In this document: one piece after another, positions 1 to 64,000 of the stretch
Layout of the letters: every line of letters begins with the position of its first letter
How positions within the stretch are numbered: the first letter of the stretch is position 1
Assembly: GCA_019426215.1 (NCBI GenBank)
Contig: CM033391.1
Location: 12,016,708 to 12,080,707, forward strand
DNA: 64,000 nucleotides
Direction: 5' to 3'
DNA from: Buddleja alternifolia
Lineage: Eukaryota; Streptophyta; Magnoliopsida; Lamiales; Scrophulariaceae
Notes under the pieces: generated by a model
Told to the model about the DNA's origin: nothing
Database searches by the model: none
The model's input: only the letters and a program-made list of their open reading frames with translations
Made by a program: the position numbers and the translations under genes

Positions 1-1463
1 TTAGATTGATTATTCTTTTTTCTCCTTTTATTATTTTGTTTTATCTAAAATTCAAAATTTGAGAGCTGAGCAACAATTCTTTTCGAAAATGAACTATGAG
101 ACTTTCAATGTTTCCATAGTTTCGATAGAAACTATGAAAACATTGAGAGTTTTCGTGGAAACCATGGAAATATTGAAAGTTTCTTAAGAAACAATGTAAT
201 TTCGAAACTACTTCATGGTTTCTTTTCTATAAGAAGAAAAACAAAACCTTTCCGAACGTTTTGGCGGAAAAGAAAAAAAATAAATTAGAACCATGACTAT
301 ACTACTATCTAGTTATTTAATTTTTCATTCTATAGATTTTCAATAGGGCCCAGAACTTAGTCTTTAAGTATAAGTCGTATTTTTATTACAAAAATATTTC
401 CTTACATTTTACTTTACTTCTATTCTAGTTAGTTAAATATGGAATAGTAAAAATTTGGTATTCAGTATGTACAAATATGTTATGAGTTTTTGTTGAAAGT
501 TAAGAGAAAAAAAATTGGCTAAAAAATACGGGAACTAGAAATAGATAGATTCATACGCATACGGGTAAAATACCCAAGAAAATGAATTCTTCGTGAGTGA
601 AAATACATCTTATTTATATATTATTTATAAGGTATATTGTTTATAATTACTTTTAATTATGAGTTTTTTTTTGTATGAGTCAATAGTTGATAATAATTAA
701 TATTTTGATAATATATTAACTTTTGTTTTTTAATTGTATAATATTCAATTAATAATTATAATAATTTCAATATAACTTTTAAATTTTAAATAGAAACAGT
801 TTCTTTTGCAAAACATACACTATTATTTGTTAGTATAGTAGGGGATACGTAAATTACGTATATTAAATGATTCAACTAAAAAATACGAGTATTATTCGTT
901 ATATTCAGAATGCAAACTAGGAACCAGAGTTTTTCTCAGTTATACACATGTACATATATTATTCAAGTATAATACGAGTTTTAACTAACATAAATTTCTA
1001 TATCTACGTGTTTGGTATATTCCCCGAGTATGGATCTTTTAACCAATTTTTCCAACATAAGTTTTAACGAGAATTTGTTGTATATTCATACATAATAAGT
1101 GCCTCTTTTTTATGGAAAAATCTATGTTAGCTACTTAGTCCAAGTCTAATTATCCCAGTGTCTCTCTTTCACATAATAAGTTCAAACACACAATTTTGTG
1201 GAGAGATAGACACAAAATATATAGTCAGACCATTAAACTTGATCACTTATAGAATTTTACTCATTTTTTATGGTCTTGTTTAACTAACTTGGTTAAGTAG
1301 AAGTAATTCAAAATCAATGGCAAAAAGGAAAAACAATGTATATCCTGCGTCTTGAACCTCACTTGTGCACCCTGTGAATGTGAATAAAACACATCACTTA
1401 ATATATAATTTTGAATTAAAACACAAGTGATGTATTTTTTTTCACAACTACAAAGTTCACAGG
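1..1463. other. AT-rich intergenic sequence
   Basis: I see no convincing gene here. The sequence is AT-rich with short homopolymers and scattered stops in all frames. The only clear structure is the foldback at 102-179, listed separately. The last few hundred bases are the upstream region of the ribosomal protein gene. Confidence 0.6.
102..179. repeat. Foldback of three related 22-nt units
   Basis: Positions 102-123 and 128-149 are inverted copies of each other, 22 nt each with about two mismatches and a 4-nt loop. A third diverged copy of the second arm follows at about 158-179. The core reads GAAACTATGGAAACATTGAAAG. The block could form a hairpin. It may be a small remnant of a mobile element, but no TSD was found. 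Confidence 0.6.
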
Positions 1464-1471
1464 TGGGCCCA
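1464..1471. promoter_or_regulatory. Site II-type palindrome TGGGCCCA
   Basis: TGGGCCCA is a palindromic form of the site II element (TGGGCY), which TCP factors bind in plant ribosomal protein promoters. It lies about 100 bp upstream of the probable TATA box and telo-box of the S15a gene. The assignment rests on motif and position. Confidence 0.5.
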
Positions 1472-1570
1472 ATACCCGGTCTATATAAATAGTTTCCGGC
1501 AAAAAGTAATTTGAATGAATAACAAGGGGCGACCTGTAATATATCCAAAATAAATCCTCAGCGAGGGCCA

Positions 1571-1591
1571 TATATAATGCTGAAACCCTAA
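1571..1591 (+). promoter_or_regulatory. TATA box and telo-box of the S15a promoter
   Basis: TATATAA (1571-1577) is followed at once by AAACCCTAA (1583-1591), the telo-box common near the start sites of plant ribosomal protein genes. A pyrimidine-rich stretch at about 1597-1606 lies roughly 30 nt downstream of the TATA box and is a plausible transcription start. Confidence 0.6.
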
Positions 1592-1663
1592 TTTATTACC
1601 TCCATTGTCGCTGAATCAGAAGACAAGCACAAACTGAAGCAGCGGCGGCCACCGATTTCTTCA

Positions 1664-2601
1664 GTAAGTAACTCATTCAACTGATTTTCTATTACACCGA
1701 TTTGATCATACATATTTCAGTATTTCAACTACATCTGTTTTGCTTTATATAATTTTTGATGGATATTTGTTTTTTGTTAATTTGGAAGCATATTTCGCCT
1801 TTTATGTTTGTTTTTGTGTATAGAACGCGTGATTATTTATTTATTTTGTTGAAAATATTTGTTTGACCTTGAAAGGCACTGAAACGTTTAAATGACGAAA
1901 TTGTCAAGCATCAATTGTGATGCAGCAGCAGATGCTGTATACCTTTGGTATTCGATACTTGAGAGAATTAATGGACTCGAAAAATCTGTTCATGTCTAGA
2001 TACTGATTCATAGACGTCGAACGGGCACTCTTTAGTGGTGTTTCTTTTGGTAAAATACTACAATGGTTGCTGTGAAATTTATTTACTGCGGTGCTGTTGT
2101 GTCGTAGAGATGCATTTTACTAGTTATTGATGTTAAGCATCTTCATTCTAATACTGTGAGTTGGTCTTGTAACATGCACATTGTATAACAAGATGTCTGG
2201 CACATCAGCAAATAATATCGAAGATATGTTCGGGGTAAATGTATTACAATTTTTCTCCTTTCTGTTGACGTGCATTTGATATGGTTAAATCTTGTGAGGA
2301 TGCAGGGCCTTCTGTACGGAATGCTTCTGTTGCATATTGGATTATCCTGTAATTCTTGTGACAATATTGTGGGTCTGACTTTGTTAAATATTCTATTAGA
2401 ATTTGACCATTACAGTTCTGTTGTTGCGCGATGGGTGCTTCCATATACCTTATGTGAAGTTACCTGATAGACCTTAACTTACACCATGCCTTTTTCATCA
2501 TATATTGCCTCCTTAAGCATCTTGTATCTTATGGTTAGGTTGACAAAGTGTAAAAGATTACATATTTTGTTCTCTCTAATGTTTATGTATTTGTTGACCA
2601 G
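1664..2601 (+). other. 5'UTR intron of the S15a gene (predicted)
   Basis: A consensus donor (CA|GTAAGT) at 1664 and an acceptor (GACCAG) ending at 2601 bracket a T-rich stretch without coding features. The acceptor is 13 nt before the start codon. The leader exon would be about 1600-1663. Leader introns are common in plant ribosomal protein genes. The splice sites were chosen by eye. Confidence 0.55.
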
Positions 2602-2611
2602 ATTTTGTTGA

Positions 2612-3266
<655 letters not shown>

Positions 3267-3733
3267 GCATGGTGTAGTAGTTTGGCCGTTTTCCCCTTTA
3301 CTGGAAGAGAATTTGTTGTTGAAGTTGCATCTTGGATTGTTTTGCGAGCTTGTTTTGAGTTACTGTGGTACAATCAACAATTTAGTTTTTAGAAATGCTA
3401 GCGATGATCTGTCACCTTGCTAACACAAATGCATGAGTTTGTCTGAACAAATTCCTTTTTTTGTGACGGTTTGAAGAACTCAATTTATTTGTTGCAATTT
3501 GTTTTGGTTTTCTTTCACATTGATATATCGATTTTCTTCAAGTTTGATGCCATTTTTGTTTGAGAATGTTCGGATCACACTTTTCTTTGCATATGCATGG
3601 TTGAGGACTCGAGGGCTATGTTTCATTGTTGCATAAGATACCCAGGCCTTTGCATCAGCTGCGACTATATGTTGCCATTTGGAATAATTACAGGTTTTGT
3701 CAAAAAGCCTATACGTTTGGTTGAATTTTACTT
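3267..3733 (+). other. 3'UTR and downstream flank of the S15a gene
   Basis: T-rich sequence follows the stop codon. The transcript probably ends within the first few hundred bases, but no clear AATAAA signal was seen. There is no other coding feature. Confidence 0.5.
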
Positions 3734-3743
3734 GTGGCACATT

Positions 3744-3966
3744 TTTTTATTTGTTGAAAGGGAACATGCAGCCACTACCCGAAGGTGTGTACTGGGTAAA
3801 ATCTTCCCTCATACAATAACCCGCAAACCACATGAGGGGGTTAAGACTGCGCTAGGCAAGCCCTGTGCGACGAGCTCATGTCTCAGGAAAGAATTTAAGG
3901 TTTAAATCCGGGATGATTTGGTAGGAAATACCTACCTTACCATCTCGGCCAACTCAAGGGACACTC
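3744..3966 (-). mobile_element. tRNA-derived SINE, antisense
   Basis: A 10-bp direct repeat, GTGGCACATT, flanks the block (3734-3743 and 3967-3976). Read on the minus strand, the unit starts at 3966. It has an RNA polymerase III A box, TGGCCGAGATGG (3951-3940, 11 of 12 consensus positions). A degenerate B box lies 42 nt further on (3909-3899), and the unit ends in an A-rich tail next to the left TSD. The A-box region resembles tRNA-Leu or tRNA-Ser. SINEs have no proteins and move using LINE machinery. The long perfect TSD suggests a fairly recent insertion. Confidence 0.7.
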
Positions 3967-3976
3967 GTGGCACATT

Positions 3977-4465
3977 AAGCACACTAGGGAAAACATAATG
4001 GTGTTCAAATCTATTCTGCTTGGGCCTTTGTACGGTTTTGACTCAAAATAATTCATGATTTAGATTACTGTGTATCCTTGTATTTTTGGAAACCTTTTTT
4101 TTAGTTAAATTGATTATTTTAAATTACCAATTGTTGACTTCAAAGCAAAGGGTCAAGGGTGGTGAATGAAACGCACATGAACCCTAACATAAATTCTTCA
4201 ATAGCCAAATGGGATTGAGTTTTCATTTTCAGCCTCGTATTTTGGTGTAGAAGAATTAAAATTGGTGAGAATTAAAATGGGGTAGAAGAAATAAAATGGC
4301 GAGAATTAAAATTTCTTCTTTGGTTAGTTGGGAAAAATCTAAAATTTGAAACCCAAAAGACAATTGACAACATTTGTGGAGAGAATGGGCATGGGACACA
4401 TTGCTACCAAAATAAACTGATTTATTACTCATTTTATCGACTTGCGCATGTTTGTTTAGATCTTG
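3977..4465. other. Intergenic sequence
   Basis: No gene or repeat boundary is recognised. The short reading frames on either strand look random. Confidence 0.5.
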
Positions 4466-4470
4466 ATTTT

Positions 4471-4948
4471 TGATGATAGTAAAAATAGTCGGAGTATGAA
4501 TGTCACGTGATCGACCACATGAGGTGAATGAAATCGCTCCAACACACGACAAACTAGGTGGGAGTTGGTGGATTATAGACTGCACTCGACTATGGCGAGC
4601 TGCCTACGTATCCGGATTGTTGGGATCAAGTCTATTTGTAGTTCGATGATGGGATTACTCTCTATTGCCAGTGTGTTTTTTACTAGGGGAGTAGATAATG
4701 CTTTACCTCCAGCTCTTTTGGGGTATTTATAAGGAGCTGGTTATAAGTTTGGGCTCTTGGGCCCTACCTTATCATAAGCCCAATAGGCTTGGTTTAATTA
4801 TTACATTTATTAAGCTAGAGGAAAAACTTTCTTGCTTACTGGGCTTCCAGCCCTTCTACCGCGGGCCCTGACCTGTGGCGGTAGTCGCGACCCTACTAAG
4901 GGGCGAATGAAATACTAGAAAACCCTTAGACATTTTTGGCCGGCATCA
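4471..4948 (-). repeat. 3' LTR of the Tat-like element
   Basis: This 478-bp terminal repeat matches 16704-17202 along its length. It begins TGATGATAG on the plus strand and ends GGCATCA. Confidence 0.92.
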
Positions 4949-4962
4949 TATGCCCCCCATTC
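4949..4962 (-). other. Polypurine tract of the Tat-like element
   Basis: On the minus strand GAATGGGGGGCATA lies directly before the 3' LTR. This is the position and base composition of the primer for plus-strand synthesis. It also fixes the element's orientation as minus. Confidence 0.75.
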
Positions 4963-5189
4963 CCGGGTTTACTTCGCAATTTAACCACGGGAGTATGAAA
5001 GTCACTCCGCGTGATGCCAAACTATTCTATCTGGACTGGGATGGAAGCCTTAAACTTTCCCCACCTACTTTTCTATTAATAGGGAGTAGGTGAGATAGTT
5101 CTTTCACTCTTCACTTCTTACTAACTCTTTCACCTTTTGAGAGATCCTTTTGAAAAGTGAGAAATTTCTTGAAAAACTTTCCTCATCTC

Positions 5190-7417
5190 ATGGCTAGAAG
5201 TAACAAAGGTAAATACCCTCTTCATCTCTCTTAAATCCTTCATCTAGAGTCTATTCCTTAAGGATTTTACTTTTCACTCACCGCATGCTCGAGCGCTAAA
5301 GCTTGCCCTCGGTGAATGGATCACAAGACTTAGGCCTTCCAGATCCTCGGGGTGGTCGTTGAACGCGCCGGCGCCGTTGGCGGTCGATGCCTCGCGGCCG
5401 GCGTGAGGCCCTTGGTACCGCGTGGCCGACCGCGAGGCTCCCGTGACTTTACGGTTATGTCAGGGACCTCTTTCCAGGCCATTGCACTTGTTTAATAATC
5501 ATCACGTACTGTGCACTTCAGACCTCGTTTTAGTATCTAACCCTCGTTTCTTTAACAGATGTTGTGAGAACATTGTCGTTGACGTCCAGTGACGGGAGTT
5601 CAGATGATGAGGACTTAGTGTCTCTAGGCGATGACTATCGCGAACGTGGAGAATGGAAAGGGGAGTCCCGGAAAGGAAGGTCAGTTTGGGATCGCAAGAC
5701 CGACATAACTAGCTGTTTTTCGACTATCATTGACAGCGAGCTGAAGACGCTGTCCAAGCAGTTCCCACCGGATCTCGGGGTGGTGAAACCCCGGCCAGAC
5801 GATCGTATTCCGAGCCCTCCGAAGGGTTTTGTTACCCTATACTTAGAATGCTTCCGCATGGGGTTTTCTCTTTCATGCAATCCCTTGTTGGGGATGATAC
5901 TGACCCACTACCAGGTGTGTATTAGCCAGTTGTTGCCTAACAGCTTTGCCCAATTCAAAGGCTTCATTCGGCGCTTCAGAGATTTCGAATTGACTGTGAG
6001 CCTCGAGGCCTTCCAGGCCCTGTTTAATGTTCGGCTGAGCTCGAGAGGTCCGCTTGTGCATTTCTACCCGACATCCCCCTACCGGTTCTTAGAAGGAAGA
6101 ACAAGCTCCAACGGCAATTGGAAAACCAAGTTCTTTTACTTGCCTATCCAGAGCTTGCCCATTCTCTCTCCCAAGCGGTGGTGCGATCAAGTTGCCCCCC
6201 AGAAGATCACAAACACCCATGAGCAGTTACGCTTGGACTTTCTGGAGGCTGGATTGTTTAAGACTAGGTACCGCATCCAGGAGGTATACCGCGGAGGTAA
6301 TTCGTTTTCTCCATGCCTTGGTGTTGTACTTTGTTGTTTTTGATATTTATGTGCTCGCCAGTGGTGGCAAGCATCTAACTTTCCATCTTACTTTATTGGG
6401 GTATTTTGTTTCAGGATTGGGGCGGCCATCGAAGGGCAAAGGCGTTGCCCAGGAGGTGGCTGCTCCCTCACCCCCCACCAAGGAGCCAATCTCTTTGGGC
6501 TTCGACTCTCTGATGGCCGGGATTATCTCTAAGGGTCCGCAGGGCCCTTCTATGGGGCATTCTTCAAGGGCAGATCCCAAAGGGAAGGCACCGATGGAGG
6601 AGGGAGGCCTGGCGAGGGCGCAAGGCCATTCTTCCGATCTTACCTACATTTGAGCTCCTTCTCTCCCGAAGTGTAACCGACATGCTTCCCTTGCCAGCCT
6701 CGGCACCCCTGGCCGGGGCAAAAGGCTAGTCAATTTTGGGGTGAACCGTGACCCCACTGTTCAGTCCTTCTGGGATACCGATTACGTGGTTACCCCCTAG
6801 AAGTTGGTGAGGCCAGCAGTGACCGATTATGATTCTCGACACTTGCACATGCTGCCGGCGAGGATCGGATGAGTTTGTTTGTGATCTCGTGTGTATATAT
6901 ATATATATATATATTATTGTTTATAATGAGTGACCCTTTTTCTGAGTTTTCTCCTTGTCGTTTCAGCTGATCCATCTGTCTCCTTACCTCCTCCAGAGGT
7001 ATGAGCATTTTGAGAAGAAGCTGGAAGATTGTTCAGGGAAAAATGACAAACTTCTCTCCAAACACCCTCTGATGGAGGCCACATCCCAGGAGTGGGAAAC
7101 AAAGTACAAGTCCACCATTAAGGACCTTGAAGAGGAGGCCTCGAGTGGCCGAAGCTTCCTAAGCTCTTCCGCCGGTAAACAAACTTTGGCTGATGCTGAA
7201 GATATAGCGGTAAAAGAGTTTATGGCCAGCGCCGAATTTTTCAATGAGTGCAACAGACAGGCGCGCGACCTCGCCATTAAGTTTATGGGCAAGACAGTTC
7301 GTTAATGTCATCGTGCGCTTCGGGAAAGTGATCGTTATCCCTTTGATGATTTTTCATGGGTTTATGATGGGATACCAGATGATAGTGATGAGGACGGTGC
7401 GCCCCCTCCGCGGTGAC
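5190..7417 (+). pseudogene. Antisense extra ORF of the Tat-like element, intron-containing
   Basis: This gene-like stretch runs opposite to the element's pol. A short first exon (5190-5208, MARSNK) splices through GT-AG sites to 5559-6296 and then to 6415. The phases agree. It then meets a stop at 6651. More coding-like sequence follows at about 6965-7417, with a charged, coiled-coil-like stretch and an acidic C-terminus (GIPDDSDEDG). The acid-rich start and the segment around FVTLYLECFRMGF recall proteins annotated as putative gypsy-type transposon (Transposase_28) in plants. Such antisense extra ORFs are known in Tat-lineage elements; their function is unknown. The stop at 6651 and the disordered 6660-6950 stretch make this copy a likely pseudogene, unless further introns remove them. 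Confidence 0.7.
6893..6915. repeat. TA microsatellite
   Basis: A run of TA dinucleotides lies within the degraded part of the antisense ORF region. Confidence 0.85.
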
Positions 7418-8054
7418 TAGTTTTTTGCATAGTATATTTGGCTTTATTTTTAGCTGGTCTTTCGGTTTTTGACTATTTGTAGTCTCCAAGACCTTTGCTT
7501 ACTTTTAGTTTATGCACCTGACTAGTTTCTTTTAAGTCGTTATATCTTTTGTCTTTGTGATTCCTTGTGGGTTCGTTCTCATGCCTTTTCATAGCTGCTA
7601 CCCCCTGCCCCTACTCCCTAATATGTTGACCATGTTTGGGAGTGAGTAGCTAAGTAGTGCATGATCGAAGCATGTCGTCAGGGTTGTTTATTTTGTGGCA
7701 CGTTGTGCCTTATTGAACATCCATCAGCTAATTCGCTGTGGTATTTTAATGGGGGTGTGGTCGCCTCAAGTTTGCTTAGTTTGTATAACCTCGTTCTAGA
7801 ATCTTAAGGGGAGTGGGGAGACCTTCTGTAGATCCTCAACCTCTCTCGATATTACTGGAAGGATAATGGGGTGGCCCATCCTCGTTCGAGTATTTGAAAA
7901 CTCGGGGGACTTTTGCGGTGACACCCTTATTGACCTCAAGTGGGGTCACAAGTATTAGATTTGGCTTATCACCTATAGTGGAAGCTTAGTCCCACATTAA
8001 TGGGCGGGAAGTGCAAGCATTCATTCATGAAAAATATACTAACATGGTAAAGAG
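7418..8054 (-). other. 3' non-coding part of the Tat-like element
   Basis: This spacer lies between the end of the antisense ORF and the nested gag-only element. No reading frame is supported. The same spacer resumes at 12626 after the nested insertion. Confidence 0.6.
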
Positions 8055-8059
8055 GGGTG

Positions 8060-8865
8060 TGTAGACAAATAAAATTTGTAGCCAATTAAATGGCGACACG
8101 TGTAAATTAATATCAAATAAACTCATTCATTTATATTTAAGGATTTAATAAAATTTTATCCTTAAATTAGATAATTGAATAATTGATATTTAAATACTTC
8201 TTGCATTGGCCAATTATGAGGTGCCATGTGGCAATTTAATCATAATTAAATCAAATCAACAACTTAAATATGGTAGTGATTGCTAATTAAATAATGGTGA
8301 TTTTGGAAAAGTCTTTCATCCCTACAACTATAAATAGGGGTTCAAATTCAAGGATTCAACCACCAATTCACCAATTCACAAGTGCATTTGAGCAAGAGAA
8401 GACAAGAGAAGTTCCCAAATTCTCTCTACAAGTTCTTCACATTCAAGAAGTCGTTCAAGGCAAACTTCAAGGCGTTCTAAGCAAAATTCATCAAATTATA
8501 ACGTTTGATTCGATATTAAGGTGCTAAACCCTCGAATAAACGTTATATAAGTTCAAATCAAGTTATAGGAAGATCAAAGCGACGAGTCAACCTTGAAGCT
8601 TTCAACTTTCCCAAATCATTTACATCGTTTGATCTGAAATTAAGCTATCGAGCCCTCGCATCAACGTTATAAACATTGAAATCCACATTGAAGAAGATCA
8701 AAGAAGCGATTTCTGCTCCAATATTCAAATCAAAGTTCTTGAAGTGAAGAATCAGAGGATAAATAATTAGAGATTTGTACTCATTAAATCGTTTGATTCA
8801 ATTAAATATATTTTGTACAACATTTCTTGTTTGTTAAATTGCAGACTTAAAATTTGTTGTTTACA
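8060..8865 (+). repeat. 5' LTR of the gag-only element
   Basis: This 806-bp repeat is paired with 11814-12620. It has a TATAAATA promoter box at 8329-8336. Confidence 0.92.
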
Positions 8866-8937
8866 AATTTTGGCACGCCCAGTGGGACTATCTCTACCTC
8901 TCATCTCTTCACTTCATCAAAAGTTCAAAGTTTCACA

Positions 8938-10584
8938 ATGAATGCCCCGAAGAAAGCATCGTTCCAAATCGCCGCTTCAATTTCTTCAAGTGCTACGGTC
9001 AATGGTATCGGCGTCGTGACGAGGAGCATGTCCAAAAGACTTCAAACATCTTCTGAGTCGACTCATTTCCTTAGATCTGTTAAAAAGGAGTTGCATCATC
9101 TTAGCAACATACGCGATGGTGATGAATCTCCTCCAACCTCCCCTCGGTCGACATCAAGTTACTCATTTACTTCAAACATAGCTCCTGTTATGATGACAAA
9201 TGCTACAACTCTGGAAGAACAAATGGCTAACTTGACAAAGATTATCGAGGGATTTGCCAAGCATATGGAAGAACAAGATTCTCAAATCTCAAAATTGATG
9301 AATAGAATGGATAATAGCGAGGCTAGTCGCTCACAAGGAAAACAACCGGAAATCCGCGATGAAGCCGAAGCATCTGAAAGGCAACAATCAAAGAGAAATG
9401 AGAAATCTCCCATTGAAGAGTTTCAGGTATCGTCAGATGGATTGATCCCCATTGATCAGCTGAAGGAATTTATCATGGGAACTATCAAAGATAAACTCGA
9501 TGGAGGTTCCAAGTCATCGTTGGCTTACACGAAGCCATATACCCAAAGAATCGATAGACTCAAATTCCAAGTCATCGTTGGCTTACACCAACCTCCCAAA
9601 TTCCATCAATTCGAAGGTTTGGGTAACCCAAAGCAACACGTAGCCCATTTCATTGAAACGTGTAATAATGCTGGGACTTACGGAGACCATCTCGTCAAGC
9701 AATTCGTCCGGTCACTTAAAGGTAATGCATTCGACTGGTACACGGACTTGGAAGCTGGATCAATTGATAATTGGGAACAGCTGGAACATGAATTTCTCAA
9801 CCGCTTCTACAACACCAGGAGGACTGTTAGCATGGTGGAGCTCACTAACTCTCGCCAGTGGAAAGAAGAAGCAGTTATTGATTATATCAATCGTTGGAGG
9901 AATTTAAGCCTCAATTGCAAGGATCACTTATCTGAAGCATCAGCCATAGAAATGTGCATCCAGGGGATGCATTGGGGTCTTCGGTACATCCTTCAAGGGA
10001 TTCAACCCAAGACATTTGAAGAACTAGCTACCCGAGCACATGATATGGAGCCGAGTATGTCATCAAGTGGAATTGGGGGACCACCCATCCAAAATCCTTA
10101 GAGAGTCGTAGAGAAACAAGAGTTCAAGAAAGGGGGTAAATCATTTTCCAAAGCCCCAAACAAAGAGTCTATGGTAGTGAATGCAGCACCCATCAAGTTG
10201 CGAGCTAAGGTAAATGATGTGAACGACGGAAAGAGAGATACTTCGCAAGATAAAGTGCAAAGAAGATCAACTTTGAAAGAAATGCAAGCAAAGCAATACC
10301 CGTTCCTTGACTCCGATGTCTCTAGAATATTTGATGACTTGCTTAATGCAAGTCTCATCGATCTGCCTACGATGAAACGACCAGAGGAAGCCGGGCGTAT
10401 AGATGATCCTAAATAATGCAAGTATCATCGCCTAGTGGGGCACCCAATTCACGACTGTTTCACATTCAAAGATAAAGTGATGCAGCTGGCTCGTAAAGGA
10501 AAGATATCTCTCGAAGAAGATAACGTAACTGCCAACGTCGTATCTGTCACGTTTAGGTCATCTAAGGTTATGATAGATAAGTAA
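8938..10584 (+). pseudogene. Gag polyprotein gene with two in-frame stops
   Basis: The frame opens at ATG 8938, just after the LTR and PBS, and encodes 387 residues to a TAG at 10099. The same frame continues to a TAA at 10414 and on to 10584. The central part ([18 protein letters not shown], then [10 protein letters not shown] and [15 protein letters not shown]) matches the Retrotrans_gag capsid family. Past the second stop a Cys/His cluster (CKYHR then GHPIHDC) resembles the C-terminal zinc-binding part of Gypsy gag proteins. The gag packages the element's RNA into particles. I chose the ATG because the upstream open frame lies in the LTR and lacks an ATG. The stops suggest this copy is inactive, unless readthrough occurs. 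Confidence 0.8.
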
Positions 10585-11813
10585 TGTATATATACAACGC
10601 CTTACATATATATATATAGATAGATAGATAGAGAGAGTTTTCTTACTCATGCTTAAATGGGTTCCTGCATAACCATTCTATGGAAAAGAGAATTAGTCAA
10701 TTCTTCAGGTATTCAGTATTCTTCATTATCACCTTTAATCTGAATGCTTGCATTTTCCATACTTCTGAACACTAAGAACCGATCCAATGTTCGTTATTTT
10801 CTGTTAATTCGTATACTCAAATCTGTTTCTGGATTGTGGAGATCTTGTTATGAAATTTAGTCAAAAAAAATCAGATTTCAAAAAAAAAGAGGGTCAGTCG
10901 TTCTCGCATTTCGTCGGCGTGTCGTGTGTGAAATTACAGGAAATGAGAAATCAAAATATGATATACACATAACTTACCAAGTTGCAAGAAATACGAACCT
11001 GAAAAAGCCACACTCCTTTGATGTATGCAAAGAAAAGAGAGGAGCAAATTTCTTTTTCTTTCGATTACTGGCCGAGTTGCAAGAAAAAAGAAAAGGAAGA
11101 AGAGCAGATTTTTGTGTGTTTCAAACTAGAACTCAGCCCCTATTTTATAGTGTGAAATGAAAGCTATGAAAAGATTAATCAAAAGAAAATGGGAAACAAG
11201 ATAAGAAAAGTTAAGGAATCAGAGTAAATGAGGAAAATACTTTTCTTAATAAATTCAAAAAGTCATGCAAGTGCTATAAACATTACAGAATAAAAGGAAG
11301 ATGTTGTTTGAACTAAAGCAAGCAAAAAGGGATGCATTGCTGTTCTTATTGTTGTTGGTTGATCATGTTCTGGAAGAAGAAAAAGGATGAAGATGCTATG
11401 TAGCCGGTTCATTACACCATAAGTTGTTGGGCTCAAAGAGAAATAATAACAAAGGCTTGGGTTTTCTTGTTTAAATTTGGAAAGTCTTCCTTTGAGCTGC
11501 AAAACTGAAGCTACTAATGGGCTAAATTAGTCCAACAAAGCTTGATTATATCTCTAACTGGTAGGCCTTTTTATTAAAAAAAAAAGACCAGGCTGCTCTT
11601 TGAACATTAAAAGGAAACGGAGTTGTGGATCTCAAATTAAAGGGTCCAAGAATAAATGTACTGGATCACCTGTCCAAATCTTTGGTCATTTTTTCTAATT
11701 CCAAAGTCTACATGTATTCAGCGAAGCCCAACTGTGAAAATCAAAATGTCGCGACTTATCCACTCAAGACGCGACTTCAAGCATCATTCGCGGACAAGTC
11801 GCGAGGGGGCATT
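10585..11813 (+). other. 3' non-coding region of the gag-only element
   Basis: No pol-like sequence is visible. It contains a TA/GATA/GA microsatellite at about 10601-10637, AT-rich spacer and, at its end, the purine-rich tract GAGGGGGCATT next to the LTR. Confidence 0.7.
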
Positions 11814-12620
11814 TGTAGACAAATAAAATTTGTAGCCAATTAAATGGCGACACGTGTAAATTAATATCAAATAAACTCATTCATTTATATTTAAGGATTT
11901 AATAAAATTTTATCCTTAAATTAGATAATTGAATAATTGATATTTAAATACTTCTTGCATTGGCCAATTATGAGGTGCCATGTGGCAATTTAATCATAAT
12001 TAAATCAAATCAACCACTTAAATATGGTAGTGATTGCTAATTAAATAATGGTGATTTTGGAAAAGTCTTCCACCCCTACAACTATAAATAGGGGTTCAAA
12101 TTCAAGGATTCAACCACCAATTCACCAATTCACAAGTGCATTTGAGCAAGAGAAGACAAGAGAAGTTCCCAAATTATCTCTACAAGTTCTTCAAATTCAA
12201 GAAGTCGTTCAAGGCAAACTTCAAGGCGTTCTAAGCAAAATTCATCAAATTATAACGTTTGATTCGAGATTAAGGTGCTAAACCCTCGAATAAACGTTAT
12301 AGAAGTTCAAATCAAGTTAAAAGGAAGATCTAAGCGACGAGTCAACCTTGAAGCTTTCAACTTTCCCAAATCATTTACATCGTTTGATCTGAAATTAAGC
12401 TATCGAGCCCTCGCATCAACGTTATAAACATTGAAATCCACATTGGAGAAGATCAAAGAAGCGATTTGTGCTCCAATATTCAAATCAAAGTTCTTGAAGT
12501 GAAGAATCAGAGGATAAATAATTAGAGATTTGTACTCATTAAATCGTTTGATTCAATTAAATATATTTTGTACAACATTTCTTGTTTGTTAAATTGCAGA
12601 TTTAAAATTTGTTGTTTACA
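11814..12620 (+). repeat. 3' LTR of the gag-only element
   Basis: This 807-bp repeat is paired with 8060-8865, with about 13 differences counted by eye. It is followed by the TSD GGGTG. Confidence 0.92.
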
Positions 12621-12700
12621 GGGTGCTTAGGCACTCGAATGTATTTCTTAAAACATTACTGACAGTCATAGAAAAAATCAGTTGACGAGTATAAAATTTA

Positions 12701-13912
12701 TTAAGTAAAATACCTTTTGAGGTTAGATATACCCCATGTTCTTGGTACCTCCTTACCCTCTGCGGTCATTAATTTAAAAGTGCTAGGGCCCACTACCTCT
12801 CTCACTTGGTATGGACCTTCCCACTTGGCCTCCAGCTTTCCAACGGACCAGTGGCATCTTTCCTTCTGAGCACCAAGTCTCCTACCAGGAAGCCTCGGGG
12901 GAGTACTTGACGGTTGTACGCTCGTGCCATCCTTGCCTTATACTTAGCAATTCTAGCAGCGGCTTCATCTCTGACTTCAGTGATGAAATCTAAGCTCTCC
13001 CTGCGACGCTGCTCATTGTGAGCAAGGTCGTATTGGCTTATCCTCAGACTCTTTTCTCTGATTTCCACCGGGGTTATGGCCTCATCTCCAAACACTAAGT
13101 TGAAAGGGGTCTCCCCAGTGCCAACTCTGGGAGTGGTCCAATATGACCTTAGTCCCGCAGGAATTTCGTCTGCCCAACACCCTTTTGCTCCTCCCAGATT
13201 AGTCTTTAGGTATTGCAGTATAGTGCGGTTCGTTACCTCCGTTTGACCATTTGCTTGCGGGTTGCTCACCGAGGTAAAATGTTGTTTAATGTTAAGCTCC
13301 TGGAACCATTTCCTCAACTTCGCCCCTTGGAATTGGGTGCCATTATCTAATACTAAGGATCAGGGGATCCCAAAACCTGTGATGATATTCTTCCATAAGA
13401 ACTTCATTACTTCTTTTTTAGATATTTTGGCTAGCGGTTCGGCCTCCACCCATTTGGTGAAATAGTCGATGGCGACTAAAAGAAACTTTTTCTGACCAGT
13501 GGCTAAAGGGAATGGCCCCACTATATCGAGCCCCCACATATCAAAAGGGCACGCGCTTTCTAGTGGTCGGCTCTCAGAGCCAGGCAGATGGCTTATGTTG
13601 GAGTGCTCTTGGCAGCTTCTGCATTTTAGCACGAAGTCTTGAGTGTCTTTAAGCATCGTGGGCCAAAAGTACCTCTGCCTTAGAGTTTTAGCTGCTAGTG
13701 CCTTGCCCCCCCAAGTGATTACCACAACATCCCTCATGTATCTCGCGCAGTACATAGTTAGCTCTGGCGGGGGTTAGACACTTCAAGTAGGGCTGTGAGA
13801 AACCTCTCTTGTATAGTTCGCCATCTATCATCACAAATCTCGCCGATCTCACTCTAATTCTCCGAGCTTGCTTGGGATTGTCGGGTAGGCTTGCTGTTAT
13901 CAAATAGTCCAC
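12701..13912 (-). pseudogene. Gypsy integrase, broken
   Basis: Integrase inserts the element's cDNA into the genome. The N-terminal zinc-binding part (EIHEGCCGNH, later KCRSCQEH) and the catalytic core (WGLDIVGPF, then LVLDNGTQF, then NPQANGQTEVTNR) are recognisable, so all three acidic residues of the DDE triad remain. Three lesions break the frame. A seven-G run at about 13709-13715 causes a shift just after GNHLGG. A TGA at 13362-13360 fits a CGA to TGA change. A shift near 12835 separates the C-terminal part, which ends with a segment like PRTWGISNLKRYFT and a stop at 12703-12701. No chromodomain is seen. Confidence 0.85.
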
Positions 13913-13942
13913 TATTTCATCTTTCCAGCTGGGTTCCTCTAC

Positions 13943-14460
13943 TTACCCGAATAGCACCTCTAGGCCTCCCTTTTCAACTTCCGATTTCTCGGAGGTGATG
14001 AGGGTCACCTGTCGGTTCTTTATGGAGGCTGTGGAGCTTGCCAGTTTCGCCGGCTGATCAACAGCTTCATTTTCAAACCTCGGGACCTGCCTTAGATCGA
14101 ATTCTTTGAACCGCTCCCTTATTTCTTGAACGGGAGCTAGGTACTGACGTATCCTTTCTTCTTTAGCTTCATACTCTCCGCTTGCTTGGTTGACTACTAG
14201 TTGTGAATCGCTGCATGCGATTATCTTTCTTGCTCCTGCAGCTAGTGCTAGTTTGGCTACAGCTAATAGTGCTTCATACTTAGCTTCGTTGTTCAAGGCT
14301 TTGAATCTGAACCTTACAGCGTACTCCAATTTGTCTATGCTGGTGGAAGACCCATCTACGAACAGTGTCCATGTGGGTAGAGAAAAACAAGCTTCTTTCT
14401 CCGACATCTCGGCTACAAAGTTGGCTAGCACTTGTGCTTTGATGGCTGGTCTTCTTTGAT
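13943..14460 (-). pseudogene. RNase H domain of the Gypsy polyprotein
   Basis: This domain degrades the RNA strand during reverse transcription. Acidic motifs are visible in order: FVDGSST, NNEAKYEALL and SDSQLVVNQ. A C-terminal ENEAVDQPAKLAS aligns with the usual end of the domain. The sequence type resembles the second, archaeal-like RNase H found between RT-RNase H and integrase in Tat-lineage elements. It is separated from the RT segment by stops, so it is part of a decayed polyprotein. Confidence 0.75.
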
Positions 14461-14491
14461 ATTCTATGCCATGCTCGCTGAGTTCTACTGC

Positions 14492-16640
14492 CTATTTGAC
14501 CATTCGTCCCAACACATCGGAACTCGACAATACCCTCTTCAAGGGGTGATTAGTGAGTACCACCACAGGATGCGATTGGAAGTAGGGTCGTAGCTTTCTC
14601 GCAGCAACTACTAGAGCTAGGGCCGACTTCTCGATGAGGGGGTATCTTGGCTCGGCCGCTCGTAGTAGACAACTGATATAATAGATGGGCTTATGATCCC
14701 CATTGTCATCTCGGACCAGCACCGAGCTGACAGCCTCATGGGTCTCTGCTAGGTACAGGTAAAGAGTCTCTCCATCAACGGGTTTAGTGAGAAATGGCGT
14801 GGAGATTAAATATTCTTTTAATTTCTCAAACGCCACCTGACACTGTGCATCCCACTCAAAGGCTTTCGCTTTCCTTATCGCCTTAAAACATGGCAATCCC
14901 TTATCAGCTGACCGCGAGATGAACCTATTGATGGCTGCCGCCCGCCTCATAAGCTCTTGCACTTTCTTCTTGAATCTAGGGGGTGCCAACTCCAGTATGG
15001 CCCTGATTTTTTTTGGATTAGATTCTATTACTCTCTCGCTTATCATGAACCCTAGGAACTTTCCCCCACGTACTCCGAAGGTGCACTTGGCTGGGTTGAG
15101 CTTTAGCTTGTAATGCTTGAGTGCTCCGAAGCATTCCTGTAGGTCTAGCACGTGGTCTGCTTCCCGTTTACTTTTGACTAGCATACCATCTATGTATGCC
15201 CCTATGTTCCTTCCTAATTGTGCTTTGAACATCTTATTGATCAGCTTTTGATAAGTTGTCCTCTCATTCTTCAGCCTGAAGGGCATGGCGTTGTAGCAGA
15301 ATGTCCCCTGGTCAGTAATGAAGCTAGTCTTCTCCTGGTCATCCGATGCCAAAGGAATTTGATTGTATCCTTACCTTGCGTCCAGGAAGGTCAACATCTC
15401 ACATCTGGAAGTAGAATCTATCAAGTCATCTATTCGGGGGAGAGGATAGGAATCCTTGGGGCATGCCTTGTTCAGATCCGTAACACTATACACATCCTCC
15501 ATTTGCCATTGGGTTTCGCCACTAACACTACATTGGCTAGCCACTTCGGGTAGTGCACAGGCCTTGTGTACCCGGCCGCTAGTAGATCCTCAACCTCTTC
15601 CTTAGCAGCCAAACTTCTCTCTCTCCCCATAGTTCTTTTGCGTTGCTTCACAGGATGGGCATCGGGATAAGTATTCAAGTGATGAGTCATGATCCAAGGG
15701 TCAATCCCCTCCATGTCAGCCGTGCTCCAAGAAAACACGTCGGTGTTGTCTTGTAAGAAGCGTGTCAACTCCTCTTCAAAGACGGATCCTAAGGTAGCGC
15801 CGACCTTCGTGGCTTTCCCAGGATGGCCAGGTACTAGTTCAATCATCTTCAGGCTCTTGAGTGCCTCGCCATGGGCTTTTCCGCCTTCTTCCCATGCCTT
15901 AGTTAATCTGCCTTCTGCTTGAGACACCATGTCAATTTCTATTAACTCCGGCCCAATCATAGGTCCGAGATCGCTCCGCTTTCTTTTGAGTGCATTGAAG
16001 CAATATTCCCTCGTCAGTTGCTTGTCCCCCGCGACCTCCCCCGTTTCGCTGGGAGTGGGGAACTTGAGTTTGAGGTAGAAGGTGGAGATAACATCCCGAA
16101 AGAGGTTTAAGCTCGGCCTCCCTAGTATAGCACTATACTCGGAGGGGGCTTTAACTATCAGAAACTTCACCTCTCACGTAATACGTTTAGGGAGTGTGCC
16201 CAAGGACAACGGCAAGGTCACCTCCCTTTGAACGTTGATTGTGTCGCCTGTGAAGGCTACCAGTTGGGTTTTCACTGCTGGAACATTGGCCTCTCCAATG
16301 GACAGCCTATTGAAAGCGTCAGAAAAAATGATATCCGCGGAGCTTCCACTGTCAATTAGGATTTTGCACACCCAGGAATCTGCTATAGTGGCAGAGATCA
16401 CTAAAGCTTCATTCCAGGAGGGGATCCGATGTTCCAGATCTCGAGCTCTGAATGAGATGCTCGGTGTCTCAAATCCTTCCTGAGCGACGCATCCTTTGCT
16501 TTTGCCGGCACTCGGCGATGGCAGCTCACACGAGATCTCATACGCCCCCATGGTGAGGGGTGGGATCTCAGTTGGCGACATCGGAGGTGCTGTCCTTCCA
16601 CGCGCCCTAGCTACCTGCAGCAAACTGCCGCCATTTTTTT
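14492..16640 (-). pseudogene. Gypsy protease and reverse transcriptase, broken
   Basis: An aspartic protease motif (ILIDSGSSADIIF, near 16350) is followed by the RT N-terminal part (PKWLANVVLVAKPNGKWRM). A frameshift follows at about 15480. The RT palm and connection then run from 15352 to 14492. The frame is also interrupted by a TAA at 15373-15371. The palm active site reads YIDG where YVDD or YIDD is expected (codon at 15187-15185), so one catalytic Asp is lost. RT would copy element RNA into DNA; this copy cannot. Only about 150-250 bp separate the PBS from the protease, so gag has been deleted. Confidence 0.88.
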
Positions 16641-16682
16641 TATTACTACCCTTAGTCTGCATACTCAATGGTTGGAACGCGG

Positions 16683-16700
16683 TTTCCACAGACGGCGCCA
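16683..16700 (-). other. Primer-binding site of the Tat-like element
   Basis: On the minus strand TGGCGCCGTCTGTGGAAA starts 3 nt inside the 5' LTR. The first nine bases match the complement of the tRNA-Asp 3' end as I remember it. This PBS form is common in plant Gypsy elements. Confidence 0.7.
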
Positions 16701-16703
16701 ATC

Positions 16704-17202
16704 TGATGATGGTAAAAATCGTCAGAGTATGAATGCCACGTGATCGACCATGTGGGGTGAAGGAACCGCTCCAAAGCACGATAAATTAGGTGGGGGTTGG
16801 TGGATTATAGACTGCACTCGACTATGGCGAGCTGCCTACGTACCCGGATTGCTGAGATCAACTCTATTCGTAGTTCGATGATGGGGTTACTCTCTATTGT
16901 CAGTGTGTTTTTTACTGGGGGGAGTAGATAATGCTTTACCTCCAGCTCCTTTGGGGTATTTATAAGGAGCTGATTATGGGCCATGGGCTCTTGGGCCCTA
17001 CCTTATCATAAGCCCAATAGACTTGGTTTAATTTTTACATTTATTAAGCTAGAGGAAAAACTTTATTGCTTACTGGGCTTCCAGCCCTTCTCGAGCTGGG
17101 CCAGCCCTTCTATCGCGGGCCCTAACCTGTGGCGGGCGTCGCGACCCTACTCGGGGGCGAATGAAATACTAGAAAACTCTTAGACATTTTTGGCCCGCAT
17201 CA
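16704..17202 (-). repeat. 5' LTR of the Tat-like element
   Basis: This 499-bp repeat is paired with 4471-4948. It carries an extra 21-bp tandem duplication near 17090-17110. A minus-strand TATAAATA (16964-16957) is the likely promoter box. Confidence 0.92.
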
Positions 17203-17278
17203 ATTTTCAAGAACGAAACTTCTTTCTTACTTCGTTCTTTATCTTTAAATTTTTTCCTGCTAATTAGCAAGTCAAGAA

Positions 17279-17512
17279 TAACCTTATATATGGTAATTGA
17301 TATTCTAAAATATATATAGTTTGTCCACACAAACTTTCTTTTTTCTTCTTCTTTTTTTTAACCTTATATATGGTAATTGATATTCTAAAATATATATAGT
17401 TTGTCCATACAAACTACAAACTTTCTTTATTCTTCTTTTTTTCTTAACCTTATATATAGTAATTGATATTATAAAATATATATAGTTTGTCCATATAAAC
17501 ATTCTTTTTTCT
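17279..17512. repeat. Three-copy tandem repeat, unit about 80-85 bp
   Basis: Three units start with AACCTTATATATGGTAATTG or close variants near 17279, 17360 and 17446. Each ends in a pyrimidine-rich TTTCTTTTTTCTTC stretch. The flanking parts of 17208-17867 hold no recognisable gene. Confidence 0.85.
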
Positions 17513-17993
17513 TTTTTGGTGCAAGTTCAGGCGTCCCCTCTAGGTTGTAAGCAAAAGTGTTATTGTTCCCGGCATTTCGACTTGTGCGGGGTTGTCTATC
17601 TTTATAAGTAAGTTACCGAAGAAAAAAAAACATGACAAAAGGTTGTCATGCAAGTGCAACTCGTCGTGTAAGATATGGCTATTAATATAAGCGTATAAGT
17701 TATAACTGATTTTACTCTTTTAATAGTAGTTAAAAAAATGAAGTTGAATTTAACGGAGGTAGAGATGAAACAACTAAGGCTGCTGATAGTGCCATAGCAA
17801 TTTCCCTCTTGCCAGATCAAATATTTTAAATGGGTTATATCAGAATATCAAATATTTGAGATCCCATTTAAAATATTGGAAAATTGGAGAAAAATCCCCA
17901 ATCATTATTGAAATTTAGTGATCAATCCCCCCTCATGATTCCAAAGCTTCAACTCCCTAATTTGACCAAAAACTTTATTCTAACTCCTAATGG

Positions 17994-18410
17994 ATGTCAA
18001 AAGACAAAAATCACCCCACTAACATAACATATTACATTATGCCATTTTCTTTTCTTTTCTACTTTCCTTATCTATTTTCTATTTCTATTTTTTTATTATT
18101 CTTTTTATTTTCCATTTCCTCTCATCCCACACCCACTCAGCCACCCACCTCTACCCCAACTGCCGCCACAGCCACCGCCACCGCCGGTGAACGGCGACCT
18201 ATGATCGGCCAACCACCGGCGATGACCGGCGAACCACTGGCGGCAGTGAACCAATTCCGACTACTATTGGTTATGACGGCGACACCTCTGGCGACCACCA
18301 CCAACGTCGGCTACACCTCCAGCAACCACAATCGTTGCCAGCGATACCTCCGACGACGACCACTACCCTTTTTGGCACCACCTTCTATCCTCAACATCAA
18401 GTATGATTAA
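17994..18410 (+). other. GC-rich open frame near the left TIR
   Basis: A 138-residue frame spans the inner TIR and a GC-rich stretch (about 18120-18400) rich in CCACCG and CGGCGA triplets. Its translation is rich in Thr, Ala and Pro and matches nothing I recognise. Mutator-like elements often capture host gene pieces, and this could be one. Nothing shows that it is translated. Confidence 0.3.
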
Positions 18411-18535
18411 AGCTAACAAGAAGTATGATTACATTTATGAAGAAGTATGGTTAAAGTATACTTGGCGTATGAATACACTAGAGATGAAGTATAAATAAAG
18501 AGAACATGAAGTATGATTGTAGTAAACTATTAACA

Positions 18536-20300
18536 AATTTAAGCTTAAGTTTGAACCCAAATCTGTTTTATACTAGAATGTTTTTGATAATGTGTGATAT
18601 ATTTCTGGAATGCCCTGTGTGTCTACTTTGAAAGAAAAAAAGTGGTTTATGATTCCGAGCATTGTACAATACGTTATGGACTTTCTCGTGAAGTTGCGCA
18701 AAACTGTCAATAAATTTAAGCTCACATTTGAAGCCAAATCTGTTTTATACTAGAACGTTTTTGATAATGTGTGATATATTTCTGGAAAGACCTATGTGTC
18801 TACTAATAAAAAAATGGTTTATGATTTCGAGCATTGTACAATGCGTTATGGACATTCTCGTGAAATCGCGCAAAACTGTCAATACATTTAAGCTTATGTT
18901 TGAAGCTAAATCTGTTTTATATTAGAATGTTTTTGATAATGTGTGATATATTTCTGGAAATTCCTATGTGTCTTCTATGAAATAAAAAAAATGGTTAATG
19001 ATTCTAAGCATTGTACAATATGTTATGGACATTCTCGTGAAGTCACGCAAAATTGTCAATAAATTTAAGCTTACATTTGAAGCCAAATCTATTTTATACT
19101 AGACCTTTTTTGATAATGTGTAATACATTTCCAGAAATAACTAAGTGTCTACTATGAAACAAAAAAAATGGTTTATGATTCTGAGTATTGTACAATATGT
19201 TATGGACTTTCTCGTGAAGTCGCGCAGAAATGTTAATAAATTTAAGGTTACGTTTAAAGCCAAATCTGTTTTATACTAGAACGTTTTTGATAATGTGTAA
19301 TACATTTCTGGAAAGAAATATGTGTCTACTGTGAAATAAAAAAAATGGTTTATGATTTCGACCATTGTACAATGCGTTATGGAAGTTCTCGTGAAATCGC
19401 GCAAAACTGTCAATACATTTAAGCTTATGTTTGAAGCCAAATCTGTTTTATATTAGAATGTTTTTGATAATGTGTGGTCTATTTCTGGAAATACCTATGT
19501 GTCTTCTATGAAATAAAAAAATGATTTATGATTCCGAGCATTGTACAATACGTTATGGGCTTTCCCGTGAAGCCACGGAAAACTGTCAATAAATTTTAGC
19601 TTACATTTGATGCTAAATCTGTTTTATAATAGACCCTTTTTGATAATGTGTGATACTTTTATAGAAATACCTAAGTGTCTACTATGAAAGAAAAAAAATG
19701 GTTTATGATTCTGAGTATTGTACAATACGTTATGGACTTTCTCGTGAAGTCGCGCAAAACTGTTAATAAATTTAAGGTTATGTTTGAAGCCAAATATGTT
19801 TTATACTAGAACGTTTTTGATAATGTGTGTACATTTCTGGAAAGACCTATGTGTCTACTATGAAATAAAAAAAATGGTTTATGATTTCGAGCATTGTACA
19901 ATGCGTTATGGACGTTCTCGTGAAATCGCGCAAAATTGTCAATACATTTAAGCTTATGTTTGAAGCCAAATCTGTTTTATATTAAAATGATTTTGATAAT
20001 GTGTGATACATTTCTCGAAATCCCTATGTATCTTATATGAAAGAAAAGAAATGGTTTATGATTCTGAGCATTGTACAATATGTCATGGACTTTCTCGTGA
20101 AGTCGCGCAAAACTGTTAATAAATTTAATGTTACGTTTGAAGTCAAATCTGTTTTATACTAGAACGTTTTTGATAATGTGTGACACATTTCTGGAAAGAC
20201 CTATGTGTCTAATATGAAATAAAAAAAATGGTTTATGATTTCGAGCATTGTACAATGCGTTATAGACGTTCTCGTAAAATCGCGCAAAACTGTCAATAAA
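18536..20300 (+). repeat. Satellite array, ten ~176-bp monomers
   Basis: A landmark (TTTTTGATAATGTGT or variant) recurs with its G at 18596, 18763, 18935, 19112, 19289, 19466, 19642, 19819, 19995 and 20172. After the first two shorter steps the spacing is 176-177 bp. A second conserved block reads CTCGTGAARTCGCGCAAAAC. Monomers fall into types that recur in order, giving a repeat of about 528 bp over most of the array. The monomer length is in the range of plant centromeric satellites, but I do not recognise this family. Confidence 0.9.
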
Positions 20301-21190
20301 TTATGACCACGTACGTCATTAGACAATGTACATACGTCGTTATGCTAAAAACTTACGTTGTTCCTTCACAACTAATACGTCATCTTCAATGTTGACATAC
20401 GTCCTTTATATTTATTAGATACATCCTTTCAGTTGTTACAATATAACATTTCATATGTAATAGTACTTCGGTTTGTTTGAAATGTATAATTTATATGTAC
20501 TAATACGTCAACTTTGTTGACCACATACGTCATTTTGCTAAAAACGTACGTCGTTCATTTACAGCTAATACATCATCTTCAATGTTGACATACGTCTTTT
20601 ATATTTATTAAATACATCCTTTCAGTTGTTATAATACAATATTTCATATGTAATAGTACATCGGTTTGCTGTTGAAATACATCATTTGAAATGTATAATT
20701 TATATATATATTAATACGTCAACTTTGTTGACCACGTACGTCATTAGACAATGTACATACGTCGTTATGCTAAAAACGTACGTCGTTCCTTCACAACTAA
20801 TACGTCATCTTCAATGTTGACATACGACAATTGATATGTAAGAATACGTCAATTTATATGCGACCATGCGTCAATTGATATGTAAGAATACGTCAATTTA
20901 TATTTAGTCATACATCAATTAATATGTAAGAATACGTCAATTTATATGCAGCCACACATCAATTGATATGTAAGAATACATCAATTTATATGCAACCATA
21001 CAACAATTTATATGCAACCATATGTCAATTGATATGTAAGAATACGTCAAATTATATGTAATCATATGTCATTTGATATGTAATAATAAGTCAATTTTAT
21101 GTAATAATACGACATTGCAACGTCGTAATACGTAATTGTATATTCATCATATTAGTCGTAACAATATATTTTGTGACGATACGTCATATT
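20301..21190. repeat. Array of ATACGTCAATT-type short repeats (left arm)
   Basis: Dozens of copies of a short motif around TACGTC or ATACGTCAATT occur with irregular spacing of about 20-45 bp, often followed by TATATG. One longer block (about 20305-20400) recurs near 20515 and 20730. The motif is the reverse complement of the one in the right arm (21835-25455). Confidence 0.85.
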
Positions 21191-21636
21191 ATTGGTAAAG
21201 ATACGTCATAAATGAACAGTATTAAATATTTATACTCAAGTGTATAAATATCTCAAAATTGTAAATTCTTACACATAAAGTCAAGTGATAACTAGTAGTA
21301 GTGTAGATATACATAGTGTTTGGTATATCTATTTAATGCCTATTTTGCTCCAAATATGTTGTTAAATGCATGTTCATGACATTATAAATAATAATTATTA
21401 AATATATAACATGCCTAAGTATAATCATGTGTATACGTATCTCAAAACTACAAACTCACACGAAAAGTCAAGTGATCACTACTAGTAGTATATGTGAACA
21501 TTGAGTTTTGGAAACAAAAAATAATACTAATTAGTGAAAAAATGTACATTAAATTATATTAAATGCATAATTTTCTTACATATTTGTGAACATTGAATTT
21601 CGAAACATTTAATTTTAGGGTATGTGATGTCATAGT
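21191..21636. repeat. AT-rich spacer with a diverged duplication
   Basis: Two related blocks, about 21232-21330 and 21415-21505, share CTCAAAA, a TACAAACTC-like stretch, AAGTCAAGTGAT and ACTAGTAGTA in the same order. No coding sequence is seen. Confidence 0.55.
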
Positions 21637-21804
21637 GTTTAGGATTTAGGGTTTAGGGGTTAGGATTTAGGGTTTAGGGGTTAGGGTTTAAGGTTTAGGG
21701 GTTAGGGTTTAAGGTTTTGGGGTTAGGGTTTAAGGTTTTGGGTTTAGAGTTTAGGGTAGGTTTAGGGGTTAGGGTTTAAGGTTTTGGGTTTAGAGTTTAG
21801 GGTA
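21637..21804 (+). repeat. Degenerate telomere-like repeat block
   Basis: About 168 bp is composed of TTTAGGG, TTTAGGGG, TTAGGG and TTTAAGG variants in one orientation. TTTAGGG is the usual plant telomere repeat. The block lies between the two oppositely oriented TACGTC arrays. Confidence 0.85.
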
Positions 21805-21834
21805 AGTATTATTACATATGAAATGATGTATTAT

Positions 21835-22373
21835 TAAAACTAAAATGATGTATTAATAAATATAAGGCCGTACGTTAACATTTAAGATGATGTATTATTA
21901 ATAAAATGACTTACGTGTATATTCTATCGACGTATGTTTATAGTCTAATGACGTACGTATGTAATCTAATGACGTACATACGTATGTATAGTCTAATGGT
22001 GGTCCTTGTGGATCGATTAATGGAATTGGTCATTTTAAGGAATTTTTAGGCGGTCCTTGTCGACGTATTAATACATAATATTGACGTATGAATGCAAGTC
22101 AATTGATGTATTATTTTCTGAAATCGACGTATGATTGTCTATCAATTGACGTATGAATGCTAATCAATTGATGTATTATTGTCTATCAATCGACGTATAG
22201 GTACACTTAATATGACGTATTAATACATAATATTGACGTATTAATGAAAGTGAATTGAGGTATTATTTTCTGGAAATCGACGTATGATTGTCTATCATTA
22301 ACATAATAATACATTTAATATGACGCATTAGAACATTTCAATTGACGTATGAATTTTAATCAATTGACGTATT
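21835..22373. repeat. Array of GACGTAT-type short repeats (right arm, first part)
   Basis: Repeated motifs such as AATTGACGTATGAATGC and TCAATTGACGTATTATT occur in the inverse orientation to the left arm. The array is split by the solo LTR and resumes at 24478. Confidence 0.85.
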
Positions 22374-24472
22374 TGTTAGAGTTTATGCCCGGCGCACCAA
22401 TTTTGGGCGCCATTCTATGTAATAATAACTCTAGCTAAACGATCTTTTTCATATAAATAAAGTTAATCTTGTGGCATTCTTTATTCGTTTATATAGCTTG
22501 GTCTTAATTTAGAATAAAGTCCCTAAGGGCCACACATAGCTATGGGACATCATTGCGCATCAGAAATGGCAATGATGGAATATGTCTCCAAGGCTGTGAT
22601 CCTTAAACATATGTTCCAAGTCGTGAATGGGCTCGTCGAGATGAAGGGATATCGATGAGACCCAAAAGACTTGCTTATATGATGCATACTCTTGATAGAG
22701 TGTATCTCGTTCCATAGATATTGGCACGGTGAAAGCCTATGCATATATGAGGGTTCCTATTGTGGGAATAGGTATACTGAACAACTCCATGGAAGTTCCA
22801 TTAAATGGAATCCCAGTCGAATCTGGAACTTCCAGTGGTCTTGTAGTATAAGAGTAATCCTTAGAACCTGAGGTTCTATTTGATGTCTTATACACAATCG
22901 AACACGTCGTGATTTGTTACATGATTACTTAGATGATCACAAATGGGCAAAATCAGACATGGGCTGATTGTGTATGAAGGCACGTGAGAATCAAGATGGG
23001 ATCTATCTCTGACATTAGTCTTGTCAGTGAATCTCCTATGTTTACATAGTGAATCGACTTTAGGAATCTTCGGCCGAAGTATGATATCTAAAGAGGCATA
23101 GGGTTTCCTCATTTAGATAGTCGACAGTCGATCTCACCGTATTTGGGAAACATAGTTATTGAATTAATAGAGTTTTGACCTTAGCCACTGCTCTAGATTC
23201 AATCGGGAGATTAGATGGAGGGATCTTACTTATACAAGGATCAAGATCACGAAAGACATATCTTTGTCTTAATCTTTATCTAGGTCTTCGTGGCCCGTTG
23301 CTAGACAGTAACCTCGATTTGTAAGTGCCGAGAATTAATGAGGTGATTAATTCGAGGCTTGATTGACTCAAAGGAATGATTTAATCTAGTACTTTCTATT
23401 TTAGGAAAGTACACTAGCACTTTGGGAAAGTGTACTTACTACTAGATAGTAGACGAGCCTAAAGGGTCACACACTTAACTCGTGAGAGTCACTGCTTAAA
23501 TGATGTGATTAATCAATTTGAGGAAATTGAGGAAATTAGGAAAGTCTAGTCCTTTCCTAATATAGAATATGAATTAATTGAGGCGATTCAATTAATTCGA
23601 CTATTTTAATTAATCTTGTAGAATTAATTAAATTAATGGACCTAGTAGAGTCCAAGTATTTAATTTAGTTGGGCTTGACCCAAGTTAAATAAATAAGCCA
23701 ATTGGAATAAGTTAATATAATTAAACGGATTTTAATTATAAGGGAATATTTAATTGATGGGTTTAGCCCATAATTAAATATGGAGTCAAGAATTAATTCT
23801 TGGACTTCAATAAAAGAAGGTTGCCGAATTTTAGCCCAAAAGGATGAGGGATTCGAACTCTTGATGAAGAAGAAAAGAGTTTTCTTCTTCTCCAAGTCTT
23901 GCAATTGGATTAGGACTCTAGGACTCCTATTCTATATATATGTGATTGCAAGACTAAAAACCCTAAGCTTCTAAGAGTGCAAAATTCGAACTTCACAACT
24001 GGAAAAGATAAGAGAATTTTTCTTGTCATCCTCAAGCAAAAATCGGCCCTTCCCTTGTTCCAATACGACATCGTTTTGTTCATGTGTTGAACTTAACGAT
24101 TCACATAGTCCATCCCTTCACATAATCAAGCCTAGGTTTTAGACTTAGATCTATTTCGTTGGCTAGCACCAATAACGAAGTAGGTGGTGACTTGAACGAG
24201 GTGTGGATACATCTTAGAGGTGCGGCGTTTGGAGCACTTATACTGGAGATACAATTGACGGGCAATTTCCTCCAAGGAATCGTGTGGAATTGCACCACAA
24301 TGTTGAAAAGATCAAATTGGTTGCTGTGAGAATTTAATCGAAAGGTAAAAATTCTTGCAACCTTCTTTATAGCGTAATCGACCACACCATTATTCCTGTT
24401 TCGGGTGGTCGTACGTTTAAATTTTAAATTCCGCTGCCACGAGCCACCCGGGGAATAGAACCCAACCCAACA
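22374..24472. mobile_element. Solo LTR, Copia-type, about 2.1 kb
   Basis: The block begins TGTTAGAGTTTATGCCC, ends ACCCAACCCAACA and is flanked by a perfect 5-bp TSD, GTATT (22369-22373 and 24473-24477). The repeat array continues on both sides. No internal region, PBS or PPT is present, so this is the product of recombination between two LTRs. Its start and the late ATTCCGCTGC motif resemble the Copia LTRs further right in the window. Confidence 0.88.
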
Positions 24473-24477
24473 GTATT

Positions 24478-25455
24478 ATTGTCTATCAATCGACGTATAG
24501 GTACACTTAATATGATGTGTTAATATATAATATTGACGTATGAACACAAGTCAATTGAAGTATTATTTTCTGAAATCAACGTATGATTGTCTAGCAATTG
24601 ACGTATGATTGCTAGTCATTTGACGTATCAATGTTAGTCAATTGACGTATTATTTTCTGAAAATGACGTATGGTTGTCTATTAATTGACGTAATAATACA
24701 TTTAATATGACGTATTAGTACATTCAAATTGACGTATGAATGCTAGTCAATTGATGTATTATTGTTTATCAATCGACGTATAGGTACACTTAATATGACG
24801 TATTAATACATAATATTGACAATGAACGCAAGTCAATTGACGTATTATTTTTTGAAATCAACGTATGATTGTCTATCAATTGATGTATGATTGCTAGTCT
24901 ATTGACGTATGAATGCTAGTCAATTGACGTATTATTTTCTGGAAATGACGTATGGTTGTCTATTAGTTGACGTAATAATAAATTTAATATGACGTATTAA
25001 TACATTCAAATTGACGTATGAATGCTAGTCAATTGACGTATTATAGTCTATCAATCGACATATAGGTACACTTAATATGACATATTAATACAAAATATTG
25101 ACGTATTAATGCAAGTGAATTGACGTATTATTTTCTGAAAATCGCCGTATGATTGTCTATCAATTGACGTAATAATACATTTAATATGATGTATTAGTAC
25201 ATTTCAATTGACGTGTGAATGCTAGTTAATTGACTTGCAACCATACGTATTAGTACATTCAAATTGACGTATGAATGCAAGTCAATTGATGCATTATTGT
25301 ATATCTATCGACATATAGGTACACTTAATATGATGTATTAACACATAATAATATTGACGTATAGTTGTAAGTCAATTGCTGTATTATTTTCTGGAAATCA
25401 TCGTATGGTTGTCTATCAATTGATGTAATAATACATTTAATATGACGTATGAATG
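24478..25455. repeat. Array of GACGTAT-type short repeats (right arm, second part)
   Basis: This continues the array interrupted at 22373. Larger composite units of about 300 bp recur, each with the order GTACACTTAATATGACGTA, TTATTTTCTG, GTATGATTGTCTATCAATTG. Confidence 0.85.
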
Positions 25456-26170
25456 CATATAAATTTTAGCTTATGTTTAAAGAAAAAACTGTTTAATTCT
25501 AGACATTTCTTGATAATGTGTCATACTATTTCAGAAAGCCCTATATGTCTAATTTTAAAATAAAAAAGTAGTTTATTAGTTCGAGCATCGTATAGTGCGT
25601 TATAGACTTTCTCGTGAAATTGCGCAAAATTGCTAGCACATTTTAACTTACGTTTGTAGACAAAACTGCTTCATCCTAAACCTACCTTGATAGCGTGTCA
25701 TACATATTAAGAACTCTCTATGTTTCTATTTTCTAAATAAAATAACGATTTATGATTTTGAGCATTCTACAATGCGTTATAGAATTTCTCGTAAGATTGA
25801 GCAAAACTATAGAAAAATTCTAGCTTACGTTGAATAAAAATTTGTTCCATATTAGATTGTTTTTGATAATATGTCATACATTTTATGAAAGCCCTACATG
25901 ACTACTTTGAAAGAAAAAAAATAGTTTATGATTCCGAGCATTCTACAATGCGCTATAAACTTTCTCGTGAAGTCGCACAAAACTGTCATTAAATTTTAGC
26001 TTATGTTTGAAGCAAAAACTGTTTTGTACCAGACGTTTCTTGATAATGTGACACACTTAGTTAGAAATCTCTATGTGTCTGCTTTCAAAAGAAAAAAACG
26101 GTTTATGATTCCGAGCATGCTACAACGCGTTATAGAATTTCTCGTAAGATTGCGCAAAACTGTTAAATAT
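25456..26170 (+). repeat. Four more ~176-bp satellite monomers
   Basis: The TTGATAATGTGT-type landmark recurs with its G at 25512, 25689, 25865 and 26042 (spacing 176-177). These copies have the same orientation as the left array but are more diverged from it and from each other. Confidence 0.85.
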
Positions 26171-26606
26171 CAATTGAAAATACGTCGATTGTGCACGAAA
26201 TATACGTCGGACATGGCTTATGCATACTGTAGTTCTTGTTCGTATGAAATTCAAAAATAAAAATAAAAATTGTACTCGGAACATAATCAATATGGATCTC
26301 GATTTGTTCCTTTCATCATGGAAAACAAAATGGTGTCACTTTTGAACGACTTTAATCGCTGGAAAAGTCTATGTAATCAGATTTGTGATGAAGGGGAAAA
26401 GAAAAAAATAGGAAAGAGAAGAGAGAAGTGGAGAAGAAGGTGAATAAAAAATTAATAAATGGATTTTCGTCTTTTCAAGAGGGTAGGGAGTGAATCCAAA
26501 ATGGCAACATGAATTAAAGAGTTGAAAGTGTATAATTATAGATAGGGACTGATTCTTAATTTTTATTAGGGATTAGGGATTTTTGAATGATTTTCCCTTA
26601 AAATAT

Positions 26607-26902
26607 CATATCAAATATCATCGGGCGGCTCTCTCTATTCCTGTCCCATTCTTGGCGAAATCCCATTACAAATTTCTTGCAATCCAATTTCAGATCTCAG
26701 ATCCATGATCTCTCATCTAGTCCCATATTCTGATCTCAGACTACCCCAACATCCGAAACCAACACAGAAATTTGATGTGTAGATAATATACAATAGAGTT
26801 AATTTATTGGGAATATTTAAGTAGATAAGAAATTAAGATACGGTGCAATGCTCATAATATTTGATTTCATATCAGGAAATTATATATCAGATAGAGTGCA
26901 AT
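26607..26902. other. Short unassigned stretch
   Basis: Sequence between the Mutator-like element and the next LTR. The first half is C/T-rich with repeated GATCTCAGATCC-like pieces, as in some plant leader sequences, but no reading frame is supported. Confidence 0.4.
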
Positions 26903-28273
26903 TGATAAGAGTCGTTTTTACATGTGTTTAAGCCCTTCATTTTAGTCTATTAGATTCATTTATTGCTTGATTGGTGCCACTTGTGTGTTTAATTCGTGCG
27001 TTAAGTGATTTCAGGTCTTAAATTGATGCAATTGAAGAAAGGGCGAAAAAACTACGTGTAGAACAAGTTTTGCCCCAAAATGCTTCACACAATGGCACCC
27101 CAGCGCCACCCTCCTCGCTCCTAGGCGCCAACGAGCAAGAAAAGGAGTAGAAGCTACGCATTGCCACGCTTAGGCGCCGTCTGACCCACGCTCAGGTGCC
27201 CATTTTGACACCTTTCCCGCGCTCGAGCGCAGATCCCCTACTCCAGCCACTTTTGCTTGGCCACGTCACCACGCTCGAGTGCCGCTCTTGTCATGCCTGG
27301 GCGCCGATTTAGCTAATTGTGAAGCCTATAAATACTAGATCAAAAGGAGGGTCTAGGGTTCGGATTTCAAGATATTTTAGAGCTTTCTTGGGACTTGAAC
27401 CACACTTTTACACCATTTTGGAAGAGCAAGAAAGGGGAATTGCAAGAGATTGAAGCCTTCAACTGGAATTCATCATCAATCAAGTGTATTAGGGAGTTTT
27501 TAATTGCTTTCATTACATCTTTGTCTATGAATATGTACATGATTGCCTTAGATTCCTTTGTACCATTAACTATGAGCTAAATTTGTAAGACTAGGGTCAT
27601 TAGAATGCCAATTTGTGAAGTATTTTTAAAATAGTTATTTGTTTGAATAAATTCCTTTGTTGCTACGTGTTGCGAACTTGTGCTTACTTTCCTTACATGT
27701 GCTCAATCACCATGTGTTTGGTAAATTGCCTAGGTTAATCTTTTGAAAGAAAATTGAGCTAGGATGCAAGAAATTCACAACATAACCCGTTTAACAGGAA
27801 TTGCCCTAGTTATAGGTAGAGATTCCCAGGTGAAGTAAGTTGACCTTAATCGATGAGTTTCCAATCATGAATGCGTTCTTGATAATTAAATTTTTAAATA
27901 GACATATTTAGGGGACCTTTATTTATGTATAGGATTTCTATAGCGAGAGATGGGGTATTTATCATCATAGGATTTTCCACCATAGCAACATAGGTTAATG
28001 ATTTGACAAACTACATTATAATGATAACACATCAAATTGAGCCCTAACATGCGCCTTAGTTATCTCTCACACTTGAAATTTCAATCAATTCCTTATCCTT
28101 GTTTTTGTATTTTCTATGTTCGTTCGAAATCAACCTTTATTTTAATTGTTTATATACAAAATCTAAAATTAAAGCACTTGTCCTTGTGGTTCGACATCCG
28201 GAATTTTGTTCACTATTACTTCATATATGATTAGTAATCTTGCTATAAAATCACGTTAGATTCTAGCGTGTCA
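26903..28273 (+). mobile_element. Gypsy-like LTR, probably solo
   Basis: The block starts TGATAAGAGTCGTTTTTACA and ends CTAGCGTGTCA. Both ends resemble the LTR at 62195-63797 (TGATATATGTTATTTTTACA and TTGTCGTGTCA). TATAAATA at 27327-27334 marks the promoter. Upstream of it are imperfect palindromes of the type CGCTCGAGCGC. No PBS follows, so it is not a 5' LTR of a nearby element. The flanks (GCAAT and GAATT) do not form a clean TSD, so the solo state is likely rather than certain. Confidence 0.65.
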
Positions 28274-28415
28274 GAATTACTCATAAAATTCACAGTCGCA
28301 TCCCACCTCCATCTCTCTCCTAAAACCCTAAGCATCCTTTTCTCTTTTCTTCTCCGCTGACGATGACTTGGTGAAGCAATCGCTTCCATCATTACTGATG
28401 TCACCACCATTGTCA
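28274..28415. other. Short unassigned stretch
   Basis: 142 bp, C/T-rich, with AAAACCCTAAG. It could be a remnant of a gene leader, but no gene is supported. Confidence 0.35.
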
Positions 28416-30190
28416 TGTTAGGATTATGCCCTCCATGCCATATAGGAAATAGATTAAATAAGACATTTACCTTTATGTTGTACAAACTCTTATTCTTTAA
28501 TAAAGGCATTGTTTTGATCATATCAATCTTCATGGCATTAATATAAGTATTGAATAGATAAGTCCCAAGTAATCAAGAGGGAGCTTCTACTCCTCAATGA
28601 TTAGATGAGATGGACATTAGAAGTATCGGTTCCTTGTTTACTTAAACTAGAGTTTGCAAGTCGACGAGTCTTAATTGGGCATTAAGACCAGACTTGTATG
28701 ACGCAAGCTTTGACAAGGAATGTTAATCAGTCACTTTGGATGGTGGGATCTTGGTCATAGATATATCAATGGAATTGATATATTCGAACACGACTCGTCG
28801 TAATTCAATCACATGGGTAATTACTCTTTGGCTGTCAATGATTAAATTACTGATCACTGTAGTGTGCGTGAGCCTTAGACTCGAGGATTCACGAAGATTG
28901 GACTTGTAACACTGAGCGAGTTATTAGAGTGATTAGATTCATTTCACCCTTTGATGGGATCAACCTCAAAATGCGGTTCATAAGGACGTAGCAATTGTTC
29001 GGCGATTTCCAATAGGGGATAAACTGTCTTGGGTAGTAACGAGTTAACGTCTTGTGCGATCGTAGGTAAATGAAATTATAAGTTTTTGGCCAAAGCAGGA
29101 GAACTAACTTATGTATAGTACATAAGGGTAGTTTAGTAATTTCATCTTACTATGATTCATAAAGCATAGCATCAAGTCCTGTGAGTTTAACATAATCCAT
29201 GACTCTCACTCGATCTGGATGTTACAGTGAATGTCTTATACTCACATGGTGTCTGTGACTTAAAGGTTCATATTGATCTATTCAGTTCAATTGGGGTTCG
29301 ATGTGAGTCCACATGATTGGCTTAGTGACACTCACATCCTTGGTTTCCTTCCAGTGCCAATTGAAACGAACCTAAAGAGACGCGCTTAAAAGGAATTAAG
29401 TGAAGAAAATCCTTTCATTATCACACATATATATATATATAAATATAAATTAGGTAATTTGCTATTGATGAGCAAATCAATTTATTCGATTAATCGGATT
29501 AATGGAAATAAATTAATAATAAATAATTAGATGCATTTATTATGAACACATTAATTTATTTGAGTAATTAGATTAATGGAAATAAATTAATTATAATAAA
29601 TAAATAGACTTATTTATTATACTCATCCTTTCATTAAATAATTAGATTATTTAATTTAGATGATTCTTAATTAGTATTATATTTTCATTAGATTAAAATA
29701 TGTTGGACCTAATTAATAATTGGACTAAGTTGAAAGTCAATTTACCCAACTAGGATGAGAAGGGGTGTGTTTGAGCGTGTAAGTGAGGAGCTGGATGGGC
29801 TCAAGGAATTACTTAGTTCCAAGCCCATCACTCCTTATATACCTAACACTGATTAAGTCAAAACTTAACTCTCACATTAGATTTGGCAGCAAAGAAAGAA
29901 GAAGAGAAAAATATCTCGCTCCTCCCCTACAAGCCGTCGGCCTTAGAGTGTCATAGGGTGGTGGATTTTTCTTCAAGTTTGTCCCAGCGTGATATCTAGA
30001 GATAGGTGTTTATCAATTGCTGCTATCCGAAAGATCAAGGCTTGAATCAAATCAAAAGGTTAGTGAAAAGAGATTTCATCATCATGTTAATTTTTGAAAT
30101 TATTAATATTAATAAAACCCAAAAGTGATCCAATTGTGAATCCGGATATATATTTACGTTTCCACTGCGCAAGAATCAGGATACACAACA
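28416..30190 (+). repeat. LTR of Copia element A
   Basis: The block starts TGTTAGGATTATGCCC, ends GGATACACAACA and is followed one base later by an initiator-Met PBS. That makes it a 5' LTR of about 1.8 kb. No matching 3' LTR is seen to the right, so element A is truncated or rearranged. Confidence 0.8.
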
Positions 30191-30191
30191 A

Positions 30192-30204
30192 TGGTATCAG
30201 AGCC
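30192..30204 (+). other. Primer-binding site of Copia element A
   Basis: TGGTATCAGAGCC is the standard plant Copia PBS, complementary to the 3' end of initiator tRNA-Met. It directly follows the LTR. Confidence 0.9.
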
Positions 30205-31556
30205 AACTTTTGGCTTTTAATGATTTTATGATATGAATATGTTGGATTTTATGTTTATGATAAAAAATTTGATTAGATTAATATTTTTCATGGTTATATT
30301 TATTTTTTGAGAGTTAAATTTGAACCGTAATTTGATTGCATGATTTATGTTTTGAATATAAATGAAATTTTTTGTATTGGATATGAATTTGTGCATGAAC
30401 ATGAATATGTAGTTTTGAAAAATTTCTGAATCTTGGCTCAGGTAGTCGAGACGTCGCAGCTAAATGGGCAGCCACTCGAAGGCTGCATGCACAGCAGCCT
30501 ATTGGATAGGCTACCGTGTGGCCCTTAAGGGTGACATAGCGCCTACACAGCAGGCACTGTATAAACACAGTCGCGACCGGTTAGTTTTTTTTTTTCTAAA
30601 TTTGAACCGGGTTTGACCCGGCAGGTCAAACCTCGATTTCGACCCATGGGTTTAACCCATGGATAGAGGCATGGGTCAACCCAATTTTTAAAATTAAATA
30701 AAATATTTATTTTAAAATAGTTTTAAAATTAATTAAAGGATAAAATAATTTTTGAGATTAGTTTTATGCCTAATTTTAAATTGGATTTAAAATTAAAATT
30801 AACCCTAGAAGAAAGAAATTTATTTTGAATTAATTCTTTGTCGAATCAATTGGGAATTGATTTTTTGAAACTATATTAGATTCATTATCAAAGAGGATTA
30901 GAGTTGAATTAATTTGTAAATTGAATTTAGATTAATTCAATTATTTTCAAACCACACTTAATTAAAATTAGTTTTCAATTTAATTCTTTTTGAAAAAACT
31001 CCAACAAGTTAGCTATCTTTTATAATCTTTTGATGCATGATATTGTGGGATGCCTTCCATGGACTAGGTTTATTCATGAGTTTTGTTTACTGGGTTGTAT
31101 TGGCTTTTTAGTACCCCCCCAACCCCAGTTTGTATTTTAATTTTTATAGAAATATGTATAGGATGCATTTTTATCTATGTAATTAGAATAGGTCCTTTTT
31201 GGAAGAAGATCTGCTTGGAGCTGGAAGACCTAAAAGTTAGACATGGTTAGATTTTATAGGTCCCCTAACCCTCGATTGAGCCATTGGCTTGACTCAATCT
31301 AGATAAGTCCATGGAAAGCATGTGTGATAGAATTGCCAGGGGTTTTCTATTTTATAATCCATGTATGTGCGCTATAAATGGATAATGTGCAAAGTGAGAC
31401 CAATTAAACTCAAATTCTCCAATTGGATGAAAATACTGAATTTAGAATAAAAGGGAATTGGATGTCCGAACTCTCCATCGAACTTAGGAGAAGTTAAATT
31501 AATGTCAATATGCATAATTAATTTCTTCCCAGTATCGAAGGGCCCATTTCTGATAG
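30205..31556 (+). other. Leader region of Copia element A
   Basis: Non-coding, AT-rich sequence follows the PBS, with a GC-rich island at about 30425-30660. The stretch around 31300-31550 parallels that at 35220-35460 in element B, so the two elements are related. No gag frame is preserved before the similarity ends. Confidence 0.6.
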
Positions 31557-31799
31557 TCAGGGGCCGACTAGGGATGATCCACCTTTCCCCAGACTATCAA
31601 TCACAATCGTCTTGTCCTACCCTATAGGATTGAGGATTCGATCCCCCTTACAGGGGTTCTCCTCCTCTTCTTTCCTCGCTCGCTATCGTATTCCCCAAAC
31701 TAAAGGCCTGGGTCTAGCGCTTTTACGAGTTCGCTCAACCCTCTAACAAGGACATACCAATTTGAGACGCCAAGCAGCTAGCTTGTGTTTTTTCAACAC
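31557..31799. other. Unassigned stretch of higher GC content
   Basis: This block does not match the neighbouring Copia leader sequences and has a more even base composition. I found no reading frame or RNA gene in it. Its origin is open; organellar DNA is one possibility. Confidence 0.3.
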
Positions 31800-32299
31800 A
31801 AACTCTTTTTCTTTCGACAAACTAACTAACTCAAGAAGAACGTAAAATCAAGGACTTTGACTTATAACTTGGCTCCCACTACATTTTTTGAGATTCACAC
31901 TCCCACTGTGAAAAACAGAAGTGATCGTTGTAATGTACTTTGTGGTGGGGATTGAGTTCTTTAATTAATCTAATGGATGACAACCCTTTAACGATATTTG
32001 GTCCATTATTTAATTAAAGTGATGTCCAACATCAATCTATCCAATAGATGGTTCAATCTTCTTTTTCCCATAATCCACCAAAACCGGAACCCTTTAACAA
32101 TTTATAGGCTTTGTGGATTATCTAAGTTTACTCCCACTAACTTCTCATAATCTAACATTTGAATTTCACCTTGCAACCCTTTACTGATATTTGGGGTGAA
32201 ATATGTCTCGATTAAGGCATCTAATGCACTGAATAAAATTCTAGAATTAAATCTTGATATACGACCCCCACTTACTGGGAAGATGCCATATACTAGGGG
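31800..32299 (-). repeat. Inverted fragment of a Copia leader
   Basis: Read on the minus strand, this stretch follows the order of element B's leader: ATATTTCACCCC, GGTGAAATTCAAATGTTAGA, TTAGTGGGA, and later TGTAGTGGGAGCCAAG. The same motifs occur on the plus strand at 35510-35580 and 50365-50380. It is a rearranged piece of a related element in reverse orientation. Confidence 0.65.
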
Positions 32300-32981
32300 A
32301 AATCAAGTCTGGTATTTGGAGCGTGTTTTGGCAATTTGCCTTTGAAAGAACGAATTAATTAATTGGACAAATTAATTTAATTGGTTGTTTGATTAGATTA
32401 AACAATGGTAAATTAAATTAATTAATTTAAATATTTAATTAACTAGGTTAATTAAATATTTAAACTAGATTATTAATTAATTAATTAATATTGATTTAAT
32501 CAATATATATATATATATTTAATTGGATTATATTAATTGATTAAATTAACTGGACTAAATTGACATGGTCAACTTAGCCCAACTAAAGTTCAAAAGCCCA
32601 TATGGGGCATGTAACATTTAATCCTCCAACACAAGCTCTAGAGTGAATTAACTAAGAGAAATAATTCACATAACGTGAAATTCTCCACTAGAAATACAAT
32701 ACAGAGTAAACATTTTTCTTCCTCTCGCTAGCCGTCTATGGAGATGGAGTCGGAGATTTCCTGAAGTCAATTCCACCACGTGATGATCTAAAGACGGTAC
32801 CATTGAACCGTTGGAGAAGATTGAAGATTCGTAAGGATTAAAGATTGAATACACGAAAATGTAAGTTTTTTGTATTCATCTTTTTCTTGTTTAAAATCGA
32901 CTAAAGCCATGAATTGATCTTGGTTTAGGAATTCTGATTTGTTTTTATATTCCGCTGCGCATGCCTAGCAGGATCCCAACA
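32300..32981 (+). repeat. 5' LTR of Copia element B (truncated)
   Basis: This matches the last part of the LTR at 53378-55045, from GAAATCAAGTCTGG to the end TCCCAACA. A degenerate initiator-Met PBS (TGTATCAGAGCC, one G short) follows. The outer part of the LTR is missing and is replaced by the inverted leader fragment. Confidence 0.75.
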
Positions 32982-33879
32982 GTTGTATCAGAGCCAAATT
33001 TGTTAGCTTCGTTGAATTTTAATACGTTTTCTTCATGTTTATGTGATATATCGTGTTGAATGTGTATTGGTAATTTGGAATTATCAAGTTTGGATCAAAA
33101 AATATGTTGTTATTTTGGAATTTATAATTGGATCAAAATTCTGAAATTATTAATTTTGAAAAATATGTGATTGAATTAATTTTTCCGACTGGTTTTAATT
33201 CGCGAATCTAGAATTCTTGAATCTGGAATTTTTATCGGGTGAAAATCTATATTATTGATTGAATTGAAAATCTAGATTATTGACTGAATTGAAAATCTAG
33301 ATTTATCATTGGATTACAATCTGCAATTGGGTCGGGAGCACCAAAATTTAATGAAGATAGTGGCACTGGGCGACGCAAGTTACACCGTTAAAAGCTTCAC
33401 CTTTCACTGCTGAGATTGCCGATGGAATCGAAGGGCCAGAGTTACACGAAAAGCCACTGGTATCGCTACCTCAATCTGCGTTTGCAGCTGCGGCCTTAAT
33501 CACCAGAGAAAGCCTCGCCACCAGCTTCACCGTGCATCGCTGGAATCGAGGCTTAAGTCACCGCTGACGACGCTGGATTGTGGGGATAGTATCGCCGCTG
33601 AATGTGGGGATAGTATCACCACTTATTGCAGTCGAAGTTGGCCAGATTCATAACCGGACATGGCAGCTGGAATTTTTGAATCCGACGGGCGTTCTTCGTT
33701 GTTCCGGGGTCGGCGGTTGTCGGAGAAGTGACAAATAGGGGCAGCGGCGCCCTTATCAGAAGTAACCAGCATGATGGCCGGCGCCGACTTTGATTGCGCA
33801 AGGATGAAGGCAGAAGGAAGAAGGTCGAGTTGGGTTAGGGTATTTTGTTGTGTTGCGCCGAGCCCAACACATATTAAAT

Positions 33880-34160
33880 TATGTGTTGAGCTTGAACCAA
33901 TGCTCATTAATTAATGGGAAGTTGGGCTTGGCCCACTCGAATTAATTAAACAAAAAACCAAGCTGGCTTATTAAATTAATAGGGAGTTGGGCTTGGCCCA
34001 ATCGAATTAATTAAATAAATAGTCCAGTTTATTTTTTATTAAGAAGTGTTGGTCTTGACCCAATACAAATTAATTAATTGTTGGTCCAACACGATTTACT
34101 TCAATTAGGTATTGGGCTTGACCCAACATCAATTAATTCAATAGGATTGAATAGAATATG
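33880..34160 (+). repeat. Repeats of TTGGGCTTGGCCCAA-type palindromes
   Basis: Four to five copies of a short palindrome (TTGGGCTTGGCCCAATC or TTGGGCTTGACCCAAC) alternate with AATTAATTAAT-like spacers at about 60-bp spacing. Confidence 0.7.
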
Positions 34161-34429
34161 GGGCTTGGACCCAAATTGCAATTGAATTATTAATTGGATA
34201 AGACCCAAACTCAATTTTAACTAATTGGGTCAATCTTCTTCAAGCCTTCTTTGTAAATTTAATTATTGTTAAATTGGATTTAATATAAATTAAATTATAT
34301 TTGATTTACATAAAATTAAATAAAGATTTAAATTATCAAACGAAATTAAATGAGATTTAGTTTTGTTGATATTTTGAATCTATTTAATTTACCCATCATA
34401 ATTAAATAAGATATAATTTTGTAATTGAT

Positions 34430-35060
34430 TAAGTGGGACTTAGTCAATTATTTGTAAGCCCATAGAAATTAAGTGTGACTTAATTTCACATTGATGGAAA
34501 TTAATTTAATCTTTCATTGAAATTGAGTAGGACTTAATTTCACTAAGATTAAAGTTGATTTAATCATTCCCATTGAAATTAAGTGTGACTTGATATCACA
34601 CTGATTGAAATTAATTTAATCCTTTCATAAAAATTGAGTGGGATTTAATTTCACTAAGATGAAAATTGATTTAATCATTTTCATGGAAATTACGTGAGAC
34701 TCGTTTTCACAATGATTGAAATCGGTTTAATCTTTTTCATAGAAATTAAGTAGGACTTAATTCCATTTAGATCAAATAGATTTAATATCGCTTTGATTAA
34801 ATTAGTTTTAATCTTCTAATGAAAATTGAATTAAATTTAATTCCATGAAGAATAAATTGGATTTAATCATCATATCAAAATTAAACAAAATTTAGTTTTG
34901 TTATTAACAAAATTAGATTTAATTGATTATGATATAGATTTTTTGATCACATAAAATTAAATTGGGTTTAATTTTACTTTGATTAAATAGGATTTAGTCT
35001 TAGTGACAAAATTAAATGGTATTTAGTTTTGTATTAATCAAATTGGATTTGATTGAAAAA
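34430..35060 (+). repeat. Minisatellite, unit about 58 bp
   Basis: Units carry GAAATTAAGTGTGACTTAA-like and GATTGAAATTAATTTAATC-like halves and repeat about ten times with increasing divergence to the right. Confidence 0.75.
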
Positions 35061-35816
35061 ATAAATTAAATTTATTTTATACTCTTATCTCATGTGTGCT
35101 TTTATGTTTAAATGCTTGTTATATGTGATGAGATACACCTTTCATGGACTTGGATTTACGTTTAATTATGCATGCTTAAAATATATATGTTGATTTGGCC
35201 ATTGGCTTGGGCCGATCTAGTTAGTCCATGAAAATGTGTAACAGTAGAATTGCTAGGTTTTTCTACGCTTTATATGCATGTTAGCATGTTAGGAGTTAAT
35301 ATGCATTATAAGACCTTGATGTAAATATTTAAAATTCTCCCAATTAAAATAATATCGAATTAATAAAGGATGTGGGACATCCTCTCCCTCCACTAAGCTT
35401 AATGAAATTAAAATTACGACCAATGTGTAATGCTTCCCAGTTATAGGGGTTATGCATTCGGAAATAATTTGAAGTTTTGTTAAGTGCATGGAGTGCCTTA
35501 GTCGAAACATATTTCACCCCAGAAGCTTGTTAGGTTGAAAGGTGAAATTCAAATGTTAGATTAAAGGAGTTAGTGGGATGAACTCGGGTAATTCATGGGC
35601 TTAGAAATCGGCTAGGTTGCGGCATTGTGAATTATGGGGAAAGGTATTGAATAGAGGTGTCAAATGGGTTGATTGGATTGGATTTGGGTTGGGTCTAATT
35701 GGATTGGGTCCAAGGTGGGTTCGGTTTAAGATGGATCCAATAGTGTGGTTCCAATATGGATTTGGTTTGGGTTGGGTTGGATCGGTTCCAAATGGTTCTT
35801 GTATAAAGACCCAAGG

Positions 35817-37346
35817 TGTTAGGAAACTTCATGTTAGATGTTTTGATGATGACAAGATAGGATTCAATGTTAGAACCCAAAAATGTAAGCTTTCCGTTTT
35901 TCCTAGATTGATGTATAAGCGTTTAAAAGTTTGTAAATTATTATTTCTATTTTGTTTAGGCTTGTAGTTTTTATCTTCATAGATTTTAGACTAAGTCTTA
36001 GTAACTGAATCGCTAGTAGAATTCTAGGTGAGTCTATTAGAGAAGAAGTTGAAGACCAGCGTCTGAAGTCAACCAGAGATAAAGATTTTCTTTTAAGCGC
36101 CTGTCAAACACTAAAAGACCATTTCAGGATATATGGATCAAGTGCTCAACTTGTCTCAAGCGATGGATGTAAGATTCACCTGAAATAAATCCTCAAGTCA
36201 TGAAGGACTTAAATGCAATCATTCAACGGACATTTATTTCCAACGGGAAATAAATTCAAATTGCATTAAATGCTTGATAAGAGCATTAAATGTGATAAGC
36301 TACTGTGACTTGTGGACAAGCCACCTTTTGAGCAGACTGTCAGAAACTTCAGAGTTTTAGCTGCTCCCGTCCAATCGGATTCAGCGAATTTTCAGGAATG
36401 TCAGACTTTAGGTATGATCACGCGCCACGTGAAAGGCACGCTTCTACATGTGTCCAACAGACAGATCCCAAGAAATTGCCTATAAATACCTTACTCCAGA
36501 AAACCCTAAATATAACAACGAGAATATACGAGAAATTATTGCTAAAATCTTACGTACATTCTTTCTGGAAAAAGCTTAGAAACCCCATAGCCAAAACCTT
36601 TCAAGCTTTCTATCTACATTCCAGACAGTCACAAATATCTCAATATCTTCCAAAGAAGAAATTCAAACTCCAACTGAGATATTCCAAGTTGTTTGATCTT
36701 CTCTAAAACAAACAAACCCTAGTGACAAACCTCAACCTTTCATCTGAGTGAGAAAAGTTGTTGAAACCTTTCAGGCAGTATTTCTGAGTGAGAGAAGCTT
36801 GAAGAAGACGATCTTCATTGGTGCTGAAGTCTGTGTGATCAAGGAGCCCAAGATCTTTTTCATCCATTACTATTTTGTAGAAGTTTCTGTGTGATTCTTT
36901 GATAATCATCATAGTAAATTCCTCCAAGTGAAAAAGGAGAAGAAGGACGTAGCTGGGATTACATCACCCAGTGAACCTTACAAATTATTGTGTCATTTAT
37001 ATTTTATTGTCTTATATTCATCACAGTATATTATTCTGAAAAAGACAAATAAAATTGCAAAGCGATTAACTTAACTAAAAGAACGCTAAACATTATTTCC
37101 GCTGTGCTAACCCTGATTAAGCGATCTAAGCGTTGCCCTACTTTGGTAAACTGCTGAAATCACTGAATCTAGCCGAGTTATCCTCTACTACAGGGGGTCT
37201 GATTCAGCGACCATCTGACCCAAGCGCTCAGCTTTCCAAGCGTTCAAATTTCTAAAGTGATACGAAAATTTGTGAGGTCGAAAAAGACTTCAGGGTCTAT
37301 TCAACCCCCCCTTCTAGACCCTTTCGTATGCCACTTGGGACCACCA
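35817..37346 (+). repeat. 5' LTR of the SIRE-type element
   Basis: This 1530-bp repeat is paired with 48327-49835. TATAAATA at 36481-36488 is the likely promoter box. It has an extra stretch of about 22 bp near 37180 that the 3' LTR lacks. Confidence 0.93.
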
Positions 37347-37348
37347 AG

Positions 37349-37360
37349 TGGTATCAGAGC
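37349..37360 (+). other. Primer-binding site of the SIRE-type element
   Basis: TGGTATCAGAGC, complementary to the initiator tRNA-Met 3' end, lies 2 nt inside the 5' LTR. Confidence 0.9.
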
Positions 37361-37462
37361 GGTTGAATTAGAAACCTAAGCGTTTCCGAGCATAACTTCT
37401 TGTTCAGATCCATTTTTTTTACTTAGTCGCTTTAATTTTTCTCTTAAAAAAAACATCTCATT

Positions 37463-39658
37463 ATGGCTTTCAACAAAATGCCTAAGTTGGTAGAGTCAAA
37501 TTATGACTCTTGGAAACTTAGAGCATTCGCTTACTTGTGCTCATGCGATAGTGAAATGTGTGATGTAATTACAGGTGGTCCCATTAAGATTATGAAAGTT
37601 GTAACTCGAGCCCCTGGAGCAACCGAGGCCACTCCAGATGGTTATGTCGAGAAACCTAAGTTAGAATGGACGCCTGAGGATCGAAAAAGAGCAAATCTAG
37701 ATAATGTTGGACGAAGTGCACTTTACTCAGCATTAGGAGACAATGATGCATTGTTCAACAAGATCAAGCAATGTAAGACTTCCAAAGAAATATGGGATAA
37801 GCTGGCTATAGTGTGTGAAGGTTCAGCACAAATGAAGGAGAATAAGCTTTCCATAGCCATGCAAAGATTTGAGCATTTCAAGATGCAGCCCAATGAGACG
37901 CTAGAACAATTGGACGCAAGGTTTACTTTGCTCGTTACAGAGTTAGCGTCATTAGACAAGGAATTGACCAATAAGGAAATGGTCAACAAAATTTTCAGAA
38001 GTCTTCCAAGCAAATATCTAATTAAGACTGTTGCTATGAGAGAATCACAGACATTGGAGACTCTTACTCCAGAGCATGTCTTTTCAGAGTTAAAGGCATT
38101 TGAGTTCGAATTGGGTGAAGTCAGCGACACATCGACTGAATCAGGAGCTTTAATCGCTACAACCAAAAGCAAGGGTAAAGCGGTTAGTGAGGTTAAAACT
38201 ATGGAATCAAATGAAGAAAAGGAAATGGCTTTATTGGTCAAGAAATTCAAAAAATTTCTAAGATATGAAAAGAGAAATCCTATCGGACAAACGTCATTTC
38301 AGACTCCTCTCCTTGCTTCAGCGCCTCAGTATCAAGCGCCAGTGTACTCTGCACCTCAACCAGTAGCGCCAGTTCCATACCAAGCGCCTCCGTCCCCTAC
38401 TCAAAATCTCTCAGCGCCAATAGTCTCAAAGCGATTATCCACTGAACAGAAAATGAAAACTAATTTGTGTTATAATTGCAGAAAACCAGGGCACTACCAG
38501 GTGAATTGCCCTTATCCAAATGTGTCAAAGCCCTCAAGGCAAGACTATGCGGATAGAAACCAATTCAGGAGCAACCTTCGCCAACAGGGATTGCTAGCGG
38601 AATCTGAACCATTCTTCGCACCTGAAGAGGATTTGGAATCATCAGATGAAAGCAGTGATGATGAGCCTACAAGCGACTCAGCGTTGATTTGTCTTATGGC
38701 AAGAGATGATGAAGCGTCTGATGATTCGCTACCAGAGGTAACCAATGAATTATCAATTCCTCTTTCTTATGATGAATTACTTGACAAAGTCAAAGAATAC
38801 TACAATGAATGTCAAGAAGCTACCAAAGTATATCAAAATGATCTCGATATTATCTCATCACTCACAAGAGATAAAGTGACGCTCAGAGTAGAGTTGCGAG
38901 TTCAGCAACAGTGCATTGAGAAGAACCAATCACTTGAGAGTGAAATTATTCAATTAAAAAATGATCTTGATATAATAGTCAAAAGAGAAGCTGATCTGAT
39001 CGCTAGACTTGCCAAATCAGAGCAGCTCGTCTCATCATTATCTAAAGCTTCTAGAAATTTGGATAATGTGATTGAGGTAACTAGATTATTTGGTGAAAAG
39101 ACCGGTTTAGGATGTAATAAATTCGATAAACAACCAAATAAATCTAATGTTACGACAAACAACAAAGGAAAGGGTGTTCGCTTTGTTGAAGAAAGTTCAC
39201 AAAGTCAAACACTGAATGAACCAAGCGACAAAGGTACGAGGCCAAATGAGAAAGCCAAAGCTGACTCAGGCAAGGGAAAGACAAAGGCAAATGATTCACA
39301 AAGGAAGATTCATCCAAACGCTCAAAAGGCTAAGGATAAACCTAACCACTATGAATCAAGCGCTAAGCGTTAAGCACCAAAAGTGCAACCCAAGCCAGCG
39401 CCAAGGAAATACCAGCGTCAATATCCGAGACGGTCAAGGTCATATTATCAATACTATGATAACTATGACTATGACTATTATTATAATCGAGGATATTATT
39501 ATACACCCAAAAAGCACACACAACACAATGTGAAACCCAAAAAGGCCAGTATTCCCACAATGAAAACTAGGCAAATATGGGTTCCTAAAGTTTTAATTCA
39601 AACCAAAGGTACTAACGTTGAAGGACCCAAGAAAACATGGGTACCTAAGAAGAATTAG
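37463..39658 (+). CDS. Gag protein of the SIRE-type element (one in-frame stop)
   Basis: The frame starts at ATG 37463, about 100 bp after the PBS, and runs 636 residues to a TAA at 39371-39373. It then continues in the same frame to a TAG at 39656. The N-terminal half is the Copia capsid type (UBN2/DUF4219-like, starting [19 protein letters not shown]). A CCHC zinc knuckle, [15 protein letters not shown], lies near residue 335. Acidic, coiled-coil-like and Lys-rich segments follow, and the extension past the TAA is rich in Tyr and Arg. Gag forms the particle and binds RNA. The TAA near the end of an otherwise open frame is probably a recent mutation. Confidence 0.88.
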
Positions 39659-39669
39659 AACTATCCTTA

Positions 39670-42600
39670 ATGCAGGTACCTAGAGCCAACACCGATACTT
39701 CAGTTTGGTATTTCGATAGCGGGTCATCCAGACACATGACTGGATCAAAAGATCTCTTAGTCAACTATCGAGCTACCAATGGTCCTCAAGTTATATTCGG
39801 TGATAGCTCCAAAGGTAAAACCAAAGGTATAGGTATCATGCATAGGGGGAACATCATGATCAGTGATGTATATTATGTTGAGGGTCTTAAGCATAATTTG
39901 TTAAGCATTAGTCAATTTTGTGATAAAGGCTTTGATGTTAAATTCTCAAGCGACTTCTGCTATGTCAACGACGCTAAGACTAAGTCTACTAAATTAAGAG
40001 GAAAAAGAACAAACAATGTGTATTTAGTGGATTGGGATTCTACTTTTGATAACAACCCCACATGCTTTGTTGCTAAAAGTCAAAATGAATTGGGTTGGTT
40101 ATGGCATAAAAAAATGAATCATCTCAACTTTAAGGCAATCTCTCAGTTAATATCGCTAAATCTTGTAGAAGGATTACCTAAAGGTTCCTTTCAGAAAAAT
40201 CGCTTATGTGATGCATGCCAAATGGGTAAACAAGTTAAATCATCTTTTAAAAAGAAACCATGTCTATCTACTTCTAGAGTTCTTAAACTATTGCATTTAG
40301 ATTTGTTTGGCCCTATTCAAATCATGAGTGTTAGTGGTAAAAAGTACTCGCTAGTAATAGTTGATGATTTCTCTCTCTATACATGGGTAGAATTTCTAGC
40401 GACCAAAGATGAAACTAGTGTCAAGCTCACGACACTAATTCGTCAAATGCAAAATTCGAAAGATCTAAGGGTGACGAGAATGAGAAGCGATAGAGGAACT
40501 GAATTTACTAACCAATTTGTTGAGAAGTTTTGTACAGATTTTGGAATACTCCATGAATATTCTGCTCATAGAACACCTCAACAAAATGGAGTTGCTGCGC
40601 GATGGAACAGAACGCTTAAAGAAGCCGCTAGGACGATGCTAGCAGAATCCAAGCTGCCTCAAAGGTTTTGGGCCGAAGCCATCAACACCGCTTGCTACAC
40701 TCAGAACCGGTGTATGATCAACAAGCAACATGAGAAGACTCCATATGAGTTGTGGAAGGGACGTAAGCCTAACGTTTCATATTTTCATGTTTTTGGTTCA
40801 AAATGTTTCATTCATAACAATGGATCCCAAAGCCTAAAGACATTTGATCCTAAAGCGGATGAGGGAATAATCTTTCTAGGATATGCCAAAAATGGAAAGA
40901 TCTTTCGCATCCTAAATAAGATCAAATCAAAGGTTGAAGAATCCATTCATGTTATGTTTGATGAGGCTAACCAAGAACCGAGTAAGGTTAATCCTGATGA
41001 TGTAGGAATGGAAGATCTCACCCAACAAGCGTTACAAATCAATCTTGGTGATGATAGTGATGACGAAGATGATGAGATTCGTGTACCTCTTCCTAAGGAT
41101 ACTCGTGAGGTTAACAATAATGATAATGTCAGAATTGCTGATGATCATGAAGAGAATGATCATCAAGAGCAGATTGGAACTATGAATGATGCAGCGTCTA
41201 TGCAAGAGATAAATGAGAATCAAGCGATTGATAATCAAGAGTCTCTCAACTCGTTCCAACCAAACCGAAAATGGCTTAGAGATCATCCACCAGATCTAGT
41301 AATTGGAGATATTGGAGCACCTGTTAGAACTAGGTCCGCTACAATTAATGAGGCCATGTTCGCAAGCTTTCTATCTCAAATGGAACCAAACAAAGTGGAT
41401 GAAGCGCTTAGTGATTCAAGTTGGGTAGAAGCGATGCAAGAAGAGCTTAACCAATTTGAGAGAAGCAAGGTTTGGACGCTAGTACCAAGACCCACTCACC
41501 AAGGAGTTATTGGAACTAGATGGGTTTTTAGGAACAAAATGGATGAAGATGGCATTGTTATAAGAAACAAAGCTAGATTAGTCGCTCAGGGTTATTGTCA
41601 AGAAGAGGGTATTGACTTTGATGAGTCATATGCCCCAGTAGCCCGTCTTGAAGCAATTAGAATGTTCCTAGCGTTTACCGCATTCAACAAGTTCACAGTA
41701 TATCAAATGGACGTGAAGAGTGCTTTCTTGAATGGTAAACTCCAAGAAGAAGTCTATGTGGAGCAACCTCCAGGATTCATCAACAACCATGGCAAAAGTA
41801 TGGTCTACAAACTGGATAAGGCACTTTATGGCCTTAAACAAGCACCAAGAGCATGGTATGACACTCTCTCTATCTTCCTTATAGGTAAAGGCTTTTCAAA
41901 AGGCAGCGTTGACACAACGTTATTTAAAATTACCCATAATGAAGATATTCTCTTAGTCCAAATCTATGTTGATGATATTATATTTGGTTCTACTAATAAG
42001 CGATTGTGTGAGAAATTTTTGAAAATGATGCAAGAACAATTTGAAATGAGCATGATGGGTGAATTAACTTTCTTCTTAGGATTACAAGTTAAGCAACTCC
42101 CTAATGGAATATTTATAAACCAAGCTAAGTATACTAGAGATATGATTAAGAAATTTGGTATGGAAAATGCATCATCTTCAAAAATTCCAATGAGTCAAAC
42201 GCTTAAGTTAGATAAAGATGAAAGTGGGAAGAAAATTGATATCACTAACTATAGGGGTATTATTGGATCACTTCTTTATCTTACCGCTAGTAGACCTGAT
42301 ATTATGTTTTCGGTATGCATGTGTGCACGTTTTCAATCTGATCCTAGAGAATCACACTTAAGTGCTACCAAGAAAATCCTTAAGTACCTAAAAGGCACAC
42401 AAAATGTGGGCTTATGGTATCCACAGGATTCTCCTTTTGAACTAATTGGTTATTCAGACGCAGATTTTGCAGGATGCAAAATAGATAGAAAAAGTACTAG
42501 TGGTACATGTCAATTTCTAGGTGATAGACTAGTTTCGTGGCATAGTAAGAAACAACAATCTATAGCGACTTCTACCGCTGAGGCAGAATATGTAGCTGCT

Positions 42601-42912
42601 GGAAGCTGTTGTGCACAAATCCTTTGGATGAGGCAACAACTTAGAGATTATGGAACAATCCTAGGTCCTACCCCAATCCATTGTGATAACCAAAGCGCTT
42701 TAGCTATGACCCAAAGACCTGTCCTTCATTCTAGAACCAAACACATTGACATTAGATACCATTTCTTGTGTGACCATGTTCAAAAGAAAGATATCTCCAT
42801 GCATTTCATTGGAACTGACAAACAACTGGCAGATATCTTCACCAAAGCGCTCAACGAACAACGCTTTCTCACTTTAAGAAGTGACTTAGGTATGATCGAG
42901 TTAAACGCTTAA
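39670..42912 (+). CDS. Pol polyprotein of the SIRE-type element
   Basis: An unbroken frame of 1080 residues. In order: aspartic protease ([13 protein letters not shown], Asp15), the GAG-pre-integrase zinc region ([10 protein letters not shown] to CDACQMGK), integrase, reverse transcriptase with an intact YVDD (residues 766-769), and RNase H ([32 protein letters not shown]). The integrase has its first two acidic residues (LDLFGPI near 211; RSDRGTEF, Asp274), but position 310, where the catalytic Glu should be, is Ala (GVAARWNR). Gag ends in another frame 11 bp upstream, so expression would need a frameshift or readthrough. The start codon is a formal choice; protein may begin within the gag-pol junction. 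Confidence 0.93.
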
Positions 42913-43765
42913 ATCATAAAGCATCATATTTAATAGGCATATAATTTAGGGGGAATCCACTTTATGATGATGTCTAAACTATATCTCCAAAGAAAAAAAA
43001 AATGAAATGAGTTATCAATTTTAGGGGGAACTTTAAAATTGTACTTACTTCATTAAGTAAGCGACTATGATCAAAATGACTTTAACAAATCTTATGCATC
43101 GATCATTAGCGTTTACTTTTACTCATTACAATCTGATCGCTTATAAAATGAAAGGTTTTACTTTATATATGTATCAAATTAAATTGATATGTATCAAATT
43201 AAATTTACTTTATAAAAGAATCTTCAGCGTTAAGAAAATTCCCAAGATAACGCTAAGAAATTTTTCTTAAAATCATGCATAGTTTTCATCGCCACAAAGT
43301 AGCGTGTGGATGAGTCCAAAATTCTAGATTTGTTAACTACCCACACGTGCCTATCAAATCAAACTGACGGTTATGATTCCTATCTAAACCTAGGCAGTTC
43401 AGTAAAATGCATGAGTCTGAGTACGTGTCAGTGTACTATCAGGCGCGTGTAATTTACGCTGAAAATTTCAAATTTTTTCAAACGTTTTCAAAAAGTAACT
43501 GCGGATCCGAAAAATGTTATAATATCCTATTTTACCGCACTTTTTGACATCCGAAGTTATGTGTACACGGTTCAGATTTCTTTCTCATTAACTTCTGTAC
43601 ACGTGTCATTCATCTACCAATTGAGGAGTTACTTTTACCTTCTATGTAAACCCCTCAAAACTTTTACAGAAAACCTTTATCACTTCCAATCTCTCTACTG
43701 TAAAAGTCATTTCTCTCTAAAAGGCAAAAACTTCTCTTTTTTCTTCAAAGTTTCACCTTTCAGCA
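42913..43765 (+). other. Spacer between pol and the third ORF
   Basis: AT-rich sequence with two stretches containing AGGGGGAA near 42950 and 43025. It ends in a pyrimidine-rich tract and TTTCAG just before the third ORF's ATG, which would serve as a splice acceptor. Confidence 0.6.
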
Positions 43766-46700
43766 ATGGCACCCAAAGCTTCAAAATCTTCCAAAACAGC
43801 AACTTCTGCTACCGGAAAAACTTCCCGTGCTGAAAAACCAGTGACGGTTAACGCCGGATTTTTGGTTAACTGGGATTATCTTTTTGATAACCAGAACTTC
43901 CCTCTTCGAACGATTCTTCCACTCGTTCAAGAATCTGGTTTGAGAGACATGCTTACAACTACTTACAACTACTTTGAAGAAGAATCTCTCTACTTTTTCA
44001 ATAATGGTGAAATTTCTGAAGACGGCAATTCCATATCCTGCGTCTTCCCTTCTGCTAAAGAGACCTTTTTTCTCACTCCCTCTCTGATTTATTCACTACT
44101 AAATCTCCCGAATCATGGCAATGAGGTAGAACATGTCAATCTCAGAGATGCTACCAAAGTCTGGGTTTTGATCAAAAAAGACGATGTTAACGCCGCGTAT
44201 GAGCCAAACTTCAAGAAGAATGATATGAAGGGCGAATACGTCATCCTCGCTGACATTTGTTCAAAGATTATTGAATGCAGAAAAGGAACTTTCGACAAAA
44301 TCACCAACATTTAATACAAGATGATGGTAGCCATCCTAACCAAGTTAAAAGTTAACTGGTCTCTCTGCGATGGCTAAGTATGTTAATCCCAAGCCTTACG
44401 AGATTGTGCTAAGCCGTATTCTTTGTGCTGGTGGATATACGCAATCTTTTAGCAAAAAGATTCCAGCGACCAAATTTTATGGAAAGAAAATGATAAGCGA
44501 GCTTCTTAACCCGCGAAAGAACAGCGTGAGCGACTTCCAGCCGAAGGAGTTGTTCGCAGTGATGATGAAGATCAAGCGTCTTCTTCATCATCGTCCTCTT
44601 CATCAGAAGAAGAAATGGTGGTCAAGAGACCTAAGAGAAAGATCATTCTCAAAGTCACTAAGCCATCCAAGCCTGCAAAGAAACAAAAGCCTGAACTTAA
44701 GAAGAAGAAGTCGGACCCCAAAAAGAAACAAACGCTCCCTTCTCCTTCTCCCTCTCCTAAATCTCCATCTCCTCCTCCAGCGTTTGTCTTTCCCGTTCCC
44801 GAGGAAGAAGAAGCCGTAGAAGAAGAAGTACCGCTTGCACGAAGGCGTACTCCTCTTTCTACTCCCGCAGTATCCTCTAGCGCTCCATCAAAACCAGCGC
44901 TTAGAGAGTCAGCTAGTGCTTCTTTCTCTGACGCTGTTCCCGAAGTCAGCTCAGATCCTCAAGCCGCTACTCAATCTGAGAGGCTTCCAAATGTTCAGGG
45001 TAAGTATTTGCTAAGCAAATTTGTCTATCCTTTCCTCGTTAGTCTCTAAGTTTCTAACGCTAGGATAAAAACTCTTTCAGCACCTTATGAAGCAGATATT
45101 CAATATGTTCTCAACACGCTTGAAGAACTAAATATCCCCATTCGTGCTGATCCGATAACTTCTTTTATCGATTTAGAACCCGAAGAAAAAGTCCAGGAGC
45201 CTGAGGAAATTGCTCAAGAAACAGATCAAGCGATTGAAAAAGTTGATGATATTCCTCAGGGTAAGCGATGTAGTCTTTTGTTTGTAATTTCTACTTAGTA
45301 GAAATTTTTGCTTGCTTTTCTCAATCGCTTACATGTATCAGCTCAAGATGTACCTCAAGATGTACCAATCGCTGATGCCCCTCCTCTCTCGGAGATTCCA
45401 GTTGAAATAGACGTGGACATGGCAACTGTTGTGGATATTGCTAAAAAGGCATCACAAGTTCTTCCTGACGCTGAAACTTCATCAGCAAGTGAAGCAACTT
45501 TAAACGCTGAGTGGTCGATAGAAGTGGCCCCTATCCCAACAAGAGCTATTGCTTTTGTTCCTACGCTAACAGGACCTCCTCCTCGTGTCATTGATTTCTT
45601 CCCGCGCGGATACTCTTCAGATATTGAATTTTATTATGCCGCCAGAGAACGTGACACTCAAACGCTTGCCGAGTTGGAAATCCAATTTCAAACAACTCTC
45701 CATCGGCCTGATTTTTCAGACTCTCACAAGTTTGAGATCTTCGAGCGTTTTGCCAATCTTGGTCTGTACAGTTTAGAGCGTCTTCATTCACGCCTTGAGT
45801 ATATTCGTCGACCAGCGTTCAACCGATCAGAATTTGACGAGAAGCGATTCAATTTCACCGGTCGCTCAGAAGAGTCCTTTTATCCTCTGCGCCAAAACAA
45901 GATTGTTTGTAAAAAACCCCACATGGGTGATTGGAACAAAGATCCAGATGAGGCAGATCTCCACAAGATAGGATATTTGGCTCTTCCTTCCATCGTCAAC
46001 TCTCCTCAAAACGCTTTATCTCCTAATTCACTTAAGTTATGGAAAGGAAAAGGACCTATTGTTGCTGAGCGTCCAAATCCGGTCAACTCGTGGATAGAAG
46101 ATGAGGCTCGCGAATATCTAGCCAGATTATGGGCTGAGGATTATGAAGAAGAAACGGAACGCTTTGAGAAATTTCTTGCCGCTAGAAAAGATCAAGCTAA
46201 AGCTATCAAGCTGGGCAAGCGATGGATGATGAATACAGCCAGATGGGCTGAAGAATTTGTTCTGCATTTCTATACCCTCGAAGAACTTATAAGATACCCG
46301 TTTCTTTTTAAGTTTGGGATAGAATACAGACGCCGAGGATATGCAACCTTTTTGCTTCAACAGCGTCAGATTATTGCAGGGAATGTTAGCGCTTTGCCAC
46401 GATACAGACAACCAATCGAAAGCTACATTCGCCAGCAACTCGCCTTATACAGCCAGGGCGGACGCTACGTCTTGCATCCTCGTGCAGACTTTGTTCAAAG
46501 AATCTTTCTTGGCCTAAACGAAGACGCTTCGTCAAGTAAACGGCCAATTCTTCCCGGTCAGAGTCAGATTCGTGTTGATGTTTCAACAGAACACGCTGAG
46601 TTTGCTGAGTTCCACAGAGACATGAGAGCAGTGTTTGAAAATGCCCAAGCGCTGGACAGTAGTTTCAATCACTTTTCCGGGTGTCACAATTTCAGAGGAT

Positions 46701-48102
46701 ATACTCTTCACCCCGTGCTCTTTACTGAATCAAACATTCAAGTGGCCAAGATGATCTCGCTGATTAGGCCAGTGGACCAAGACGCAGCTCAAGCGCTCAT
46801 GCCGTTGATTTTGGACTTTTTCTACAGATATACTTCAGGGATTGCTTTACCGAAAGGTGTGCAACTTGCACTAAGTACCGAAGAGCGCGAAGACGCTATA
46901 TTCTTTATACCGCAATCCAGCCTGATCAGTCCCCGTCATGTAATGGAAGCCCTTGGCCCCCTTTGGGTCATTGGCATTAGAGAACCTTCTCCTCCCCAAA
47001 TCCAAATAATGGAAGAAGACTCTGCTCCTACTGCGGAAGTCGCTCAAAATCCTGAGTCTTCCTTGCCAGATTCTTCTAGCGCCCCAGTAGTCGAGCCCCC
47101 AGCGATTGCAGATTCTATCTTGGATCAAGCAATTGAAGAAGTGCACGCTGAAATTGCTCAAGCGCCTGTAGAACCTCTCATCAGAGATAAGATCAAAGGC
47201 AAGGCTGTAGTTTCAAGTTCTTACGGACTTCTCCCGTCCCCAGAGCGTCCTTCTTCGGATTCAGATTCAGACAGTGATTTAGAGGCCCGAGATTTCAGAA
47301 CGGCAGTACGGAACTCGCTTACCCACATCGAAGGTTCCTGCTCCAAGATCTCTGAGGCTGCTGATAGACAGATTCGCATAGTGTCTGATACATGGAGCCG
47401 AGACATTGCCAACGCTTCAAATAAAAGCACTATTGCTATCATGAATAGCATGTCCCCTCTTATCGCTGAGCTCTCCTCTGAATTCAATCGTCACTTAGCT
47501 CAGAGCGCTTCGGCTGATGCTGAAAGACACGCTTCATCCGATGCCGTCGCTCAGAGTGTCGCCCAGCAAATTGCTCTTCTAGTCGAAGAAGTTAGACTTT
47601 TGCGCCGAGATGTCGCTGATCTAAAGAACTCCCTTGATAAAGTCAAGAAGGGGGAAAGTAAAGAAAAGTCCACAGCGATTTCCAAGACGGATAATAAACA
47701 TTGGCGTTCAATGTTCGATGAACTAGTAAGCATTAAGAAAATGCTATCCAAGAAAAGAAAGCCAAGGTATTATCTCGAAAATACGCTCTTCCTCAATTGG
47801 ACCCTGACTTCTTAGAAAGTATGGGATTTCATGCTTATGCCGGACCGCTACAACGACCTGTAAATTGGAGACCATCAAATGACCGTCAAAGAGATATATA
47901 TTATGATCTGATTCGTGAACTTGGCATTCCACCAAGGGATTGGACGGAAAGGTTGTTAGAGCTAAATGAAAGCGCCAGACTCCGCAGGCATGACTATGAT
48001 GAAGTCCAGCATACAACCATGATCGACATTGATCGACTCTTGAAAGAGTTAGCATTAGAAGTTCTGCAAGGCGAAGAAAGAGCAAAGCGACAGAAGAAAT
48101 AA
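43766..48102 (+). pseudogene. Third ORF after pol, apparently spliced; function unknown
   Basis: Coding-like sequence of about 1,400 codons follows pol in the same orientation, the place of the envelope-like ORF in SIRE/Maximus elements. Two short introns are predicted, 45000-45080 and 45261-45341, each with GTAAG donors and CAG acceptors. Splicing joins the frame exactly in phase both times. The N-terminal part (MAPKASKSSK, then NWDYLFDNQNFPLRTILP) resembles plant transposon-associated proteins of unknown role. A Lys/Ser/Pro-rich linker, a large globular-looking region and a C-terminal coiled coil (about 47280-47660) follow. I see no clear signal peptide or membrane segment. A stop at 44312, shifts near 44350 and 44575, and one near 47755 break this copy. 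The final part, to the stop at 48102, continues after that shift. Confidence 0.72.
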
Positions 48103-48308
48103 TTTTTTTGTATTTTATTTCTTTCTTATTATTTTCAGCATAAATCATGTATGCTTTATTCTTTCAATATATATGAATGATTTATCGCTGAAACAACTTG
48201 TTGAAGCCAACCTAACTTCACTAACTTTTCAAACGCTGACTTATATTCCTTTGGGCCTTTTCTTTTTAAGTAACTCTTAAATTATAAAAGAGTTACAAGT
48301 CTTGACAT

Positions 48309-48326
48309 CATCAAAAAGGGAGAAAT
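48309..48326 (+). other. Polypurine tract of the SIRE-type element
   Basis: The purine-rich AAAAAGGGAGAAAT lies immediately before the 3' LTR. Confidence 0.8.
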
Positions 48327-49835
48327 TGTTAGGAAATTTCATGTTAGATGTTTTGATGATGACAAGATAGGATTCAATGTTAGAACCCAAAAATGTAAGC
48401 TTTCCGTTTTTCCTAGATTGATGTATAAGCGTTTAAAAGTTTGTAAATTATTATTTCTATTTTGTTTAGGCTTGTAATTTTTATCTTCATAGATTTTAGA
48501 CTAAGTCTTAGTAACTGAATCGCTAGTAGAATTTTAGGTGAGTCTATTAGAGAAGAAGTTGAAGACCAGCGTCTGAAGTTAACCAGAGATAAAGATTTTC
48601 TTCTTAGCGCCTGTCAAACGCTAAAAGACCATTTCAGGATATATGGATCAAGTGCTTAACTTGTCTCAAGCGATGGATGTAAGATTCACCTGAAATAAAT
48701 CCTCAAGTCATGAAGGACTTAAATGCAATCATTCAACGGACATTTATTTCCAACGGGAAATAAATTCAAATTGCATTAAATGCTTGATAAGAGCATTAAA
48801 TGTGATAAGCTACTGTGACTTGTGGACAAGCCACCTTTTGACCAGACTGTTAGAAATTTCAGAGTTTTAGCTGCTCCCGTCCAATCGGATTCAGCGAATT
48901 TTCAGGAATGTCAGACTTTAGGTATGTTCACGCGCCATGTGAAAGGCACGCTTCTACATGTGTCCAACGGACAGATCCCAAGAAATTGCCTATAAATACC
49001 TTACTCCAGAAAACCCTAAATATAACAACGAGAATATACAAGAAATTATTGTTAAAAATCTTACGTACATTCTTTCTGGAAAAAGCTTAGAAACCCCATA
49101 GCCAAAACCTTTCAAGCTTTCTATCTACATTCCAGACAGTCACAAATATCTCAATATCTTCCAAAGAAGAAATTCAAACTCCAACTGAGATATTCCAAGT
49201 TGTTTGATCTTCTCTAAAACAAACAAACCCTAGTGACAAACCTCAACCTTTCATCTGAGTGAGAAAAGTTGTTGAAACCTTTCAGGCAGTATTTTTGAGT
49301 GAGAGAAGCTTGAAGAAGACGATCTTCATTGGTGCTGAAGTCTGTGTGATCAAGGAGCCCAAGATCTTTTTCATCCATTACTATTTTGTAGAAGTTTCTG
49401 TGTGATTCTTTGATAATCATCATAGTAAATTCTTCCAAGTGAAAAAGGAGAAGAAGGACGTAGCTGGGATTACATCACCCAGTGAACCTTACAAATTATT
49501 GTGTCATTTATATTTTATTGTCTTATATTCATCACAGTATATTATTCTGAAAAAGACAAATAAAATTGCAAAGCGATTAACTTAACTAAAAGAACGCTAA
49601 ACATTATTTCCGCTGTGCTAACCCTGATTAAGCGATCTAAGCGTTGCCCTACTTTGGTAAACTGCTGAAATCACTGAGTCTAAGTTAACTACTCTGAAGC
49701 ATCTGACCCAAGCGCTCAGCTTTCCAAGCGTTCAAATTTCTAAAGTGATACGAAAATTTGTGAAGTCGAAAAAGACTTCAGGGTCTATTCAATCCCTCCC
49801 CTTCTAGACCCTTTCGTATGCCACTTGGGACCACC
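48327..49835 (+). repeat. 3' LTR of the SIRE-type element
   Basis: Paired with 35817-37346. It has a short deletion near 49685 and about 20-25 base differences by hand count. Confidence 0.92.
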
Positions 49836-50195
49836 CCAAGGTGAACCCATAATAGACCCAAGATGGAACCAAACCAAGTTTTCAAGTCATTTCCATCAAC
49901 ACATTCCTAAGTCCCAACCATGTAATTACACATATAAGCATAGATGAAGCTATATGCATATCATTAAAGATTGTGTGGGATCCAAGTTGAAACCAAATTG
50001 GAACTAACTTAAAACCAAGTTGGATCCAACCTAAAACCAAGGTGGAACCAAGTAGAACCTAACCCAATAGAACCCAATAGGAACCAAATCCAACCCAACC
50101 TAACACAAAAAAATTTGGAACCAACCCAACCCAAAACTAGTTGGGTTGGGTTGGAACCATGGGTCCAAAACCATTTTGCCCCCTCTAATATTGAA

Positions 50196-53100
50196 TCATT
50201 TATTGGATAAATTGGTGTACGACACAACTTTGAATAATCAGTGGACCAGGAATCGATTAACCCACTGAATTATTTGAAGAACTTAATTCTCACTACGAAA
50301 TCTATCCAACGAGATTTCAAAAATTGTAGTGGGATTGCAATGTTTCGAAAAATGTAGTGGGAGCCAAGTAAAATTAAAGTCCTAGTTTTACTTGTGTACA
50401 AGATAAACATCCTAATTGAATCTTGTTTATTTTCTGCGTTTGTATCTCTCTTAGAAATAAGACCGGTTTAAAATAATGCTTGAGAATTTTGTCTGTACTG
50501 GCCTAACCAAATCAACAGACTTAGAAACTTGAGGAAGGTCCTCAGAGTCATTGATTTGTATGCGTGAAGCAAGAACTACTCAAGTCTAAGAATGAGACAA
50601 TGAGTGGGGCTTAAATACGAGGCGCACTGGACATAGAACAGTGTGTTTTGGAAACAACTGTTCTATGACCGATTTTCTCAACTTTTTGCATTCTACATTC
50701 TAGAGCTAGTGCTCATGATTGAAGAATTAGAAAGAAGTACAAAAGCAGGAGAAACAAGAGGTGATCAATATTGGAACTAGACATGGTGTCGGGTGTATCC
50801 AAATATAATCCACTTCTGCTCTTTTATAATTCTGAACACACTTGGATGATTGATTAGTTTCACCAAATGGTACTAAGAAAGTTATTATTTCTGACATAGT
50901 CAAGAAATGGTACTTCTTTAAGTTTGGTAATAACTTTCATTGCATTTATTTTGGAAATAAGTGTGGGAATAATACATCCTTACTAAAATTGTTAACACGA
51001 TTTGAAAGTTCAAAATTAGTATACTATGAATACATAAACTATAGAACGTAGTATGCTAGAAACAAAGCAAAGAAATTGTTTGGCAACTAAGATTATGTTA
51101 TGCCTTGCAAAAGATTCACTAGTTAGGAGAAACGTGGGGGTACAAGCCCATTGGGATTGGATCCCTATCCAAACTTAAGAATCTTATTTCATAGTCAAGA
51201 TGACCAAATTTCCCTTCACATGGAACATATTAAAAAGCCACTCAAGTTCTAAATTTTGTGCGTACTGACGTCTATGGTTGAATATATAGTATCATATTAA
51301 GACATTACAATTGGATTGTAAGGTCAAGTATATGATTTCCTAATTTGACCCGTTCCTAGAAGAACGTAACATAACTTCACAGTTTACACTTCCAGCGACT
51401 TTACAAATGCATAGGGTAGTAGTATGCAAGAACGAGACATCGTTGGACATGAATCATTCTATACTAAGCTACATAGAATTACCTAATTCATAGTGAGTCA
51501 TGCGCCACTCATAGGTTCATCTTGAATAGATGTCTCTCCAAATTCATTCCTATGGCACCATATCAGATGTGGCGCCAATGGAAGTCTGATCTTAGAAATG
51601 TGACAGTATGGGAATTCCCAACCTATGTAGAAAAGATAAAGGTAAAGAATTTGGAGGCTTTGTCCTTAAAAGGACGTTTTGTTAGTTATCCCAATGATTC
51701 AGTGGGAAAACTCTTTTTACCTACATGATGATTAGGGGATCATTATGGCCTTAGAGGTCTGTTTGCTCGAATATAAGATCGTTCGAGAAATTAGAGAAGG
51801 TGGAAAGATTATTCTAAGAGAATAAAACAAAACATCTTAGGAAGCTACTATTCAAGGAAGCAAACTAAGCCCATTAAAACACAACCACCAACGATTGATA
51901 TGGAAGAGTCTCTCGGCCACCTGAGAGAAGTGGTTGTCTACTATAAAGAAAGCATAAGATGAATGATGTAGCAGAGGAGAACCAAGGATACAATCCCTCT
52001 ACTATGGCAAATCGATGGTGGATATGGACTCTACGAGAAGGTGTCAAAGTTATGAAAGTGAAAATGGATTAGATGTCTTTGAGTCAATCCTAGACTCTAG
52101 TAGATCGCCCCAAGAGTTTTGTACTCATCAGAGGCTAATACATCTACAATAAAAAGAATGATTCGAATGGCAAGGCCAGGCTGATGGCGAAAGGGTGTAG
52201 TCAAAAGAAGGGCATTGACTATGAGGAAGCCCCTTTGCCATAACTACAATCAAATCCATTAGATTCTTACTTTCGATAACAACACACCAATATTATGAAA
52301 ATCTAGCACGTGGATGTGAAGACTCGTTCATAAATGGATTTCTCTAGAAAGACATCCATTTTGAACAGCCCAAGGTTTTCACATTTGCGGTCGATTCTCA
52401 TCAGGTCTATATGTTGTATGAATCCATTTATGGATTTAAGCGGACCTCTCGTAGTCAGAATCTTTACTTTGATGACATAATTTGGAATTATGATATCATC
52501 AAAACAAAGAGAGACCATCTGTGTGCAACAAGGTTAGTGGGAACAAGCTATCATTTCTGGTGCTATATATAGAGAATGCTATACTTAGGAGAAATTATGT
52601 GGGCTCATTGACTATGTCAAGATATAAACATCGAGCATATTCTCCATGAAAGACTTGGGAGAAGCCATCTTTATCCTTAAAATTGCATCTATGAAAATAG
52701 AGCGAATATGATAATGGGCCCCTCCCAAGCCCTTTGCCTAGAATAAATCCTAAAGCAATTTAGGAAGAAGATCTGAGAAAGAGCTCTTGCCTAGAGAGGA
52801 AGAGCAATGGGTAAACATAATATATATCATGAAGTACTTGAGAAGGACTTAGGATATATTCTTTTTCTATGCCCATGGAGAACTGATAGTGGAAGTTTTA
52901 TACTTACTCGGACCTTGAGTCTGACAAAGGAGATTAAAATTCCACTTTGGGTTAATATTCACCCTCAATTATGGAGTAGTAACTTGGAAAGGTTCCAAGT
53001 AAAATGCTCTACTACTGAGAATGAATATGAAAAGCCTCGGAGTCTTGGAGGCTGTCGAAGGAAACTGTTTGGATCTGAAGTTCGTGGTGGAACTTCTATT

Positions 53101-53377
53101 GGTCCCTAGCGCAGAGCTTGCATTGTCACTTTACTGTGATGAAATAAAGTTCACGCGTATGAAAGGAACCTAGGTCTCACAAATCCAGACAAATGATGAG
53201 ATACAACATCTCTTGAGAGATGGTTGGAAAGGGAGATGTAGCCTTGTAGAAAATAAGCAGCCGATTAAACGGATGACCCTCTCACTGAGCCATTATCACA
53301 GGCGGTGCTAGAGCGACATATTTTAGAAGATGGGTATTTAATACCATAGCAATTGGCATAGAGTGCAAGTGGGAGAT
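50196..53377 (+). pseudogene. Gag-pol remnant of Copia element B
   Basis: This is the heavily decayed body of element B after the hAT-like insertion. Recognisable pieces, in order, are the integrase C-terminal region (APYQMWRQWKSDLRNVTVW near 51560, then GRFVSYPNDSVGKLF), RT pieces (NDSNGKARLMAKGCSQKKG near 52160; FSMKDLGEAIF near 52640), and RNase H pieces (STTENEYEK near 53010; a VPSAELALSLYCD-like stretch near 53105). The part before 51480 is too decayed to assign. Stops and shifts occur throughout, so there is no function. AAGTGGGAGAT directly before 53378 is the PPT. Confidence 0.75.
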
Positions 53378-55045
53378 TGTTGGGAATGTGCCCCCGATGC
53401 CAACGAGGAGTTAGAATATAAGGCTTGAGTTTATATTGTGTAACCTCTAATTAATATAAAGGCAATAGTATGTTGTTCGTATAATTCTTGATGGAATATA
53501 TAAAGTCTTAAATGAACAACTAGTCCATGTGTGTCAAGGCAAACCTTCGCACTCCTTATTGTAGTTAAGAAGATGGGCAGTAGAAGGGTTTCATACTTGA
53601 TCACTTAAATGGTTCGCAAGTCAAAGAATCTCAATTAGGCATCGAGATTCGTATGAACTTGTATGACACATGCTTTGACAAAGGAGTGTCAGTCGAACAC
53701 TATGGGATAGTGGGAGTTTGTGTCATAGATACATTGATGGGATTAGTGTATTCGAACACGGCTCATAGTAATCCGATCACATGGGTTTTTACTCAGTGAC
53801 TGTCAATGATTAGATTGCTGATTATGAAGGTATGCGTGAGCCTTAGACCTGAGGAGTTACGGTCACAATGTGCTTGTGACGTTGGATTTTGTCACTAGAA
53901 TAGTTAGGCCCAATTCACCCGTTAAATGGTGGGGTCAACCTCGAAATGCGTTCCAATGGGCAAGTAGCATGTGAAGTGATTACCAAGAGGGAATTCATTG
54001 TCTCCAAAGTAAACGAGAAGTATCCTATGCGATCATAGGTAAATGAGATTGAAATTTTCTGGCCAGAGCTAATGAACTAACTCGTGTTTAGTAATCTCGT
54101 ATTACTATAATTCTTAAGCATAATATCGAGTCCTGTGAGTTTGACATATTCCATGACTCTCACTCGATCAGGATATGTAAGTGAAGGGATTATGGTATTT
54201 ATAATCTAGAGATTCGTAATGACATAGTCATTTCGTACCCGATTGGGCTACGATGTGGGGCCACGGTGCTGGCTAGGTGTCACCCACATCCTTTGGTATC
54301 CTCCTATTGCCAATTGAGACGAACGTAGAGAATCGAGCTATAAAGGAATATACAGGGAAATCGAGTCTCTTATTTGGAGGGTGTTTTGGTAATTTGTCTT
54401 TGGAAAGACAAATTAATTTAATTGGATTAAACAATGGTAAATTAAATTAATTAGTTTGAATATTTAATTAACTAGGTTAATTAAACATTCAAACTAGAAT
54501 ATTAATTAATTATTTATTTAATTGATTAATGTTCATTTAACCAATATATATTTAATTAGATTTTATTAATTGATTAAATTAATTGGACTAAATTGACTTG
54601 GTCAACTTAGCCTAACTAAAGTCCAAAAGCCCATATGGGGCGTGTAACTTGGAGCTTAAGTTGGAGGATTTATTTAATTCTCCAACACAAGCTCTAGAGT
54701 GAATTATCTAAGAGAAATAATTCACGTAACGTGAAATCCTCCACTAGAAATACAATACAGAGAAAACATTTTTCTTCATTCTCTCTCTCGCTAGGCGCCT
54801 ATGGAGATGGAGTCGAAGATTTCCTGGAGTCAATTCCACCACATGATGATCTAGAGACGGTACAATTGAACCGTTGGAAAAGATTGAAGATTCGCGAGGA
54901 TTAAAGATTGAATACGCAAAAAGGTAAGTTTTTCGTATTCATCTTTTTCTTGTTTAAAATCGACGAAAGCTGAGAATTGATCTTGGTTTGGGAACTCGGA
55001 TCTATTTTTATATTCCGCTGCGCATGCCTAACAGGATTCCCTACA
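53378..55045 (+). repeat. 3' LTR of Copia element B
   Basis: A 1668-bp block starts TGTTGGGAATGTGCCCCC after a PPT and ends GGATTCCCTACA. Its last ~690 bp match 32300-32981 at roughly 90% by eye. It abuts the RT of element C, so B or a product of B interrupted element C there. Confidence 0.85.
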
Positions 55046-55668
55046 ATGCCTTGACTGATGTCAATAAGCCTATGTGATTCCTCATTAGCAGTATGTCATC
55101 AACATACAACACTAGGAATGTCAACTTGCTCCCACTGGACAATTTATAGATACACGGTTCATCTTCGTTCTTAATGATTCCATAAAATTTAGCTTCTTGA
55201 TTAAATCGTTGATTCCAGTTGTGAGACGCCTGCTTAAGTCCATAAATGGACTTATTTAGCTTGAAAACCTTATGAGAATCTATATCAGATATAAAACCTC
55301 TAGGCTGCTGTATATAAATGTCCTCCTCGAGGTATCCATTTAAAAATGCAGTTTTCATATCCATTTACCAGATTTCATAATCTAGGTTCGCTGCAATGGC
55401 GAGCAGAATTCAAATGGACTTGATCATTGCTACGGGCGAAAAGGTTTCCCCATAGTCAATGCCCTTTTTTTTTTACTATAACCTTTCGCGACAAGTCTGG
55501 CCTTATAGGTTTCTACCTTGCCATCGGGACCAATCTTTTGTTATAGATCCACCCCTATCGGCCATACACCCTCAAGGAGATCAGTAAGAGTCCAGAATTG
55601 GTTCAAATACATCAAATCCATCTCTCCTTTCATGGCTTCTAGCCATTTTTCGAAATCAATATCAATCG
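55046..55668 (-). pseudogene. Reverse transcriptase of Copia element C
   Basis: Minus-strand RT of the Copia type. Upstream pieces (VAKGYSKKKGIDYGETF) lie near 55450-55510. Then comes an open segment from 55364 with DMKTAFLNGYLEEDIYIQQP, SIYGLKQAS and an intact YVDD (LYVDDILLMRN). The frame has a stop just before the open segment and others further upstream. It is cut at 55046 by the LTR of element B, so RNase H and the 3' LTR of C are not attached here. Confidence 0.85.
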
Positions 55669-55676
55669 GCTGCTTG

Positions 55677-56324
55677 CAGGGGCGGAACTAGGAATTTTGC
55701 CGAGGGGGGAGCGAGATTATATGTTGTGATATAGTTTTACATTTTATTTTTTTTGCTAGATAGATGAAGGATTTAGGGGGGGCCCGCGGTACGGTACACT
55801 ATATTTATGAGGGAAAATATAATAAGGAACTAAAATTACCCTATTCATAAACCTAAGATTTCTGTTATCCGCTTTGTTTGAGTTGTAAAAATGTGTGATG
55901 AAGGAGGGAGAAAGTGAAAATTCGAGAATTGGTAATGGATTGAAAAAGTCAAATGACATACTAAGTATTTTTTAGTAATAGAGGGGGCTATTTTTTAGTA
56001 ATAGAGGGGGTTATTTTTTAGGGGGCAAATTTACAAATGTTATATCTTTATAGGTAGAAGTGACAATTTTAAAATTTTGAGGGGAGGCAAAATTACAAAT
56101 GTTATAGCCTTATATGTAGAAGTGACAATTTTAAAATTTTGAGGGGAGGGGGGGGGGGGCAAAATTGCAAATGTTATAGTCTTATAGGTAGAAGTGATAA
56201 TTTTAAAATTTTGAGGGGGGGGGGCGAAATTGCAAATTTTACAAATTTTATAGGCCTAAGTGAGATTTTTTAAAATTTGAGGGGGGCCGGTGGCACCTAC
56301 CAGCCCCCTCTCCCTCCGTCCCTG
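55677..56324. mobile_element. hAT-like MITE, 648 bp
   Basis: The ends CAGGGGCGGA and TCCGTCCCTG are inverted repeats. They are flanked by an 8-bp TSD with one mismatch, GCTGCTTG (55669-55676) and GCTGTTTG (56325-56332). It encodes no transposase. The inside has repeated AAATTACAAATGTTATA and AATTTTGAGGGG units and a long G-run near 56150. It interrupts the pol of Copia element C. Confidence 0.85.
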
Positions 56325-56332
56325 GCTGTTTG

Positions 56333-56912
56333 CTCGTAGCTAGAGGGATCATCACCATAGCTTCCATTTGCTACAGCAAATAAATATTGCTTTTCATGCA
56401 GGTAACCATATCTCTCAGGCGGTCGAGATACTCTGCTAGAGTGTCGCAGCAACGGTTGTGTCTTTTAAGTTTTAGGTTCAGTTCTTTGTACTTGAATTGG
56501 TGTCTCCGAAGGGGATTCATTTAGTTCTTCTAATAGAATGAGTTTCCTACCTGCACCTCCTTCTCTAATGAACTTGTCTTCGAGAAAGAAAGCTTGCAAA
56601 GACATGATTTTGATAGGTAAAACAGATATTCCATGGAGTCAGTGGGAAAACCTATGAATCAACCCTTAAGGGATCTTTGGTCTAGTTTCTCTACCTTAGT
56701 CTTCTTAACATATGCGGGGCAACCCCATATTCTTATTTACTTAAGATTAGATTTCCTTCCACGCCACCACTCATATGGTGTTTCAGGAACAGATTTCGAA
56801 GGACACTTATTCAATATATGTACTGCTGTAAGCAAAACATGTCCCCGCAATTAAACAGGTAAATCGGTGTAGCTAATCATAGATCTCGTCATGTCCAATA
56901 GTGTACGTATTC
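56333..56912 (-). pseudogene. Integrase C-terminal region of Copia element C
   Basis: On the minus strand, pieces of the integrase end and linker are readable, including a PETPYEWW-like segment near 56770, an IWGCPAYVKKTK-like segment near 56700, and a PPERYGYL-like segment near 56400. Stops and shifts are present. The segment is cut at 56912 by the solo LTR and continues at 58390. Confidence 0.75.
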
Positions 56913-58389
56913 TGTTTGGAATTTCATATTAGATGTTTTGATGATGACAAGATAGGATTTTATGTTAGACCCCGAAAGAATGTAAGTTTATATTTTTATA
57001 GAACTATTGTATAAGCGTTTGAAAGGTAGGCTTGTAGTTTTTATCTTTGTAGACTTTAGACTAAGTATTGGATAACAAGTCGCTAGTAGAATTCTAGGTG
57101 AGTCTATTAGAAATGAAGTTGAAGATCAGGGTCTGAAGACAAGCAAAGATGAAAATTTTGTCTTAAGCGATTGTCAATCGCTATGGACTGTTTCAAGGTT
57201 TATGAATCAAGCGATCAAGTAGATCAGATTCACCTGAAATAAATTCTGAAGTCATAAAGGACTTAAATGCAATCATTCAACGGACATTTATTTCCAACGG
57301 GAAATAAATTCAAATGCATTAAATGCTTGATAAGAGCATTAAATGTGATATGGACAGGTTGTACCTGGAGCACGCTACCTATTGGCTAAGACTATCAAAA
57401 TTTTAGAGTTCAAACCTGCCACATCAAATCAGTGTAGTAGGATTTCAGGAATGTCAGAGAAAAAGTATGACTCACTCGCGCGTGAGAGGCACGCTCCTAC
57501 ATGTGTCCAACGGACAAATCCCAAGAAAATGCCTATAAATACCTTACCCCCAGCAAACCCTAAATACACGTACATACACAAGAAAGTCAAAACTTTGCTG
57601 AAATTCTCTCTCAAGAAAAAGCTTAGAAACTCCATAGCCAAAATTCTTCCAAGCTTTTTACATACATTCCAGACAGTCATAAATATCTCAAACATCTTCA
57701 TAGAAGAACCATACACTATTATTAAGATATCCTGAGTTGTTTGAACTTCCTAAAATCAAACAAACCCGTGATCAAAACCCTCAACCTCCTCTGTCTGTGT
57801 GAAGAAGTTGTTGACTCTACAAGCAGTATTTTTGAGTGAGAGAAGCTTGTTGGTGAAGATCTTCATTGGTGTTGAAGTCTGTGTGATCAAAGATCCCAAG
57901 ATCATCATCCCCTCCTCTATTTTGTAGAAGCCTCTGTGTGATCCTTCTATAAGCAATTTAGTGGAATTCGTCCAAGTGAACAAGGAGAAGAAGGACGTAG
58001 CTGGGATTACACCACCCAGTGAAACTTACAAATTATTATGTTATTTACTATCATTTACTGTTTTATCATCTTACTTTATATATTCTATTTTTATCTTGAA
58101 AAGGACAAGTAAAACGGTTAAGCGACTATTTGACCAAAACGAATGCTAAAGCTTTAAAATATTTTACGCTATGCTAACCCTGATTAAGCGATCTAAGCTT
58201 TACCCTACTTTGGTAAATTGCTAAAATCACTAAGTCTAAGTTATCTTTACTGTAGCGCCTGACCTAGCGCTCAGCTTCCTAAGTGTTCAAATATTTAAAA
58301 GTGATACGAAATTTTTGAAGTCGAAAAAGACTTCAAGGTCTATTCAACCCCCCCTTCTAGACCCTTTCGTATGCCACTTAGGACCATCA
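56913..58389 (+). mobile_element. Solo LTR of a SIRE-type element
   Basis: This 1.48-kb block matches the LTRs at 35817 and 48327 along its length, including TTAGATGTTTTGATGATGAC near the start, TATAAAT at 57534 and the end CCCTTTCGTATGCCACTT. It starts TGTTTGGAA and ends GGACCATCA. Flanks are TATTC and ATTTC, an imperfect TSD. There is no internal region. Divergence from the full element is clearly greater than between that element's two LTRs, so it is an older insertion. Confidence 0.88.
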
Positions 58390-58764
58390 ATTTCTACGTT
58401 TAGCTACTCCATTAAATTGTGGGGTTGTTGGAGGAGTAAGTTGAAACACTATGCCTTGTTCCTTTAATAACTCATCAAACTCAACACTCATGTATTCACC
58501 ACCACGATCAGATCGCAGTGTCTTAATACTGTGCTTGGTTTGCTTTTCAGTCATAGTTTTGAACTCTTTGAACCATTCAAGAGCTTCAGACTTATGTTTC
58601 ATTAAATACACGAGTCCATATCTACTATGGTCATTAGTGAATGTAATGAAGTACTGAAAACCTCCGTAGGCGTCATCCTTAAAGGGCCCACAAACACCTG
58701 TATGAACTAAATCCAAAACTTCCTTGGATCTTTCAAAATATCCGGTGAAGGGTGACCTAGTCAT
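58390..58764 (-). pseudogene. Integrase core of Copia element C
   Basis: Minus-strand Copia integrase core (FITFTNDHSRYGLVYLM, LRSDRGGEYMS). The first catalytic Asp is Gly (LVHTGVCGPF, codon at 58698-58696) and the Glu position is Lys (GVAKRRN, codon at 58401-58399), so it is catalytically dead. The solo LTR lies directly after the Lys-containing motif; the downstream part of the domain continues at 56912. Confidence 0.88.
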
Positions 58765-59120
58765 TTAACCTTTCAGACAGGATTCACATGTTGGATATGG
58801 ATCAGATCCAAGTGTGCCAATTAGCCCTCGTTTCATGAATCTTGAATTCAAAGGCATGTCCAAGTCTAAGATGCCGCATAAATCTTTAGTTAGTTCCATT
58901 CATACTACACTTCCTAGTCATAGTGTTAACCATGCAATGGTTTTGAAAATTAATATAATACAATCCATTAACTAAAGATGCTGAGCCAATGTTTTTATTT
59001 CTAAAATAAATATCACAACCATTGTCATTAAAAGTAAACAAGTATCCTTTCCTGACCAACACAGGAATAGAAATATTATTTTTAAGCTTAGTTATCTAAG
59101 GTAATAGAATTTAAAGTCAT
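58765..59120 (-). pseudogene. GAG-pre-integrase region of Copia element C
   Basis: Decayed minus-strand sequence between protease and integrase. Short pieces such as NNISIPVLVRKGYLFTF and NGLYYINFQNH fit the usual linker and pre-integrase segment. Stops occur throughout. Confidence 0.6.
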
Positions 59121-59879
59121 TTATGTAATAGAAGTGCTTCCAACGTGTGTAGCTGCGACACTGTGCCAACTTCCCACATTAATCATCACTTCTCTTTCTC
59201 CCAGCTTCCTACTTGTTTTTAGATCCTGGTTCAAAACACAGATGTGAGCACTAGCTCTTGAATCTAGAATCCACGAAGTAGAGAATATAGTCATAGAACA
59301 ATTAGTTTCAGAAACAAAAAGTTCTATACCTGCCTTTTTAGCTTTCAGCTTAGGAAAATTGCGCTTCCAGTGGCCTAGCTCGTTGCATAGAAGGCATATG
59401 TCCCTTTTGTTCTTGGAGCCCTTGGCTTTGAACTTCTGAGCCTTTGTTATCTTGGGTTCTTTGATTTTTCTAGCTAATTCCGTGTTATTCGAAATAATAG
59501 AAATTTTGAATGCACCCCACTTTTCTCTTTTTCGTTGTTGTGCAATCATCAGATTGCTCACAAGTACTGAAAGTGATCCTTCAATGTCATCCATTTCAAA
59601 GTTGATGACATAATCCAAGAACGATCTAGGGAGTGATTGGAGAATGAGATCCACTTGAAGATGGATGTCCATGTAGAAATCCATAGACCTAAGTCTCTCT
59701 AACATGGATATCATATTCAAAACATGGTCCTTTACATCCTCATGGTCTTTCATCTTAGTGTTGAATAACTTTTTCGATACAAAGTATCTAATAGACTTAA
59801 CTCGTTTCCGGAACCGTTCCTCCAAGTGCAACATGTCAAACTTTGGCCCAATACAACCCATATAATAAAAAGAAACCAA
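59121..59879 (-). pseudogene. Gag and protease start of Copia element C
   Basis: A 252-residue minus-strand frame. It has the UBN2-type capsid region (KLFNTKMKDHEDVKDHVLNM, LQVDLILQSLPRSF) and a zinc knuckle whose last Cys is Phe (CLLCNELGHWKRNF). A protease active site reads DSRAS instead of DSGAS (WILDSRASAHIC). Gag and protease are in one frame, as in most Copia elements. The lesions in the knuckle and protease show it is inactive. The gag N-terminus is missing or decayed upstream of 59879. Confidence 0.85.
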
Positions 59880-61114
59880 CCCTTAAGCCCATACGAGATG
59901 TAACCATCACATAATGATAAAGAGGGCACATAATCAAACTAAACACATATGTGATTATTATTAAATCTTATTTAATATTAATTAAATCTAATTTAATTAA
60001 TTTCTCACAATAAATTCAATTTATTTTGAACTTTACTAGTAATGGGTCAAGCCCAAACATTTTCTTTAAGCCAATTAAAGTGGATCTTATCAAATAAAGT
60101 CCAGCATGGGTGAAATAATTTAAAAGCAAAATTAAACTTTACTTATATCCAACTTAAATTATTTTGGCCTAATCTAATTTAAATTAATCCATAAAATAAA
60201 GCAAGGCCCAACAAGCTTTATTTAGTCACTTAATTCCAATTTATATACCAGAATTAAATTTGACGATTAACTTTAAGTGGCTAATAAATCCAATTTTTAT
60301 CTTAGAAAAATCTAATTTTTCAAATAAACTAATTAATATTAAATCTAATTTAATCTCAATTAAAATACAATTTTAAATAAAGTAATAAAAATTAAATCCA
60401 ATTTAATCTCAATTAAAAATTCAATTTTAAAATTGAACAAGATTTTATGGGGCCTTTTAATTATAAAATTAATCCACAAAAAATAATTTAAAAAATGATA
60501 ATTGGGCTTGAGCATAATTTTATTTTCAAAATCAACCATTGGGTTCAAAATACATCCAAAGGACTAAACGGGCCTAGCCCCAATTTAAAAATTAATTCTA
60601 AACTTGTAGGATTAATTTTTCAAGGTTCGAGCCTGGCGCGACAAAAATCAAAATTACACGTCGGGCTAGGCCCTATGCACGGCACTGCCCTAGCTGAGAC
60701 AGCGTCGTGCCCCAGTTCCACACTGCTCCGTGTGATTTGATCGCATGGCTCTATACGGCTGCATAGCAGCGCGACATGTGACTCGGCTAGGCCGCGTAAA
60801 GCAGGCGCGACACAACGCCGCCAGCCGTCGGGTGGCGCACCTGCGCTGTCCGACGGCTGTTTTCCAGCGTTGCCACCATGGCTTCGCTTCGTCTTTTTCA
60901 ATCATGAAATTTAATCATCAAAAACCCAATAATTTAAACATGCATAATATTAAATCATAACACCCAATTTTTACGTTTTTGCATACAATACGAAAAAACA
61001 TAAAAAACTCATATTTATATTAATCAAAAAATATAAACATTCAAACATGCATTCATATTCATCAAATAACATTAATACATGAACACATGAAAAATTATCA
61101 AAATCATGATTTTT
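59880..61114 (-). other. Leader of Copia element C
   Basis: AT-rich non-coding sequence rich in AATTTAATT, with a GC-rich island at about 60625-60900. It lies between the PBS and gag, as in elements A and B. Confidence 0.65.
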
Positions 61115-61127
61115 GGCTCTGATACCA
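61115..61127 (-). other. Primer-binding site of Copia element C
   Basis: On the minus strand TGGTATCAGAGCC matches the initiator-Met PBS. The LTR begins one base away, at 61129. Confidence 0.9.
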
Positions 61128-61128
61128 C

Positions 61129-62194
61129 TGTTGTGAATCGAACCAGCGAATTAAAAAAAATTCTCTATTCACAAAGTCCGGATTCAATTCACTTTTTGAT
61201 AATTGTATAAACATTAAGATCAAAACATAAGAACAAGATGTAATCCAATTACCTTTTTCGATGAATTTCTAAAGCCAAGATTTTGAGAAGCAACGGATCA
61301 TTCCTTCCTTTAGATTATCACGCGAAAGATGATCTTCAATTCGTGAAGCTCGACCTCTTTTACCTTGGACGGGGTTAGAATACTAGGGTTTATGGGGATG
61401 GAGAAAGGATTTTAATATCTTTCGTGTGATCTTCAATTCGTGAAGCTCGACCTCCTCTACCTCGGACGGGGTTGGAAGACTAGGGTTTATGGGGATGGAG
61501 AAAGGATTTTAATATCTTACTTTTTTTCACTCTCTAAGATGAAAAATTACATAAGTCATCTTTTTAGTTAAGCACCTGCTGTTTAAATAAAAAGTACTCC
61601 TTTGCCTAAGGAGAAGGGGGGGCGATTTGGCCTTACGGATAGGTTTACTAGGCTTCATCCAGTTCCAAGCCCTAAATATTTAAATAATATTCTCTGTCTA
61701 ATCCAATTGGTAATTAATTAAATATTAGGCTCCTTTTATTAATAGTACTTTGTTAAGTCTAAATTAATAATACTATTTAATATTTGATTGAATAAAATTA
61801 TTTAATTACAACAATTAAATATATTTATTATAATCGATACATATCCTTGATAATTTCCGCTTTAAGTGAAATTACCAAAATACCCTTTATGAAGTAAAAC
61901 TCCTTTATTTTATCATCTTTATATAGCACGACTCTCTAGACTCGTCTTGATTGGCATTGGGAGGATTCCAAGGATATAGTTATCATCAAGCCATTCCCGT
62001 GAAGCTATATCGAAACCCAATCAAGTACGAGATGAATATTTCATCACAAACCTTTAAGTTATAATTACCATATGAGTATAAATTCTTCACTGACACAATC
62101 CGATCAAGTAAGAGTCTTGGAATTTTAACCTAATACAACTTGATACTGTATTATAATCATACTAATGTGAAATTATCAAACTGCCTTTTGCATC
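61129..62194 (-). repeat. 5' LTR of Copia element C (truncated)
   Basis: It begins TGTTGTGAATCG on the plus strand next to the PBS. The stretch at about 61860-62180 read on the minus strand parallels LTR A near 29160-29420 (the ACTTGATCGGATTGTG to CCAATCAAGACGAG order). The outer end is missing because the Gypsy LTR starts at 62195. Confidence 0.75.
61331..61518. repeat. Two-copy tandem duplication, unit 98 bp
   Basis: Units starting GATCTTCAATTCGTGAAGC at 61331 and 61429 are about 90% identical by eye. They lie in the LTR of element C. Confidence 0.85.
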
Positions 62195-63797
62195 TGATAT
62201 ATGTTATTTTTACACTAGTTTTTCCCCGTTTATTGACTTGGTTTTGATTGTTTTCTTGATAATTTGATGACATATGATGCTTGGACCCTTGTTTTCTCAT
62301 ATTTTCTAGAATAACATATCATTTGGAGGAAAAACAAGGATTGAAGGTAAATCATGCAAAAAGATACAACACAACGTAAAATGCTATCTGCGCAGTGCTG
62401 GAGTTTTTGGAATCAATTTCTCTAACCATGTCCAAATTACACACTTGGTTTACCAATGGAAAGATAAGAGGCAAAGGTACATTTATTATGTTGAAGACAA
62501 AGATCCGATATGTAAGGAAGGAGGTGAAAACGTCATCGGAAGAGACGTCTTACGACGGAGTTTTCTCATTCAGTAACTTGTGAGACACGTTTATCCCCTA
62601 TAACGTTTGATTTAGGCCTTGTTGTCTTCTTGAGAGTTTTAGATCTTCGTTTGAGGATTCTATAGCAACTTGAATCAGCTTATTCCGACATCAGTAGAGA
62701 AAGTTATGCAAATTTTACCAAAACTGGTCAGAGGCAGAAATTGAACGCCGCGGCGTTCACCATCCAACGCCGCGGCGTTCGAGACAGAATGGTGACCACC
62801 GCGGCGTTCGACAAGCGAACGCCGCGGCGTTCGAGGCAGAGGGTTGGTCTATAAATACCCCTTTTAGCCATTTTTTACCCTAACTCACCTTGGATAGCAG
62901 CTGCCACACGAAAATAGAGAGAGAGGGAGCTTAGAAGAGACGATTGAAGGTCAAAACATGGAGAATTCAACAAGGAATCCACATCTCTACAAGAATTAGG
63001 GAGTTTTTACATATTTGTTTCTTGAATTTGTTCAAATCTCCTATGACTTGTATGATTTATATTTGCACTTTTGACATGAAAATGAGCTAAACTTGTTTGA
63101 TTGAGGTCATGGATAGGCCATTTATGTTATTTTGATTGTTGTTTTGTTGGTGTTTATTGGATTAATTTTGATTTTAGCTATGTATTCAATATTTGATCTC
63201 AATGCTACATTTACTTGATCACCAAGTGTTTGATAAAATGCCTAGGTTAGAGATCGAGAGATAATAACCTAGGGAAGATATAAACATTGAATACCCTATA
63301 GTTAAACCGACTAGAGATAGACTCAGTTTCTTTAGGTGGCTTTCCATTCACGTGGGGAATTCCTAGACCCTAAATGCATCCTCGTTAATCAGATTTTCAT
63401 ATAGAGATATATAGGAAATCGTTACCAAGGTTAGGGTTGCTATGCCAAGAGATTGGGTAGTACGTACGTTAGGGAATTTCGCCTTAGCTAAATCAATCTA
63501 ATAATCCAATAGAACCTAAATCACAATCGAAATGCATAATTGGTTGAACCATGTGCCTTGATCGCTTCTCTCTATTGTTTCTTCCCTTTATTTGGTGTGA
63601 CGTTGCCTTAGTTTATTTTCTAGTATTTATTAATTAGTTAATCAACCTTTTATCGACCGATTTAACTTAGAATTGAGTAATATAGTAGTCTTGGTACTTA
63701 GATTATAGTTGTCCCTGCGGATACGATAACCCCGGACTTAACCATCCACTTTACTACTTACGCGACCTAGTTCTCTTGCTAGGATTTTGTCGTGTCA
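62195..63797 (+). repeat. 5' LTR of a Gypsy element running out of the window
   Basis: The LTR starts TGATATATGTTATTTTTACA, ends TTGTCGTGTCA and is followed by a tRNA-Asp-type PBS, so it is a 5' LTR in plus orientation. TATAAATA at 62850-62857 is the promoter box, preceded by a GC-rich palindrome cluster. It is related in its ends and layout to the LTR at 26903-28273. Athila or Tat-like elements often use this PBS. Confidence 0.8.
62743..62833. promoter_or_regulatory. Cluster of AACGCCGCGGCGTT palindromes
   Basis: Perfect palindromes lie at 62743-62758 (GAACGCCGCGGCGTTC), 62766-62779 and 62816-62833 (CGAACGCCGCGGCGTTCG), with a fourth, half-preserved copy centred near 62802. The cluster ends 16 bp before the TATA box of the LTR. 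Its spacing and position suggest protein binding sites, but no known factor is assigned. Confidence 0.7.
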
Positions 63798-63803
63798 AGT
63801 TTT

Positions 63804-63821
63804 TGGCGCCGTTGCCGGGGA
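63804..63821 (+). other. Primer-binding site, tRNA-Asp type
   Basis: TGGCGCCGTTGCCGGGGA is the complement of the tRNA-Asp 3' end as I remember it. It lies 6 nt inside the LTR. Confidence 0.88.
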
Positions 63822-64000
63822 CAACTATGGTATCTAATATTGAGATTCTCTTATTCTTTCTGAGCTTAGATCAATTTTTTTTTCTACTAATTGTTTTGTC
63901 TTTCTTTGTGCGAGATTGATCTCATTAGTGCATGACACATTTACTCGAGGGGTAAGACTACAAAGGGAGACTCAACCACAGCAAGCCACGATGGAGACTC
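63822..64000 (+). other. Leader of the Gypsy element
   Basis: Sequence after the PBS, cut by the window end. The last bases (ACTCGAGGGGTAAGACTAC onward) may approach the gag start, but no gag motif is visible yet. Confidence 0.6.

Follow-up and report, generated by a model that had tools for sequence, protein, structure and literature searches.

The window analysed here (64,000 nucleotides) contains a MULE-type insertion composed mostly of tandem arrays, an assignment well supported by the sequence of its ends and by its target site duplication (TSD). The element spans 17877-26597, between two exact 9-bp copies of TTAAAATAT (left copy, 17868-17876; right copy, 26598-26606). Its size is 8.7 kb, or approximately 6.6 kb without an apparent solo LTR nested inside it. 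Arrays occupy 60% of the full 8.7 kb, a share that rises to 79% once the solo LTR is set aside. The reading preferred here, to which about an even chance is given, is an old non-autonomous MULE with protein-docking 22-bp arrays, a duplicated composite module and a satellite amplified in place.

The ends of the element are inverted repeats (TIRs), alignable over approximately 200 bp at about 70% identity. The left TIR (17877-18093, + strand, approximately 217 bp, with a T/C-rich tail) and the right TIR (26397-26597, - strand, approximately 201 bp) were delimited by alignment with each other. In the first 141 columns, 88 of 129 ungapped columns were identical (68%); past column 141 gaps and T/C-rich sequence set in, which leaves the inner limit of each TIR soft. 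The local score within 230 bp was 92, whereas 1000 dinucleotide shuffles peaked at 62, and none of these shuffles matched the observed score at 60, 150 or 230 bp. All exact 9-mer pairs in the window lying 0.3 to 20 kb apart (16,888 pairs) were ranked by end-anchored ungapped extension. The TTAAAATAT pair ranked first, with a score of 28 over 86 bp; the runner-up scored 13. Under a simple local score over 40 bp it was not first, with higher values for array-internal pairs and for some pairs elsewhere in the window. When 150-bp segments of the window were paired at random, the TIR score was reached by 1 pair in 976, both members of which lay within arrays. A pattern made from both ends, allowing up to three mismatches, matched only those two ends in the window (shuffle mean 0.01). 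The 9-bp TSD and the diverged TIRs claimed in the preliminary description are both borne out by these results. The match of TSD and TIRs could instead be coincidental or an assembly artefact, in which case the arrays would be a commonplace cluster of heterochromatic repeats; the window is rich in both A+T and repeats, and TIR identity is just 70% or so. Set against the first rank of the pair and the shuffle results at all three lengths, this explanation is considered highly improbable.

Membership of the MULEs was assigned from the ends alone. The 9-bp TSD falls within the range of 8-11 bp given for MULEs (PMC6446971), and the TIRs are long in the manner of the group, at approximately 200 bp and 70% identity with a score above those of all 1000 shuffles. 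The reading of the locus as a Mutator-like element made mostly of arrays, put forward in the preliminary description, is thus backed by TSD and ends. Its statement that a transposase is lacking agrees with the Pfam search, in which no family exceeded the cut-off in the 10 of 14 ORFs tested (at least 65 aa; five of the ten located within the solo LTR). No vanA/B/C-like gene was found in the same 10 of 14 ORFs, no BLAST match to the element occurred elsewhere in the window at E ≤ 1e-4, and no RNA family in the window reached its gathering score. The left arm includes a G+C-richer stretch with a 139-aa low-complexity open frame (18110-18392; GC 0.52 in the bin 18168-18467). A captured gene at this position was considered and rejected: no homologous protein was found at E ≤ 0.01 among 187 candidates. 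The stretch had no similarity above shuffles to the right inner arm. The element would be described, in its present state, as an old non-autonomous Mutator-like DNA transposon retaining cis-acting sequence only. Because the two TSD copies are still identical, the last insertion probably took place after much of the TIR divergence.

The interior consists of organised tandem arrays, as had been described earlier, and these resolve into 177-bp monomers (10 + 4) and 22-bp units lying on opposite strands in the two halves. The larger satellite array (18524-20302, + strand; TRF, nhmmer, monomer identities and tree) contains 10 monomers, placed at 18524-20285, and the smaller (25456-26169, + strand; nhmmer and identities) contains 4 more diverged monomers, placed at 25450-26155; both share one orientation by nhmmer. 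After the first monomer, the types in the left array follow the order A-B-C-A-B-C-A-B-A. With that first monomer excluded, monomers of the same type are 88-95% identical and those of different types 82-89%. From these monomer sequences, the larger array looks like a three-monomer higher-order repeat. Fixed-lag matching was 0.67 at 177 and 0.55 at 530, so the trimer is not visible by that measure, nor do the type A monomers form a clade in the monomer tree. The four right-array monomers are 67-77% identical to each other. Identity between left and right monomers is 66-81% only, so neither array was freshly copied from its counterpart. By our reading of the alignment, both arrays begin and end at almost equal monomer phase. 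The monomer relationships fit amplification of the satellite in place, which would have proceeded via unequal exchange of three-monomer blocks. A check for CpG decay in the monomers gave no consistent indication in either direction: transitions at CpG were 0.157 vs 0.091 at other C/G sites on the left, and 0.143 vs 0.193 on the right. One 177-bp pattern gave 0 matches in bacterial/archaeal and viral collections, which would not be expected to contain a plant repeat.

The centre of the element (21220-21803; alignment and TRF) comprises a diverged direct duplication and then, at 21633-21803, degenerate telomere-like repeats of TAGGGTT (TRF period 7, 24.9 copies). Derivation of the 177-bp monomer from the 22-bp unit was rejected, since consensus lags of 5-59 never matched above 0.38; derivation of the arrays from the TIR, or of the monomer from the unit, was rejected for want of similarity above shuffles. 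In 12 strand-wise comparisons of satellite, unit and TIR, no fewer than 79 of 300 shuffles reached the observed score in each case. Outside these 12, the 22-bp unit set against the centre on the - strand came closest overall, with 24 of 300 shuffles reaching its score.

These data also bear on a passive origin of the interior, in which a MULE captured existing host satellite (a centromeric or subtelomeric 177-bp family, for example) and telomere-like DNA as cargo, the 22-bp arrays being a captured minisatellite. The satellite-like period of 177 bp, the trimeric order and the telomere-like run are in line with this, as is the lack of similarity above shuffles of satellite and 22-bp unit both to the TIRs and to each other, which resembles foreign cargo; uptake of foreign DNA by MULEs has been described (PMC6446971). 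However, the nearly equal monomer phase of the two arrays and the inward-pointing units resemble one duplicated internal module more than independent captures, and at the inter-array identity given above neither array is a recent copy. Capture is regarded as possible, though on the unlikely side.

The 22-bp unit arrays flank the 177-bp arrays and are oriented inward, the outermost ones being weak. Outside the left satellite, diverged units of the GAAGTATGATT type occur at 18393-18518 (+ strand; TRF period 22, 5.7 copies, 65% matches), with one + strand PWM match scoring 11.9. Inside it, the array at 20312-21213 is in ATACGTCAAT orientation (21 PWM matches, all on the - strand) and includes 13 exact copies of TACGTCA. 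The right-hand array is in ATTGACGTAT orientation on the + strand and is in two parts, at 21804-22373 (PWM matches all on the + strand) and 24473-25455 (PWM matches and column statistics). Outside the right satellite, two inverted ATACGTC units were read from the sequence at 26170-26220 (- strand; one PWM match, score 9.0). The 11.9 and 9.0 bits of the outermost units compare with 10.4 to 13.4 in five shuffled windows, scored on one strand.

The array on the right is split at 22374-24472 by the apparent solo LTR, whose identity was inferred from its TG...CA ends and from its own 5-bp TSD, GTATT, present on both sides. It is apparently a later insertion and lies outside the element proper.

There were 85 PWM matches within the element vs 2 in the remaining window, falling into four strand blocks (+1, -21, +62, -1). 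Steps of 21 or 22 bp made up 53 of 62 intervals on the + strand and 15 of 21 on the - strand. Because exact GACGTA matches were used to build the PWM, it is biased towards a GACGTA core; column conservation was computed without GACGTA-based selection. In approximately 59 right-hand units, mean conservation was 0.91 at 10 core columns vs 0.67 at 12 spacer columns (column-shuffle P 0.009); in the left-array segment at 20785-21120 (approximately 15 units), the core was not significantly above the spacer (P 0.31). The left and right consensus units are identical at every one of the 10 core columns and at 6 of the 12 spacer columns. Allowing one mismatch at most, ATTGACGTAT matches at 54 places in the whole window, where 4.87 were expected; the element contains 50 of these, 21 of the 50 being exact. 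For the unit arrays CpG observed/expected was 1.95-2.42, compared with 0.76 for the window and 0.58 for a Copia stretch, the excess over 1 being due in part to the CG contained in the motif itself. Core C positions read T at 10 of 60, and CpG is mostly retained. The preliminary description mentions neither the conserved 10-bp core nor the order of strands, the trimeric arrangement or the nested solo LTR.

Turnover of the arrays in the absence of selection might equally leave the core conserved and the spacer variable. The unit core includes TGACGTA, a site of bZIP type, and the arrays might instead recruit host bZIP factors of the TGA/HY5 kind (TGACGT core) as an enhancer-like region. The mostly even phasing of 21-22 bp is compatible with this; no internal gene to regulate was found in the 10 of 14 ORFs tested, and such a function, proposed from sequence, is thought improbable.

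The mutual inversion of the left and right 22-bp arrays would also fit a foldback-type element, in which they would be inner TIR domains expanded by slippage, as in Tetris and Tm1, serving extra transposase binding or merely hairpin formation. Inverted arms of up to 155 nt at 70% complementarity are among the 25 of 207 pairs listed, and Tm1 TIRs hold tandem 13-15-bp repeats with mostly 9-bp TSDs (PMC3169594). Against this, the two 177-bp arrays are direct and lie between unit arrays and TIRs, and the 22-bp unit is no more similar to the outer TIR than shuffled sequence is. Foldback elements have TIRs of tandem repeats and mirror-image arms; the arms here are not mirror images because the 177-bp arrays are in direct orientation. 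We judge this origin unlikely.

On the preferred reading, that of a MULE with docking arrays, the 22-bp arrays would be putative docking sites for a DNA-binding protein provided in trans, either the family transposase or a VANC-like anti-silencing protein, which would read the core ATTGACGTAT roughly every two helical turns. The inward unit order around each 177-bp array suggests that the interior may be two copies of one composite module. A more specific version, drawn from the sequence and considered decidedly unlikely, would make the element a plant MULE not assigned to VANDAL, with its own target array of approximately 85 helically phased ATTGACGTAT-type sites acting as a silencing-escape platform and mobile satellite nursery. 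In that version the sites would point inward around two satellite blocks and most CpG would have been preserved from methylation decay; the array would be recognised by an anti-silencing or transposase protein specific to the family, and the process that made the array would also have converted an internal segment into a higher-order satellite. If the 22-bp arrays bind protein, the element would offer another lineage for studying sequence-specific escape of transposons from silencing, which has been described for the VANDALs of Arabidopsis; if it moved with its satellite, as the preliminary description proposes, it would be a concrete plant case for the long-standing question of how new satellite loci are seeded.

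Several known systems share part of this organisation. miDNA4, a Xenopus MITE with a satellite, carries a variable-copy tandem array within a DNA transposon (PMC12628747); it differs in being a Tc1/mariner MITE of a frog, and motif-unit arrays are not described in the available text. Multiple-TIR MULEs of tomato, Arabidopsis, rice and maize are likewise mostly non-autonomous plant MULEs with repeated sequence, and their repeated TIRs may aid transposase recognition (PMC3310237). They repeat the TIRs themselves, whereas here a single TIR pair encloses unrelated arrays. Tm1, a Mutator/Foldback element of root-knot nematodes, has 9-bp TSDs and short tandem repeats near its ends, but its 13-15 bp repeats make up most of the TIR, and the available text mentions no satellite array (PMC3169594). 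Tetris, a foldback element of Drosophila virilis, has internal tandem repeats of satellite size (approximately 220 bp) and no apparent coding capacity, and has been proposed as a source of satellite arrays; its repeats belong to the TIRs and have 37 bp in common with the outer TIR domain (PMC4079207). Unlike these, the 177-bp arrays here are direct and show no similarity to the TIRs. Among the open-licence literature matches listed, no title concerned a MULE containing satellite arrays; the available text of a barley MULE paper describes an unusual gene layout rather than arrays.

The VANDAL elements of Arabidopsis are similarly MULE-type, with many copies of a short motif in noncoding tandem repeats, and in their VANC-target repeats expansion goes hand in hand with divergence (PMC5735166, PMC10398659). 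One VANDAL3 member has a big tandem repeat at its middle (PMC10342631). VANDAL TIRs are described as degenerate, short or absent, whereas those here are long and approximately 30% diverged; some Brassicaceae members of the VANDAL clade possess TIRs (PMC6446971). The strand order around the 177-bp satellite is a further difference, as is the motif: ATTGACGTAT here, and YAGTATTAY, AGTTGTCC or AGTTGTAC for VANC. The VANC21 motif YAGTATTAY was not enriched, with one match in each direction inside the element and two in each direction in the window. The 22-bp arrays described here would be analogous to the VANC-target arrays of VANDAL, with a different core.

The candidate non-autonomous Mutator-like element (17868-26606) was flanked at both sides by an exact 9-bp target-site duplication (TSD), TTAAAATAT. 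Immediately inside it, the left end reads TGGAAAATTGGAGAAAAATCCCCAATC and the right end, read inward, GGGAAAATCATTCAAAAATCCCTAATC; both open the alignment of the terminal inverted repeats (TIRs; 17877-18093 and 26397-26597). This alignment extends inward for approximately 217 bp from the left end and 201 bp from the right end, with a soft inner limit because its final third is gapped and T/C-rich. Alignments of the ends scored 44, 66 and 92 within 60, 150 and 230 bp, and exceeded all 1000 dinucleotide shuffles at each length (maxima 37, 52 and 62). The TSD and the diverged TIRs of the preliminary description were thus both recovered. The 150-bp score was matched by 1 of 976 random segment pairs, which consisted of array segments. 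All 16,888 exact 9-mer pairs lying 0.3-20 kb apart in the window were ranked by end-anchored ungapped extension; the TSD pair was best (28 over 86 bp; runner-up 13). By plain 40-bp local score it was outranked by other pairs, mostly inside arrays. A pattern built from the two ends, allowing up to 3 mismatches, matched only these two ends within the window.

TIR arm identity was 68% in 129 ungapped of 141 columns, or 72% in 190 of 226. The arms are therefore approximately 30% diverged, whereas the two TSD copies do not differ. Had all TIR divergence accumulated after insertion, the chance of nine unchanged TSD positions would be about 0.03-0.05. The last insertion therefore probably postdates much of that divergence. 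This in turn hints that an element already resembling the present one probably moved, a weak sign of movement of the arrays and the sole one obtained.

From the left, the element comprises the left TIR; a G+C-richer stretch; weak + strand 22-bp units (18393-18518); a left satellite array of ten 177-bp monomers; 21 units of 22 bp, all on the - strand; a centre formed by a diverged duplication followed by a telomere-like TAGGGTT run (21633-21803); 62 22-bp units on the + strand, interrupted by an apparent solo LTR (22374-24472); a right satellite array of four 177-bp monomers, oriented like the left ten; weak - strand 22-bp units; and the right TIR. The TAGGGTT run is degenerate and the middle of the element is CpG-poor there (observed/expected 0.38). 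The apparent solo LTR has TG...CA ends and its own 5-bp duplication, GTATT, and is nested within the 22-bp array. Arrays occupy 5256 of 8721 bp (60%, or 79% when the solo LTR and its duplication are excluded), in agreement with the organised tandem interior described earlier.

Aligned monomers of the left satellite array run A-B-C-A-B-C-A-B-A, preceded by one diverged monomer. Same-type pairs were 88-95% identical and different types 82-89%. In a tree, B and C formed clades (local support 0.93 and 0.96) and A did not. From these sequences the array is read as a trimeric higher-order repeat of approximately 531 bp. Fixed-lag matching gave no trimer signal (0.67 at 177, 0.55 at 530), probably owing to small indels that disrupt the register. 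TRF, with periods limited to 500, slightly preferred a dimer (scores 2607 and 2571). Right monomers were 67-77% identical among themselves and 66-81% identical to left monomers. Judged from monomer identities, these values fit in-place amplification of the left array and a greater age of the right array.

The 22-bp units share a 10-bp core, ATTGACGTAT. A PWM derived from 35 exact GACGTA matches gave, at 7.5 bits, 85 matches in the element versus 2 in the remaining 55 kb of the window; shuffles yielded 3 to 8 per strand per 64 kb, and chance could account for one or two of the 85. With up to 1 mismatch, ATTGACGTAT occurred 54 times in the window versus 4.87 expected; 50 of the 54 lie in the element, which holds 21 exact copies. 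For conservation, each base of the right arrays (approximately 59 units) was placed in the 22-bp cycle without selection for GACGTA. The ten core columns had a mean conservation of 0.91 versus 0.67 in the other twelve (column-shuffle P 0.009). In the examined part of the left array (approximately 15 units) the values were 0.87 for core and 0.72 for spacer, a non-significant difference (column-shuffle P 0.31). Left and right consensuses were identical at 10/10 core and 6/12 spacer columns. Similarity of the 22-bp unit to the TIRs or the 177-bp monomer, and of the monomer to the TIRs, was not above shuffles.

The three unit arrays had CpG observed/expected ratios of 2.03, 2.42 and 1.95, partly because the motif itself holds CG; for the satellite arrays the ratios were 1.24 and 1.36. 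Elsewhere the ratio was 0.78 (solo LTR), 0.76 (the window) and 0.58 (Copia stretch). The core CG retained C at 48/60 and G at 55/61 positions; the changes included 10 C-to-T and 4 G-to-A. Such retention argues against prolonged heavy methylation of the core, or in favour of quick array renewal. No consistent CpG decay was found in the 177-bp monomers.

It follows from the order of parts that inward-pointing 22-bp units enclose each satellite array, and by reading of the alignment both arrays start and end near one monomer phase. The outermost units contain one PWM match each (11.9 and 9.0 bits), neither exceeding what the best scores in shuffled windows attain (10.4 to 13.4; five plain shuffles, one strand); the left outermost period-22 run was detected independently by TRF. 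As these units are weak, we infer, rather than observe, that the interior is a doubled module.

Ten of 14 open frames of at least 65 aa, five of them within the solo LTR, were scanned against Pfam. None of the ten reached a family cut-off, consistent with the reported lack of a transposase, and short exons could escape such a scan; the pair of matches listed (E 0.094 and 0.16) fell far short of the cut-offs of their families.

Long open frames of the window correspond to Gypsy and Copia polyproteins, which identify it as plant DNA. One Copia frame had 6507 relatives at E<=1e-50; among the 120 listed, the named relatives were mostly eudicots (Centaurea, Cuscuta, Tanacetum, Arctium, Cajanus, Carya, Trifolium, Citrus) and included one orchid, Platanthera, with identities of 43-67%. 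The source is likely to be a eudicot. An apparent Gypsy element (4471-17202) has an LTR-like end pair (4471-4948 / 16704-17202, 87.6% identical), approximately 670 bp beyond which the Mutator-like element starts. Nested in it is an element with a gag frame and an end pair at 8060-8865 / 11814-12620 (98.4% identical). An A+T-rich 80-86-bp tandem repeat (17279-17513) lies a short way to the left of the Mutator-like element. A Copia-type element of approximately 14 kb (35817-49835) has 1.5-kb ends 96.9% identical. It also carries an additional open frame of 837 aa (45302-47815), which had no Pfam match at E<=0.01. Another copy related to the end of this element (77-78%) lies at 56913-58390, and a tandem repeat of period 62-72 bp, its consensus with G-rich stretches, at 56021-56286.

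The 22-bp arrays are read as putative docking arrays for a trans-acting protein. Within this docking-array reading, transposase binding would be an equal alternative; published work proposes such a role for tandem TIRs (PMC3310237) and foldback elements (PMC4079207). In anatomy, the closest known case for the 22-bp arrays is the VANC system, the anti-silencing proteins of Arabidopsis VANDAL elements. PMC5735166 and PMC10398659 give YAGTATTAY as the VANC21 binding motif and AGTTGTCC/AGTTGTAC as carried by VANC6 targets, and place these motifs in tandem repeats within non-coding VANDAL sequence, where the repeats expand, contract and change together. The likeness is one of anatomy only: the Buddleja element is not assigned to VANDAL because its TIRs are long, its core is different and it has no known partner gene.
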